Below are positions 1 to 64,000 of a DNA stretch of 64,000 nt, one piece after another (position 1 is the stretch's first letter; each line of letters opens with the position of its first letter). Both the position numbers and the translations under genes were made by a program. The DNA comes from Mesostigma viride (taxonomy: Eukaryota; Streptophyta; Mesostigmatophyceae; Mesostigmatales; Mesostigmataceae). The notes under the pieces are model-generated. The model made no database searches and was not told the DNA's origin. It was given only the letters and a program-made list of their open reading frames with translations. Location of the stretch: positions 547,219-611,218 of the forward strand of contig RPFO01000114.1 in assembly GCA_009746045.1 (NCBI GenBank), given 5' to 3'.

Positions 1-1
1 T

Positions 2-88
2 CTACCGTACACCTACCAATTCTGTGTACAGGACTCTCTCAACTGTGCCTCCTGCATCGTGGACACCGGCACCAATAACTGCATGTAA
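2..88 (+). CDS. C-terminal end of an unidentified Cys-containing protein (partial)
   Basis: Reading frame 2 is open from the window edge to a TAA at 86-88. The codons mostly end in C or G, as in the convincing exons nearby. The peptide is about 28 residues and has four Cys spread along it (Phe-Cys, Asn-Cys, Ser-Cys, Asn-Cys), ending Asn-Asn-Cys-Met. Most of the gene lies outside the window, so no family can be named. It could also be chance; the support is codon bias only. It converges on the minus-strand carotenoid oxygenase gene, whose stop is at 244. Confidence 0.3.
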   Translation, partial: LPYTYQFCVQDSLNCASCIVDTGTNNCM

Positions 89-243
89 ATTGGGAACATG
101 GATATGCCTGCATGCACGCAGTCACGTGTCTATTAATGAACTATAATTAATTAATTAATTATGATATGCCTTCAAAAGCCATGCGTATCTGATCAGCACC
201 CAACAACAGGCAAACTTCGCTTCAGCCAACTTTACGGACAGGT
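89..243. other. Intergenic spacer between convergent genes, with TTAA repeats and a CACGTG site
   Basis: This short AT-rich spacer has a (TTAA)n run at about 146-161 and the 13-mer ACGCAGTCACGTG at 116-128. The same 13-mer recurs at 10802-10814 upstream of the metallothionein gene. It probably holds both 3' UTRs. Confidence 0.5.
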
Positions 244-3200
244 CTATTTCTTATCACGCAGGAACCAGCGATGCTGCGCGTCCAAATCCTTGGCCGTCAG
301 GAAGTTGCCGTGGACCCCAAACGGGACGCGCGCCGGCAGGACAACACGCGCCACCAGTGCCAGCTGGGGAGGGGAGCTGCCCTCTCCCTCGCCCACCTTG
401 TTACCTTCTTCCCCCCCGCCCACCCTCGCGTTCGCCTGCTTGGCGTCCCAAATGCACAGCTCCGACTTACCGCTCGCGTGGTCATGAACAATATCCATCA
501 GGTAGCCGTCGTCCTCCTCCACCGCCCCCTCACGCGCAACAAAGAGGGCCTCCCCCCCCAGCCGGTGGGGCCCGTAGTCGGCCACGGCCGCCACCGTGCA
601 GTTTTTCAGGTCCACCTTGACAAACCCATCGTACATGGGGAGCGCCTCCCCGCGCCGCATGAGGTAGGCGAACCGGCTGCCAGGGTGGCCCAGGTAGGCC
701 CGGTTGATGTCGTTGCGCTCCATGGCGGCGCCGCACGTGGCCGCGACCCGTTGGTGGGCCACGTGGCCAGTGGCCAGGTTGAGCGTCCACTTGGTCAGGT
801 GCGAGGGGGGTTCTTCGGAGAGGTGGATCGGGACAGAGCCCGGGTAGGACTCGAACATGCAGAAGAAGAGGGTCAGGACGGTCTCCTTGACCCCACCATC
901 ACGTGTGTGCGTCTCCTCCCACCCGTTCACGATATGCCACAGGAACCCGCAGGTGGCATTGTCCGAGAGCCAGCGAATGTCATGGGGGCCCGCGGGGCGG
1001 CGGGGGCACACACCGAATCGGATCTTGCAGAGGTCGTCCCAGACGGGGGCGGGGCGCCCCTGCGCCATGCCCCCAATGTCCATCCTGTGGCGGTGGTGGG
1101 AAGGTGAGCGTGGTGGTGGTGGTGGGAAGGTGCGCGTGGTGGTGGCGGGAAGGTGGGCGTGGTCCATGGAAGTTAAGATTGGCTGGTGAGTCCTGCCGTC
1201 CTTGTCGAGATGAAATTATGCACACAGTCTGCATAATGAACGGCTCAATGGTAGATGCAGAAGGGTTTTGGAGAGAGAGGAGGGCAGGCGGGCTGGGGGC
1301 CCGGCGGGCGGGCGGGCAGGCGGGTGGGCGGGCAGGCAGGCGGGCAGGCAGGCGGGCAGGCAGGCAGAATGGGGTGGCTGGGAATGGACGAACAAAGGGT
1401 GGCCCCATCCCATCTGCAACAGTTGAGCCGTAGGACAAGAAAACCGCCAGCAGCACCGGACACACAGGTTGTTAGGGACACGAATTGGCAACCCAATCAC
1501 GTACGAAAGCATGGGGTAGTAGTACTATGCCAAACACGCCTACCGCAGGCGACACCAGAAGCTTTGAACATGATAAGGTCACCAGCAATTTATCCCAAGC
1601 ACGTACTAATCCCTAAACCCTAAACAGAAATGGGGAGAAGGGGCGAGGGGGAATGCTGACCCCATGAGCAACCAGTCCCCGTCGCACCCTGGCCCGAGCC
1701 CAAGGAAAACAGCTGCTGGCAACCGCCGTTGTAGCCCCAGAAGTTGACCCCCCCCCCCCCCCCCCCCCCCCCACACTTTATTAATTCACCCTACATTAGT
1801 CCGCTGCCACCTGCAGCCCAGCACTCGAGACCTGAAATGGGAGGCCCTGAACTATGAACCCCAAGCCCGACCGTACATAAAAGACACAATTTCTAATCAC
1901 ACAATCCCCACATGAACTGCTCCATCGCCCCCACCCCACGCCTACTAAACACCCACTAAGGGGTGACATCTATAAACCATCGCATGTTTCGGCAATCCCC
2001 CACACCAGTGGTCCACCAGAACATACCTGCGACCTCAACCCTTTTCGGAATCCCCCATTTTCGGAATCCTCCTTCCCTACCTCGATCGTGCAACCTTGCA
2101 CCCGTATACTTCATGTCAAGCGGTCCGTCGCCAGCGACAATAGCCTATGACATGGAACAGGGACAGCATTTGGGCCAAAAGGCCATGCCTATCACCCTAG
2201 TTTTCCTGCATACTAGTGCACGCCCACACCCACGCAAACAGCCACCCGTACTCCCCCCCTCTCCCCCTCCCCCCCAACCCCCACCCCCCCTCCTCATCGT
2301 GGCCCAAGAATGGAAAATCACCCCCTCACTTTGTCAGATGGTCCACCAACGCAGTGGCCCAAACATCCCACATCCCACATCCCACATCCCCCCACCCCCC
2401 CCACCCCCACACACATCTCACACACAAACACACAGTCCAACGCACCCAGCCTAGGCCCTATGCACATGCCCTTTCTTCCCCTTTTCCCCCCCCACCTCAT
2501 CGAGTGGTCCACCACCACCGCATAGTTCTCGGTCAGAAAGTAGTCGTGCAGGAGCAGCGGCGACTGGACACCAGGCGGCGATGCGAGGGGGAACCTGGTC
2601 AGGTGGGCCAGCTCGCCCTGCGGCGTGAGCGCACCGAACAGAACGACGCTGTCATCCGACTGCAAGTAGCCACTCTCGCTCCCACCCTTGCTCGCATGGA
2701 CCTCCTCACCACCCTTGCTCCCACTCTTGCTCGCATGGGCGCCCTCGCCACCCATGCTCGAGCCATCACTGGTTTTATTGCCAGCATCCAACACCGCCAA
2801 TGATGGTGATGATGGTGATGACCCTGGTTTGGTCGCCCCATCAGCGGTCGCCTGCGGACGCCCACCGTTCACTATTTCTGGCGCACGACCCCCGTTGACC
2901 CGTTCTTGCTGTTGCGGATTCCTTTCTGGATGCTTGGGGGGCCCTGCGGGGGCAGCATTAGCCGCGGGTGGGGGGGCAGAATCAGCCGTGGCTGTGGGGG
3001 ATGGAGGTACCCGCTTGGGTGGCGGCGAGTATTTTGGGAGGCCGAAGAAGTAGAGCTCCCCCGTGCGCGGACAGATCTTGTGGTGGGCGGTGAACGCGGC
3101 CAGCCGCTCGTCGCCAAAGTTGTCAAAGTCCCCCACCGCGTCGACTTGGCCGGTGGAGGGGTTGATCGAGATCTGGAGGGGGGGAACGACCTCCACCTGC

Positions 3201-4441
3201 GGTTGGGGGGGCAGTCCACTCCAAAAATGAGAACTTCTATTACATTTTAGTATGAGCAATACCGGCGTGTTGGAGGGGGGGCAATGACCTCCACCTGCGG
3301 TTGGGGGGAAATTCATCACATAAGACTGGGAGACACTAAATTGGGACAGTGGATTGATGTCAAAGAATAATATATCTACAAACCAGCCCGCTGATGTGTA
3401 TAGATCTCTTTCCTGGGGCACTGAGAGCTCAAGGACGGGTGTGTCGTAGGCATGGGTTTGTTCTGGTTTGCTGGCTGAGGTTTATTTCCATGATTACCAT
3501 GGCTATGCGTGGGAGCCATTTCTTCCCGTCGCGTCCAGCACACCAGCTGCTTGCGCAAACATCCCTGGGATGAGGTGACCCGCGGGGCCCATGGGCTGCC
3601 TTGTGATATGCACGCATAAAAACGCTTGACTTACTTTCGAAGGCTGACACTGAGCTGCACATAATATAGCTAATCGCTATCTAGCTAACTTACAGGGCGG
3701 CACACCAGGCGGTTGCGGTCCAGCCACCTATAGTGGATTGCTGTATGAAGGGTTCAGACATTACGACAGGTATTGACAGGTTTTGACGGGTTGTGACAGG
3801 TGTCACTTCAGACTTACCTCCCTCAAACCGAAGCTTGGCATGAATACTACATAGAGAGAATGCTAACCTCTCACTATAACAACAACTATAATGATTACTA
3901 CAAAAAGAGAGTGCTAACCTCTCACTATAACAACAACCACAATGATTACTATTATTTATTGCTATTATTGCCAGGCATCCCAGCACCTTACCTCGGCGAA
4001 CATCTTGCCGCCGATGTATAGAGTGTTGGTGCTCGGGTTGAAGGGGTAGTCCACGTGGGCTGGGTGGCCCTCGTCTGACTCGAGCGCCTTGCGCCACCCC
4101 ATGAGCGTCATCAGTGCCGGCATGCCGCCACCAAACAGCAAGCCAGTGGTGACGGGGAATAGATCCCGGCCGGCTGCCAGATTCGCCCTTGCCCGTTCCG
4201 ACATAATCCACGACCGCGCATAGTATAAAGCGTTGCCATGTGACAGCCGCACCGTGTGCAGCATGGCATCGCCATCGAAGAAATGAATGGGACCGGCCGG
4301 GGGGTGGAATCGCTGGTTGGTCCCGTTGCGCAGGTACAGCCCGTCGATGTCGGGGGGGATGGAACCTACCACGGTCAGGTGGGGGGAGGGGTAGCAGGCG
4401 TCGCCGTCGACGGGGGTGAAGTTGCCGAGCTGGAAGGGGTT
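244..4441 (-). CDS. Carotenoid cleavage dioxygenase (RPE65/CCD family), three exons
   Basis: Predicted non-haem iron oxygenase that cleaves a carotenoid double bond. Exons in transcript order: 4441-3992 (150 codons), 3196-2496 and 1084-244, the last ending in TAG at 244-246. Junctions are GAG|GTAAGG, CGCAG|GTGGAG, ATGAG|GTGGGG and CCACAG|GATGG, and the phases agree. All four family iron-ligand His are visible: TAHHKICP, LLLHDYF, LWHIVNGWEE and FGVHGNF near the C terminus. The first exon carries the usual NPFxxGNF and GLYLRNGTN signatures. Between TGELYFFG and VVLFGALTPQG lies a low-complexity Pro/Ala/Ser/Gly insert of about 130 residues, longer than usual for the family. No start codon is seen at 4441; a likely upstream exon is at 5848-5943. 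The substrate and subclass (CCD1, CCD7, CCD8, NCED or apocarotenoid oxygenase) cannot be set from this. Confidence 0.88.
1085..2495 (-). other. Intron of the carotenoid oxygenase gene rich in low-complexity DNA
   Basis: This 1.4-kb intron holds a G-rich (GGGCGGGCAGGC)n tract at about 1290-1367, two plant-telomere-like CCCTAAA units near 1608-1622, a 25-base C run at 1748-1772 and Pro-codon-like CCA/CAC tracts at 2230-2430. Next to its acceptor (about 1087-1160) the polypyrimidine tract is itself a tandem repeat of a CACCTTCCCACCACCACG-like unit. No other gene is seen in it. Confidence 0.7.
3260..3310 (-). repeat. Partial duplicate of a splice acceptor and exon start inside the intron
   Basis: The segment around the true acceptor (about 3170-3210) recurs about 98 bp upstream in the transcript with few changes. 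It includes CCAACCGCAG|GTGGAGGTC, with an alternative exon start at 3294. Use of this decoy acceptor would read VEVIAPPPT and reach a stop within about 15 codons. The intron as called runs 3197-3991. Confidence 0.7.
3868..3956. repeat. Two-copy tandem repeat of about 48 bp
   Basis: Two adjacent copies share GTGCTAACCTCTCACTATAA-like and AACAACNANAATGATTACTA-like blocks. They lie inside the intron between the first two carotenoid oxygenase exons. Confidence 0.7.
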
Positions 4442-4484
4442 CTGGTATGGGTATGTGACACCGCGCACCGTTTATTATGGTGAG

Positions 4485-4755
4485 CCATTAGTGGCTGCCC
4501 AGCTGGCAGGGGTTCTGTAATGTACAGCGCACAACGGTTACAGTGAACCATCAAGTGTTCAAGAAAACAGTGCTGAAGTTGCCCAGCTGTGAAAAAACAT
4601 AGCACACAGTCATTGTAGTATGGCATTACAGTGACTGTTAGTGTTGCCCAGCTGGACGGGGTTCTGCTATGGTGCAAGCGCGCAACGGTTACAGTGAACC
4701 ATCAATTGTTGAAGAGAACTGTTAGCGTTCTCCCAGCTGGAAGGGGTACAATTAC
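4485..4755 (-). repeat. Diverged intronic copies of an acceptor and exon start
   Basis: At least three degenerate copies of the first 20 or so bases of the exon that starts at 4441 lie upstream in the putative intron. They are near 4497-4518, 4648-4673 and 4730-4750, with a shorter trace near 4573-4585. On the minus strand each reads like CAG-AACCCC-CCAGCTGGGC. They are separated by repeated GGTTCACTGTAACCGTTG-like spacers, so the whole block looks like a decayed tandem repeat. Confidence 0.65.
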
Positions 4756-5100
4756 AGTGTAAGGTACAGTGCACAGTTTTACAGTACCGGTACCAGTAGT
4801 GGCCAGTAGTATTGCATGATAGTGAACCTTCACCTTCAGCAGCTGTCATCACAGCGCACAGTTTTACAGGTGATATAGCGCTAGTAGTATAGCATGATGG
4901 TGGAACATGAGTGCGTATTCAGCCTGGTCGGGGTCTGTGATACTCAAAATTACAGCAATAAATACAGGAGTGCTGTGATTGGCATTGCAGCGGCATTACT
5001 GCGGTGCCCATCATAGTGCACTGCTAGCATGTTGCGTTTATGGTGGCGAATCGAGCAATGGTAGAACCCTGGCACCATTGTGGCAAGTACATTAAGCATG

Positions 5101-5330
5101 GCAAGAGATTACTTAAAGCATACCAAGAGAATACTAAGAGATTACTTGAAGCATACCAAGAGAATACTAAGAGATTACTTGAAGCATACCAAGAGAATAC
5201 TAAGAGATTACTTGAAGCATACCAAGAGAATACTAAGAGATTACTTGAAGCATACCAAGAGAATACTAAGAGATTACTTGAAGCATACCAAGAGAATACT
5301 AAGAGATTATTACGTAAAGCATACCAATAG
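5101..5330. repeat. 33-bp minisatellite, about seven copies
   Basis: The unit begins AGAGATTACTTGAAGCATAC and is repeated nearly perfectly every 33 bp, with changes only in the edge copies. Because 33 is a multiple of three it gives open frames on the plus strand (an AYQENTKRLLE repeat). There is no other evidence of coding. Confidence 0.9.
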
Positions 5331-5847
5331 GATGAGCTAACCCTGCTCTGCTGGAAGCTGCGCTGTGGTACTTATTGTGTACTACATATTTATGTTGCAA
5401 CTGTACGTTGTAACACTCCGCCGCCATGCACATATGCACAATCCAGGTCCCATGGAGGTGATGGCCCGCGCGATTCTGCTGGCAACTGCACAGCTACCAT
5501 CATTGATGAATGATCTGCAGTCACCGTCATCGTAACGGTCTCCCTATGCGGTACACACTATGGCCTTGCCGGTAGTTCCATAGTAACACATTCATGTGGG
5601 CATACACTTGTTTGTTTGGATAATAAACAGGCACCTCACCGTCGTTAGTTTGGGGGGCACTATTCCCTAGGGTACGAGTATTGGATGCATGCGGGTGCTC
5701 AATAACTTTATGCTAGCACCCCCTGCCCTCTAACTCTAAGGGTAGTACACACCGGCTTCCCTTGATCGTCCCCGAGCGCCCGCGTGCATCTGGCGCAAAA
5801 AAAGTGGGTATGTTCACTAATACTTAATGCATCCGTCAACGCCCCAC

Positions 5848-5943
5848 CTGCGCCGCCGGGTCCTGCGGCGTCCACTTTGGCAGGCTCTCGGCCGTGACAG
5901 TTGGCAGCTCTGAAGGCAGCGCGCACGCCAGGGACGACACATC
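5848..5943 (-). CDS. Probable upstream exon of the carotenoid oxygenase gene
   Basis: This 96-bp open segment (32 codons) has strong GC3 bias. It is bounded by an acceptor CGTGCAG|GATG and a donor CGCAG|GTGGGG. It starts and ends in phase 0, which fits the phase-0 start of the next exon at 4441. The peptide includes ELPTVTAESLPKW and ends DPAAQ, which would run straight into NPFQLGNF, a plausible N-terminal segment for this family. The intron would be 4442-5847. Exons further 5', including the start codon and any plastid transit peptide, were not found. Membership of the same gene is inferred from phase and position, without homology. Confidence 0.45.
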
Positions 5944-6058
5944 CTGCACGCGCCCCCAGCACACAGATGATGTCACCACAGCAAAACTTGCACACATATG
6001 TCTCCACATAATTGGTTATATCAATGAGACAACAGTATGGCTGATGCCGGCGCAAGTT

Positions 6059-6245
6059 GGCCCAGCGATGTACATATGAACAAATAGTGGGTGATATCGC
6101 ACATAGAAACATAAATGATTATATATGATGGCAGCACTGATGTTGGCCCAGTGATGTACATATGAACAAATAGTGGGTGATATCGCACATAGAAACATAA
6201 ATGATTGTATATGATGGCAGCACTGATGTTGGCCCAGTGATTTGT
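6059..6245. repeat. 86-bp tandem repeat, just over two copies
   Basis: GGCCCAGYGATGTACATATG starts at 6059 and 6145, and the next GGCCCAGTGAT is at 6231, so the period is 86 bp. Copies differ at only a few bases. Confidence 0.85.
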
Positions 6246-6683
6246 ATATGGACACATTTTTATGAATGGTCCCATCTTTGGCGCCATGCAGCATGTGAAC
6301 AGGAATGAAAATTGTCGCCACAGGAGTGAGTACAAGGAAAAGTCGGGTCGCCAGAATTAGCTATTTGTTGCCACAGGAGTGGTTCGCCTTTTGTCCGGTG
6401 CCAGCACATGTCATCAACCGTGATGCACACGTTCCCGCATGGTCCGCGCCAGCACGGAATGTGAGGCATGCATCAATTTAATGTATACATGGACACATGG
6501 CTGGTGCCACTATGCCTATAGAGACACACGATGTCTTTGGCCGGTGCCACTATGAACATGAAGCATTGATCATTGGTTCAACAGCCAGCGTCAACATATA
6601 GAGAGCAGAATAAGACCGGGATGAAATAGAACAGAACAAGGGTTGGGAGGAGAGCTGGGATAAACCCCAGCAGCATTAAACCG

Positions 6684-6735
6684 TACTCGGTCCGATTTGA
6701 AGGACTGAGTTTTTCTCAGTCCTATTTAACGGACC
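6684..6735. repeat. Compound hairpin with CTCAGTCC arms (site 1)
   Basis: AGGACTGAG, TTTTT and CTCAGTCCT form a perfect 9-bp stem at 6701-6723. Flanking CTCGGTCC on the left and GGACCG on the right give alternative stems with 8-base loops. The same arms recur at 8007-8026 and 8383-8414. Confidence 0.75.
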
Positions 6736-8382
6736 GCGTTTGTGGCAGAACTAGCTCAGATTCTAGCAAACGTTCGAAGATTCTGTATGGACCAGATTCC
6801 AGCTCTAGATTTGTCACGCGCACACCTGGTTAACTCTACTTTTGGACACCTGGACAGGGACCTACAGTCAAGGAAAGTAGGCGGAGTACCATGGCCAAAC
6901 GAGGACGACTTGAATAAAAATTATTGACGTCCGCAGCGATGGTTGCGGACACAACTGACTGGGGCGAGAGCATGACTCAACATTTTGGACTGAAACTTTG
7001 TACTAGGCATCATCCCTATAGGTCTGATACATGCTAATATCCTAGCCATCCAATATTTGCAAGTGCGCAGCTATGTCTCGAGGTGATGTCTGCAGCAAAT
7101 CGCATGAGCAGCCAGGGGGTGATACTGCGAGCTCTCGTTGTTGCACGGCAAAGCAAGTGCAAATATTTGAGCATGGATGAGTTCGGTACGGGGTTCCTAG
7201 CGTAATTCTTCATCCATGGCATTCAGCACATGCTTGAGGCTACGTTCGTGAGGTGGGCGTGCTAGCTCCCGCAAAATAATCTGCGGTTTCGCCCAGGTAC
7301 GTTTTAGCCTTATAGCATGTCTCAGTGACCGCATATGTGTGATTTATTGTTTCGATACCAAAATCGGGGCTGTACTCGAGGGTTTATGAGTGTCTTTTTG
7401 TCGCTATTGCTTCTGCGCATTGGCTTGTGATGGTTGGTTAGTAGTACTACCTTGGCCAGATTTTGGACGGTATTTGATTGCTTTTAGCGTATGCTGCAAC
7501 AACTGTTGGTATCACGACAGATATCGTTTGTAATAATGATGAGGGTGATGATACGATGCTGTCCCTTGCTTTAACAACTCAGGGCGAGTTTTTGTGCCCA
7601 GTTCTTGGCATGCGTCTTCTCAGTTTGCTGGCCAAGTCCGCTTTGTTTGTGCACGAGACATGGACATGCCTGGGATCTGCTTGCACTAAAGCACCAGCAA
7701 GTAACTACTACTTTCGTTTCTTTCCTTTTTGCTTTTATTTTGGAGTTGTTTAAAGCATATAGGATGCTTGGTTATGAGCTTCTCGCAAGTGGCACTCTTC
7801 ACATGCAATATGTGTAGAAGGCAGCCTTCTACACATGCTTTATGCCCCATGGCGCTAGCTTTACAATATTATTTAGGATGAGTTGCGGACAGTGTTATAA
7901 GCTGGAAATGTGTTGGAGGATGCATATCTTGCTAGCTATGATGTTTTGTGCCACGTTGGGATAGGCAACCTGAACGGTAGAACTAACCAACCACCCCCCC
8001 AAAACCCAGTCCTATTTTTAGGACTGAGTCACTTGGGCTGGCTCACTTTGCTAGCTGGCGCACTTTGCTAGTCTAGCTGGCGTGTAGAGCTTTGTAACAT
8101 TCCATGAAGTCAGTGTTCCTATGGCCTTCCTAGGATTATCTCCATCTGCCATCGAAATTCCAGGGTCTATATATTTGAAAAACAGCCACTGATGCATTAT
8201 ATACATGCCAAATCCCATTTTCCCGTACCCCCCTGGGGTTGGCGCTATTTATAGCACCCAACAGTCATAGATATGTGACCAGTGGAATGTCCCCAAAGAA
8301 ATTCACCATAAACGCATGCTTCGTACCACGGGGTAGCCAGAAATTCTTTTTTGGCCATAGAGAAAAATATTTGAAAAGATGT
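6736..8382. other. No recognisable gene
   Basis: There are only short AT-rich frames without codon bias or splice structure. The one notable item is hairpin site 2 at 8007-8026 (CAGTCCTA, TTTT, TAGGACTG). Confidence 0.5.
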
Positions 8383-8414
8383 GCAACTCAGTCCGATTTT
8401 TAGGACTGAGTTGC
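8383..8414. repeat. Hairpin with CTCAGTCC arms (site 3)
   Basis: A perfect 12-bp stem, GCAACTCAGTCC with GGACTGAGTTGC, encloses the 8-base loop GATTTTTA. It shares arms and loop style with the sites at 6684-6735 and 8007-8026. Confidence 0.85.
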
Positions 8415-8524
8415 TACGGTTGAAGGGTTAACGCCAGAGGAACACTTGGTGCGGGTTGAATCAGCCCAATCGGGGAAGGGCGGCTGGACACATCAGTGCA
8501 TTACACTAGTGAACGTTGTGCCGT

Positions 8525-8675
8525 ACCACTGCCCTCGGATATTTTTGCCTTCATGCACACCATCGATGCGTACCATGCCGCCTCGCCCGTGCGCCTGCGC
8601 GGCGACCCCGTCCCGCCCGCCTTCACCCAGAGATGCCATTTCCTCAGCTCAAGCGATCCTGGCCATAGGCGAGAG
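8525..8675 (+). CDS. Possible exon of an unidentified gene
   Basis: From 8525 to about 8675 one plus-strand frame shows marked C/G third positions and an ordinary-looking peptide (DIFAFMHTIDAYHAASPVRL, then GDPVPPAFTQRCHF). The flanks are AT-rich without bias. An acceptor-like ACACTAG lies at 8504-8510, and no good donor was found. No family is recognised. It could be an isolated exon of a gene whose other exons were missed, or a gene fragment. Confidence 0.25.
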
Positions 8676-10740
8676 GTGTCAATGAATTCTTGCACACATC
8701 CATGTGTTAACCCCTCGATGTTTCCACCACGCCGCGCTTGTTACCAGACGAGCGGTTGCTGGCCGCCGATCGGTCATTTCGGCAGGCGAATAGGCAGGCT
8801 GACTCATCAGCGATTTCTGAGTCTACAGCACAAAAGAGAGATTGCATGTCAGCTAGATCGCTAGCTTGCGGCTGGGTACGCGTGATTCCCGGCCAACGCA
8901 TCGACAGAGCAACAGGAATCGATGAGCTTGCGTGTGCCTGGTCGGCTGCCTTGCAGGCATCCAGAGACTTTATACTGCATGTACCTAATAAAAACTAGAC
9001 GTTTTATGATATGGCCATTCAATGATCCACGCTTACCAGTCGCGAATCGAGCAGGCGATTCCAAGCCTACAACCTAAACTTGTGATACTAGAACGAACGC
9101 TGTTTCAAACGGCCAGATCCGCGCGGGCAAGAATGGCGAGTTTGCGTCGTGACCAGCTACGGCGCAACGTCGACACCAACGCCCGGGATACCGCCAAATA
9201 CTAAATCCAGATTTCCTATGCATCTGCTCCACCGCTGCAATTTCCCGACGGTACTGCCTGCAGAAGGCCCGCAGGAAATTCGGCAGAAGCTTGAACGGCC
9301 AGATGCGTGAATTGGGTTCGCACAAGCATTACAGTACATACAGTAGTGCTGTATAGACGAGGCAGCGGAGCCGGTGGAACGCCGCTCTGTCAAAGCTCTC
9401 TACCTACCTATCTGTTTTTAATATAGTTGGATACAGCAGAAAATCTGGGTGAAATCCTGCTGCGAAACCGAGAATAATAATAATTATTATTACCGGTGTA
9501 ACGTGTTGTTGTTGTTGAAAAAAAAATGGTAAATCGTAAAATTATCCGGCGGAGCCAGGGTGTAATAGGGAATTTAAAATTTTTTTAATTATCCAATTAT
9601 GGACCAGAACAGGACCAGAGATATAACATTGCGTAGTAGATTTTCGGGTTCAGTTCAGTTCAGTTGTTTCCCACGCCGCACATGGTAGTAGATTTTCTGT
9701 TGTTGTTGTGTTGTTGTGTCCCACGCCGCACATGGGCAGCAGAGAATCTATAGTGGCCGAGGGCCGGATATACCAGTATTCAGTATCGGTGGTGCTATCG
9801 GGGCACTGGGACATGGACGGTTGCATCATTTTTCGGGTACATGGGTATTTTATTAACCAAAAAGTATACTAAAATGTAGTAGATTCAAGCTAGCCTGAGT
9901 GCTGATCTCTCAGCGATCTCTTCAGGTCTGCTACTTGACAGCGAAACGACAAGAATACGCTATCTTGCTGGCAATTGACATGGCGTGCTCCAGGATGGCA
10001 AGTTTGCGTGACGTCAGGTAGGAACGCCGTGCAAGTGTAACCTTTCTGTCACTACCCTGACGGGAATATTGTCCAGAAGGAAGGCCGTACCAATTGCCGT
10101 GATTCGCCGTTGGCTAGAAGATTCTTGCACACGTTTGCCTGGCGGGGATCTTTTCCTGTCGCCACTCGCCAGAGCTGGCTGACTCAACCCCAGAAAGGTC
10201 ACGAGGCCTAAAATTGAAGGCGAGAACCAGGAAGGACGCAAACCTTCGTTTACCTTCGTTGCGACACATCACACACCCGACCCCTCGACTACGTCTTATT
10301 TCCTTCTCCCTCCCAAATTCTATCTTTAAATAATTCTTGTAGAGGCCATTACTGGTTTCGGTGTTGAAAGCGGTATTTAATTCAGACGCAAACGATCGGC
10401 CCAAGAATAAGATGAGGTGCAATTGCCCTGGCGGTGCGTTGATGCTTCTCTCATAGCACGACCTGTTTTCTTTCCTTTTTTTATGTCATCGCTGTTGTTG
10501 CGTGGGCTGAGTGGCTCATTTGTCAACATGCCATTATGATGCCATGCCATTAGTTTGGCTTGTATAACCATGGGCGCGTGGGGAGCGCCACGCATTCAGT
10601 TAGTCCCCGACATTAATTGTATACCTATGGTATTGCATTGGTTGTATTGCACCCACAGTGTTGCGCCCCGGCACCATGCTGTGGAGAGAGCGCTATGTGG
10701 CCTGCCCACTTGCGGCAGTGAGAGAAGCTAGGGCGCCCTC
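8676..10740. other. No recognisable gene
   Basis: Unique, mostly AT-rich sequence. It has a TAATAATTATTATTA palindrome near 9475-9492, GTTGTTGTT runs near 9505 and 9699, and a repeated CCCACGCCGCACATGG motif at about 9669 and 9720. No exon could be supported. Confidence 0.45.
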
Positions 10741-10753
10741 CCTCCTTCTCGTT

Positions 10754-10764
10754 GTGTATATAGG
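10754..10764 (+). promoter_or_regulatory. TATA-like element upstream of the metallothionein-like gene
   Basis: TGTATATAGG lies about 125 bp upstream of the Cys-rich reading frame. A CACGTG palindrome at 10809-10814 sits between the TATA-like box and the coding start. No metal-response element could be named. Confidence 0.4.
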
Positions 10765-10879
10765 GTTGAAGGTTCCTTTACTCTGTATTGGCACCCACGC
10801 GACGCAGTCACGTGCTTGTTAATAATTAATTGTAGAATACATGTCGAATTGTTCCATGTGCTTGCCACTACTTTTGCAG

Positions 10880-11937
10880 GTTGCAAGTGCGGCGCGGCTG
10901 ACTGCAAGTGCCCCACAAACAAGGCCAAGATGTGCTCATGTGGCGAGAAGTGTGCTTGTGGAGCGGCTAACCGGTGCGGGGACGCGTCCTGCCCGGCAGC
11001 GGCCACGTCGTCGACATGCGGATGCACCGGAACGTGCAGCTGCTCGCCGAGCTGCGCGTGTGAAAATTGTCAGTGCGCGGGCTGCCCCAAGAAGACAACC
11101 TGCAGTTGCACCGGGTCATGCAGCTGCGGCCCGAAGTGCGCCTGTGAGAACTGCACGTGCCCGGATTGCCCGGCGAAGAAATCCAAGTGCGGTTGTGCTG
11201 GCAGCTGCAGCTGTGGCCCCGTGTGCAAGTGTGAGAACTGCACGTGCGCCGACTGCCCGAACAAGAAGGCGTCCAAGTGCGGTTGTACTGGCAGCTGCAG
11301 CTGTGGCCCCGTATGCAAGTGTGAGAACTGCACGTGCGCCGACTGCCCGAACAAGAAGGCGTCCAAGTGCGGTTGTACTGGCAGCTGCAGCTGCGGCCCT
11401 GTGTGCGAGTGTGAGAACTGCACGTGTGCTGACTGCCCGAACAAGAAGGCGTCCAAGTGCGGTTGTACTGGCAGCTGCAGCTGTGGCCCTGTGTGCAAGT
11501 GTGAGAACTGCACGTGCGCCGACTGCCCGAACAAGAAGGCGTCCAAGTGCGGTTGTACTGGCAGCTGCAGCTGTGGCCCCGTATGCAAGTGTGAGAACTG
11601 CACGTGCGCCGACTGCCCAAACAAGAAGGCGTCCAAGTGCGGTTGTACTGGCAGCTGCAGCTGTGGCCCTGTGTGCAAGTGTGAGAACTGCACGTGCGCC
11701 GACTGCCCGAACAAGAAGGCGTCCAAGTGCGGTTGTACTGGCAGCTGCAGCTGTGGCCCCGTGTGCAAGTGTGAGAACTGCACGTGCGCCGACTGCCCGA
11801 ACAAGAAGGCGTCCAAGTGCGGTTGTACTGGCAGCTGCAGCTGCGGCCCCGTGTGCAAGTGTGAGAATTGCACGTGTGCCGACTGCCCAAACAAGAAGCA
11901 AGCCGCAGCAGGCTGCTCTTCCGGCTGCTGCCATTGA
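10880..11937 (+). CDS. Metallothionein-like protein with ten Cys-rich repeats
   Basis: Predicted cytosolic metal-binding protein of about 350 residues, far longer than usual metallothioneins (commonly under 100). Ten units follow one another. The last seven are nearly identical 30-residue (90-bp) repeats of the type KCGCTGSCSCGPVCKCENC then TCADCPNKKAS, with nine Cys in CxC and CxxC spacing. Three diverged units precede them, and the protein ends GCSSGCCH before TGA at 11935-11937. An intron acceptor CTTTTGCAG ends at 10879 and leaves a phase-1 entry, so the start codon is probably in an unseen upstream exon. The first in-frame ATG in this exon is at 10930. One repeat has Glu for Lys (VCECEN). 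Repeat identity at DNA level implies recent expansion or gene conversion. Confidence 0.82.
11182..11900 (+). repeat. 90-bp coding tandem repeat of the metallothionein-like gene
   Basis: TCCAAGTGCGGTTGT recurs about every 90 bp (near 11182, 11272, 11362, 11452, 11542, 11632, 11722 and 11812). Differences are mostly synonymous C/T changes. The copy number is prone to change by slippage and to collapse in assembly. Confidence 0.92.
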
Positions 11938-13300
11938 AGTTGACGATTGTTAGACTTTTCGACCAACTGTCCATTAAAGCCGCATATATATGTATATTTG
12001 TTTGTCTCCTTGATATTTGTTTGTTGCTTTCTGACGACAAGATGGTTGGGGCATGGTGCAGATGATATTTGTAACTTTCGTGTAATTTTTTTTCTAATGA
12101 GATTAGCATATAATGGCATACCCATGCGGATGACACGCAAGTACTTACTTACTATTAAAGCCGCGGTCATTGCCCGAGCATTTTTCGGATAGTAGCATCT
12201 CCAACTGTAGGGTTCAACAGTATGGATCGTTCATGAATCATGCCATCCACATTTGCATCACAACACCTTGAAATGGCCTTTTTTTTACATAAATTATGGC
12301 CCATGGCAAGTTTATTGTCAGATTGACCTAGGATTGGATCCCACCACTCCCCGGGATGTGTCTGGCTAGTGGTGGAGTAGTTGAGTCAAAATGTTAATTA
12401 AGTTTACATGGTACTCCCTGCTTAAGTTAACTCCAGATCCAAGGCCAAAACTGGCCACCTAAACCACTTGCACTTGCATAGAAACAATAGTTGATCTCAG
12501 ATTATGCTGTAACTTTGCAGTGGTGATGAATAATAGGTGTTCTGACCTTGTACAAAGTTCTACGCCATTTGGAGCCCTAGTTGGTGACGAATGCTAGCAA
12601 AATTTTGCTAGCATTTGTCATTAATGGCCATTTAAAATCAATATTTAACCCAAATAATGTCAGAATGACACCAAAACTTATTGCCATCATGCCAGCACCT
12701 GAAGCAAGGTCTCAACAAGTCATGAGCAAAAATTCAGATCATGCAGAGCCCAAAATGGTGACATTTGCCAGCAATTGTCACCATTTTTTGCTTTTTTACT
12801 CACAATTTTAACAACACTAACCACCAAAACATTCTCTAAGCTGGGGCACATCATTTAAATCTTTGCAGGCAACTCAAGAATGACTAGTACAAACAGTGTG
12901 CAAAAACTTGGTGCATGTGAATGCCTGAGTGGTGACCATTGCTAGCAGAATCCATCATGTAAGGTAGGCATTGCCAGTTGCCACAAAGCTGTGATGTGCA
13001 GTGCATGTCCATATGTATACCCCATGACACCATGCCTCTAAACTACTTGGCACATTGCAAAATGGGAAGGAAAGGTGAATAATACATGCCACATCACTAA
13101 CACAGCCATTTGAATGCTACCAACACGCACCATGCATGATATACACTACGTGTACAGTAGTAATACATGTCGAGAATATGCCGAGCGAGCATATCAAGGT
13201 GCAGTGACCCCCACGCTGGCACATGTCACCTGGCATCCACGTATGCTCACATGATATGGCATTGGCATATCCCATGTCTCCATCTCTTGCACTTTATGCG
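11938..13300. other. Metallothionein 3' flank and AT-rich intergenic DNA with two inverted repeats
   Basis: ATTAAAGCCGC occurs at 11972 and again at 12153 downstream of the stop, a possible polyadenylation context. A perfect 24-bp palindrome ATGCTAGCAAAATTTTGCTA-GCAT lies at 12591-12614. A hairpin with AATGGTGACA and TTGTCACCATT arms lies near 12753-12787. No gene is seen. Confidence 0.5.
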
Positions 13301-13305
13301 CACCA

Positions 13306-14535
13306 AGCCACCCATGCATGCAGTCGCCCACCCATGCAGCCACCTGGCCACCCACCCACACAACTGCTCACACACTCGCGCGCCCGTGCACCCAAACAGC
13401 CGCCTGTCCTCCCACCCAGTGACCCACCCACCAAGCCAGCCGCGTGCTTACCCAACTTATACTCTGATCCCCAACTTATACAACCATGCGTGCACCTAGG
13501 CACTCAACCACCTACCAACCCACTTGGACATCCACCCACCCACCAAGGCACCTGCGCGACCCACACACCAACTAGGTAATAAGCAGGCATTCCCCCATCC
13601 AATGAGCCAACCACCCAACCACCCAACCACCTAAACACCCAGCCAGCTGGCCCCATATGCACCCGTCCGGCCACCCACAGTTGACCCACCCACGCACCTA
13701 CCCACTCAACCACTCACTGCCCCCACACCCTTATACCCACTGACCCACCCACTGACCTACCCACACATGCATTTTCTCAGCCAGCACCCCGGCACCTACC
13801 TCACCCCAAACCTGCACAGCCCTTCACCCGCGATAGGTGAGTCGGCCCCAACCATAAACCCATCCACGCATCCATATCTGTGCGCCCACCCGTCCATCTA
13901 CCCGTCCCTTCGCCCACCCACCCACATCTAGTCATCTACACATCCACCAGCCACCAACCACCAATGGCCCACCCACCAACCCACCCACACACACACATCC
14001 CTACTAACCAACCAACCACCAACCCACCACCCTCAAAAACGTGCAGTTGTTTCACTCATGCATCCAACAACCCACCCACTTCAAAGTCCCAAAAGCCTAT
14101 CATCACCCAGCCACCTGGGAATCTGCCAATAACCGACCGCCCTTGCACTCATCCACCCACCATGACCAGCCAGCCACCCAGGCACCCACCCACCCTCTCC
14201 AACTGCATGTGCTCCCACCTACGCAGCCAGCCATTTACCAAGGCATCCACCCATCAGCCACCCACCTGCCATTGAACCCACCCACGCCTAGGCATCCCTT
14301 GAAGCATCTATCGCCCAAGCCTCCCACCCAAGGCTCTCTGGGCAATCAAACAACCAAACAACCAATCACCCAGCTATACAACCACCTAACCACCTAACCA
14401 CTCAACAACACAATCACCGAACCACCTAACTACCCAACACCCAAACCAGCCAGGCATGTGCCCGCCTCGCATGCCCTCACCATTGCAACACCCCATACAC
14501 GCCCCGCTCACCTAGCCAGCCACACACCCAGCCAG
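13306..14535. repeat. Degenerate CCAC/CCAACC-rich tract
   Basis: About 1.2 kb is dominated by irregular ACCCACCCACC and CCAACCACC motifs on the plus strand, with strong C over G skew. Long frames in it (for example Pro/Thr/His-rich ones) are by-products of the simple sequence. It looks like an old, decayed tetranucleotide expansion. Confidence 0.75.
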
Positions 14536-14540
14536 TCTCC

Positions 14541-16649
14541 TGCTCAACTCACGCATGAAGGCAATATCAGCCATGCATGGCCTCACCTTGCATCACTTGC
14601 ATTGCCTGGTTAATTTGCATGAGACAGCTTCCATCTCATCGTCAGCAACTGAAAAGGCTCTCTCTTCACAGTAATGAATAAGCAACAACGTTGGAACGTT
14701 CTCCCATCCCTCTTTAAAACAGTCATTAAATCAGAAAGACAAGGGCAAATCTCTGGACAAGGTGGCAATAACCACTGCACCATGCTCTTGAGAAAGCCTT
14801 AACAATCCAGCTTTCTACCCTTTTAGAAGCTACATTGCGTTAGCAACGATTCTGGGCCCTCTGGCTCGCTCACCTCGCTTAATCTGCGCTTCTTTATGGC
14901 TGCCGGGATATGCGAAGCTTGGGCCGAGCGTGTCTTGGCGAGGTCGTCTGCCCGACTCATCACATCTCGAAACCGCACTGCCGACTAATAAAAACGATGC
15001 CCCACTTTGCCTTTTGTATCTGGCGTCAAAAGAACAATGAACTCGCTTGGAAAACACTGTCGCAAAGAGCTTCCTACAGGCATTATAAGCAATTTTCGCG
15101 GCTTTTACCGCACTTACTGCACATCCGGAAGACCATTAGCGGCCTTAGCGCGGAATCTTGGGCACGCCATATCTTCTGCTGGCTCATTGCCGCAGGCTGG
15201 CAGTATAGTAAGGTCGGGCATAGCCTAAAGATCTGATTATCTGACGACAAAGATATGCATTGCATGAAGCAAGAAACAGACGGATTTCGCACCCACGTAT
15301 TTATTCACGCCAATGCCGGACAATTAAAAGCGAAACTCAAAAAACGAAAACACTAACGTTTTCGGGAATATTATAACGAACAAGCTGAGCTATCGTGCCG
15401 GGATTTTCGTTTCCTCCCGTATCCAGGACCTTGAGACACGTACCACCGAGAAATCCGGTTTTCGCGAAAAACTGGTCCGCTGTGAAAAAAACTTTTTGTC
15501 CCGTTCAATGCCCGCGTCGCAATAACAGCGTATACAAGTCCAAAATTATTCCATGGATTGGCCGTGATGTAAGCTTCGTTTTGACACCTCGGGCGGCTGC
15601 AATGACGCAAGTTTCAGAACGCTAGCTCATGCTCGACCGCCATGGGTGTTTTCGTCGTTTTCGTCTCTGGTGTCGCGGGAAAAATCTAGATCTCGGACGA
15701 ATTCCGGACAACAATTTATGTAAAAATTTGGCGGGGCTCGCGGTGTTGTGAATATTTCATAAACCTTTTTATTGTTTGTTACCATCTGTCTCCCTTCATG
15801 CAGGTCTTCCTACAGATAGCCACGCGGCTCTCGCGGTCTTCACATCTTTCCTCTCAGACAACTACCCTAGTCCTTCCACGACGTTAGAACGCCATTAATT
15901 AATTAATTAATTAATTAGACTCGTGCTCCCGTTGGGGAGTCACGGAGCATTAACCCCGATGGATCGATGGATGGATGGGTGCAAACATTCCTACCGGTCT
16001 AATCTATCTACATTGGCTACATACTACATCTATCTAACAACATTCGAACGCCATGCGTCCAGGAATAGTTGTCTCAGGAATAGTTTGTAGGCTTTAGCGG
16101 GTTTCACAGGACTTGCATTAATTAATTAGGAACATAGCTCAATTGGGAGTAAATGTAGCACATATCCCAGAGAAGGGGCATATGGCTTTAAATAATACAT
16201 TCTAAGCTACTTCCTGCAAGGGTGGGAATGTAAACGACACTTGCTCGGGGAGCACCAGGGCACCTGCACCCCGCGGCCCACGATCTATCAAGCTCAACCC
16301 AGCTAAGGGGAGCCTGTCATGGGGAGGGAAGATCAGCATGGCTATACAAAAGGCTGGTTGTCTCCTTGATACAAAAGCTAAGGCATGGCCGGCTTCTCAG
16401 CAGAGAGTGGCTCTCTGCATGCGTAGTCACAGCATAACTACAAAATAAAGCTAGGAATCATCTGGTGTGTGGCGCGTCATGGGCACACATGTACATGCAC
16501 GACTAGTTAATGTTCATAAGTCAGCTGGTATAGTGCCTGTAGTAGGCGGGCAGGTTTTTCCGCGGACCGGCACTGAACGCAAATGGTTTCCACCTTTGCG
16601 GCGTGCCAAATCAGAATGTACAAGGCCATTGTCTAACTATTATACATAA
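14541..16649. other. No recognisable gene; simple repeats
   Basis: (TTAA)n occurs at about 15895-15917 and (GATG)n at 15958-15978. Between 14830 and 15650 several short frames occur without codon bias. No family was recognised. Confidence 0.45.
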
Positions 16650-17315
16650 CTACTGCTGTATTCCCCTAATCTGGGGCGTCTGGAGTCGCTGGGGCCGCGG
16701 TGGTCGCTGGGGTTGCGTGCCAGGGCTTGTGGCCGACGTAGATGGCCGCCCCCTTCCAGTACCGACCGGCTGTCCCGCCTTGGTCTGCCAGAGCTGGAGG
16801 TAGGTCGGCCATAGCTCCCGTCGCCGTTGTTGCTGCGTCAGGGTCAAGCCATCGTCCACGGTGAAGGGAGTGTTCTCGAGCCGCTTGCGGCGTCTGAGAA
16901 ACGAAATATTGTCCGCTGGGCTCTTAAAGATGAGAAGAAGCGGGGGCGCCCCTGCCTTACCCCGCGCGCGGGGAAGGCGGTGGGCGACAAGCTTAATCTC
17001 ACCAAGAAGGCCCATGCGATCAAGGATTTTGCTCTCAAACGTACGTGCAAGCTTCTCGGAATTCTCACCTTCCTCCATGTCGAAGTTCTTGAGTATGGCG
17101 TTAAGGCTGCGCTTGGCGAGCTCGGCCTCCTCGCGGAGGTCGAGCTTCTGCTGCTGGAGCTGTGCTGCAACGGCGGAGGTGGTGGAGGTGGTGTGTTGCT
17201 TAAGCATGTCCGCCCAGGTCTGCCGGTGGGGGGAGAATCGCCAGCCGGGCCAGCGAGGGCTGGCTGGGCGTCCCCAACATCTACTGCTCCAATTTTGGTA
17301 CTTTTGAAATTCCAT
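16650..17315 (-). pseudogene. Orphan LINE ORF1-like protein fragment
   Basis: The minus-strand frame codes a Gln/Leu/Glu-rich helical segment (AVAAQLQQQKLDLREEAE) likely to form a coiled coil. An RRM-like stretch with LLLIFKSPADNISFLRRRKR follows, then DGLTLTQQQRRRELWPTYL. This order (coiled coil, RNA-binding fold, a TxxQQxxRRxLWP motif) matches ORF1 proteins of L1-type non-LTR elements in many algae and animals. No endonuclease or reverse transcriptase frame follows downstream, and the 5' end (about 17315) has no clear start. It is most likely a truncated relic, though a domesticated ORF1 is possible. Confidence 0.5.
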
Positions 17316-17917
17316 GCCTGGAGCGCAAAGTTTGCAATATATGTGCCGTTTGTAGCTCTAGCTCTATAATAACCTGACCAACCCCGCATTCCTCAAAGTA
17401 GCACTTGTTGCCTATTCTCATTATGCGAATCACATGATTAGGATGTGCTTCATGATTGCTATTGCTCGAGATTCAATTAAGAATGATTGACATCAATAAA
17501 TGATGAACCAAATAAACCAAATTAGGCCACTTGACAAGTTCATGATCCATTTAAATTGTACAATTAAGCGATTAATTAATTCATAAATCATACATTACAT
17601 GGGATACCCCCGTCGACGAGCTAGTGGTACGTACAATGAAACATTTGAGTTTGTAACATGTCTCCATGGATATATACATGTATGCTGGACCTCGCGCATC
17701 TCAGCCCTCTAAGAAATGTTATTTGAACTCAGGTCTAGATCTAAATATATACATGATCTGGATAATATTATACACTTCCTTAAAAGAGCATGAATCGAGC
17801 TTTACAATTCAGGACAAGGAACTCGTTTGCAAATCACGGCTGAAAGGCAAGTGCTCACAACGAAGCACGTGCTCTCAAGGCTGTCCACCTCGTCCAACCA
17901 AGCCCGGGCGAGCTGGC
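17316..17917. other. AT-rich spacer
   Basis: This spacer lies between two minus-strand transposon-derived genes. Only AT-rich sequence is seen, with TTAATTAATTCATAAAT near 17571-17587. Confidence 0.4.
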
Positions 17918-20900
17918 CTACTCAACAGGTCTCTTCTTGGCCAAGTTCGTGAGCCGTTTCTCGACGTCTGTCGGAATGGTCAAGATGGCCTGGCGATTGT
18001 TAGCTGGGTTGACAACAATGGTGTGTTCGAACCCCGCGTCCATGCACAGGTAGCAATTGACCAAGTTTGGCTGTTCAGCTTGCGCATCGGCGTCCATTTT
18101 GAACATCGTCGCCATACCCGGAAATCTGTCCCAGTAGCGCACCCCCACCACCCATTGTCCCTTACGGAACAACTCCCTATCGACCTTGCCGTTTCTGTCG
18201 GCCACTCGCCTCACGAAAGTAGCGGCCACCTGATAAGGCTCCTGCAAGACTTCCGCTAGCCAATATGGATGATCTGGATCGTGGGACTCATCACCAGAGT
18301 AGGACTCGACGGCAAAAATGTCTCGCAGCTTCAGTCTCCTTCCCATCATCGTCCTCTCTGCCTGTAGTCTGTTCAGTCGCGTCCCTGCGTGCCCCCCTTG
18401 TCCGTTTGGGTTCCTTTGCACTGGCTCCCCCAGTTTGTGGAGCTTCATCCGAGCACCTCCCACATTCCAGCCGTCCATGTCGGTCCACTCCTTTCGACAA
18501 TCCCACCACCTTTCCTCGGCGCACGCACCGCCACAATAGCAGGAATACTGGCGCAGCATTAAGCGCGTCACATTCGACTTGTCCATGCGCCACCAGTGCG
18601 CCTTCTTCACTCCTTTGATTTCGCCGCGCCCTGGGCTGTAAGGAAGCACCTGCGCGTCGAAGACAAGATTTGCACAAGGGAAAGTTGAAGTTACGAGACC
18701 ATCGAGCTAGTTGTGTTTTATTAAGCACTCCTGATCGCCAGGACTCCAAGAACGCCCTAGAAACGACGGCCGGCGTAACTATTCCCTGAACGAGGACTGT
18801 ACACTTAATTACCTCGGGGAACTCGAAGAAGTTACGCCTGGTCGTTGTGGTCCCGCCCACCGCCCCCGACGCCAGATTCTCCACCAACTGGGCGGCCGTC
18901 TGTTTGTCCTGGTTCTCTTCCCTGATGTGCCACCTCCTCAACATGCACTTCACAGTCCCACCAGCTCCATCCACCTCCCCCTTTCCGTGCTGCTCCCCAA
19001 AGTAATTCCACTCAAATGACTCCAGGTGCGGATCCTCCGTCAGCAGCCGGGCCACTTCCGCGATCACATTCCTTGACTTGAACTGCATGGAGCAATTGTC
19101 CGACCACCCAATGAAGCGCTTCACCTCTACCCCTTCTGACCGTAGTGTCGCCAGGATTTTGAGGATAGCAAAACGGAGGGCCCGCCCGTCCCTTTTCATT
19201 CCGCCCTGTCCGATGAAGTGAAACTCCCTTCTCACGACCTTTCCCGACGCTGGATCCAAGTAGCGCACGATCCAGGGCATAAGGACGAATGTGACTGGAT
19301 GCCAATACTGTGCTTGGAGATTGTGATAGGTGTAAGACTGGTAGTTCTCGGCGTAATCTGTGTGGCATACAAGGTCCCCCACCCGCATCCTTGAGAGACA
19401 TTCCTTGGAGGCGTCCGCTTGCCACCACGCGTTGAAGCAATGCTGGATGAAGTCCGGCCACTTGTCCACAATTGCCTCCTTTAGCTCCGTTGGTGTGGAC
19501 TTGACGTCGACTTGCGTCAATCGCTGCCCACCAGCCTTTGCGATCTCGTCACAGTCGTCCTGCATATGCGCAGTGTGCACATACAGAAAAGACATCAACT
19601 TCGACCCACCAATGACCTGTAGAAAGAAAAAAGACAGGACCTCAGGAAAAATTGAAAAAGAAACGCCTTGGGGCGCAACCACTCCACTAAAAATTACCTC
19701 TGGCCCAAGAACTTCAGGAAACATTGCAAAAGAAACGCCTTGGGGCGCAACCACTCCACTAAAAATTACCTCTGGCCCAAGAACCGCACCCGGCGGCACA
19801 TCCTGCATCTCGTATCTGGTCCATGAAATCAGGTGGTTGGAAGCCTCCTCCCGTTCGCATAACATGAAGTTCCGAATTCCACACTTGGGAGCCAGGCAAG
19901 TGCCCAACACACAAGCCTTACGCCGGATCGAGCAAACCCCCAACTCCTCGCCCAGGTCATGATCGGGCACCCCTTCCTCGTCGTCCAGCACCCTCCCATG
20001 CATGGGCAGATCCTCAAGTTCGCCCTGAAAAGGCTGAACCTGCGGCCGCGACGACCCCACAGACGACCTCGAACCTCCCCCCTCCCTCATCCCCTCCACC
20101 TCACAAGTAAACTTGTTCACCCACTCTGTCGTGTGAGTGGCTTTGAAAATGGAACATGTGGGCACGGACGACCCCACGTCGAGCTGGCTACCATGATCGC
20201 ACGCGTGGCATTCAGGTCCGCACTCGCATCTGGCATGAAAAGTTGCACGAAATTTGGCCAACCCCCCAACCATGGACTGCATGGTAGTGTGGTGCTGGCA
20301 TGCGCACAAGTTCCGCATTTTCCACCGCCCCTTGACGCATGCGGGCATATGCTTGCAAAAAGTAGTGTATCCCACATGAACTGTGCTCTTCTGATTCGTG
20401 CGTAGCATTGACATCCCTGCCTCCGTCTCCAAAATCACCTGATTTCCCCCCCTCACACCCTCCTCTCCCTCCCCCCCCCCCCCTCCCTACTGTCCATCCG
20501 CCGCGGTGGCTTCAACTCCGGATGGCGGGAAATGAACACTTCGTAAATCTTCGACTTGGAGACAGTATAGTAGCGCGCACCCTCCGAAAACGCTAGTGTA
20601 TGTTTGTAATCCTTTCTGGTCCATTCACAATGAACATCCTTCATGTTCGGAGACGCCCGCGTCAAGTTATCATCCCTCCAGCACGCTTGTATCAGGGCAA
20701 TGACTTCCGTCGGAAGCTCGTTTTCCTCTCCTCCTCTCTGGCGCACTCATCAAAAGGTCGTCCTCCCCTTCTTCCATTCCATCCCTGTGACCCCGAACAG
20801 TTGCGACAAAGCGCCTGTCAATCCCGAACGCGCGCTCCACAATCCTGTCCGGGACGCCCTCCATTGCCTTCGTAACAAGTCCACACAAGGCCCACCTAAG

Positions 20901-21401
20901 CCCACGATCCTTCTCAGATGTTCCCAAGTCGCCAAAAGCCTTCTTGATGTTATCCCGAAGAGATTCCGCCCAACTTTCAGGAAGCCCGTCGTCACAGTTC
21001 TTCCTCTTCTTAATGCCGTTGCTCTCCGCCACCATGGCATTTAGTCTTGAAGCTGCGCAAGACAGAACCTCCGCGCTCATCTCTGGCGTCCTGTGGTTGT
21101 TTGCTTTCACGCGTTCCGCCATGATAGGAAAGATGTCATTGGCAATTTTGTACCCCTTGTTCTCGATGTACTTGTCGCTCCAGAGACCGCGAAGTGCAGG
21201 CTCCCGGTCGTCATTGGACAAGGGACGCGAACCGTCGGAAACGGCCCCCCGCCCCGATCGCGCCATCAGACTTTGGTCAGACGGCAGCTGATTTTTTTCG
21301 CCTCTTAATCCCGCGGCACCGAAAGCCCTGAGGATGAGTAATGATAAATAATCACCATTAAAGACACGACGAAAACGATGGGCATCAAACAAGAACGACA
21401 A
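17918..21401 (-). pseudogene. DDE-type transposase-like gene, multi-exon, probably frameshifted
   Basis: Transcript order: 21401 (or ATG at 21266) to about 20745, then about 20746-20490, then 20456-19770, 19616-18813 and 18649-17918. Two GT-AG introns are clear: 19617-19769 (CCAGAG|GTAATT, TTCTACAG|GTCATT) and 18650-18812 (CCCGAG|GTAATT, GCGCAG|GTGCTT). Motifs resemble a widespread RNase H-fold transposase family: CHTDYAENY, then GWSDNCSMQFKSRN, then GEQHGKGEVDGAGGTVK, giving Asp, Asp and Asp/Glu candidates for the catalytic triad. A Cys/His cluster (CKHMPAC, CACQHH, CECGPECHACDH) precedes it, and SCYCGGACAEERWWDC follows. The first three segments are in different frames: near 20745 no intron explains the shift, and near 20470-20490 a 13-base C run or a 52-bp intron of the wrong phase intervenes. 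These may be true mutations or homopolymer errors. I cannot name the superfamily. Confidence 0.6.
19620..19791 (-). repeat. 72-bp tandem duplication spanning a 5' splice site
   Basis: CTTGGGCCAGAG|GTAATTTTTA occurs twice, with donors at 19769 and 19697, so the intron can be 153 or 81 bp long. Both lengths and the 72-bp unit are multiples of three and contain no stop in the host frame. Retention would therefore only add GPEVIFSGVVAPQGVSF-like repeats. Confidence 0.8.
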
Positions 21402-21404
21402 GCG

Positions 21405-21965
21405 TCATTAATAACGCCGGCCGGCGCAACTGGATACATGTAAACCATACAAAAGTGATTTTATGAAACACATACAGTTTGTCATTAATAACGACGGCCG
21501 GCGTAACTCGGGCGCAATTAAAAACCATTAAGAAGCAACTCAGGATATGCAGGCAGAAATCCTTCAGGTGTAAAAAAGATGTACAAACACACTTTTGGTA
21601 ATGGGGCCTGATTGCGCAACTGCAAGATACCATTGGAAACGCCGGCCGGCGCAACTGGATGCATGTAAACCATACAAAAGTGATTTGCACAAAACCCCTA
21701 CAATTTGTCATGAGTAACGACGGCCGGCGTAACTCGGTTGCATTTGAAAACCACAAAGAAGCAACTCAGGTAGTGAAGGCGGAAATCCCAGAGGTGATAA
21801 AATGTTTACCAACACAAAATGTTGATAAGCGTGCAAGCTTTTGCAAGTGCGCGCAAGATACCATTGGAAACGCCGGCCGGCGCAACTGGAACACCAAAAC
21901 AAAAAACTTGATTTGCACGAAACCCATTCAGTTCGTCATGGATAACGACGGCCGGCGCAACTTCA
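21405..21965. repeat. Tandem repeat with GCCGGCCGGC cores upstream of the transposase-like gene
   Basis: The core AACG(C/A)CGGCCGGCG(C/T)AACT occurs near 21416, 21490, 21641, 21719, 21869 and 21948, with alternating spacings of about 75 and 150 bp. This is a tandem dimer of about 228 bp. Between the cores lie AT-rich segments with CATACAAAAGTGATTT. The same core occurs once more near 18760 inside an intron of the gene. Confidence 0.8.
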
Positions 21966-24256
21966 TGGCACTCACCACTTTCACCAAATGCCATGTCGCC
22001 ATTATATTGAGGAAAGCGAAGTATGCCCACTTGAAGCTGTGGTCTGCAGAACATTGACACAAAATATGCATGGTATTTCAAGCAATGAATGCTATGTGTC
22101 AGGCATCAATGTCTTTATTGTATCCAAATGTGGTTAGGACGGAGGTTTACATTGGTTGCTATTTTAAGACAATGGCGTATAACCAAACATTGCACACACT
22201 CAAGAGTGTACTTATGCTGAACTGGAAAGGAACATTAAACCCCAATAAGGTAGATATTTTTCTTTTACATTTTAATTTTTTATTACTACTTTATATAATA
22301 TTATATTATATTATATATATATTATATTATTATATTATGTTATATGAAATAACATTAAAATTAACATAAAATTAAATTATATTTTATTATAGTATATTAT
22401 ATAATATTATTATATATTATATTCACGATGCTGTGTATTAATGACATATCAGACACACCTACATCACATCGCCTTGATGTTTCCGTTTATGGGTCCGGTC
22501 GGGCGTTGGTAGCTGGTCGACAACAATTCTACATTTCCTAAAAAAAAATGCGACCGTGCCTACATTCGAAGGCGCGCTGTGGCTGACCTGAACTATCGGT
22601 GAACACCTCGGCGTCACTTGACCGGCCTAGGTTGACATTTCGGCAGAGTAACGCTGCTTAAAGGATCATTGCGTAGTTCGCGCGATTTGGCTCTTTATAT
22701 ATGTTTTTGGAGACGACGAGCAAGCATCCGATTGGTCAGCCAATTCCTGTCCAGTCCTCGGACAGTGTCCAATCCGGTGCTTGGGATCCAGAAAACGTGC
22801 TCGAGCCTGGCCACTCTGTCGCGGGCGCCGCGCTAGTGGCGTCGCGCCCAAACCTGACCAGGCCATAGGAAAGGGCGGGGGCGAATGCAAGAATTATTGT
22901 TATATCCTGACCTGTCCTGGGGAAGGTCCGGGGCGAATGCAAGAATTAATATACCTGCGTATGCAACCAACACGGCCGATCCACATACATAATCCGACTG
23001 AGCTGGACGGTACGGACCAAATTTCGGTGCAAATTGAGGCCCAAAAGCTATGTCGGCTGATTTAATGGCGGTGACTGCCTTTAGACGAAACGTGACAAAT
23101 CTGGCACGCGGAAAGCAGAAATGCTCGATTGTTGGAGAAAATTAGTTACTGATTCTAATTTATGGCGGGATGGTTGCGATCTATAATGTCGCGGGCTTTT
23201 TTTCTTTGCCATCGGCAGGGGGGGTCCGGCCTGAATTTCTGTCGGGATGAATAAAGTATATTGGATGCCTGCCGGGTTGATTGTCGATTGTTGCCAGTTT
23301 TGATGGTCGTAAGGAAAGCTAGTTTAATGATGTTTCTAAAGCCGTAAAAATTCCCGCTGCTATCTTTACCTTTCCCGTCATTTTGCGGTAAGATAACATT
23401 AGCCCTGCGCGATGCGTACTGCCCAACCACTCCATGAAAGGGTGGACTTTCTTGTGCGCCTGGGCACGAATAAATGCCCGTTATGGTACGTTCTTGTGTT
23501 AAACGTCTTAAGCTAGCGTTTTCCTGCTTTCTTAGCTCGTTGAGCCTAAGCTTTTTGCCTTTTTCCGGCCAGATGCAGCCAGAAAGTTGCGGGTCCTGGC
23601 GCTGCATCGCTGGATTCCTGGGTGTCTTTTAGCTAGTTCGTCTGTGACGTGGCTGGCTTTCTGCAGCGCGTGGCCCGCAACCTGTCGGGAAGGTGTAATG
23701 CTTTTATTTCCATGCTTCTCTGAAATTTCTTTTGCTTTATAGACAGTTGTGTTCGAGGAAATTCACGCGGTCTTCCTAAGCAGCGGCAATATCATTTTCC
23801 CCAGACACTGACGAGCTGGCACCTGTCTCCTAAAGAGAGCGGCTCGTGCTTGTTAGAAAGGAGGCAGTGTGCATTTTGCGGGACACAATGCTTTGGTGGC
23901 ACATGCGTCAGGTAGGCTGTTCCAATGGTCTCTTCATGATCACCTTTCCCACTGAGTAAATGTTAGCATTTGTCATGGTAACCAGAGCAGCTAGCCACAG
24001 GTTGGCTGGATAAAAAGTCAGCTTATTTTCTCTTTATATACTGCGTGTGTGGTCCTCCACGTGTCCGGCTTGTTGGGCATTTTGGAAGAGGGTTTATAAT
24101 GTGTTGTTGGGTGGAACAACTTGGTTGTTGGCACAAAATCACACATTATTAGCCTGAGATAGGCATGACATATGCTGCTCAGGCGTGTCGTCCTACCAGC
24201 CTTGTTGTTGAGGGTAGACTCACAAGGCTGGCTGTGCCGATGGAGGGGTGGGGCGT
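21966..24256. other. No convincing gene; AT-rich block at 22260-22440
   Basis: 22260-22440 is almost pure TATTA-type sequence. A 150-codon minus-strand frame (23607-23155) and shorter frames at 22680-22940 have no recognisable motifs or splice context. I do not call them genes. Confidence 0.4.
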
Positions 24257-24745
24257 GCTAGCCCCCCCCACACCCACGCATGCATGCTAGCCCACCCCCA
24301 CACCCACGCATGCATGCTAGCCCCCCCCACACCCACGCATGCATGCTAGCCCCCCCCACACCCACGCATGCATGCTAGCCCACACTCACACCCACGCATG
24401 CATGCTAGCCCACCCCCACACCCACGCATGCATGCTAGCCCCCCCCACACCCACGCATGCATGCCAGCCCCCCCCACACCCACGCATGCATGACAGCCCC
24501 CCCACACACCCACGCATGCATGCTAGCCCCCCACACACACCCACGCATGCATGCCAGCCCCCATACACACCCACGCATGCATGCCAGCCCCCCCCACACC
24601 CACGCATGCATGCTAGCCCCCCACACACACCCACGCATGCATGCCAGCCCCCCCACACCCACGCATGCAGGCTAGCCCCCCCCACACCCACGCATGCATG
24701 CCAGCCCACCCCCACACCCACGCGTGCATGCCAGCCCACCCCTAG
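24257..24745. repeat. Minisatellite of about 29-32 bp with GCATGCATGC cores
   Basis: About 16 copies of a unit like CACCCACGCATGCATGCTAG-CCCCCC occur. Variation lies mainly in the C run and in CTAGC against CCAGC. Alternating purine/pyrimidine steps (CACAC, GCATGCATGC) and C runs are the distinctive feature. The open frames across it are artefacts. Confidence 0.9.
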
Positions 24746-25014
24746 CTTGAGCGTGCTTGTAAAGTTTTTGCATGGTTTATTAAAATGAGTGGAATATGTA
24801 TTTATTGCATTAAATGTTAATTTTATCATGAATGAAAATGGTCAACATTGCCGAAGTGCCCCTAAATTGCTCAATATTGTGTGCTCAAGAATTCAATGAG
24901 GATTGTCATCATGGAAACCCGCACAAATTCACGATTCCGGGCATGCATGTGAAAGTATCAAGAACAATTTTCAATTAAGAATGGTATCTCATTGTTCCAT
25001 GAATCAATATGACT

Positions 25015-27980
25015 CCATGTGTAGACAAGCCATGATGACCCCATGGGAGCCTGAATCCTCATCATTAAATACATAAATGCCACCCATGTACGTACACGGG
25101 CCATGATGACACCATGGAGCCTGAATCCTCATCATTAATTACATAAATGCCAACCATGTACGTACACGGGCCATGATGACACCATGGGAGCCTGAATCCT
25201 CATCATTAATTACATAAATGCCAACCATGTACGTACGGGCCAGCCATGATGACATGGGAGCCTGAATCCTCATCATTTTTTTCTTTGACATCCATGTACA
25301 CGTAGGCCAGCCATGATGACACCAATGGAGCCTGAATCCTCATCATTTTACATAAATGCCATCCATGTACGTACACGGGCAATGATGACACCATGGGAGC
25401 CTGAATCCTCATCATTATTTACATAAATGCCATCCATGTACGTACACGGGCAATGATGACACCATGGGAGCCTGAATCCTCATCATTAATTACATAAATG
25501 CCATTCATGTACGTAGGCCAGCCATGATGACACCATGGGAGCCTGAATCCTCATCATTAATTACATAAATGCCATCCATGTACGTAGACAAGCCATGATG
25601 ACACCATGGGAGCCTGAATCCTCATCATTAATTACGTAAATGCCAACCATGTAGGTAGACAAGCCATGATGAAACCATGGGAGCCTGAATCCTCATCATT
25701 AATTTCATACATGCCAACAACACGTAGACGGGCAATGATTACACCATGGGAGCCTGAATCCTCATCATTAATTACATAAATGCCAACCATGTACGTAGGC
25801 CAGCCATGATGACACTATGGGAGCCTGAATCCTCATCATTAATTTCATACATGCCAACAACACGTAGACGGGCAATGATTACACCATGGGAGCCTGAATC
25901 CTCCTCATTAATTACATAAATGCCAACCATGTACGTAGACAAACCATGATGACACCATGGGAGCCTGAATCCTCATCATTTACTATTCCTTGACATCCAT
26001 GTACGTAGGCCAGCCATGATGACACCAATGGAGCCTGAATCCTCTTCATTTTTTTTATGAGAGGATTCAGGTTACATAAATGCCAACCATGTAGGTAGAC
26101 AAGCCATGATGACACCATGGGAGCCTGAATCCTCATCATTAAATACATAAATGCCATCCATGTACGTAGACGGGCCATGATGACACCATGGGAGCCTGAA
26201 TCCTCATCATTAATTACATAAATGCCATCCATGTACGTACACGGGCAATGATGACACCATGGGAGCCTGAATCCTCATCATTAATTACATAAATGCCATT
26301 CATGTACGTAGACGGGCCATGATGACACCATGGGAGCCTGAATCCTCATCATTTTTTTTCTTTGACATCCATGTACGTGGACGGGCCATGATGACACCAT
26401 GGGAGCCTGAATCCTCATCATTTTTTTTATGAGAGGATTCAGGTTACATAAATGCCAACCATGTAGGTAGACAAGCCATGATGACACCATGGGAGCCTGA
26501 ATCCTCATCATTTACTATTCCTTGACATCCATGTACGTAGCCCAGCCATGGAGACACCATGGGAGCCTGAATCCTCCTCATTAATTACATAAATGCCAAC
26601 CATGTACGTAGGCCAGCCATGATGACACTATGGGAGCCTGAATCCTCATCATTAATTTCATACATGCCAACAACACGTATACAAGCCATGATGACACCAT
26701 GGGAGCCTGAATCCTCATCATTAATTACATAATTGCCATCCATGTACGTACACGGGCCATGATGACACCATGGGAGCCTGAATCCTCATCATTAAGTACA
26801 TACATGCCATCCATGTACGTAGACGGGCCATGCATGATGAAACCATGGGAGCCTGAATCCTCATCATTTTTTTTTCTTTGACATCCATGTGTACACGTAG
26901 ACACGCCATGATGACACCATGGGAGCCTGAGTCCTCATCATTTTTTTATGAGACATCCATGTACGTAGACGGGCCATGATGACACCATGGGAGCCTGAAT
27001 CCTGATCATTTTTTTTTCTTTGACATCCATGTACGTAGACGGGCCATGATGACACCATGGGAGCCTGAATCCTCATCATTAATTACATACATGCCATCCA
27101 TGTACGTAGGCCAGCCATGATGACACCATGGGAGCCTGAATCCTCATCATTTACTATTCCTTGACATCCATGTACCTAGCCCAGCCATGGAGACACCATG
27201 GGAGCCTGAATCCTCCTCATTAATTACATAAATGCCAACCATGTACGTAGACAAACCATGATGACACCATGGGAGCCTGAATCCTCATCATTTACTATTC
27301 CTTGACATCCATGTACGTAGGCCAGCCATGATGACACCAATGGAGCCTGAATCCTCTTCATTTTTTTTATGAGAGGATTCAGGTTACATAAATGCCAACC
27401 ATGTAGGTAGACAAGCCATGATGACACCATGGGAGCCTGAATCCTCATCATTAAATACATAAATGCCATCCATGTACGTAGACGGGCCATGATGACACTA
27501 TGGGAGCCTGAATCCTCATCATTAATTTCATACATGCCAACAACACGTAGACGGGCAATGATTACACCATGGGAGCCTGAATCCTCCTCATTAATTACAT
27601 AAATGCCAACCATGTACGTAGACAAACCATGATGACACCATGGGAGCCTGAATCCTCATCATTTACTATTCCTTGACATCCATGTACGTAGGCCAGCCAT
27701 GATGACACCAATGGAGCCTGAATCCTCTTCATTTTTTTTATGAGAGGATTCAGGTTACATAAATGCCAACCATGTAGGTAGACAAGCCATGATGACACCA
27801 TGGGAGCCTGAATCCTCATCATTAAATACATAAATGCCATCCATGTACGTAGACGGGCCATGATGACACCATGGGAGCCTGAATCCTCATCATTAATTAC
27901 ATAAATGCCATCCATGTACGTACACGGGCAATGATGACACCATGGGAGCCTGAATCCTCATCATTAATTACATAAATGCC
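25015..27980. repeat. Satellite array, forward orientation, left block
   Basis: Monomers of about 71-75 bp share the conserved core ACACCATGGGAGCCTGAATC plus CTCATCATT. A variable linker follows: AATTACATAAATGCCATC, TTTTTTTCTTTGACATC, TACTATTCCTTGACATC or a longer TTTTTATGAGAGGATTCAGG type. After the linker comes CATGTACGTAGACGGGCCATG or a relative. By length this block has about 40 monomers. It is cut at 27980 by the split-repeat element. Confidence 0.95.
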
Positions 27981-28171
27981 AATACATTTCTTGTTTTTGG
28001 TCCATTGGAGTTCCTTCCCACCAAGAGAAACATTTATTTTACATTTTTGTGTGCTAGGCTTTATACGGACAGCCTATACCACACCTTCAAACTCAGTGCA
28101 CATCATTATCAAGTTGGTTATTGTAGCACCATGCTGGGGGCCCAGCATACTCGAACACAAGGTGTTGCCCC
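27981..28171 (-). repeat. b2 repeat of the split-repeat element
   Basis: 191-bp outer repeat starting AATACATTTCTTGTTTTTGG on the plus strand. It matches 28536-28726. Confidence 0.9.
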
Positions 28172-28198
28172 TCTTAGCAGCGTGGGTGGGTGGGTGGG

Positions 28199-28535
28199 AG
28201 CTGAAAAGAGGCCTCCCTACGTCCCCTACACCACTCTAAGTACTGACTATCATTCACATTGCGCCACGCAGGCCTGCCGGCTGGCGCAGGTACAAGGTGT
28301 ACTGACTGCCAATCACAGTTGCGCCACGCCTGGCGGCTGGCGCAGGTAACAAGGTCTAGTGACGTACGTTAGAAGCTACCTAGGCCTGCACTCCGGAACC
28401 ACACTCAGCCTAGGCACAAAAAGGGCCGGCCGGTGCAGTACCCTCGTGACAAGCGCTAGTCTTACGCTACCTACGGCAGGTCGGTCCCCTTTGAGCCCGT
28501 CCACGCGTCATATATAAAATGAGCGAAGCTCAGCA
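28199..28535 (-). repeat. a2 repeat of the split-repeat element
   Basis: 337-bp repeat from AGCTGAAAAGAGG to GAAGCTCAGCA. It is identical by eye to 29768-30104 and abuts b1 directly, so the a2/b1 boundary equals the junction a circle of the element would have. It holds ATATATAAAATG near 28511. Confidence 0.9.
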
Positions 28536-28726
28536 AATACATTTCTTGTTTTTGGTCCATTGGAGTTCCTTCCCACCAAGAGAAACATTTATTTTACATT
28601 TTTGTGTGCTAGGCTTTATACGGACAGCCTATACCACACCTTCAAACTCAGTGCACATCATTATCAAGTTGGTTATTGTAGCACCATGCTGGGGGCCCAG
28701 CATACTCGAACACAAGGTGTTGCCCC
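28536..28726 (-). repeat. b1 repeat of the split-repeat element
   Basis: Internal 191-bp copy of the outer repeat at 27981-28171, with the same length and the same start and end points. Confidence 0.9.
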
Positions 28727-29767
28727 CACACCTCCTTCTTGGCCACCAAGGCTGTCGCCAACCTTGGTGCCGATTTTCTTTCCGCCCATGGCCCCCCTCC
28801 TGCACGCTGCCACGGCTGTACTGCCGCCCCCGTGTGGCCGCTACGGTTTCCCGGCGGACGCAGGGCGGCACCCATGTCGTTCCCCCCGTTAGGGGGGCGG
28901 TTTCCAGCGGCTGCTCATTAGGCCTTACGCCCCCGGACCGTCTCTCACAAGCCCAGGACCCATCACCAGCCCCACCCCCGAGGCTGGGATTTCCCGGCAT
29001 TGAAACCTTTGTGGCGATAGGCCCTCTACCCTACCAAGGCCTTGGCTTGGAAACTGCTTAGCCAAGGCCCTGACCAGGGCTTGTGTTGTTGTAGGAAATT
29101 TTTTATGGCATAGATATGCCCCCCTGGCTGAACCGAACTCTTTATCGCTTTTCCTATAATGCATCATACAGGATAAAAACAAGGCGATAAAACAGCAAGA
29201 ATTTCAGCCCCGCCAGGCGAACATTCTTTGCTGAAAAACTGGGCAATGATGAAGAGCGCGCTCCTCCCACCAAGATTCGCTCCAGCCCCGCATCCTCCCC
29301 GAAACTCCCGTCTGGCCACAGGCCGAAAGATCGGGTCCGCTGTCAGGCTCCTGGCAGTTATGGGCTACCCTGGCACCCCGCGCTAGCCATCTCCACGTTT
29401 AAGGCAGATTCGCCTCCACCTGTGATTCTTTCCACCGTAGCCGCTGGCCCTGGCCTGTATGGCTCCTTCCCTGACGTTGTCCGACTAAAATCGCAGCTTC
29501 CCCAGTGTCAGGAAGCCGCTTGCCGCACCCAGGGGTAGAGGGGAATCGTCAGTGGGCCCAGCGCCGGAAATCACACCATTTTACTCAAAACGTAGAGCCC
29601 CCCACCCAACAACCATTACCGTGGCCTGTAACGGTGGGTGGCGAACATAAAGAATTTTATTCCAGGCCTCTCCACGCCCGGAGAGGCCGATAGCATCGTC
29701 TTACATTCAGCGCAGCCGCCATAGCGGCCAGCCGACCTTGCCAGCAAATGCTGGGATCAAGTTGCGA

Positions 29768-30104
29768 AGCTGAAAAGAGGCCTCCCTACGTCCCCTACAC
29801 CACTCTAAGTACTGACTATCATTCACATTGCGCCACGCAGGCCTGCCGGCTGGCGCAGGTACAAGGTGTACTGACTGCCAATCACAGTTGCGCCACGCCT
29901 GGCGGCTGGCGCAGGTAACAAGGTCTAGTGACGTACGTTAGAAGCTACCTAGGCCTGCACTCCGGAACCACACTCAGCCTAGGCACAAAAAGGGCCGGCC
30001 GGTGCAGTACCCTCGTGACAAGCGCTAGTCTTACGCTACCTACGGCAGGTCGGTCCCCTTTGAGCCCGTCCACGCGTCATATATAAAATGAGCGAAGCTC
30101 AGCA
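29768..30104 (-). repeat. a1 repeat of the split-repeat element
   Basis: Outer 337-bp copy of the repeat at 28199-28535. It ends at the satellite sequence ATTCATGTACG. Confidence 0.9.
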
Positions 30105-33100
30105 ATTCATGTACGTAGACGGGCCATGATGACACCATGGGAGCCTGAATCCTCATCATTTTTTTTTCTTTGACATCCATGTACGTGGACGGGCCATGAT
30201 GACACCATGGGAGCCTGAATCCTCATCATTTTTTTTATGAGAGGATTCAGGTTACATAAATGCCAACCATGTAGGTAGACAAGCCATGATGACACCATGG
30301 GAGCCTGAATCCTCATCATTTACTATTCCTTGACATCCATGTACGTAGCCCAGCCATGGAGACACCATGGGAGCCTGAATCCTCCTCATTAATTACATAA
30401 ATGCCAACCATGTACGTAGGCCAGCCATGATGACACTATGGGAGCCTGAATCCTCATCATTAATTTCATACATGCCAACAACACGTATACAAGCCATGAT
30501 GACACCATGGGAGCCTGAATCCTCATCATTAATTACATAATTGCCATCCATGTACGTACACGGGCCATGATGACACCATGGGAGCCTGAATCCTCATCAT
30601 TAAGTACATACATGCCATCCATGTACGTAGACGGGCCATGCATGATGAAACCATGGGAGCCTGAATCCTCATCATTTTTTTTTCTTTGACATCCATGTGT
30701 ACACGTAGACACGCCATGATGACACCATGGGAGCCTGAGTCCTCATCATTTTTTTTATGAGACATCCATGTACGTAGACGGGCCATGATGACACCATGGG
30801 AGCCTGAATCCTGATCATTTTTTTTTCTTTGACATCCATGTACGTAGACGGGCCATGATGACACCATGGGAGCCTGAATCCTCATCATTAATTACATACA
30901 TGCCATCCATGTACGTAGGCCAGCCATGATGACACCATGGGAGCCTGAATCCTCATCATTTACTATTCCTTGACATCCATGTACCTAGCCCAGCCATGGA
31001 GACACCATGGGAGCCTGAATCCTCCTCATTAATTACATAAATGCCAACCATGTACGTAGGCCAGCCATGATGACACTATGGGAGCCTGAATCCTCATCAT
31101 TAATTTCATACATGCCAACAACACGTATACAAGCCATGATGACACCATGGGAGCCTGAATCCTCATCATTAATTACATAATTGCCAACCATGTAGGTAGA
31201 CAAGCCATGATGACACCATGGGAGCCTGAATCCTCATCATTTACTATTCCTTGACATCCATGTACGTAGCCCAGCCATGGAGACACCATGGGAGCCTGAA
31301 TCCTCCTCATTAATTACATAAATGCCAACCATGTACGTAGGCCAGCCATGATGACACTATGGGAGCCTGAATCCTCATCATTAATTTCATACATGCCAAC
31401 AACACGTATACAAGCCATGATGACACCATGGGAGCCTGAATCCTCATCATTAATTACATAATTGCCATCCATGTACGTACACGGGCCATGATGACACCAT
31501 GGGAGCCTGAATCCTCATCATTAAGTACATACATGCCATCCATGTACGTAGACGGGCCATGCATGATGAAACCATGGGAGCCTGAATCCTCATCATTTTT
31601 TTTTCTTTGACATCCATGTGTACACGTAGACACGCCATGATGACACCATGGGAGCCTGAGTCCTCATCATTTTTTTTATGAGACATCCATGTACGTAGAC
31701 GGGCCATGATGACACCATGGGAGCCTGAATCCTGATCATTTTTTTTTCTTTGACATCCATGTACGTAGACGGGCCATGATGACACCATGGGAGCCTGAAT
31801 CCTCATCATTAATTACATACATGCCATCCATGTACGTACACGGGCCATGATGACACCATGGGAGCCTGAATCCTCATCATTTACTATTCCTTGACATCCA
31901 TGTACCTAGCCCAGCCATGGAGACACCATGGGAGCCTGAATCCTCCTCATTAATTACATAAATGCCAACCATGTACGTAGACAAACCATGATGACACCAT
32001 GGGAGCCTGAATCCTCATCATTTACTATTCCTTGACATCCATGTACGTAGGCCAGCCATGATGACACCAATGGAGCCTGAATCCTCTTCATTTTTTTTAT
32101 GAGAGGATTCAGGTTACATAAATGCCAACCATGTAGGTAGACAAGCCATGATGACACCATGGGAGCCTGAATCCTCATCATTAAATACATAAATGCCATC
32201 CATGTACGTAGGCCAGCCATGATGACACTATGGGAGCCTGAATCCTCATCATTAATTTCATACATGCCAACAACACGTAGACGGGCAATGATTACACCAT
32301 GGGAGCCTGAATCCTCCTCATTAATTACATAAATGCCAACCATGTACGTAGACAAACCATGATGACACCATGGGAGCCTGAATCCTCATCATTTACTATT
32401 CCTTGACATCCATGTACGTAGGCCAGCCATGATGACACCAATGGAGCCTGAATCCTCTTCATTTTTTTTATGAGAGGATTCAGGTTACATAAATGCCAAC
32501 CATGTAGGTAGACAAGCCATGATGACACCATGGGAGCCTGAATCCTCATCATTAAATACATAAATGCCATCCATGTACGTAGGCCAGCCATGATGACACT
32601 ATGGGAGCCTGAATCCTCATCATTAATTTCATACATGCCAACAACACGTAGACGGGCAATGATTACACCATGGGAGCCTGAATCCTCCTCATTAATTACA
32701 TAAATGCCAACCATGTACGTAGACAAACCATGATGACACCATGGGAGCCTGAATCCTCATCATTTACTATTCCTTGACATCCATGTACGTAGGCCAGCCA
32801 TGATGACACCAATGGAGCCTGAATCCTCTTCATTTTTTTTATGAGAGGATTCAGGTTACATAAATGCCAACCATGTAGGTAGACAAGCCATGATGACACC
32901 ATGGGAGCCTGAATCCTCATCATTAAATACATAAATGCCATCCATGTACGTAGACGGGCCATGATGACACCATGGGAGCCTGAATCCTCATCATTATTTA
33001 CATAAATGCCATCCATGTACGTACACGGGCAATGATGACACCATGGGAGCCTGAATCCTCATCATTAATTACATAAATGCCATTCATGTACGTAGACGGG

Positions 33101-36100
33101 CCATGATGACACCATGGGAGCCTGAATCCTCATCATTTTTTTTTCTTTGACATCCATGTACGTGGACGGGCCATGATGACACCATGGGAGCCTGAATCCT
33201 CATCATTTTTTTTATGAGAGGATTCAGGTTACATAAATGCCAACCATGTAGGTAGACAAGCCATGATGACACCATGGGAGCCTGAATCCTCATCATTTAC
33301 TATTCCTTGACATCCATGTACGTAGCCCAGCCATGGAGACACCATGGGAGCCTGAATCCTCCTCATTAATTACATAAATGCCAACCATGTACGTAGGCCA
33401 GCCATGATGACACTATGGGAGCCTGAATCCTCATCATTAATTTCATACATGCCAACAACACGTATACAAGCCATGATGACACCATGGGAGCCTGAATCCT
33501 CATCATTAATTACATAATTGCCATCCATGTACGTACACGGGCCATGATGACACCATGGGAGCCTGAATCCTCATCATTAAGTACATACATGCCATCCATG
33601 TACGTAGACGGGCCATGCATGATGAAACCATGGGAGCCTGAATCCTCATCATTTTTTTTTCTTTGACATCCATGTGTACACGTAGACACGCCATGATGAC
33701 ACCATGGGAGCCTGAGTCCTCATCATTTTTTTTATGAGACATCCATGTACGTAGACGGGCCATGATGACACCATGGGAGCCTGAATCCTGATCATTTTTT
33801 TTTCTTTGACATCCATGTACGTAGACGGGCCATGATGACACCATGGGAGCCTGAATCCTCATCATTAATTACATACATGCCATCCATGTACGTACACGGG
33901 CCATGATGACACCATGGGAGCCTGAATCCTCATCATTTACTATTCCTTGACATCCATGTACCTAGCCCAGCCATGGAGACACCATGGGAGCCTGAATCCT
34001 CCTCATTAATTACATAAATGCCAACCATGTACGTAGACAAACCATGATGACACCATGGGAGCCTGAATCCTCATCATTTACTATTCCTTGACATCCATGT
34101 ACGTAGGCCAGCCATGATGACACCAATGGAGCCTGAATCCTCTTCATTTTTTTTATGAGAGGATTCAGGTTACATAAATGCCAACCATGTAGGTAGACAA
34201 GCCATGATGACACCATGGGAGCCTGAATCCTCATCATTAAATACATAAATGCCATCCATGTACGTAGGCCAGCCATGATGACACTATGGGAGCCTGAATC
34301 CTCATCATTAATTTCATACATGCCAACAACACGTAGACGGGCAATGATTACACCATGGGAGCCTGAATCCTCCTCATTAATTACATAAATGCCAACCATG
34401 TACGTAGACAAACCATGATGACACCATGGGAGCCTGAATCCTCATCATTTACTATTCCTTGACATCCATGTACGTAGGCCAGCCATGATGACACCAATGG
34501 AGCCTGAATCCTCTTCATTTTTTTTATGAGAGGATTCAGGTTACATAAATGCCAACCATGTAGGTAGACAAGCCATGATGACACCATGGGAGCCTGAATC
34601 CTCATCATTAAATACATAAATGCCATCCATGTACGTAGACGGGCCATGATGACACCATGGGAGCCTGAATCCTCATCATTATTTACATAAATGCCATCCA
34701 TGTACGTACACGGGCAATGATGACACCATGGGAGCCTGAATCCTCATCATTAATTACATAAATGCCATTCATGTACGTAGACGGGCCATGATGACACCAT
34801 GGGAGCCTGAATCCTCATCATTTTTTTTCTTTGACATCCATGTACGTGGACGGGCCATGATGACACCATGGGAGCCTGAATCCTCATCATTTTTTTTATG
34901 AGAGGATTCAGGTTACATAAATGCCAACCATGTAGGTAGACAAGCCATGATGACACCATGGGAGCCTGAATCCTCATCATTTACTATTCCTTGACATCCA
35001 TGTACGTAGCCCAGCCATGGAGACACCATGGGAGCCTGAATCCTCCTCATTAATTACATAAATGCCAACCATGTACGTAGGCCAGCCATGATGACACTAT
35101 GGGAGCCTGAATCCTCATCATTAATTTCATACATGCCAACAACACGTATACAAGCCATGATGACACCATGGGAGCCTGAATCCTCATCATTAATTACATA
35201 ATTGCCATCCATGTACGTACACGGGCCATGATGACACCATGGGAGCCTGAATCCTCATCATTAAGTACATACATGCCATCCATGTACGTAGACGGGCCAT
35301 GCATGATGAAACCATGGGAGCCTGAATCCTCATCATTTTTTTTTCTTTGACATCCATGTGTACACGTAGACACGCCATGATGACACCATGGGAGCCTGAG
35401 TCCTCATCATTTTTTTTATGAGACATCCATGTACGTAGACGGGCCATGATGACACCATGGGAGCCTGAATCCTGATCATTTTTTTTTCTTTGACATCCAT
35501 GTACGTAGACGGGCCATGATGACACCATGGGAGCCTGAATCCTCATCATTAATTACATACATGCCATCCATGTACGTAGGCCAGCCATGATGACACCATG
35601 GGAGCCTGAATCCTCATCATTTACTATTCCTTGACATCCATGTACCTAGCCCAGCCATGGAGACACCATGGGAGCCTGAATCCTCCTCATTAATTACATA
35701 AATGCCAACCATGTACGTAGGCCAGCCATGATGACACTATGGGAGCCTGAATCCTCATCATTAATTTCATACATGCCAACAACACGTATACAAGCCATGA
35801 TGACACCATGGGAGCCTGAATCCTCATCATTAATTACATAATTGCCAACCATGTAGGTAGACAAGCCATGATGACACCATGGGAGCCTGAATCCTCATCA
35901 TTTACTATTCCTTGACATCCATGTACGTAGCCCAGCCATGGAGACACCATGGGAGCCTGAATCCTCCTCATTAATTACATAAATGCCAACCATGTACGTA
36001 GGCCAGCCATGATGACACTATGGGAGCCTGAATCCTCATCATTAATTTCATACATGCCAACAACACGTATACAAGCCATGATGACACCATGGGAGCCTGA

Positions 36101-38890
36101 ATCCTCATCATTAATTACATAATTGCCATCCATGTACGTACACGGGCCATGATGACACCATGGGAGCCTGAATCCTCATCATTAAGTACATACATGCCAT
36201 CCATGTACGTAGACGGGCCATGCATGATGAAACCATGGGAGCCTGAATCCTCATCATTTTTTTTTCTTTGACATCCATGTGTACACGTAGACACGCCATG
36301 ATGACACCATGGGAGCCTGAGTCCTCATCATTTTTTTTATGAGACATCCATGTACGTAGACGGGCCATGATGACACCATGGGAGCCTGAATCCTGATCAT
36401 TTTTTTTTCTTTGACATCCATGTACGTAGACGGGCCATGATGACACCATGGGAGCCTGAATCCTCATCATTAATTACATACATGCCATCCATGTACGTAC
36501 ACGGGCCATGATGACACCATGGGAGCCTGAATCCTCATCATTTACTATTCCTTGACATCCATGTACCTAGCCCAGCCATGGAGACACCATGGGAGCCTGA
36601 ATCCTCCTCATTAATTACATAAATGCCAACCATGTACGTAGACAAACCATGATGACACCATGGGAGCCTGAATCCTCATCATTTACTATTCCTTGACATC
36701 CATGTACGTAGGCCAGCCATGATGACACCAATGGAGCCTGAATCCTCTTCATTTTTTTTATGAGAGGATTCAGGTTACATAAATGCCAACCATGTAGGTA
36801 GACAAGCCATGATGACACCATGGGAGCCTGAATCCTCATCATTAAATACATAAATGCCATCCATGTACGTAGGCCAGCCATGATGACACTATGGGAGCCT
36901 GAATCCTCATCATTAATTTCATACATGCCAACAACACGTAGACGGGCAATGATTACACCATGGGAGCCTGAATCCTCCTCATTAATTACATAAATGCCAA
37001 CCATGTACGTAGACAAACCATGATGACACCATGGGAGCCTGAATCCTCATCATTTACTATTCCTTGACATCCATGTACGTAGGCCAGCCATGATGACACC
37101 AATGGAGCCTGAATCCTCTTCATTTTTTTTATGAGAGGATTCAGGTTACATAAATGCCAACCATGTAGGTAGACAAGCCATGATGACACCATGGGAGCCT
37201 GAATCCTCATCATTAAATACATAAATGCCATCCATGTACGTAGACGGGCCATGATGACACCATGGGAGCCTGAATCCTCATCATTATTTACATAAATGCC
37301 ATCCATGTACGTACACGGGCAATGATGACACCATGGGAGCCTGAATCCTCATCATTAATTACATAAATGCCATTCATGTACGTAGACGGGCCATGATGAC
37401 ACCATGGGAGCCTGAATCCTCATCATTTTTTTTTCTTTGACATCCATGTACGTGGACGGGCCATGATGACACCATGGGAGCCTGAATCCTCATCATTTTT
37501 TTTATGAGAGGATTCAGGTTACATAAATGCCAACCATGTAGGTAGACAAGCCATGATGACACCATGGGAGCCTGAATCCTCATCATTTACTATTCCTTGA
37601 CATCCATGTACGTAGCCCAGCCATGGAGACACCATGGGAGCCTGAATCCTCCTCATTAATTACATAAATGCCAACCATGTACGTAGGCCAGCCATGATGA
37701 CACTATGGGAGCCTGAATCCTCATCATTAATTTCATACATGCCAACAACACGTATACAAGCCATGATGACACCATGGGAGCCTGAATCCTCATCATTAAT
37801 TACATAATTGCCATCCATGTACGTACACGGGCCATGATGACACCATGGGAGCCTGAATCCTCATCATTAAGTACATACATGCCATCCATGTACGTAGACG
37901 GGCCATGCATGATGAAACCATGGGAGCCTGAATCCTCATCATTTTTTTTTCTTTGACATCCATGTGTACACGTAGACACGCCATGATGACACCATGGGAG
38001 CCTGAGTCCTCATCATTTTTTTTATGAGACATCCATGTACGTAGACGGGCCATGATGACACCATGGGAGCCTGAATCCTGATCATTTTTTTTTCTTTGAC
38101 ATCCATGTACGTAGACGGGCCATGATGACACCATGGGAGCCTGAATCCTCATCATTAATTACATACATGCCATCCATGTACGTACACGGGCCATGATGAC
38201 ACCATGGGAGCCTGAATCCTCATCATTTACTATTCCTTGACATCCATGTACCTAGCCCAGCCATGGAGACACCATGGGAGCCTGAATCCTCCTCATTAAT
38301 TACATAAATGCCAACCATGTACGTAGACAAACCATGATGACACCATGGGAGCCTGAATCCTCATCATTAATTACATAAATGCCATTCATGTACGTAGACG
38401 GGCCATGATGACACCATGGGAGCCTGAATCCTCATCATTTTTTTTTCTTTGACATCCATGTACGTGGACGGGCCATGATGACACCATGGGAGCCTGAATC
38501 CTCATCATTTTTTTAATGAGAGGATTCAGGTTACATAAATGCCAACCATGTAGGTAGACAAGCCATGATGACACCATGGGAGCCTGAATCCTCATCATTT
38601 ACTATTCCTTGACATCCATGTACGTAGCCCAGCCATGGAGACACCATGGGAGCCTGAATCCTCCTCATTAATTACATAAATGCCAACCATGTACGTAGAC
38701 AAACCATGATGACACCATGGGAGCCTGAATCCTCATCATTTACTATTCCTTGACATCCATGTACGTAGGCCAGCCATGATGACACCAATGGAGCCTGAAT
38801 CCTCTTCATTTTTTTTATGAGAGGATTCAGGTTACATAAATGCCAACCATGTAGGTAGACAAGCCATGATGACACCATGGGAGCCTGAAT
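30105..38890. repeat. Satellite array, forward orientation, central block with higher-order repeats
   Basis: The monomer family is the same as at 25015-27980, with about 120 monomers by length. Identical monomer strings recur with an offset of 4,661 bp (for example 30107/34768, 30529/35190, 31450/36111, 31954/36615). The offset falls to 4,290 bp after loss of one 371-bp sub-block (33084/37374, 33506/37796). Smaller duplications of 371 bp (31954/32325/32696) and 921 bp (30529/31450) are nested inside. It ends at the TGAAT target site of the copia element. Confidence 0.95.
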
Positions 38891-39362
38891 AGTTAGTCTC
38901 CATGCTTTGCTGTAGACTAAGTCTCAAAGGCATTGTGAATACAACGTATGAATAAGCCTTGTAAACCTACGTTGGTATGTGAATATAAATACCACGTGGG
39001 CTATGCAGATAGGAATGCTAGTCGAGTCGCATACGTTTCCCTAGATAGGTACTTTGGGTACTGAGGTACGTGACAGATGTCAGTACCCAGTATACGTAGT
39101 GTCCTGTCATTGGACGGTACTAGAGTATCCTAGATAGGGACCGTACTGCAGCGTGCATTGATTTGTGATCGCACGATGCAGTGACTAGACTGCTACCTGT
39201 CATCGTGTGGCCTCGGGCCAACGGTCTGCACCCAACGGTCACTGGCGGCGCAGCCGGTGAGAGGAACGTTGATAAAGGGTAAACCTATTTTCTAATGAAC
39301 CAAGCAATTCATTGCTCACAGCTTCAGTGTTCTCAAGCAATATATCCCACCGCATTCTAACT
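38891..39362 (+). repeat. 5' LTR of outer copia element
   Basis: 472 bp, from AGTTAGTCTCC to CATTCTAACT. It holds TATAAATA at 38984-38991 next to a CACGTG palindrome, a likely promoter. No clear tRNA primer-binding site was recognised just downstream. Confidence 0.93.
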
Positions 39363-39380
39363 TGAATTTTATTTGCTACC

Positions 39381-41953
39381 ATGGCTATCACGAACAAGAA
39401 TGTCGCTAAGAAGCTTACCTACAACGAGGATGATGATGGGCAGGATCGGCGGATGCCCAGAGACAACAACAAGAAGCCGGCTGGCGATGCGGCCATTTCC
39501 AAGAAAAAGAAAAAGAACAAAAAGACTCACAATGGTTGCCAGGACGAGGGGACGGCGGCTGCAAAGCCGACCGACCTACCCCCCTCCCCTGCGAGGCCGG
39601 AGGCCGAGACGGCTCCCCCCGGGGAGACCGGCTTACCCTCGACTCCGGCGGCCGCCCCAGCCGCAACCACGGCTGGCGCGGCCATGGCTGCGGAGACCTC
39701 GGTGGTAAACCCCACTGAGGCTCCACAGTCCGGCCCCACGTTGCCATCTCTTCGGGAGCGTATGCCCCGTCAGACGGCCTCGGTGGCACCGGACGGGACG
39801 ATTACCTTTCGTCCCGCCACATCAAACCTTAATGTCCCTTTCGCCCAGGGACATAACCACATTGAGCTAACGTTTGGGCGACCCTCTGCGTCCCTTCTTC
39901 GCAAGAAGAAGGACATGGAGAGTATTAAACTCGCACGGGTGGTGCGAAAACCTGTGGAACCCATCGCCGGACAACCAATGTCCGACGATGAGGTATCCGA
40001 CACTGCCAGTCTCCCCGATGGGGAGACTGAGATCAATCTTACCCCAGCGCTCCTGGCGGTCGAGCAGGCCGCGCTGGTGGCAAATGAAGAACGCCGAGCG
40101 CGGCAGCGGGACCGAGAGGTCCGCCGAGAGGCGGCTTTTCGGCTCGCCGCTAAGCGGCAAGAATATGAAGAGGAAGCCGCCCGTCGCCTGGCTACCCACC
40201 AGGCGATGGCGGACGCGTACCGCGAGGCCACCCAGCGGTTACGTGACCTCTTAAAAAATGCTGACTATCCCATGGACTATGCGGACAGTCAAGACCTGGC
40301 CGAGCTTGCTCGGTCAGCACACTTTAAAACCATGTCCTCCATCACCCAAGCCAGGGTCACGGAGGCCATCTTGGCCAAACATGGGGTGGTAGCTGAAGAA
40401 GCCCCCCCGCTGGAAACCACCAGCAAGAAACCCTCTCCCCCCCAACCCCTGCAGTACAAGGAGGGACTGCTGGCCCTGGGTGCGAGGAAGGGCAAAGAGG
40501 CGGACTGTCCAGTCCGGCCTGCTATGATCATGGGAGAACCACTCCCTGACATACCCGAGGATGAGGCTGCCTTTCAGGCAGCCCTCCGGGAGCATGAGGT
40601 ACGCAAGGAGATGAAGCGTCTCATGCGGGAGGAGGCCAGGAGGAGAGCAGAGGCAGACACCCCTGCCCGCCCCTCCACCGATGGGGCTGGACCCAGTGGG
40701 GTTACCCGGACACCCCCGGGCTCCCCCAGGGCCACCATGACCCCCCTCCCCCTCCCCCACCACCCCAGGTTCGCCCTGTGGGTTGGGGCCCCCTCCCAAA
40801 CCAGGGGGGGTGGCCAGGACCCCAGGAGGCCCTGGGGGGAGGTGCAGAGGTGCCACAGGCACCCAACAGGCCTGCTGAGGCCCCCCCAAGGAGCGGGGAT
40901 GTCCTGGAACAGCTCGCCATTCTCCAGGCCCAGCTGGCCTCGTTGCAAGATCAGCAGTTAACAGCTAACCAGCTGCAAACTGTCGAGGGCCTGCGCGCCC
41001 TGATGTCGCGGTATGAGCGGGGGACCATCAACCTGGACCCCACCCGCCTGCAACAAGCAACCGACGCTTCTTGAGGGCCAACCCCCCTCTCACAGGTGTG
41101 TTTAACCCTCATAAAAAGGAATCCAAAATCAATATTGCTGGCTTGCCTGAGGGTCACACTGTTGAACAAGCTAAGCAATTTGTTTTTGCTTTGGAGTATG
41201 GGATGGAAGGTCTTAACCTTAGACATCAGTTTAAGGCTCTCAGGGCCTCCTCCACATTCCATCAATCATCTCCTGCAATCAGAGCATTGATTCAAACCTA
41301 TCAGGAACGTACCCTGACACCTGAAGCAGCCATTGAACAGTGGCCTACCTTTATCACTGATCTGAAACAGCTAGTGCTTACCAATAACCACATGGAAGCA
41401 GTAGAACGTTTCAACTGGCTTGCTGCATATAAGGTGAACAAGAATAACCTCTCTGGGGATGCAAAAACATACAGGGTAATGATTGAGAAAGACCTTGAGC
41501 TTCTCAAGCTCCAACCAAGGTATCTCATCCACACCTGGCTAACAAAAGCTAATTTGCAACCTTCTGTCCTGGCTACCCTGCTTACAGGCCTCAAGTCCCT
41601 CTGGGACAACTTCAGAGCTGCCATGCTCTATATCGAGGAGGCAGTGGACCCCCTGGGTACTGGCAACAACCAGGCCCAGGACCCCAAGGTCCAGGGTGTC
41701 CAAGGCCACAAACGCAAGGGGCAGGCCAGCCAGGGGGGGCACCCAAGACCCACAAGTCCTCCCACCAAGGGGGCAGTGGCTCTCAGGGGCGTGGCAACAC
41801 GTGGCACCGTGTGCCCCTGCATGGCAACCCCAACAACAACAACAACAACAACAACAACAGGTCCCAGCAGGGCAACAATAACAACAGGTCCCAACAGGGC
41901 CAAAACAACAACAACAACAGGTCCCAGCAGGGCCAGAACCGGTCCCAGCAGGG

Positions 41954-41984
<31 letters not shown>

Positions 41985-42012
41985 CAGCCTGGCAACCCTG
42001 GGGGGTCCATAA
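39381..42012 (+). pseudogene. gag: gag-like region of outer copia element (frameshifted)
   Basis: It starts MAITNKNVAKKLTYNEDDD at the ATG 18 bp after the LTR. Lys-rich and Pro/Ala-rich N-terminal parts are followed by a long Glu/Arg/Ala helix, a Gln/Leu coiled coil (LEQLAILQAQLASLQDQQ) and a capsid-like helical region (about 41095-41660). Compared with the inner copy, one C is missing in the C run near 40741 and one A near 41066. The frame therefore changes twice and the protein cannot be made as one chain. The downstream end reads Thr-rich in the gag frame. Confidence 0.75.
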
Positions 42013-43412
42013 GGTGCCTGAGGTGCTTCCAACGAGGGCACGCACGGCACAACTGCCCCAACAACGACTCCCTGGCCAACGGGGTGGATCTCTGCCCGGG
42101 CTGCTGGCACGCACGTCATCCCCTGGGGCCTCCAGGCAGCCGTTGCAACAGGCCTCGCTACCCAAATCAATGTGAGTTCACTCACCTTATGTACTCTGAG
42201 GATGATGATCTCATTACCATTGGGGATGGCAACCAGGGCATAATTGATTTTGAGGCAGCAACCTTACTGTCCTCCCAACACCCTGTTCTGGAACCTTACA
42301 TAAAAGCACTAACCCCTACTGTTGACAACTCCATAGATATCAAGGAGCTTGCTCATCAGCTGCACCTAGCCATGGGTCATGAAACAGTGGCTGAGGAACT
42401 GGCCAGACGGCTGGGGGGTAGTAGCATGGGAAAACAACTCAGGAATGCAGTAAAACTGGCTAGACAACACTGTCAAGAATGTCAGTTCAATAGCCCCAAA
42501 CCTCAAAAATGGCATACTGCAACTCCTTCCACCAATAGGGGCATGATAGTGGGGGATGTGATGCACATCAACAAAGATGTCCAACCCTACCTGATCCTAA
42601 AAGACTCATGGTCCAGGTTCACAGTAATGGAACCCCTACCTGGCATGTCTGCAGGGCAGCTACGTGTTGCACTCATGATTGCTTTACCCAGATTCTACCC
42701 AGTTGACAGAATTTTGCTTGATCAACAATTTTCTTGTCTGACTGACCTGGAAGGGTGTGAAGCAATAGAGATTGCTGGGCTGGAAGATCATGAGGGTCAG
42801 GGGGTCATTGAAAGAACCATCAGATCTGTCAAAACCCTACTAGCCAAAAATCCTTCCAAGGATGCTACTTCAGGGGTCTATTGTGACAGGGCACTCTGGT
42901 GTCATGAAATGTGCACAACCCTAAACATGAGACCTGTCTTGCATGCCACGTGGGGTGAAGTAATCCCAGCAGGCCTGCAGGCAGGTGTATATCCCCCAGA
43001 GGTGATAGCACTGTACAACACTGCACGTGCACAAACCTCAGCAAAACTGGCAGAAAAAGATAAAACCCATTCCAGGCCAGTATTCCAAAAAGGTGATCAA
43101 GTTCTCTATTACAAGGAAAACAGCTTTGGTAAGGTTGGAACTTGGCTAGGTCCAGTTACCATCCGTGGATTTACCAAAAACAGCAAGACCGTGGAGGTCA
43201 AGCACAATATCAATGGGAAGCGTCACAGGGTGAGCTGTCATAGAATTAAGAAGTATTATTCTCCCATGGCAGACGTGCCTGGGGAAGAGTCTTTAAGCAT
43301 GGACTCACTACTTCTATCTGGCAACTCCAGCATGCCCAGCAGTAGCTCTGAGCCACCAATTACTGCTGTTGACAGCACCACAGCACCCTCTGTGAACTTC
43401 CACCCTCAGTGA
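41811..43412 (+). pseudogene. pol: Zinc-knuckle and integrase region of outer copia element
   Basis: Encodes an Asn/Gln-rich linker, a CX2CX4HX4C knuckle (CLRCFQRGHARHNC), an HHCC-type integrase zinc site and an integrase core with the same D, D and E as the inner copy. A one-base loss in GTGAACTTCC (the inner copy has AACCTTCC) brings an early stop at 43412. The frame is entered by a -1 shift relative to gag; see the G7 run at 41733-41739. Confidence 0.8.
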
Positions 43413-43467
43413 AGCCAGGCCCACTTCACAACCTGGGGATTGCTTAACCAGGCACGAGGTAGCTGGG

Positions 43468-45400
43468 TTGGAAGCATTAGCTCAGCCCCAAGGCACCAAA
43501 TTGTCTGCCAACCCTCCCGCTCTGAGGTCAAGATTGGCAGTCGCCTTGCAAGCATTACACAGGTCACATAAGCAACAAGCTGCTGTGGCCGCAGGGTTGG
43601 CAAAAGTCTCAGCTGTGTGCACTAGTCAGGACCCCTGGACCCTGGCAATAGACACTCAGGCACAGGTCAGTGTGATCAGTGCACAAGCCATCCCTGGTCT
43701 TGAGATTGCACCTTCATTTTGGGCACGGGTGCAGGATTTCTCAGGCCAAAGCTCACTGGATGTAGTGGGACAAGTGATGCTCCCTATACTTGGTATTCAG
43801 ACACCCTTCCAGGTGGTGGAGGGGTACTCTGGTAACACCTTGTTGGGGGAACCTTTTGTATCCTATCCTGGGGTGCTTATCTCAGCTAATGAGCTCAGTG
43901 TCACAGGGGTGGGTGCAGTTCCTCTGGACCACTTTAAAATCCCTCTCTCCAGTATTGTCCCTGGTATGGATGCTGTCATCAAGGCAGTCAACACTCAGTA
44001 TGCACCAGGGGAGATCCCTGATCTGGACAAGTTAGTGCACAGCCAGTTCCTCCATCCCTCAGCCTTTGGGCTGGGTAAGTGGGACATAGCCATGCACTCA
44101 CCCCACCAAATCTCCCACGTCATACAAGAATGCAAAACACAAAAAGGGTTTACCAAGTGGCTGATGGCCATTGTCCACCAAGCCAGGCAGGAATGGGTCC
44201 TGCCCAACCCCAAAAACCCTCAATACAAACCGCCTGTCACCCCTTCATGGGACGTGCCAGAGGGAGCCAAAAAGCTCAGATTAAAATTTGTTCTCAAACA
44301 AAAACCACAAAAAGTGGGCTCCCCAATCTTCCATGCCAGACCATGTGTCACAGAATTAAAGGGGACCTCCACACTGCCAAAAGGGGAAACATACACACCT
44401 GGGCTGCAACAAACCTCACTCAGGATCATGCTCTCCCTCTTCCTCCACAACCTCAATGCAGGCCAAGACTATGTCTGCAAAGCCACTGATATTAAAAGGG
44501 CCTTCCTCAGGGGGGACCCAGAAAAGGCTGAATCTGTGTGGAAAGGGAAGGTGTACGTGGTAGACACCCCAGCTGTGTGGAAACCTTATATTGATGAGCC
44601 CCACCTTATCATCAACATTGGGGTGGAAGGGCTTGTCAGTGCCCCAAAAATTTTCAGAGACTCAGCAGAGGAAGTATTCAAAAAGCTCAAGGCCACGTAT
44701 GATGACCTGGACCCATGCTTTTTTGTTGTACCCACCCCCTCTGGACTGCTGTTCTTTGTGTGGCATGGAGATGACCAACTCATTTGTGGGCCTAGAGCTG
44801 AGGTGGAAACCTTTATTCAGCAGGTCCAGGAATCATATGAGATTGGCAAACAGGTGGAATTGAGCACAACCCCCATCCAGTTCTGTGGCATCATGTTGCA
44901 GCTGCATAGGCAGCCAGATCAGTGGGTCTGCTCTCTCTCCCCTCCTGCAGAATATATCCAAGATTGTCTAGATCTGCTGCAGGACAACTACCTCCCCTTA
45001 CATATGTGTGCCACTGTTCAGGGCAAACTGGGGTGGTGGTCAGCCATCTGTGGGGCTCCCTTAGCTGTCATCAGCAGGGTCACCCATGATGTTCTAGTCA
45101 AGATCAAATGCAGTCACATCAGGAAGTTGGTCAATGACTGTCCCCCCCTCATCCTCCATGGCCTGAATCTGATGGAAGACATCCACATCCAATGTGTCAT
45201 GGACAGCTCCATGGAGAGCAGAACAATCAATCAAATGGGGGCACGGGAATCAGGGCTGTTTTTTCTCACCAACAGGTCAGATTACATGTCCCTCACTTCC
45301 TGGTACAGCAGGCTACACCGCAGAAAACCTGGCAGCAGCAACTCAGCTGAATGTCGTGCTGTGGTGTCTGCTGCATTGCATGCTCGTTCCCTGCAGCACA
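43468..45400 (+). pseudogene. pol: Protease-like, RT and partial RNase H of outer copia element
   Basis: Contains IDTQAQVSVIS (retropepsin-like), KATDIKRAFLRGD and VWHGDDQLICG (RT palm), and the first RNase H motifs (CVMDSS, SAECRAVV). The element is cut at 45400 by insertion of the inner copy, inside codons for SLQH; the frame then runs into the LTR and stops at 45465. The rest of RNase H lies at 53055-53350. Confidence 0.85.
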
Positions 45401-45872
45401 AGTTAGTCTCCATGCTTTGCTGTAGACTAAGTCTCAAAGGCATTGTGAATACAACGTATGAATAAGCCTTGTAAACCCACGTTGGTATGTGAATATAAAT
45501 ACCACGTGGGCTATGCAGATAGGGATGCTAGTCGAGTCGCATACGTTTCCCTAGATAGGTACTTTGGGTACTGAGGTACGTGACAGATGTCAGTACCCAG
45601 TATACGTAGTGTCCTGTCATTGGACGGTACTAGAGTATCCTAGATAGGGACCGTACTGCAGCGTGCATTGATTTGTGATCGCACGATGCAGTGACTAGGC
45701 AGCTACCTGTCATCGTGCGGCCTCGGGCCAACGGTCTGCACCCAACGGTCACTGGCGGCGCAGCCGGTGAGAGGAACGTTGATAAAGGGTAAACCTATTT
45801 TCTAATGAACCAAGCAATTCATTGCTCACAGCTTCAGTGTTCTCAAGCAATATATCCCACCGCATTCTAACT
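45401..45872 (+). repeat. 5' LTR of inner copia element
   Basis: 472 bp. It shares CCCACG, AGGGATG and GACTAGGCAG with the LTR at 52577-53049 and not with the outer pair. Confidence 0.93.
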
Positions 45873-45890
45873 TGAATTTTATTTGCTACC

Positions 45891-48520
45891 ATGGCTATCA
45901 CGAACAAGAATGTCGCTAAGAAGCTTACCTACAACGAGGATGATGATGGGCAGGATCGGCGGATGCCCAGAGACAACAACAAGAAGCCGGCTGGCGATGC
46001 GGCCATTTCCAAGAAAAAGAAAAAGAACAAAAAGACTCACAATGGTTGCCAGGACGAGGGGACGGCGGCTGCAAAGCCGACCGACCTACCCCCCTCCCCT
46101 GCGAGGCCGGAGGCCGAGACGGCTCCCCCCGGGGAGACCGGCTTACCCTCGACTCCGGCGGCCGCCCCAGCCGCAACCACGGCTGGCGCGGCCATGGCTG
46201 CGGAGACCTCGGTGGTAAACCCCACTGAGGCTCCACAGTCCGGCCCCACGTTGCCATCTCTTCGGGAGCGTATGCCCCGTCAGACGGCCTCGGTGGCACC
46301 GGACGGGACGATTACCTTTCGTCCCGCCACATCAAACCTTAATGTCCCTTTCGCCCAGGGACATAACCACATTGAGCTAACGTTTGGGCGACCCTCTGCG
46401 TCCCTTCTTCGCAAGAAGAAGGACATGGAGAGTATTAAACTCGCACGGGTGGTGCGAAAACCTGTGGAACCCATCGCCGGACAACCAATGTCCGACGATG
46501 AGGTATCCGACACTGCCAGTCTCCCCGATGGGGAGACTGAGATCAATCTTACCCCAGCGCTCCTGGCGGTCGAGCAGGCCGCGCTGGTGGCAAATGAAGA
46601 ACGCCGAGCGCGGCAGCGGGACCGAGAGGTCCGCCGAGAGGCGGCTTTTCGGCTCGCCGCTAAGCGGCAAGAATATGAAGAGGAAGCCGCCCGTCGCCTG
46701 GCTACCCACCAGGCGATGGCGGACGCGTACCGCGAGGCCACCCAGCGGTTACGTGACCTCTTAAAAAATGCTGACTATCCCATGGACTATGCGGACAGTC
46801 AAGACCTGGCCGAGCTTGCTCGGTCAGCACACTTTAAAACCATGTCCTCCATCACCCAAGCCAGGGTCACGGAGGCCATCTTGGCCAAACATGGGGTGGT
46901 AGCTGAAGAAGCCCCCCCGCTGGAAACCACCAGCAAGAAACCCTCTCCCCCCCAACCCCTGCAGTACAAGGAGGGACTGCTGGCCCTGGGTGCGAGGAAG
47001 GGCAAAGAGGCGGACTGTCCAGTCCGGCCTGCTATGATCATGGGAGACCACTCCCTGACATACCCGAGGATGAGGCTGCCTTTCAGGCAGCCCTCCGGGA
47101 GCATGAGGTACGCAAGGAGATGAAGCGTCTCATGCGGGAGGAGGCCAGGAGGAGAGCAGAGGCAGACACCCCTGCCCGCCCCTCCACCGATGGGGCTGGA
47201 CCCAGTGGGGTTACCCGGACACCCCCGGGCTCCCCCAGGGCCACCATGACCCCCCCTCCCCCTCCCCCACCACCCCAGGTTCGCCCTGTGGGTTGGGGCC
47301 CCCTCCCAAACCAGGGGGGGTGGCCAGGACCCCAGGAGGCCCTGGGGGGAGGTGCAGAGGTGCCACAGGCACCCAACAGGCCTGCTGAGGCCCCCCCAAG
47401 GAGCGGGGATGTCCTGGAACAGCTCGCCATTCTCCAGGCCCAGCTGGCCTCGTTGCAAGATCAGCAGTTAACAGCTAACCAGCTGCAAACTGTCGAGGGC
47501 CTGCGCGCCCTGATGTCGCGGTATGAGCGGGGGACCATCAACCTGGACCCCACCCGCCTGCAACAAGCAACCGACAGCTTCTTGAGGGCCAACCCCCCTC
47601 TCACAGGTGTGTTTAACCCTCATAAAAAGGAATCCAAAATCAATATTGCTGGCTTGCCTGAGGGTCACACTGTTGAACAAGCTAAGCAATTTGTTTTTGC
47701 TTTGGAGTATGGGATGGAAGGTCTTAACCTTAGACATCAGTTTAAGGCTCTCAGGGCCTCCTCCACATTCCATCAATCATCTCCTGCAATCAGAGCATTG
47801 ATTCAAACCTATCAGGAACGTACCCTGACACCTGAAGCAGCCATTGAACAGTGGCCTACCTTTATCACTGATCTGAAACAGCTAGTGCTTACCAATAACC
47901 ACATGGAAGCAGTAGAACGTTTCAACTGGCTTGCTGCATATAAGGTGAACAAGAATAACCTCTCTGGGGATGCAAAAACATACAGGGTAATGATTGAGAA
48001 AGACCTTGAGCTTCTCAAGCTCCAACCAAGGTATCTCATCCACACCTGGCTAACAAAAGCTAATTTGCAACCTTCTGTCCTGGCTACCCTGCTTACAGGC
48101 CTCAAGTCCCTCTGGGACAACTTCAGAGCTGCCATGCTCTATATCGAGGAGGCAGTGGACCCCCTGGGTACTGGCAACAACCAGGCCCAGGACCCCAAGG
48201 TCCAGGGTGTCCAAGGCCACAAACGCAAGGGGCAGGCCAGCCAGGGGGGGCACCCAAGACCCACAAGTCCTCCCACCAAGGGGGCAGTGGCTCTCAGGGG
48301 CGTGGCAACACGTGGCACCGTGTGCCCCTGCATGGCAACCCCAACAACAACAACAACAACAACAACAACAGGTCCCAGCAGGGCAACAATAACAACAGGT
48401 CCCAACAGGGCCAAAACAACAACAACAACAGGTCCCAGCAGGGCCAGAACCGGTCCCAGCAGGGAAACAACAACAACAACAACAACAACAACCAGCCTGG
48501 CAACCCTGGGGGGTCCATAA
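45891..48520 (+). CDS. gag: gag-like protein of inner copia element (one frameshift)
   Basis: Structural protein of the element's particle. The frame from ATG 45891 is open to 47123; a missing A near 47045 (GGGAGACC against GGGAGAACC in the outer copy) shifts it. The continuing frame runs about 47050-48520. Domains: Lys-rich N terminus, Pro/Ala linker, Glu/Arg-rich helix (VRREAAFRLAAKRQEYEEE), second coiled coil, and a capsid-like helical region (47600-48170). The true nucleocapsid knuckle is not in this frame but in the overlapping -1 frame, reached at the G7 run 48244-48250. Composition changes from GC-rich to much less so near 47590. Confidence 0.8.
48244..48250 (+). promoter_or_regulatory. 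Candidate -1 ribosomal slippery heptamer (seven G)
   Basis: In the gag frame the run reads G GGG GGG, which fits X XXY YYZ. Slipping -1 enters the open frame that carries the Asn/Gln linker, zinc knuckle and integrase. The same run and phase occur in the outer copy (41733-41739). A hairpin (AGGGGC/GCCCCT outer stem, ACACG/CGTGT inner stem, 48296-48329) lies downstream, but 46 bases away, farther than usual. A fixed single-base mutation is the alternative. Confidence 0.4.
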
Positions 48521-49956
48521 GGTGCCTGAGGTGCTTCCAACGAGGGCACGCACGGCACAACTGCCCCAACAACGACTCCCTGGCCAACGGGGTGGATCTC
48601 TGCCCGGGCTGCTGGCACGCACGTCATCCCCTGGGGCCTCCAGGCAGCCGTTGCAACAGGCCTCGCTACCCAAATCAATGTGAGTTCACTCACCTTATGT
48701 ACTCTGAGGATGATGATCTCATTACCATTGGGGATGGCAACCAGGGCATAATTGATTTTGAGGCAGCAACCTTACTGTCCTCCCAACACCCTGTTCTGGA
48801 ACCTTACATAAAAGCACTAACCCCTACTGTTGACAACTCCATAGATATCAAGGAGCTTGCTCATCAGCTGCACCTAGCCATGGGTCATGAAACAGTGGCT
48901 GAGGAACTGGCCAGACGGCTGGGGGGTAGTAGCATGGGAAAACAACTCAGGAATGCAGTAAAACTGGCTAGACAACACTGTCAAGAATGTCAGTTCAATA
49001 GCCCCAAACCTCAAAAATGGCATACTGCAACTCCTTCCACCAATAGGGGCATGATAGTGGGGGATGTGATGCACATCAACAAAGATGTCCAACCCTACCT
49101 GATCCTAAAAGACTCATGGTCCAGGTTCACAGTAATGGAACCCCTACCTGGCATGTCTGCAGGGCAGCTACGTGTTGCACTCATGATTGCTTTACCCAGA
49201 TTCTACCCAGTTGACAGAATTTTGCTTGATCAACAATTTTCTTGTCTGACTGACCTGGAAGGGTGTGAAGCAATAGAGATTGCTGGGCTGGAAGATCATG
49301 AGGGTCAGGGGGTCATTGAAAGAACCATCAGATCTGTCAAAACCCTACTAGCCAAAAATCCTTCCAAGGATGCTACTTCAGGGGTCTATTGTGACAGGGC
49401 ACTCTGGTGTCATGAAATGTGCACAACCCTAAACATGAGACCTGTCTTGCATGCCACGTGGGGTGAAGTAATCCCAGCAGGCCTGCAGGCAGGTGTATAT
49501 CCCCCAGAGGTGATAGCACTGTACAACACTGCACGTGCACAAACCTCAGCAAAACTGGCAGAAAAAGATAAAACCCATTCCAGGCCAGTATTCCAAAAAG
49601 GTGATCAAGTTCTCTATTACAAGGAAAACAGCTTTGGTAAGGTTGGAACTTGGCTAGGTCCAGTTACCATCCGTGGATTTACCAAAAACAGCAAGACCGT
49701 GGAGGTCAAGCACAATATCAATGGGAAGCGTCACAGGGTGAGCTGTCATAGAATTAAGAAGTATTATTCTCCCATGGCAGACGTGCCTGGGGAAGAGTCT
49801 TTAAGCATGGACTCACTACTTCTATCTGGCAACTCCAGCATGCCCAGCAGTAGCTCTGAGCCACCAATTACTGCTGTTGACAGCACCACAGCACCCTCTG
49901 TGAACCTTCCACCCTCAGTGAAGCCAGGCCCACTTCACAACCTGGGGATTGCTTAA
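48322..49956 (+). CDS. pol: Zinc-knuckle and integrase polyprotein segment of inner copia element
   Basis: Inserts the cDNA copy into host DNA. Residues 1-60 are poly-Asn/RSQQG. A CX2CX4HX4C knuckle lies at about 68-81, followed by a second Cys-rich stretch (CPGCWHARH). The HHCC zinc site uses His around 181-189 and Cys 220 and 223. The catalytic core has Asp 248 (GDVMHINK), Asp 303 (RILLDQQ) and Glu 333 (GVIERTIRSVK). A C-terminal SH3-like part has KGDQVLYY, GTWLGPVTIRGF and HRVSCHRIKKYY. The listed start is not an ATG; translation probably enters from gag by frameshift. The stop at 49956 is followed by the protease/RT frame, again in the -1 frame and open in parallel from about 49880. Confidence 0.88.
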   Translation: MPLHGNPNNNNNNNNNRSQQGNNNNRSQQGQNNNNNRSQQGQNRSQQGNNNNNNNNNQPGNPGGSIRCLRCFQRGHARHNCPNNDSLANGVDLCPGCWHARHPLGPPGSRCNRPRYPNQCEFTHLMYSEDDDLITIGDGNQGIIDFEAATLLSSQHPVLEPYIKALTPTVDNSIDIKELAHQLHLAMGHETVAEELARRLGGSSMGKQLRNAVKLARQHCQECQFNSPKPQKWHTATPSTNRGMIVGDVMHINKDVQPYLILKDSWSRFTVMEPLPGMSAGQLRVALMIALPRFYPVDRILLDQQFSCLTDLEGCEAIEIAGLEDHEGQGVIERTIRSVKTLLAKNPSKDATSGVYCDRALWCHEMCTTLNMRPVLHATWGEVIPAGLQAGVYPPEVIALYNTARAQTSAKLAEKDKTHSRPVFQKGDQVLYYKENSFGKVGTWLGPVTIRGFTKNSKTVEVKHNINGKRHRVSCHRIKKYYSPMADVPGEESLSMDSLLLSGNSSMPSSSSEPPITAVDSTTAPSVNLPPSVKPGPLHNLGIA

Positions 49957-49976
49957 CCAGGCACGAGGTAGCTGGG

Positions 49977-52202
49977 TTGGAAGCATTAGCTCAGCCCCAA
50001 GGCACCAAATTGTCTGCCAACCCTCCCGCTCTGAGGTCAAGATTGGCAGTCGCCTTGCAAGCATTACACAGGTCACATAAGCAACAAGCTGCTGTGGCCG
50101 CAGGGTTGGCAAAAGTCTCAGCTGTGTGCACTAGTCAGGACCCCTGGACCCTGGCAATAGACACTCAGGCACAGGTCAGTGTGATCAGTGCACAAGCCAT
50201 CCCTGGTCTTGAGATTGCACCTTCATTTTGGGCACGGGTGCAGGATTTCTCAGGCCAAAGCTCACTGGATGTAGTGGGACAAGTGATGCTCCCTATACTT
50301 GGTATTCAGACACCCTTCCAGGTGGTGGAGGGGTACTCTGGTAACACCTTGTTGGGGGAACCTTTTGTATCCTATCCTGGGGTGCTTATCTCAGCTAATG
50401 AGCTCAGTGTCACAGGGGTGGGTGCAGTTCCTCTGGACCACTTTAAAATCCCTCTCTCCAGTATTGTCCCTGGTATGGATGCTGTCATCAAGGCAGTCAA
50501 CACTCAGTATGCACCAGGGGAGATCCCTGATCTGGACAAGTTAGTGCACAGCCAGTTCCTCCATCCCTCAGCCTTTGGGCTGGGTAAGTGGGACATAGCC
50601 ATGCACTCACCCCACCAAATCTCCCACGTCATACAAGAATGCAAAACACAAAAAGGGTTTACCAAGTGGCTGATGGCCATTGTCCACCAAGCCAGGCAGG
50701 AATGGGTCCTGCCCAACCCCAAAAACCCTCAATACAAACCGCCTGTCACCCCTTCATGGGACGTGCCAGAGGGAGCCAAAAAGCTCAGATTAAAATTTGT
50801 TCTCAAACAAAAACCACAAAAAGTGGGCTCCCCAATCTTCCATGCCAGACCATGTGTCACAGAATTAAAGGGGACCTCCACACTGCCAAAAGGGGAAACA
50901 TACACACCTGGGCTGCAACAAACCTCACTCAGGATCATGCTCTCCCTCTTCCTCCACAACCTCAATGCAGGCCAAGACTATGTCTGCAAAGCCACTGATA
51001 TTAAAAGGGCCTTCCTCAGGGGGGACCCAGAAAAGGCTGAATCTGTGTGGAAAGGGAAGGTGTACGTGGTAGACACCCCAGCTGTGTGGAAACCTTATAT
51101 TGATGAGCCCCACCTTATCATCAACATTGGGGTGGAAGGGCTTGTCAGTGCCCCAAAAATTTTCAGAGACTCAGCAGAGGAAGTATTCAAAAAGCTCAAG
51201 GCCACGTATGATGACCTGGACCCATGCTTTTTTGTTGTACCCACCCCCTCTGGACTGCTGTTCTTTGTGTGGCATGGAGATGACCAACTCATTTGTGGGC
51301 CTAGAGCTGAGGTGGAAACCTTTATTCAGCAGGTCCAGGAATCATATGAGATTGGCAAACAGGTGGAATTGAGCACAACCCCCATCCAGTTCTGTGGCAT
51401 CATGTTGCAGCTGCATAGGCAGCCAGATCAGTGGGTCTGCTCTCTCTCCCCTCCTGCAGAATATATCCAAGATTGTCTAGATCTGCTGCAGGACAACTAC
51501 CTCCCCTTACATATGTGTGCCACTGTTCAGGGCAAACTGGGGTGGTGGTCAGCCATCTGTGGGGCTCCCTTAGCTGTCATCAGCAGGGTCACCCATGATG
51601 TTCTAGTCAAGATCAAATGCAGTCACATCAGGAAGTTGGTCAATGACTGTCCCCCCCTCATCCTCCATGGCCTGAATCTGATGGAAGACATCCACATCCA
51701 ATGTGTCATGGACAGCTCCATGGAGAGCAGAACAATCAATCAGATGGGGGCACGGGAATCAGGGCTGTTTTTTCTCACCAACAGGTCAGATTACATGTCC
51801 CTCACTTCCTGGTACAGCAGGCTACACCGCAGAAAACCTGGCAGCAGCAACTCAGCTGAATGTCGTGCTGTGGTGTCTGCTGCATTGCATGCTCGTTCCC
51901 TGCAGCACATGCTCACCTGGCTACAAACCCAGGCAGGCAGCACATGCAATGTCATCTCACATCTCTATACTGACAGCCAATCTGTGATCAGTTTTCTAAC
52001 CAAGAAATCTGTTCTGCTGCTGTCCACACTGACTGGATTGGGTGATCCTCAAACAGGAGGCCACCTATTTTCCAGCTGGACTCATGTGGATGATGAGGAC
52101 AACCCAGCAGACGCTCTCACGAAGCTGCGGGATGCTGCTGGCCAACAGTACCAGCTCCTCTTTCAGAACATGAACCCCTATGATATCAGAGTCAGTGTTT
52201 GA
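49977..52202 (+). CDS. pol: Protease-like, reverse transcriptase and RNase H of inner copia element
   Basis: A 741-codon frame with no ATG at its start. Residues 58-75 (LAIDTQAQVSVISAQ) and 121-130 (NTLLGEPFV) resemble the two conserved parts of a retropepsin, with Gln replacing Gly in DTGA. The RT palm has KATDIKRAFLRGD (338-350) and HGDD (433-436) where copia elements usually have YVDD. RNase H shows Asp 579, Glu 628, Asp 666 (LYTDSQSV) and DNPADALTK (708-716). Between 678 and 700 three one-base losses relative to the outer copy garble about 20 residues and then restore the frame. The order INT, PR-like, RT is not the usual copia order. Confidence 0.88.
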   Translation: MEALAQPQGTKLSANPPALRSRLAVALQALHRSHKQQAAVAAGLAKVSAVCTSQDPWTLAIDTQAQVSVISAQAIPGLEIAPSFWARVQDFSGQSSLDVVGQVMLPILGIQTPFQVVEGYSGNTLLGEPFVSYPGVLISANELSVTGVGAVPLDHFKIPLSSIVPGMDAVIKAVNTQYAPGEIPDLDKLVHSQFLHPSAFGLGKWDIAMHSPHQISHVIQECKTQKGFTKWLMAIVHQARQEWVLPNPKNPQYKPPVTPSWDVPEGAKKLRLKFVLKQKPQKVGSPIFHARPCVTELKGTSTLPKGETYTPGLQQTSLRIMLSLFLHNLNAGQDYVCKATDIKRAFLRGDPEKAESVWKGKVYVVDTPAVWKPYIDEPHLIINIGVEGLVSAPKIFRDSAEEVFKKLKATYDDLDPCFFVVPTPSGLLFFVWHGDDQLICGPRAEVETFIQQVQESYEIGKQVELSTTPIQFCGIMLQLHRQPDQWVCSLSPPAEYIQDCLDLLQDNYLPLHMCATVQGKLGWWSAICGAPLAVISRVTHDVLVKIKCSHIRKLVNDCPPLILHGLNLMEDIHIQCVMDSSMESRTINQMGARESGLFFLTNRSDYMSLTSWYSRLHRRKPGSSNSAECRAVVSAALHARSLQHMLTWLQTQAGSTCNVISHLYTDSQSVISFLTKKSVLLLSTLTGLGDPQTGGHLFSSWTHVDDEDNPADALTKLRDAAGQQYQLLFQNMNPYDIRVSV

Positions 52203-52576
52203 ATAAATGACTGGCCATAGCACAGTACACAACCACCACACCCCCTTACCACAGCGATAGCTGCTGGGCGCCATAAAATTCAACACATTCGTTGTGGGGT
52301 GTGAGTGCTGGCTAGGTCAGATTTGTATCCATTTGCAGCTTGAGGACACAAGCTTTGTATCCATTTACTTAATGTGTGCTTCAGTACCTGGCCAAACCAG
52401 CCAGCTGTGTACACCTTATTTAATGTGCAATATAACACCTGGCCAGAACAGCCAGCTGTAACCAACCTGGCTCAACCAGCCATGTCTCTTTTGTACCCCT
52501 AATCAACTTAAAAACAATAACAATAATGTTGGGGGTGCAGACCTGCATTAAGAAATAAATAATAAAACAATACTGG
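52203..52576 (+). other. 3' non-coding part of inner copia element
   Basis: AT-rich, with GGCCAAACCAGCCAGCTGT-like repeats near 52390-52480 and GTTGGGGGTGCAGAC at about 52528-52542. That stretch is the only purine-rich tract and lies about 35 bp before the LTR, so it may or may not be the polypurine primer. The same segment follows the outer copy at 53351-53724. Confidence 0.6.
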
Positions 52577-53049
52577 AGTTAGTCTCCATGCTTTGCTGTA
52601 GACTAAGTCTCAAAGGCATTGTGAATACAACGTATGAATAAGCCTTGTAAACCCACGTTGGTATGTGAATATAAATACCACGTGGGCTATGCAGATAGGG
52701 ATGCTAGTCGAGTCGCATACGTTTCCCTAGATAGGTACTTTGGGTACTGAGGTACGTGACAGATGTCAGTACCCAGTATACGTAGTGTCCTGTCATTGGA
52801 CGGTACTAGAGTATCCTAGATAGGGACCGTACTGCAGCGTGCATTGATTTGTGATCGCACGATGCAGTGACTAGGCAGCTACCTGTCATCGTGCGGCCTC
52901 GGGCCAACGGTCTGCACCCAACGGTCACTGGCGGCGCAGCCGGTGAGAGGAACGTTGATAAAGGGTAAACCTATTTTCTAATGAACCAAGCAATTCATTG
53001 CTCACAGCTTACAGTGTTCTCAAGCAATATATCCCACCGCATTCTAACT
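52577..53049 (+). repeat. 3' LTR of inner copia element
   Basis: 473 bp. It matches the LTR at 45401 except for one extra A (CAGCTTACAGTG against CAGCTTCAGTG). Confidence 0.93.
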
Positions 53050-53350
53050 GCACATGCTCACCTGGCTACAAACCCAGGCAGGCAGCACATGCAATGTCAT
53101 CTCACATCTCTATACTGACAGCCAATCTGTGATCAGCTTTCTAACCAAGAAATCTGTCTCTGCTGCTGTCCACACTGACTTGGATTGGGTGATCCTCAAA
53201 CAGGAGGCCACCTATTTTTCCAGCTGGACTCATGTGGATGATGAGGACAACCCAGCAGATGCTCTCACGAAGCTGCGGGATGCTGCTGGCCAACAGTACC
53301 AGCTCCTCTTTCAGAACATGAACCCCTATGATATCAGAGTCAGTGTTTGA
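53050..53350 (+). pseudogene. pol: Remaining RNase H end of the outer copia element
   Basis: It resumes after the duplicated GCACA with codons for MLTWLQTQAG, LYTDSQSVISF, DLDWVILKQEATYF and DEDNPADALTK, ending in TGA at 53348-53350. The stretch garbled in the inner copy is intact here. Confidence 0.9.
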
Positions 53351-53724
53351 ATAAATGACTGGCCATAGCACAGTACACAACCACCACACCCCCTTACCAC
53401 AGCGATAGCTGCTGGGCGCCATAAAATTCAACACATTCGTTGTGGGGTGTGAGTGCTGGCTAGGTCAGATTTGTATCCATTTGCAGCTTGAGGACACAAG
53501 CTTTGTATCCATTTACTTAATGTGTGCTTCAGTACCTGGCCAAACCAGCCAGCTGTGTACACCTTATTTAATGTGCAATATAACACCTGGCCAGAACAGC
53601 CAGCTGTAACCAACCTGGCTCAACCAGCCATGTCTCTTTTGTACCCCTAATCAACTTAAAAACAATAACAATAATGTTGGGGGTGCAGACCTGCATTAAG
53701 AAATAAATAATAAAACAATACTGG
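53351..53724 (+). other. 3' non-coding part of outer copia element
   Basis: Nearly identical to 52203-52576, including GTTGGGGGTGCAGAC and the AT-rich run up to the LTR. Confidence 0.7.
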
Positions 53725-54167
53725 AGTTAGTCTCCATGCTTTGCTGTAGACTAAGTCTCAAAGGCATTGTGAATACAACGTATGAATAAGCCTTGTAAAC
53801 CTACGTTGGTATGTGAATATAAATACCACGTGGGCTATGCAGATAGGAATGCTAGTCGAGTCGCATACGTTTCCCTAGATAGGTACTTTGGGTACTGAGG
53901 TACGTGACAGATGTCAGTACCCAGTATACGTAGGGTCCTGTCATTGGACGGTACTAGAGTATCCTAGATAGGGACCGTACTGCAGCGTGCATTGATTTGT
54001 GATCGCACGATGCAGTGACTAGACTGCTACCTGTCATCGTGTGGCCTCAGGCCAACGGTCTGCACCCACTGACGGTCACTGGCGGCGCAGCCGGTGAGAG
54101 GAACGTTGATAAAGGGTAAACCTATTTTCTAATGAACCAAGCAATTCATTGCTCACAGCTTTCAGTG

Positions 54168-55041
54168 AGTTACGTTAAACAGTGCCGGAACCTTTTGCCC
54201 ACTGAGGCAAATCGGGCCGGAACACTATTTTGCCCGGAATAACCACTTCCGAGCACCCAAGTTAATTCGGCCGAATTAACTTGGGTGCTCGGAAGTGGTT
54301 ATTCCGGGCAAAATAGTGTTCCGGCCCGATTTGCCTCAGTGGGCAAAAGGTTCCGGCACTGTTTAACGTAACTAAAACCTGGCCTCGTGGAGGGGGGACG
54401 AAGAGCCCGAGACATCCGCCTAGGCCGCTGAGCACGCACCACTAAATGCGCCGGAGCTGCCTCAGTGAGGATTCGAACCCCTGACCTCCAAGGTGCACGG
54501 GTTTTAGTTACGTTAAACAGTGCCGGAACCTTTTGCCCACTGAGGCAAATCGGGCCGGAACACTATTTTGCCCGGAATAACCACTTCCGAGCACCCAAGT
54601 TAATTCGGCCGAATGAACTTGGGTGCTCGGAAGTGGTTATTCCGGGCAAAATAGTGTTCCGGCCCGATTTGCCTCAGGCGGCAAAAGGTTCCGGCACTAT
54701 TTAACGTAACTAAAACCTGTGCAACTTGGAGGTCAGGGGTTCGGATCCGGACAGCTCCGGCGCATTTAGTGGTGCGTGCTCAGTGGCCTAGGCGGATGTC
54801 TCATATTCAACCCACCCTCCACGAGGCCAGGTTTTAGTTAGGTTAAACAGTGCCGGAACCTTTTGCCCACTGAGGCAAATCGGGCCGCAACACTATTTTG
54901 CCCGGAATAACCACTTCCGAGCACCCAAGTTAATTCGGCCGAGTTAACTTGGGTGCTCGGAAGTGGTTATTCCGGGCAAAATAGTGTTGCGGCCCGATTT
55001 GCCTCAGTGGGCAAAAGGTTCCGGCACTGTTTAACCTAACT
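54168..55041. mobile_element. Foldback insertion of three 206-bp palindromes with two inverted spacers
   Basis: Palindromes are at 54168-54373, 54506-54711 and 54836-55041, each two 103-bp arms meeting at CGG|CCG with no loop. The first is perfect by eye and the others have a few mismatches. The two spacers (54374-54505 and 54712-54835) are largely reverse complements of each other, so the whole 874 bp is itself a palindrome. TCAGTG flanks it at 54162-54167 and 55041-55046 and occurs once in the uninterrupted LTRs, so it is a target duplication of 5-6 bp. It has no coding capacity and must use another element's enzyme. Confidence 0.9.
54712..54835 (+). other. tRNA-like promoter boxes in reversed order inside the foldback spacer
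   Basis: GGTCAGGGGTTCGGATCC (B-box/T-arm-like) is followed by TCAGTGGCCTAGGCGG (A-box-like). The minus strand of 54374-54505 has the better B box GGGGTTCGAATCC, then CTGAGGCA, then TGCTCAGCGGCCTAGGCGG. The 3' half therefore precedes the 5' half, and their ends can partly pair. No full cloverleaf was found. Confidence 0.4.
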
Positions 55042-55079
55042 CAGTGTTCTCAAGCAATATATCCCACCGCATTCTAACT

Positions 55080-56440
55080 TGAATCCTCATCATTAAATAC
55101 ATAAATGCCATCCATGTACGTACACGGGCAATGATGACACCATGGGAGCCTGAATCCTCATCATTAGTTACATAAATGCCATTCATGTACGTAGACGGGC
55201 CATGATGACACCATGGGAGCCTGAATCCTCATCATTCCAAGTTTCTTTGACATCCATGTACGTGGACGGGCCATGATGACACCATGGGAGCCTGAATCCT
55301 CATCATTTTTTTTATGAGAGGATTCAGGTTACATAAATGCCAACCATGTAGGTAGACAAGCCATGATGACACCATGGGAGCCTGAATCCTCATCATTAAA
55401 TACATAAATGCCATCCATGTACGTAGACGGGCCATGATGACACCCTGGGAGCCTAAATCCTCATCATTAATTACAAAATCGCCATCCATGTACGTAGACG
55501 GGCCATGATGACACCATGGGAGCCTGAATCCTCATCATTTACTATTCCTTGACATCCATGTACGTACACGGGCCATGATGACACCATGGGAGCCTGAATC
55601 CTCATCATTTTTTTTTTCTTTGACATCCATGTACATACGTAGGCCAGCCATGATGACACCAATGGAGCCTGAATCCTCATCATTAATTACATACATGCCA
55701 TCCATGTACGTAGACGGGCCATGATGACACCAATGGAGCCTGAATCCTCATCATTAATTACATAAATGCCAACCATGTACATACACGGGCAATGATGACA
55801 CCATGGGAGCCTGAATCCTCATCATTTTTTTTTTCTTTGACATCCATGTACATACGTAGGCCAGCCATGATGACACCAATGGAGCCTGAATCCTCATCAT
55901 TAATTACATACATGCCATCCATGTACGTAGGCCAGCCATGATGACACCATGGGAGCCTGAATCCTCATCATTTACTATTCCTTGACATCCATGTACGTAG
56001 GCCAGCCATGATGACACCAATGGACTCAGCCTGAATCCTCATCATTTTTTTAATGAGAGGATTCAGGTTACATAAATGCCAACCATGTAGGTAGACAAGC
56101 CATGATGACACCATGGGAGCCTGAATCCTCATCATTAATTACATAAATGCCATCCATGTACGTAGACGGGCCATGATGACCCCATGCCAGGAGCCTAAAT
56201 CCTCATCATTAATTACATAAATGCCATCCATGTACGTAGACGGGCCATGATGACCCCATGCCAGGAGCCTAAATCCTCATCATTAATTACAAAATCGCCA
56301 TCCATGTACGTAGACAAGCCATGATGACACCATGGGAGCCTGAATCCTCATCATTAATTACATACATGCCATCCATGTACGTAGACAAGCCATGATGACC
56401 AAATGGGAGCCTGAATCCTCATCATTAGTTACATAAATGG
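55080..56440. repeat. Satellite array, forward orientation, right block
   Basis: The same monomer family continues after the copia target duplication TGAAT. Several monomers are more diverged (CCATGCCAGGAGCCTAAATC at 56184 and 56257). Confidence 0.95.
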
Positions 56441-59400
56441 ATGGCATGTATGTAATTACATAATGATGAGGAATCAGGCTCCCATGGTGTCATCATGGCC
56501 CGTCTACGTACATGGATGGCATTTATGTAATTAATGATGAGGATTCAGGCTCCCATGGTGTCATCATGGCCTGTCTACGTACATGGATGTCTCAGAAAAA
56601 AAATGATGAGGATTCAGGCTCCCATGGTGTCATCATGGCTGGCCTACGTACATGGATGTCAAAGAAAAAAAAATGATCAGGATTCAGGCTCCCGTGGTGT
56701 CATTATGGCCCGTCTACGTGTTGTTGGCATGTATGAAATTAATGATGAGGATTCAGGCTCCCATGGTGTCATCATGGCTGGCCTACGTACATGGATGTCA
56801 AAGAAAAAAAAATGATCAGGATTCAGGCTCCCATGGTGTCATCATGGCTGGCCTACGTACATGGTTGGCATTTATGTAATTAATGATGAGGATTCAGGCT
56901 CCATTGGTGTCATCATGGCTGGCCTACGTATGTACATGGATGTCAAAGAAAAAAAAATGATGAGGATTCAGGCTCCCATGGTGTCATCATGGCTGGCCTA
57001 CCTACATGGTTGGCATTTATGTAATTAATGATGAGGATTCAGGCTCCCATGGTGTCATCATGGCTTGTCTACGTACATGGATGGCATGTATGTAATTAAT
57101 GATGAGGATTCAGGCTCCATTGGTGTCATCATGGCCCGTCTACGTACATGGATGGCATGTATGTAATTAATGATGAGGATTCAGGCTCCATTGGTGTCAT
57201 CATGGCTGGCCTACGTACATGGATGTCTCATAAACAAAATGATGAGGATTCAGGCTCCCATGGTGTCATCATGGCCCGTCTACGTACATGAATGGCATTT
57301 ATGTAATTAATGATGAGGATTCAGGCTCCCATGGTGTCATCATGGCTGGCCTACGTACATGGATGGCATGTATGTAATTAATGATGAGGATTCAGGCTCC
57401 ATTGGTGTCATCATGGCTGGCCTACGTACATGGATGTCTCATAAACAAAATGATCAGGATTCAGGCTCCCATGGTGTCATCATGGCTGGCCTACGTACAT
57501 GGTTGGCATTTATGTAATTAATGATGAGGATTCAGGCTCCATTGGTGTCATCATGGCTGGCCTACGTATGTACATGGATGTCAAAGAAAAAAAAATGATG
57601 AGGATTCAGGCTCCCATGGTGTCATCATGGCTTGTCTACGTACATGGATGGCATGTATGTAATTAATGATGAGGATTCAGGCTCCATTGGTGTCATCATG
57701 GCCCGTCTACGTACATGGATGGCATGTATGTAATTAATGATGAGGATTCAGGCTCCATTGGTGTCATCATGGCTGGCCTACGTACATGGATGTCTCATAA
57801 ACAAAATGATGAGGATTCAGGCTCCCATGGTGTCATCATGGCCCGTCTACGTACATGAATGGCATTTATGTAATTAATGATGAGGATTCAGGCTCCCATG
57901 GTGTCATCATGGCTGGCCTACGTACATGGATGGCATGTATGTAATTAATGATGAGGATTCAGGCTCCATTGGTGTCATCATGGCTGGCCTACGTACATGG
58001 ATGTCTCATAAACAAAATGATGAGGATTCAGGCTCCCATGGTGTCATCATGGCCCGTCTACGTACATGAATGGCATTTATGTAATTAATGATGAGGATTC
58101 AGGCTCCCATGGTGTCATCATGGTTTGTCTACGTACATGGATGGCATTTATGTATATAATGATGAGGATTCAGGCTCCATTGGTGTCATCATTGCCCGTG
58201 TACGTACATGAATGGCATTTATGTAATTAATGATGAGGATTCAGGCTCCCATGGTGTCATCATGGCCCGTCTACGTACATGGATGGCATGTATGTAATTA
58301 ATGATGAGGATTCAGGCTCCATTGGTGTCATCATGGCTGGCCTACGTACATGGATGTCTCATAAACAAAATGATGAGGATTCAGGCTCCCATGGTGTCAT
58401 CATGGCCCGTCTACGTACATGAATGGCGTTTATGTAATTAATGATGAGGATTCAGGCTACCATGGTGTCATCATGGCTGGCCTACGTACATGGATGGCAT
58501 GTATGTAATTAATGATGAGGATTCAGGCTCCATTGGGGTCATCATGGCTGGCCTACGTACATTGATGTCAAGGAATAGTAAATGATGAGGATTCAGGCTC
58601 CATTGGGGTCATCATGGCTGGCCTACGTACATGGATGTCAAGGAATAGTAAATGATGAGGATTCAGGCTCCCATGGTGTCATCATGGCTGGCGTACGTAC
58701 ATGGATGGCATGTATGTAATTAATGATGAGGATTCAGGCTCCATTGGTGTCATCATGGCTGGCCTACGTACATGGATGTCTCATAAACAAAATGATCAGG
58801 ATTCAGGCTCCCATGGTGTCATCATGGCTGGCCTACGTACATGGTTGGCATTTATGTAATTAATGATGAGGATTCAGGCTCCATTGGTGTCATCATGGCT
58901 GGCCTACGTATGTACATGGATGTCAAAGAAAAAAAAATGATGAGGATTCAGGCTCCCATGGTGTCATCATGGCTTGTCTACGTACATGGATGGCATGTAT
59001 GTAATTAATGATGAGGATTCAGGCTCCATTGGTGTCATCATGGCCCGTCTACGTACATGGATGGCATGTATGTAATTAATGATGAGGATTCAGGCTCCAT
59101 TGGTGTCATCATGGCTGGCCTACGTACATGGATGTCTCATAAACAAAATGATGAGGATTCAGGCTCCCATGGTGTCATCATGGCCCGTCTACGTACATGA
59201 ATGGCATTTATGTAATTAATGATGAGGATTCAGGCTCCCATGGTGTCATCATGGCTGGCCTACGTACATGGATGGCATGTATGTAATTAATGATGAGGAT
59301 TCAGGCTCCATTGGTGTCATCATGGCTGGCCTACGTACATGGATGTCTCATAAACAAAATGATGAGGATTCAGGCTCCCATGGTGTCATCATGGCCCGTC

Positions 59401-60195
59401 TACGTACATGAATGGCATTTATGTAATTAATGATGAGGATTCAGGCTCCCATGGTGTCATCATGGTTTGTCTACGTACATGGATGGCATTTATGTATATA
59501 ATGATGAGGATTCAGGCTCCATTGGTGTCATCATTGCCCGTGTACGTACATGAATGGCATTTATGTAATTAATGATGAGGATTCAGGCTCCCATGGTGTC
59601 ATCATGGCCCGTCTACGTACATGGATGGCATGTATGTAATTAATGATGAGGATTCAGGCTCCATTGGTGTCATCATGGCTGGCCTACGTACATGGATGTC
59701 TCATAAACAAAATGATGAGGATTCAGGCTCCCATGGTGTCATCATGGCCCGTCTACGTACATGAATGGCGTTTATGTAATTAATGATGAGGATTCAGGCT
59801 ACCATGGTGTCATCATGGCTGGCCTACGTACATGGATGGCATGTATGTAATTAATGATGAGGATTCAGGCTCCATTGGGGTCATCATGGCTGGCCTACGT
59901 ACATTGATGTCAAGGAATAGTAAATGATGAGGATTCAGGCTCCATTGGGGTCATCATGGCTGGCCTACGTACATGGATGTCAAGGAATAGTAAATGATGA
60001 GGATTCAGGCTCCCATGGTGTCATCATGGCTGGCCTACGTACATGGATGGCATGTATGTAATTAATGATGAGGATTCAGGCTCCATTGGTGTCATCATGG
60101 CTGGCCTACGTACATGGATGTCTCATAAACAAAATGATGAGGATTCAGGCTCCCATGGTGTCATCATTGCCCGTGTACGTACCTGGATGGCATTA
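56441..60195. repeat. Satellite array in inverted orientation
   Basis: From about 56441 the monomer core appears as its reverse complement (GATGAGGATTCAGGCTCCCA). Monomer strings recur with a 1,342-bp offset (57631/58973, 58570/59912). Linkers are the same set as in the forward block. The array ends with GGATGGCATTACAAGG near 60195. Confidence 0.95.
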
Positions 60196-61854
60196 CAAGG
60201 CAGGCGCCTCAGTCCGTAGCATCATAAAACATCATAAATGATCAAACATGCATTATTTCATCAATTCCAGCATACAGAACATCCATAACAGCGATTAAAC
60301 ATAGGTAGCCATGCACAGTTTTTCTCACATGTCAGTGCTAGACTAAATAAGTAAAAGTAAGCCTAGATCATTGGAAATGCTAACTGGAGCTCCTTATATG
60401 CTGGGCTTCATCATTTCAGCTGTTAGCTGGCTACGGGGCGACATGCGGCACTAAGTGGCATTACAATGGTATGAGGCGTGCACAATGGTGCTTTTGAATG
60501 GCCGGGTAATGCTCAAAATGATCACTAACACACAGCTTAAACTATGCTTCATGTTGTTCTAAAGAAAACGTCACCATGTGGTGGCTACCAAGCTCTACTA
60601 GCAGGTATACCACTGTGCCAAGGCCCAAATGCACGTGTGCAAGGGGCTACGTAGCCCATGCATCCACAACATAAAAAATGACCTCCATATGCTTGCCTGA
60701 GATGAAATGACACAGAGACAACTCATGGACCTTCTTTTGAATGCAAGCAGGGCACTGGGACCTCCACAGGTGTTACATGAAGACAGATGGGGTGACTGCA
60801 CAACAGCCATACTAACAAAGCTAAAAGGCTAACCAAAAACAGGCCAGGATACCATCTATTCTTAAGGATTTAGGCTATAGAAACCATCATGATACCATAT
60901 AGAACTTATTTACATGTAACATCAATCATTATTCTAGTATATTTGGTGCAGACGCAGCCAATCATGCACAAAACTGATGAAAATCTGACCGTAATGGCTG
61001 TGCGCAACCACCACCACAAACAATTACAGAAAAGTAGTAACGAAGCAAATTTGACATCCCAAACCTTCAACAATGAGTCCGAGATTACTTACCGAGTGAT
61101 ACGACGACTTTATCTTGTCGACGGTAACCGCAGGGACACTAAACTACGCCAGGTCGAAACCGCAAAAAAAAAGGCTCAAGGACAGCTAGCAAGCTGACGA
61201 CAGGGCCGATGCGTCAAGACTTTCCTGGCCCAGACACTAATGAAATATTCGAAATACATCGTAACAAATTTACTCGATGCGAAATATTCAATTATAAAGC
61301 CGCCGATAACAAGTGCTAGCTTCATTGTCACTCCCGTCACAATAAACACGCGTTGACGCAGTAAAACCCAGACCGAGATGATTGCGCACCTCAGTAAATG
61401 TTGCGCGACTGCGGCTACAGCATCTTTACAACGCACAAATAATGCCTACAAAATTTGGAACGAATCCATGCATCGATGCTCCTACACCAATCAGTTTTCT
61501 GCACCGCCATAGCCTCGAATATGCATGTTCGTAATTATTTTACATTCACTTTCGTCCCGGTGGACCTGGGTACCCCCTGTACTGTAACCGTTAATTAGTC
61601 CCTGTAGTCTTGGTCGAAACATAGTGATGTCCGGTATCAGGGCGTAGAGCACATCTAGCTCTAGCAGCAGACCTAAAAATATCGCGGAAATGTCTACTGG
61701 CATTCGCGCCGCGCCGCTTCCCATCTCGCGCCTATTTGTAGCCCAGTAGTTACTAATCCTGCGATCATGATGGAATATACATGTAGTGATACTAATCGAT
61801 ACATGTAGTACACATGGTTGGCGCACAGAATGTTGTACAACCTGCCCTACATGT
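60196..61854. other. No recognisable gene
   Basis: Unique sequence right of the satellite. A 102-codon plus-strand frame (60889-61197) and an 86-codon minus-strand frame (61436-61176) have no motifs or codon bias that would support a call. Confidence 0.45.
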
Positions 61855-62502
61855 GTGGAGGATATGTGCGTACGTACGACGAATCATGTGAAACGACTGG
61901 TCCAACCTGAAAAATTTTAAATTTTTGCCGTGTCCAGTAACGGTCCTAGGTTGCACCCGCGGGACGTTCCGGCAGCTGTACAGAATAGATCAGAAAGATA
62001 CGCCGCGGAATGACGCCAGTGCCCGGCAAATGTGAGTCGGGAACTGAACAGTCACTACACACGTCGAAAATCTATTGCTCCACCCCCCCAAAAAAGCGTT
62101 CCGGAACTGTTCGAAGCGAATAGCACTGACAGGATTCGAACCTGCGTCCAGAGTGAGGTTGCGGAGTGAGGGAGGCCAGCCATCATGGTCCGCACACAAA
62201 TCTGGCTCGGGTCCGATCCCTGTCAGTGCTCTTCGCTTCGAACAGGTCCGGAACGCTTTTTTGTGGGGGTGGAGCAATAAATACTCGACATTTGCAGTGA
62301 CTGTTCAGTTCCGGGCTCACAAATGATTTGCCGGGCACAGGCGTCGTTGCGCGGCGTATCTTTGTGATCTTTTCTGTACAGCTGTCGGAACGTCCCGCGG
62401 GTGCAACCTAGGACCGTTACTGGACACGGCAAAAATTTAAAATTTTTCAGGTTGGACCAGTCGTTTCACATGATTCGTCGTACGTACGCACATATCCTCC
62501 AC
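61855..62502. mobile_element. Foldback element with a T-arm-like loop
   Basis: Left arm 61855-62133 and right arm 62219-62502 are inverted copies with scattered mismatches (GTGGAGGATATGTGCGTACG at the outer end, AGCACTGACAGG at the inner end). They enclose an 85-bp loop. Across the inner edge the minus strand reads GCAGGTTCGAATCCTGT, a well-formed tRNA T arm, followed by CAGTGCT. No target duplication was clear. Confidence 0.78.
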
Positions 62503-63114
62503 GCATGCCATGTCGACGCTGCACTGACACACACCAGGGACTTTGGAAGGTGCGCACCCAGCCCGCCCAGGTAATTGATGCGGTGTTTTGCAGGCGCGCA
62601 CCGCCGGATGCGCCCACCACGCCCGCCACCGCACGTCCAGTGACCGACTGTGGTCCACGTTCTTTGTCGCCTGCGGGTGCAGCCCCCATAATGCGTACGA
62701 GCAGCTTCACGGCTTTCTTCTTTGGAAATCAAGAACAACGGGCCTGACAACAACAACAACGACAGCAGCATCAGCTCCAACAAGAGTGAGTTGCGGGATT
62801 TTACCTACGTGGTTTTCCTAATTTTTTTTCACCTGGCATGTTGAGTATTCATCCCATTTTGCGTCATGACGGCTTCCTGAACGACGACTCTCTCTCCCTC
62901 TCCCTCTCCCCCCCCTCTCCCTCTTATTTTTCACCAGGTTTTTCATGCCGATTTTTAATCCCTTTTGCGTCATGCTCCTTGTAGCGTGATGTCGTCAATT
63001 GTCACTCACAACCATGCTATCATTGTGGTTTGTTCTTTTTCGCCTGCGGGTGCAGGTCACGAGCGTTGCGTGCGGTGCGTCATCAATCCAAGAACAAAAC
63101 ACGATGTGGCTAAA
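62503..63114. other. No supported gene; short direct repeats
   Basis: TCGCCTGCGGGTGCAG occurs at 62667-62682 and 63040-63055. CCCATTTTGCGTCATG and CCCTTTTGCGTCATG occur near 62853 and 62960. A short GC-biased frame (62588-62821) may be a gene fragment. The block looks like a decayed direct duplication of about 110-370 bp. Confidence 0.4.
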
Positions 63115-63857
63115 CCCTCCCTCCCTCCCTCCCTCCCTCCCTCCCTCCCTCCCTCCCTCCTCCCTCCCTCCCTCCCCCTCCCTCCCTCCCTCCCTCCCTC
63201 CCTCCCTCCCTCCCTCCTCCCTCCCTCCTCCCTCCCTCCCTCCCTCCCTCCTCCCTCCCTCCCTCCCTCCCTCCCTCCCTCCCTCCCTCCTCTCCTCCCT
63301 CCTCCTCCCTCCCTCCCTCCCTCTCCCTCCTCCTCCTCTCCCTCTCCCTCTCCCTCTCCCTCTCCCTCTCCTCTCCTCTCCCTCTCCCTCTCCCTCTCCC
63401 TCTCCCTCTCCCTCTCCCTCTCCCTCTCCCTCTCCCTCTCCCTCTCCCTCTCCCTCTCCCTCTCCCTCTCCCTCTCCCTCTCCCTCTCCCTCTCCCTCTC
63501 CCTCTCCCTCTCCCTCTCCCTCTCCCTCTCCCTCTCCCTCTCCCTCTCCCTCTCCCTCTCCCTCTCCCTCTCCCTCTCCCTCTCCCTCTCCCTCTCCCTC
63601 TCCCTCTCCCTCTCCTCTCCCTCTCCCTCTCCCTCTCCCTCTCCCTCTCCCTCTCCCTCTCCCTCTCCTCTCCCTCTCCCTCTCCCTCTCCCTCTCCTCT
63701 CCCTCTCCCTCTCCCTCTCCCTCTCCCTCTCCCTCTCCCTCTCCCTCTCCCTCTCCCTCTCCCTCTCCCTCTCCCTCTCCCTCTCCCTCTCCCTCTCCCT
63801 CTCCCTCTCCCTCTCCTCTCCTCCCTCCCTCCTCCCTCCCTCCCTCCCTCCATCCCT
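63115..63857. repeat. Polypyrimidine (CCCT/CCCTCT)n tract
   Basis: About 740 bp of almost uninterrupted C and T on the plus strand, first CCCT units, then CTCCCT hexamers, then CCCT again. Ser/Pro/Leu or Arg/Gly/Glu frames across it are artefacts. It can form triplex (H-DNA) and is likely to be unstable. Confidence 0.95.
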
Positions 63858-63858
63858 C

Positions 63859-64000
63859 TTACGGTTACGGTTACGCTTACGGTTACGCTTACGGTAACGC
63901 TTACGCTTACGCTTACGCTTACGCTTACGCTTACGCTTACGCTTACGCTTACGCTTATGCTTACGCTTACGCTTACGCTTACGCTTACGCTTACGCTTAC
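63859..64000. repeat. (TTACGC)n hexamer array reaching the window edge
   Basis: It begins with mixed TTACGG and TTACGC units, includes one TAACGC and one TTATGC, then becomes pure TTACGC for over 15 units to the last base. It resembles a telomere-type hexamer in unit length and TTA start, but no known telomere has this sequence to my knowledge. Confidence 0.95.

Follow-up and report, generated by a model that had tools for sequence, protein, structure and literature searches.

The 874-bp insertion at positions 54168–55041 of the window, the 64,000-nucleotide stretch of Mesostigma viride DNA analysed here, belongs to a dispersed family of non-coding mobile elements and consists of three palindromes in mirror image. 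Its layout is P-S-P-S'-P, where P is a 206-bp palindrome, S and S' are two mirrored spacers, and the ends of S are designated L and R (Table 1). We consider, with a probability of roughly 0.55, that it is TRIM-like and non-autonomous, that its "LTR" is palindromic throughout, and that it moves by mobilisation in trans and forms dimers through fold-back priming.

The initial annotation of this DNA described six copies of a 103-bp arm, alternating in direction and with zero-length loops; the arms do pair in this way, forming three P's with the self-complementarity listed in Table 1. It also held that the insertion is built only of palindromes, which is true of the P's and not of the spacers. The latter are, as proposed, reverse complements of one another, with 85% identity and with indels. 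Aligned with its own reverse complement, the entire insertion is 93% identical over 884 columns, gaps included. That it is a real insertion with a target duplication likewise stands, while the duplicated sequence, given as 5–6 bp (TCAGTG), needs correction. The host LTR is also present as empty copies, which had been suggested as a check, and three of them lie in the window; since CAGTG occurs once in these and flanks the insertion left and right at the filled site, the duplication is exactly 5 bp, CAGTG. No full-length copy of the arm was found elsewhere in the 64-kb window.

Table 1. Features of the palindromic insertion and of the surrounding retrotransposon array in the window.
Feature	Position	Strand	Evidence or remark
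5-bp duplication TGAAT of the host array, left	38886..38890	.	right copy at 55080-55084
Empty LTR copy of the host element, AGTTAG..CTAACT	38891..39362	+	LTR comparison
Empty LTR copy of the host element	45401..45872	+	LTR comparison
Host reverse transcriptase ORF, RVT_2-like	49977..52202	+	23.6 bits vs Pfam cut-off 31.6
Empty LTR copy of the host element	52577..53049	+	LTR comparison
Host LTR, interrupted by the insertion; first bases AGTTAG, last bases CTAACT	53725..55079	+	LTR copy comparison
Left target-site duplication CAGTG	54163..54167	.	direct reading; single CAGTG in three empty LTR copies
Palindrome P, outer, AGTTACG..CGTAACT, 206 bp, perfect	54168..54373	.	206/206 columns self-complementary
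Spacer S, forward, 132 bp	54374..54505	+	L end AAAACCTGG.. on the left, R end on the right
tRNA-like structure over the P/S junction	54458..54546	-	5' portion lies in the middle P, 3' portion in S
Palindrome P, middle; mirror centre 54608/54609	54506..54711	.	198/206 columns self-complementary
Spacer S', 124-bp variant, reverse	54712..54835	-	sequence comparison with S
Palindrome P, outer, AGTTAGG..CCTAACT	54836..55041	.	204/206 columns self-complementary
Right target-site duplication CAGTG	55042..55046	.	direct reading; empty LTR copies

The assembly containing the window (439.9 Mb, 2,243 contigs) was searched for relatives. The outer 23-mer of the arm was found at 1,577 + 1,598 = 3,175 places with at most two mismatches, against 0 for a reversed control, and full-length relatives of the insertion were found on both strands at 91–97% identity (40 scored of 939 first-look candidates). 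With the arm end this frequent and relatives at dozens of places, a chance origin is excluded, and the proposal that an arm present nowhere else would mark an assembly artefact finds no application here. P meets the R end of S at 526 + 527 junctions and the L end at 565 + 566, corresponding to about 1,100 spacers in the genome. Subtracting junctions from arm ends leaves the outer ends, and these give roughly 500 arrays with ~2.2 spacers each, a rough estimate which combines three search patterns of unequal tolerance. The end pattern of the family had 0 matches in viral contigs.

All 35 distinct family-1 arrays whose two ends could be read have one exact 5-bp target duplication, which in a single array extends to 6 bp within a run of C. 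This sample comprises fetched loci with arms of at least 85% identity; truncated, contig-cut and N-bounded arrays were left out. It contained arrays with 0 (1), 1 (1), 2 (23), 3 (4) and 4 (3) spacers, and one each with 6, 7 and 9, so that single, double and longer forms, which the initial annotation had proposed to count, do exist. Two spacers is the commonest form in this sample, which is dimer-biased, the relatives search having had the dimer as its query. Fifteen arrays taken from the outer-23-mer list, which favours long arrays with perfect ends, had one spacer in one case, two in six and three or more in eight. From 0 to 9 spacers, all arrays are bounded by whole P's ending AGTTA..TAACT. 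P-S-P monomers are represented by loci L018 and L070, the arms of the latter having diverged below the 85% cut-off, yet with the duplication GTCAG, and a solo P with its own duplication occurs at L078 and L075. The array L042 reads as two dimers with one P in common. We also observed that a six-spacer array (L039) and a dimer (L066) lie at the same position in two diverged copies of one repeat, with GCCGC on both sides; their 10-bp flanks agree and their longer flanks differ, making L066 a further array with a duplication, outside the 35. A 1.7-kb piece nested in one arm at L038 was considered as an autonomous copy and rejected, its flanks being, by eye, those of an ordinary insertion into a palindrome centre.

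A second family of palindromes, P2 (AGTTATT..), was found on contig C206 and other contigs. It follows the same plan as family 1, with an arm 74% like that of family 1 and a mostly different spacer of 198 bp, in which likeness is confined to 26 bp at the R end (85%). All six family-2 insertions with both ends readable carry 5-bp duplications (L058, L071, L072, L073, L074 and the solo P at L075). Within one set of ten stretches, three had no clear duplication, namely L076, L077 and L069; the last (C36:645700-646700) belongs to another subfamily (AGTTAATATAAATAGTGACGGA) with short palindromes. A 70-bp short form of P2 constitutes the outer end in L072 and L073, and the long P2 (L043/L058, L072, L073) has the look of two short forms flanking a palindromic core, as though the nesting were repeated one level lower.

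In both families the spacers almost always face the mirror centre with the same end, R. Among family-1 P's flanked by spacers on both sides, we counted 31 R-P-R, one L-P-L and seven same-direction arrangements, working from the first 100 exact junctions listed out of 1,053 for R and the first 100 out of 1,131 for L. The corresponding counts in family 2, drawn from 100 of the 283 R places and 99 of the 291 L places, were 36, 0 and 4. Free recombination through the palindrome would be expected to give R-P-R, L-P-L and same-direction forms in the ratio 1:1:2. The binomial values for R-P-R versus L-P-L (1.5e-8 and 2.9e-11, respectively) are descriptive, the copies being related by descent and not independent. 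The 24 distinct dimers collected at separate targets are R-centred, only that form having been collected, and the sample of 35 arrays is also devoid of L-centred dimers. Given the 26 bp that the two spacers have in common at R, the families may owe their shared R-centred plan to descent and not to independent origin.

The symmetry of these elements appears to be renewed repeatedly. In 83 of 139 contexts P is a perfect palindrome, and the 118 P's of 206 bp contained 196 mirrored variants, compared with 71 on re-pairing of the halves. Against this, only three of 12 variants private to one P were mirrored, which would be expected if some mutations postdate insertion. At the level of whole dimers, 240 difference events separated the arms of the 24 dimers from their partners, versus a mean of 356 on random re-pairing (0/2000 re-pairings as low). 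Yet, counting ties, only 12 of the 48 arms had their own partner as nearest arm, the majority lying closer to another. Perfect palindromes make up three of the 24 dimers (L005, L044 and L064), with lengths of 882, 888 and 882 bp, and in a comparison of six of the most symmetrical dimers, the differences among these three were mirrored in both arms in 12/12, 14/14 and 2/2 cases. Since independent point mutations would not mirror, one of the two arms is a copy of the other, and this holds for more than one lineage. The mirrored differences point to recurrent fold-back copying, of which they provide a direct read-out in the chromosome, and they fit the hairpin-ended or template-switching replication suggested from the symmetry of the single insertion. 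L044 and L045 differ by a single, unmirrored change per arm. The dimers carry spacers of the 132/132 type, the 124/124 type (L059) or, as in the window, one of 132 and one of 124 bp; because the mixed form, six of the 24 distinct dimers, sits at six different targets, a whole dimer can move without being remade by fold-back. Great instability is to be expected of zero-loop palindromes close to 900 bp long. The initial annotation had regarded the survival or faithful assembly of DNA like the insertion as noteworthy, and this assembly carries perfect examples together with an abundant dispersed family.

The insertion has split an LTR of a copia-like retrotransposon. The surrounding element, 38886–55084, reads as a multi-LTR array (LTR-int-LTR-int-LTR-partial int-LTR) with one duplication, TGAAT. 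Its family is abundant, with 60 scored places matching the reverse transcriptase ORF at 98–100%, and four of five other copies, read from their flanks, have AGTTAG..CTAACT ends and 5-bp duplications (ATGTG, CCAAG, CCGAC and TGTAT); the 5' end of the fifth lies outside the fetched slice. As a control, two other Copia families, one copy each, have TG..CA ends, a TGGTATCGGAGG primer site and a 5-bp duplication. The palindrome arrays therefore have unusual ends and duplication length in common with one retrotransposon lineage, the terminus shared by P and the host LTR being only about 6 bp. From these matching ends and duplications we infer that the arrays would be mobilised in trans by the host lineage, which is a testable candidate partner. 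They also weigh against the frame of MITEs and foldback elements implied initially, as do the layouts, which are those of a solo LTR, of LTR-internal-LTR and of tandemly arrayed TRIMs (TA-TRIMs).

The host element is possibly a divergent Copia lineage with AG..CT ends, and it has no obvious tRNA primer site. A Pfam scan of its ORFs returned no integrase domain, only weak RVT_2 and weak zinc knuckle matches, and integrase-like motifs were seen by eye alone. A solved-structure search with the gag/integrase-like ORF returned nothing meaningful, and an AlphaFold model of a 261-residue piece of it was too poor for use (mean pLDDT 42.8). A 71-bp satellite unit (TGAATCCTCATCATT..) forms large arrays at 25000–38900 and 55080–60000 of the window; repeats of this type surround the copia-like element and also palindrome arrays of both families on C206. 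Elsewhere in the window, two minus-strand ORFs (244–1167 and 2318–3421) match the RPE65/carotenoid oxygenase family (Pfam 6e-38 and 3e-9), an ORF at 10816–11937 consists of Cys-rich repeats of ~30 residues (CGCTGSCSCGPVCKCENCTCADCPNKK..), metallothionein-like in look, and a long CT-rich low-complexity stretch (62965–63897) yields spurious LSLSLS and RGRGRG ORFs.

The R junction may constitute a relic or a working Pol III module. The Rfam tRNA model (RF00005) aligns over it at full length with 22.6 bits, below the gathering threshold of 29, and family 1 has an acceptor-like stem, GCCTCAG/CTGAGGC (fold z = -3.28). The minus strand of S carries GGTTCGAATCC, which we take to be B-box-like, close to the R end, and TTTT at the L border of S is presumably terminator-like. 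The family-2 R junction scored 17.4 with the tRNA model and 21.7 with the mascRNA-menRNA model (threshold 42.5), with a fold z of -1.69 for its stem. An equally good stem site occurred in 0.5% of shuffled P ends for family 1 and 18% for family 2, and the 124-bp spacer is without the acceptor partner. In the window, Rfam at the gathering threshold gave no match and ARAGORN in its bacterial setting found no tRNA; miRNA-family matches at a relaxed Rfam threshold were rejected as the hairpin itself.

In the proposed TRIM-like element, P would be the LTR and the 132-bp S the internal region, with a P on both sides. A single strand ending in P on the R side would fold back on the palindrome and prime itself, and the self-primed copying would run through S as far as the distal P; the product would be an inverted dimer centred on R and bounded by whole P's. 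The R end, with its tRNA-like, possibly Pol III, module, would be the 5' end of the RNA and the 3' end of the cDNA. Integration would be performed in trans by the AGTTA..TAACT-type copia-like integrase of the host retrotransposon, and higher orders would result from unequal exchange between P's. Insertion with a 5-bp duplication, R-centred dimers and mirrored copying are observed in the copies described above. An RNA intermediate, a mobilising integrase and a priming site are what the scheme would add to them, and a fold-back route through DNA only is possible.

Some observations sit uneasily with this scheme. Heterodimers can move as units, most arms are nearest to a non-partner, only three of 12 private variants are mirrored, the L044/L045 changes are unmirrored and the R-centred plan of the two families may be inherited. 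Also against the TRIM-like reading are the short shared terminus, the lack of a convincing primer-binding site or polypurine tract and the lack of a Pfam integrase domain in the host ORFs; against the Pol III part are the sub-threshold tRNA scores, the loss of the acceptor partner from the 124-bp spacer and the frequency of the family-2 stem among shuffles. Perhaps the palindromic LTR replaces LTR strand transfer altogether, the minus-strand cDNA folding on its palindrome beside the tRNA-like Pol III module and priming the second strand, an extension that we advance only tentatively. If true, it would describe a self-primed cycle, the inverted dimers of which are inserted by a copia-like integrase and leave perfect palindromes of ~900 bp in the chromosome.

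The principal alternative, a plausible minority reading, is a class II MITE or foldback element, namely a 206-bp P with AGTTA termini served by an unseen transposase, of which the longer forms would be composites and the dimers products of DNA-level fold-back through hairpin repair or a replication template switch. Solo P's with their own duplication, the movement of heterodimers as units and the unclear primer site and polypurine tract are all as such an element would have them; mirrored changes need no RNA, and the ends are inverted repeats, though by construction of the palindrome. It would however leave the agreement of both termini and duplication length with the host LTR element to coincidence, no gene-enclosing partner was seen by eye among 100 of 3,175 and 100 of 1,555 places, a far from exhaustive set, and P-S-P and solo P fit LTR biology equally. 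A link to Polintons was sought through DNA polymerase B (PF03175) and gave no match, but the controls were silent too, making the result uninformative.

If single P-S-P insertions had merely grown and been inverted at their sites, with the palindromic P's as substrates of unequal exchange and inversion, arrays of three to nine spacers with one duplication and mixed orientation, such as L042, would be accounted for. The same process predicts equal numbers of R-P-R and L-P-L, whereas 31:1 and 36:0 were seen. The 24 dimers collected as R-centred forms lie at separate targets, the 35 arrays include no L-centred dimer, and the one-spacer forms from which they would have to grow are rare (1/35, and one versus six dimers among the 15 outer-23-mer arrays). 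As the origin of the dimers local recombination is largely refuted, and as a general explanation we find it improbable. A replicon of the parvovirus type, replicating by a rolling hairpin with P as terminal hairpin, would leave P-S-P-S'-P as an unresolved product, which is the geometry of parvovirus dimer replicative forms, and its arms would be symmetrised as they are here; both ends of S should then serve equally, yet nearly all centres are R, and this too we judge improbable. Such palindromes are difficult to clone and to sequence, and an assembly artefact might be suspected; the target duplications, the empty copies, variants that differ per locus and duplicate contigs which agree in structure and flanks (L003/L004, L059/L060 and L018/L048) reduce its probability to a negligible level.

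MITEs and foldback elements are non-coding, hairpin-forming elements with inverted repeats and target duplications. Inverted ends, a weak likeness given that P is a palindrome, and a duplication of fixed length are shared with them; here there is no loop, each insertion has several palindromes, the termini are shared with an LTR retrotransposon and no transposase partner was seen by eye among the places listed (100 of 3,175; 100 of 1,555). A SINE was rejected, the tRNA-like match being below gathering, no tail being seen and duplications being 5 bp throughout. In size the element agrees with TRIMs, having repeats within ~100–250 bp and a short interior, and P is a direct and an inverted repeat at once, being a palindrome. 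We write "TRIM-like" instead of "TRIM" because the ends are AG..CT, as in the presumed partner, and not TG..CA. By eye, TGG occurs 6 nt inside the L end of S in family 1 and not in family 2, and no polypurine tract was seen.

Searches of the open literature, as far as its accessible text extends, returned no description of a palindromic LTR element or of R-centred inverted dimers, and to that extent the combination of a fully palindromic repeat, a fixed centre and mirrored copying is undescribed. Cassandra is a TRIM with 5S RNA in its LTR, and the available part of the source calls its arrays tandem (PMC7215508). It resembles the present element in that it is an LTR element without coding capacity and its unit contains an RNA gene of Pol III type; here the module is tRNA-like, a weak match, and spans the repeat/internal junction. 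The biv-TRIMs of bivalves form TDRx_I(x-1) arrays and solo repeats with no recognised primer site, and their inner domain has tRNA similarity and small inverted repeats or palindromes (PMC6934838). Arrays, solo repeats, the apparent lack of a recognised primer site and tRNA similarity are common to both, while the palindromes of biv-TRIM are in the inner domain, and the accessible sections of that paper describe no palindromic terminal repeat or mirrored dimer. The closest likeness in layout is to the TA-TRIMs, for example Zma-SMART, which form an L(n+1)I(n) series (L2I1, L3I2, L5I4) with 5-bp duplications in four examples; in maize L3I2 is the most frequent form (63/93), and one array figured in the portion of the article available to us has two inverted TRIMs (PMC4717578). 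Both are short, non-coding, repeat-internal-repeat units which share repeats and have 5-bp duplications. In contrast to TA-TRIMs as presented there, the present element has no evident primer site or polypurine tract; its repeat is palindromic, its ends are AGTTA..TAACT and R-centred inverted dimers are the rule.
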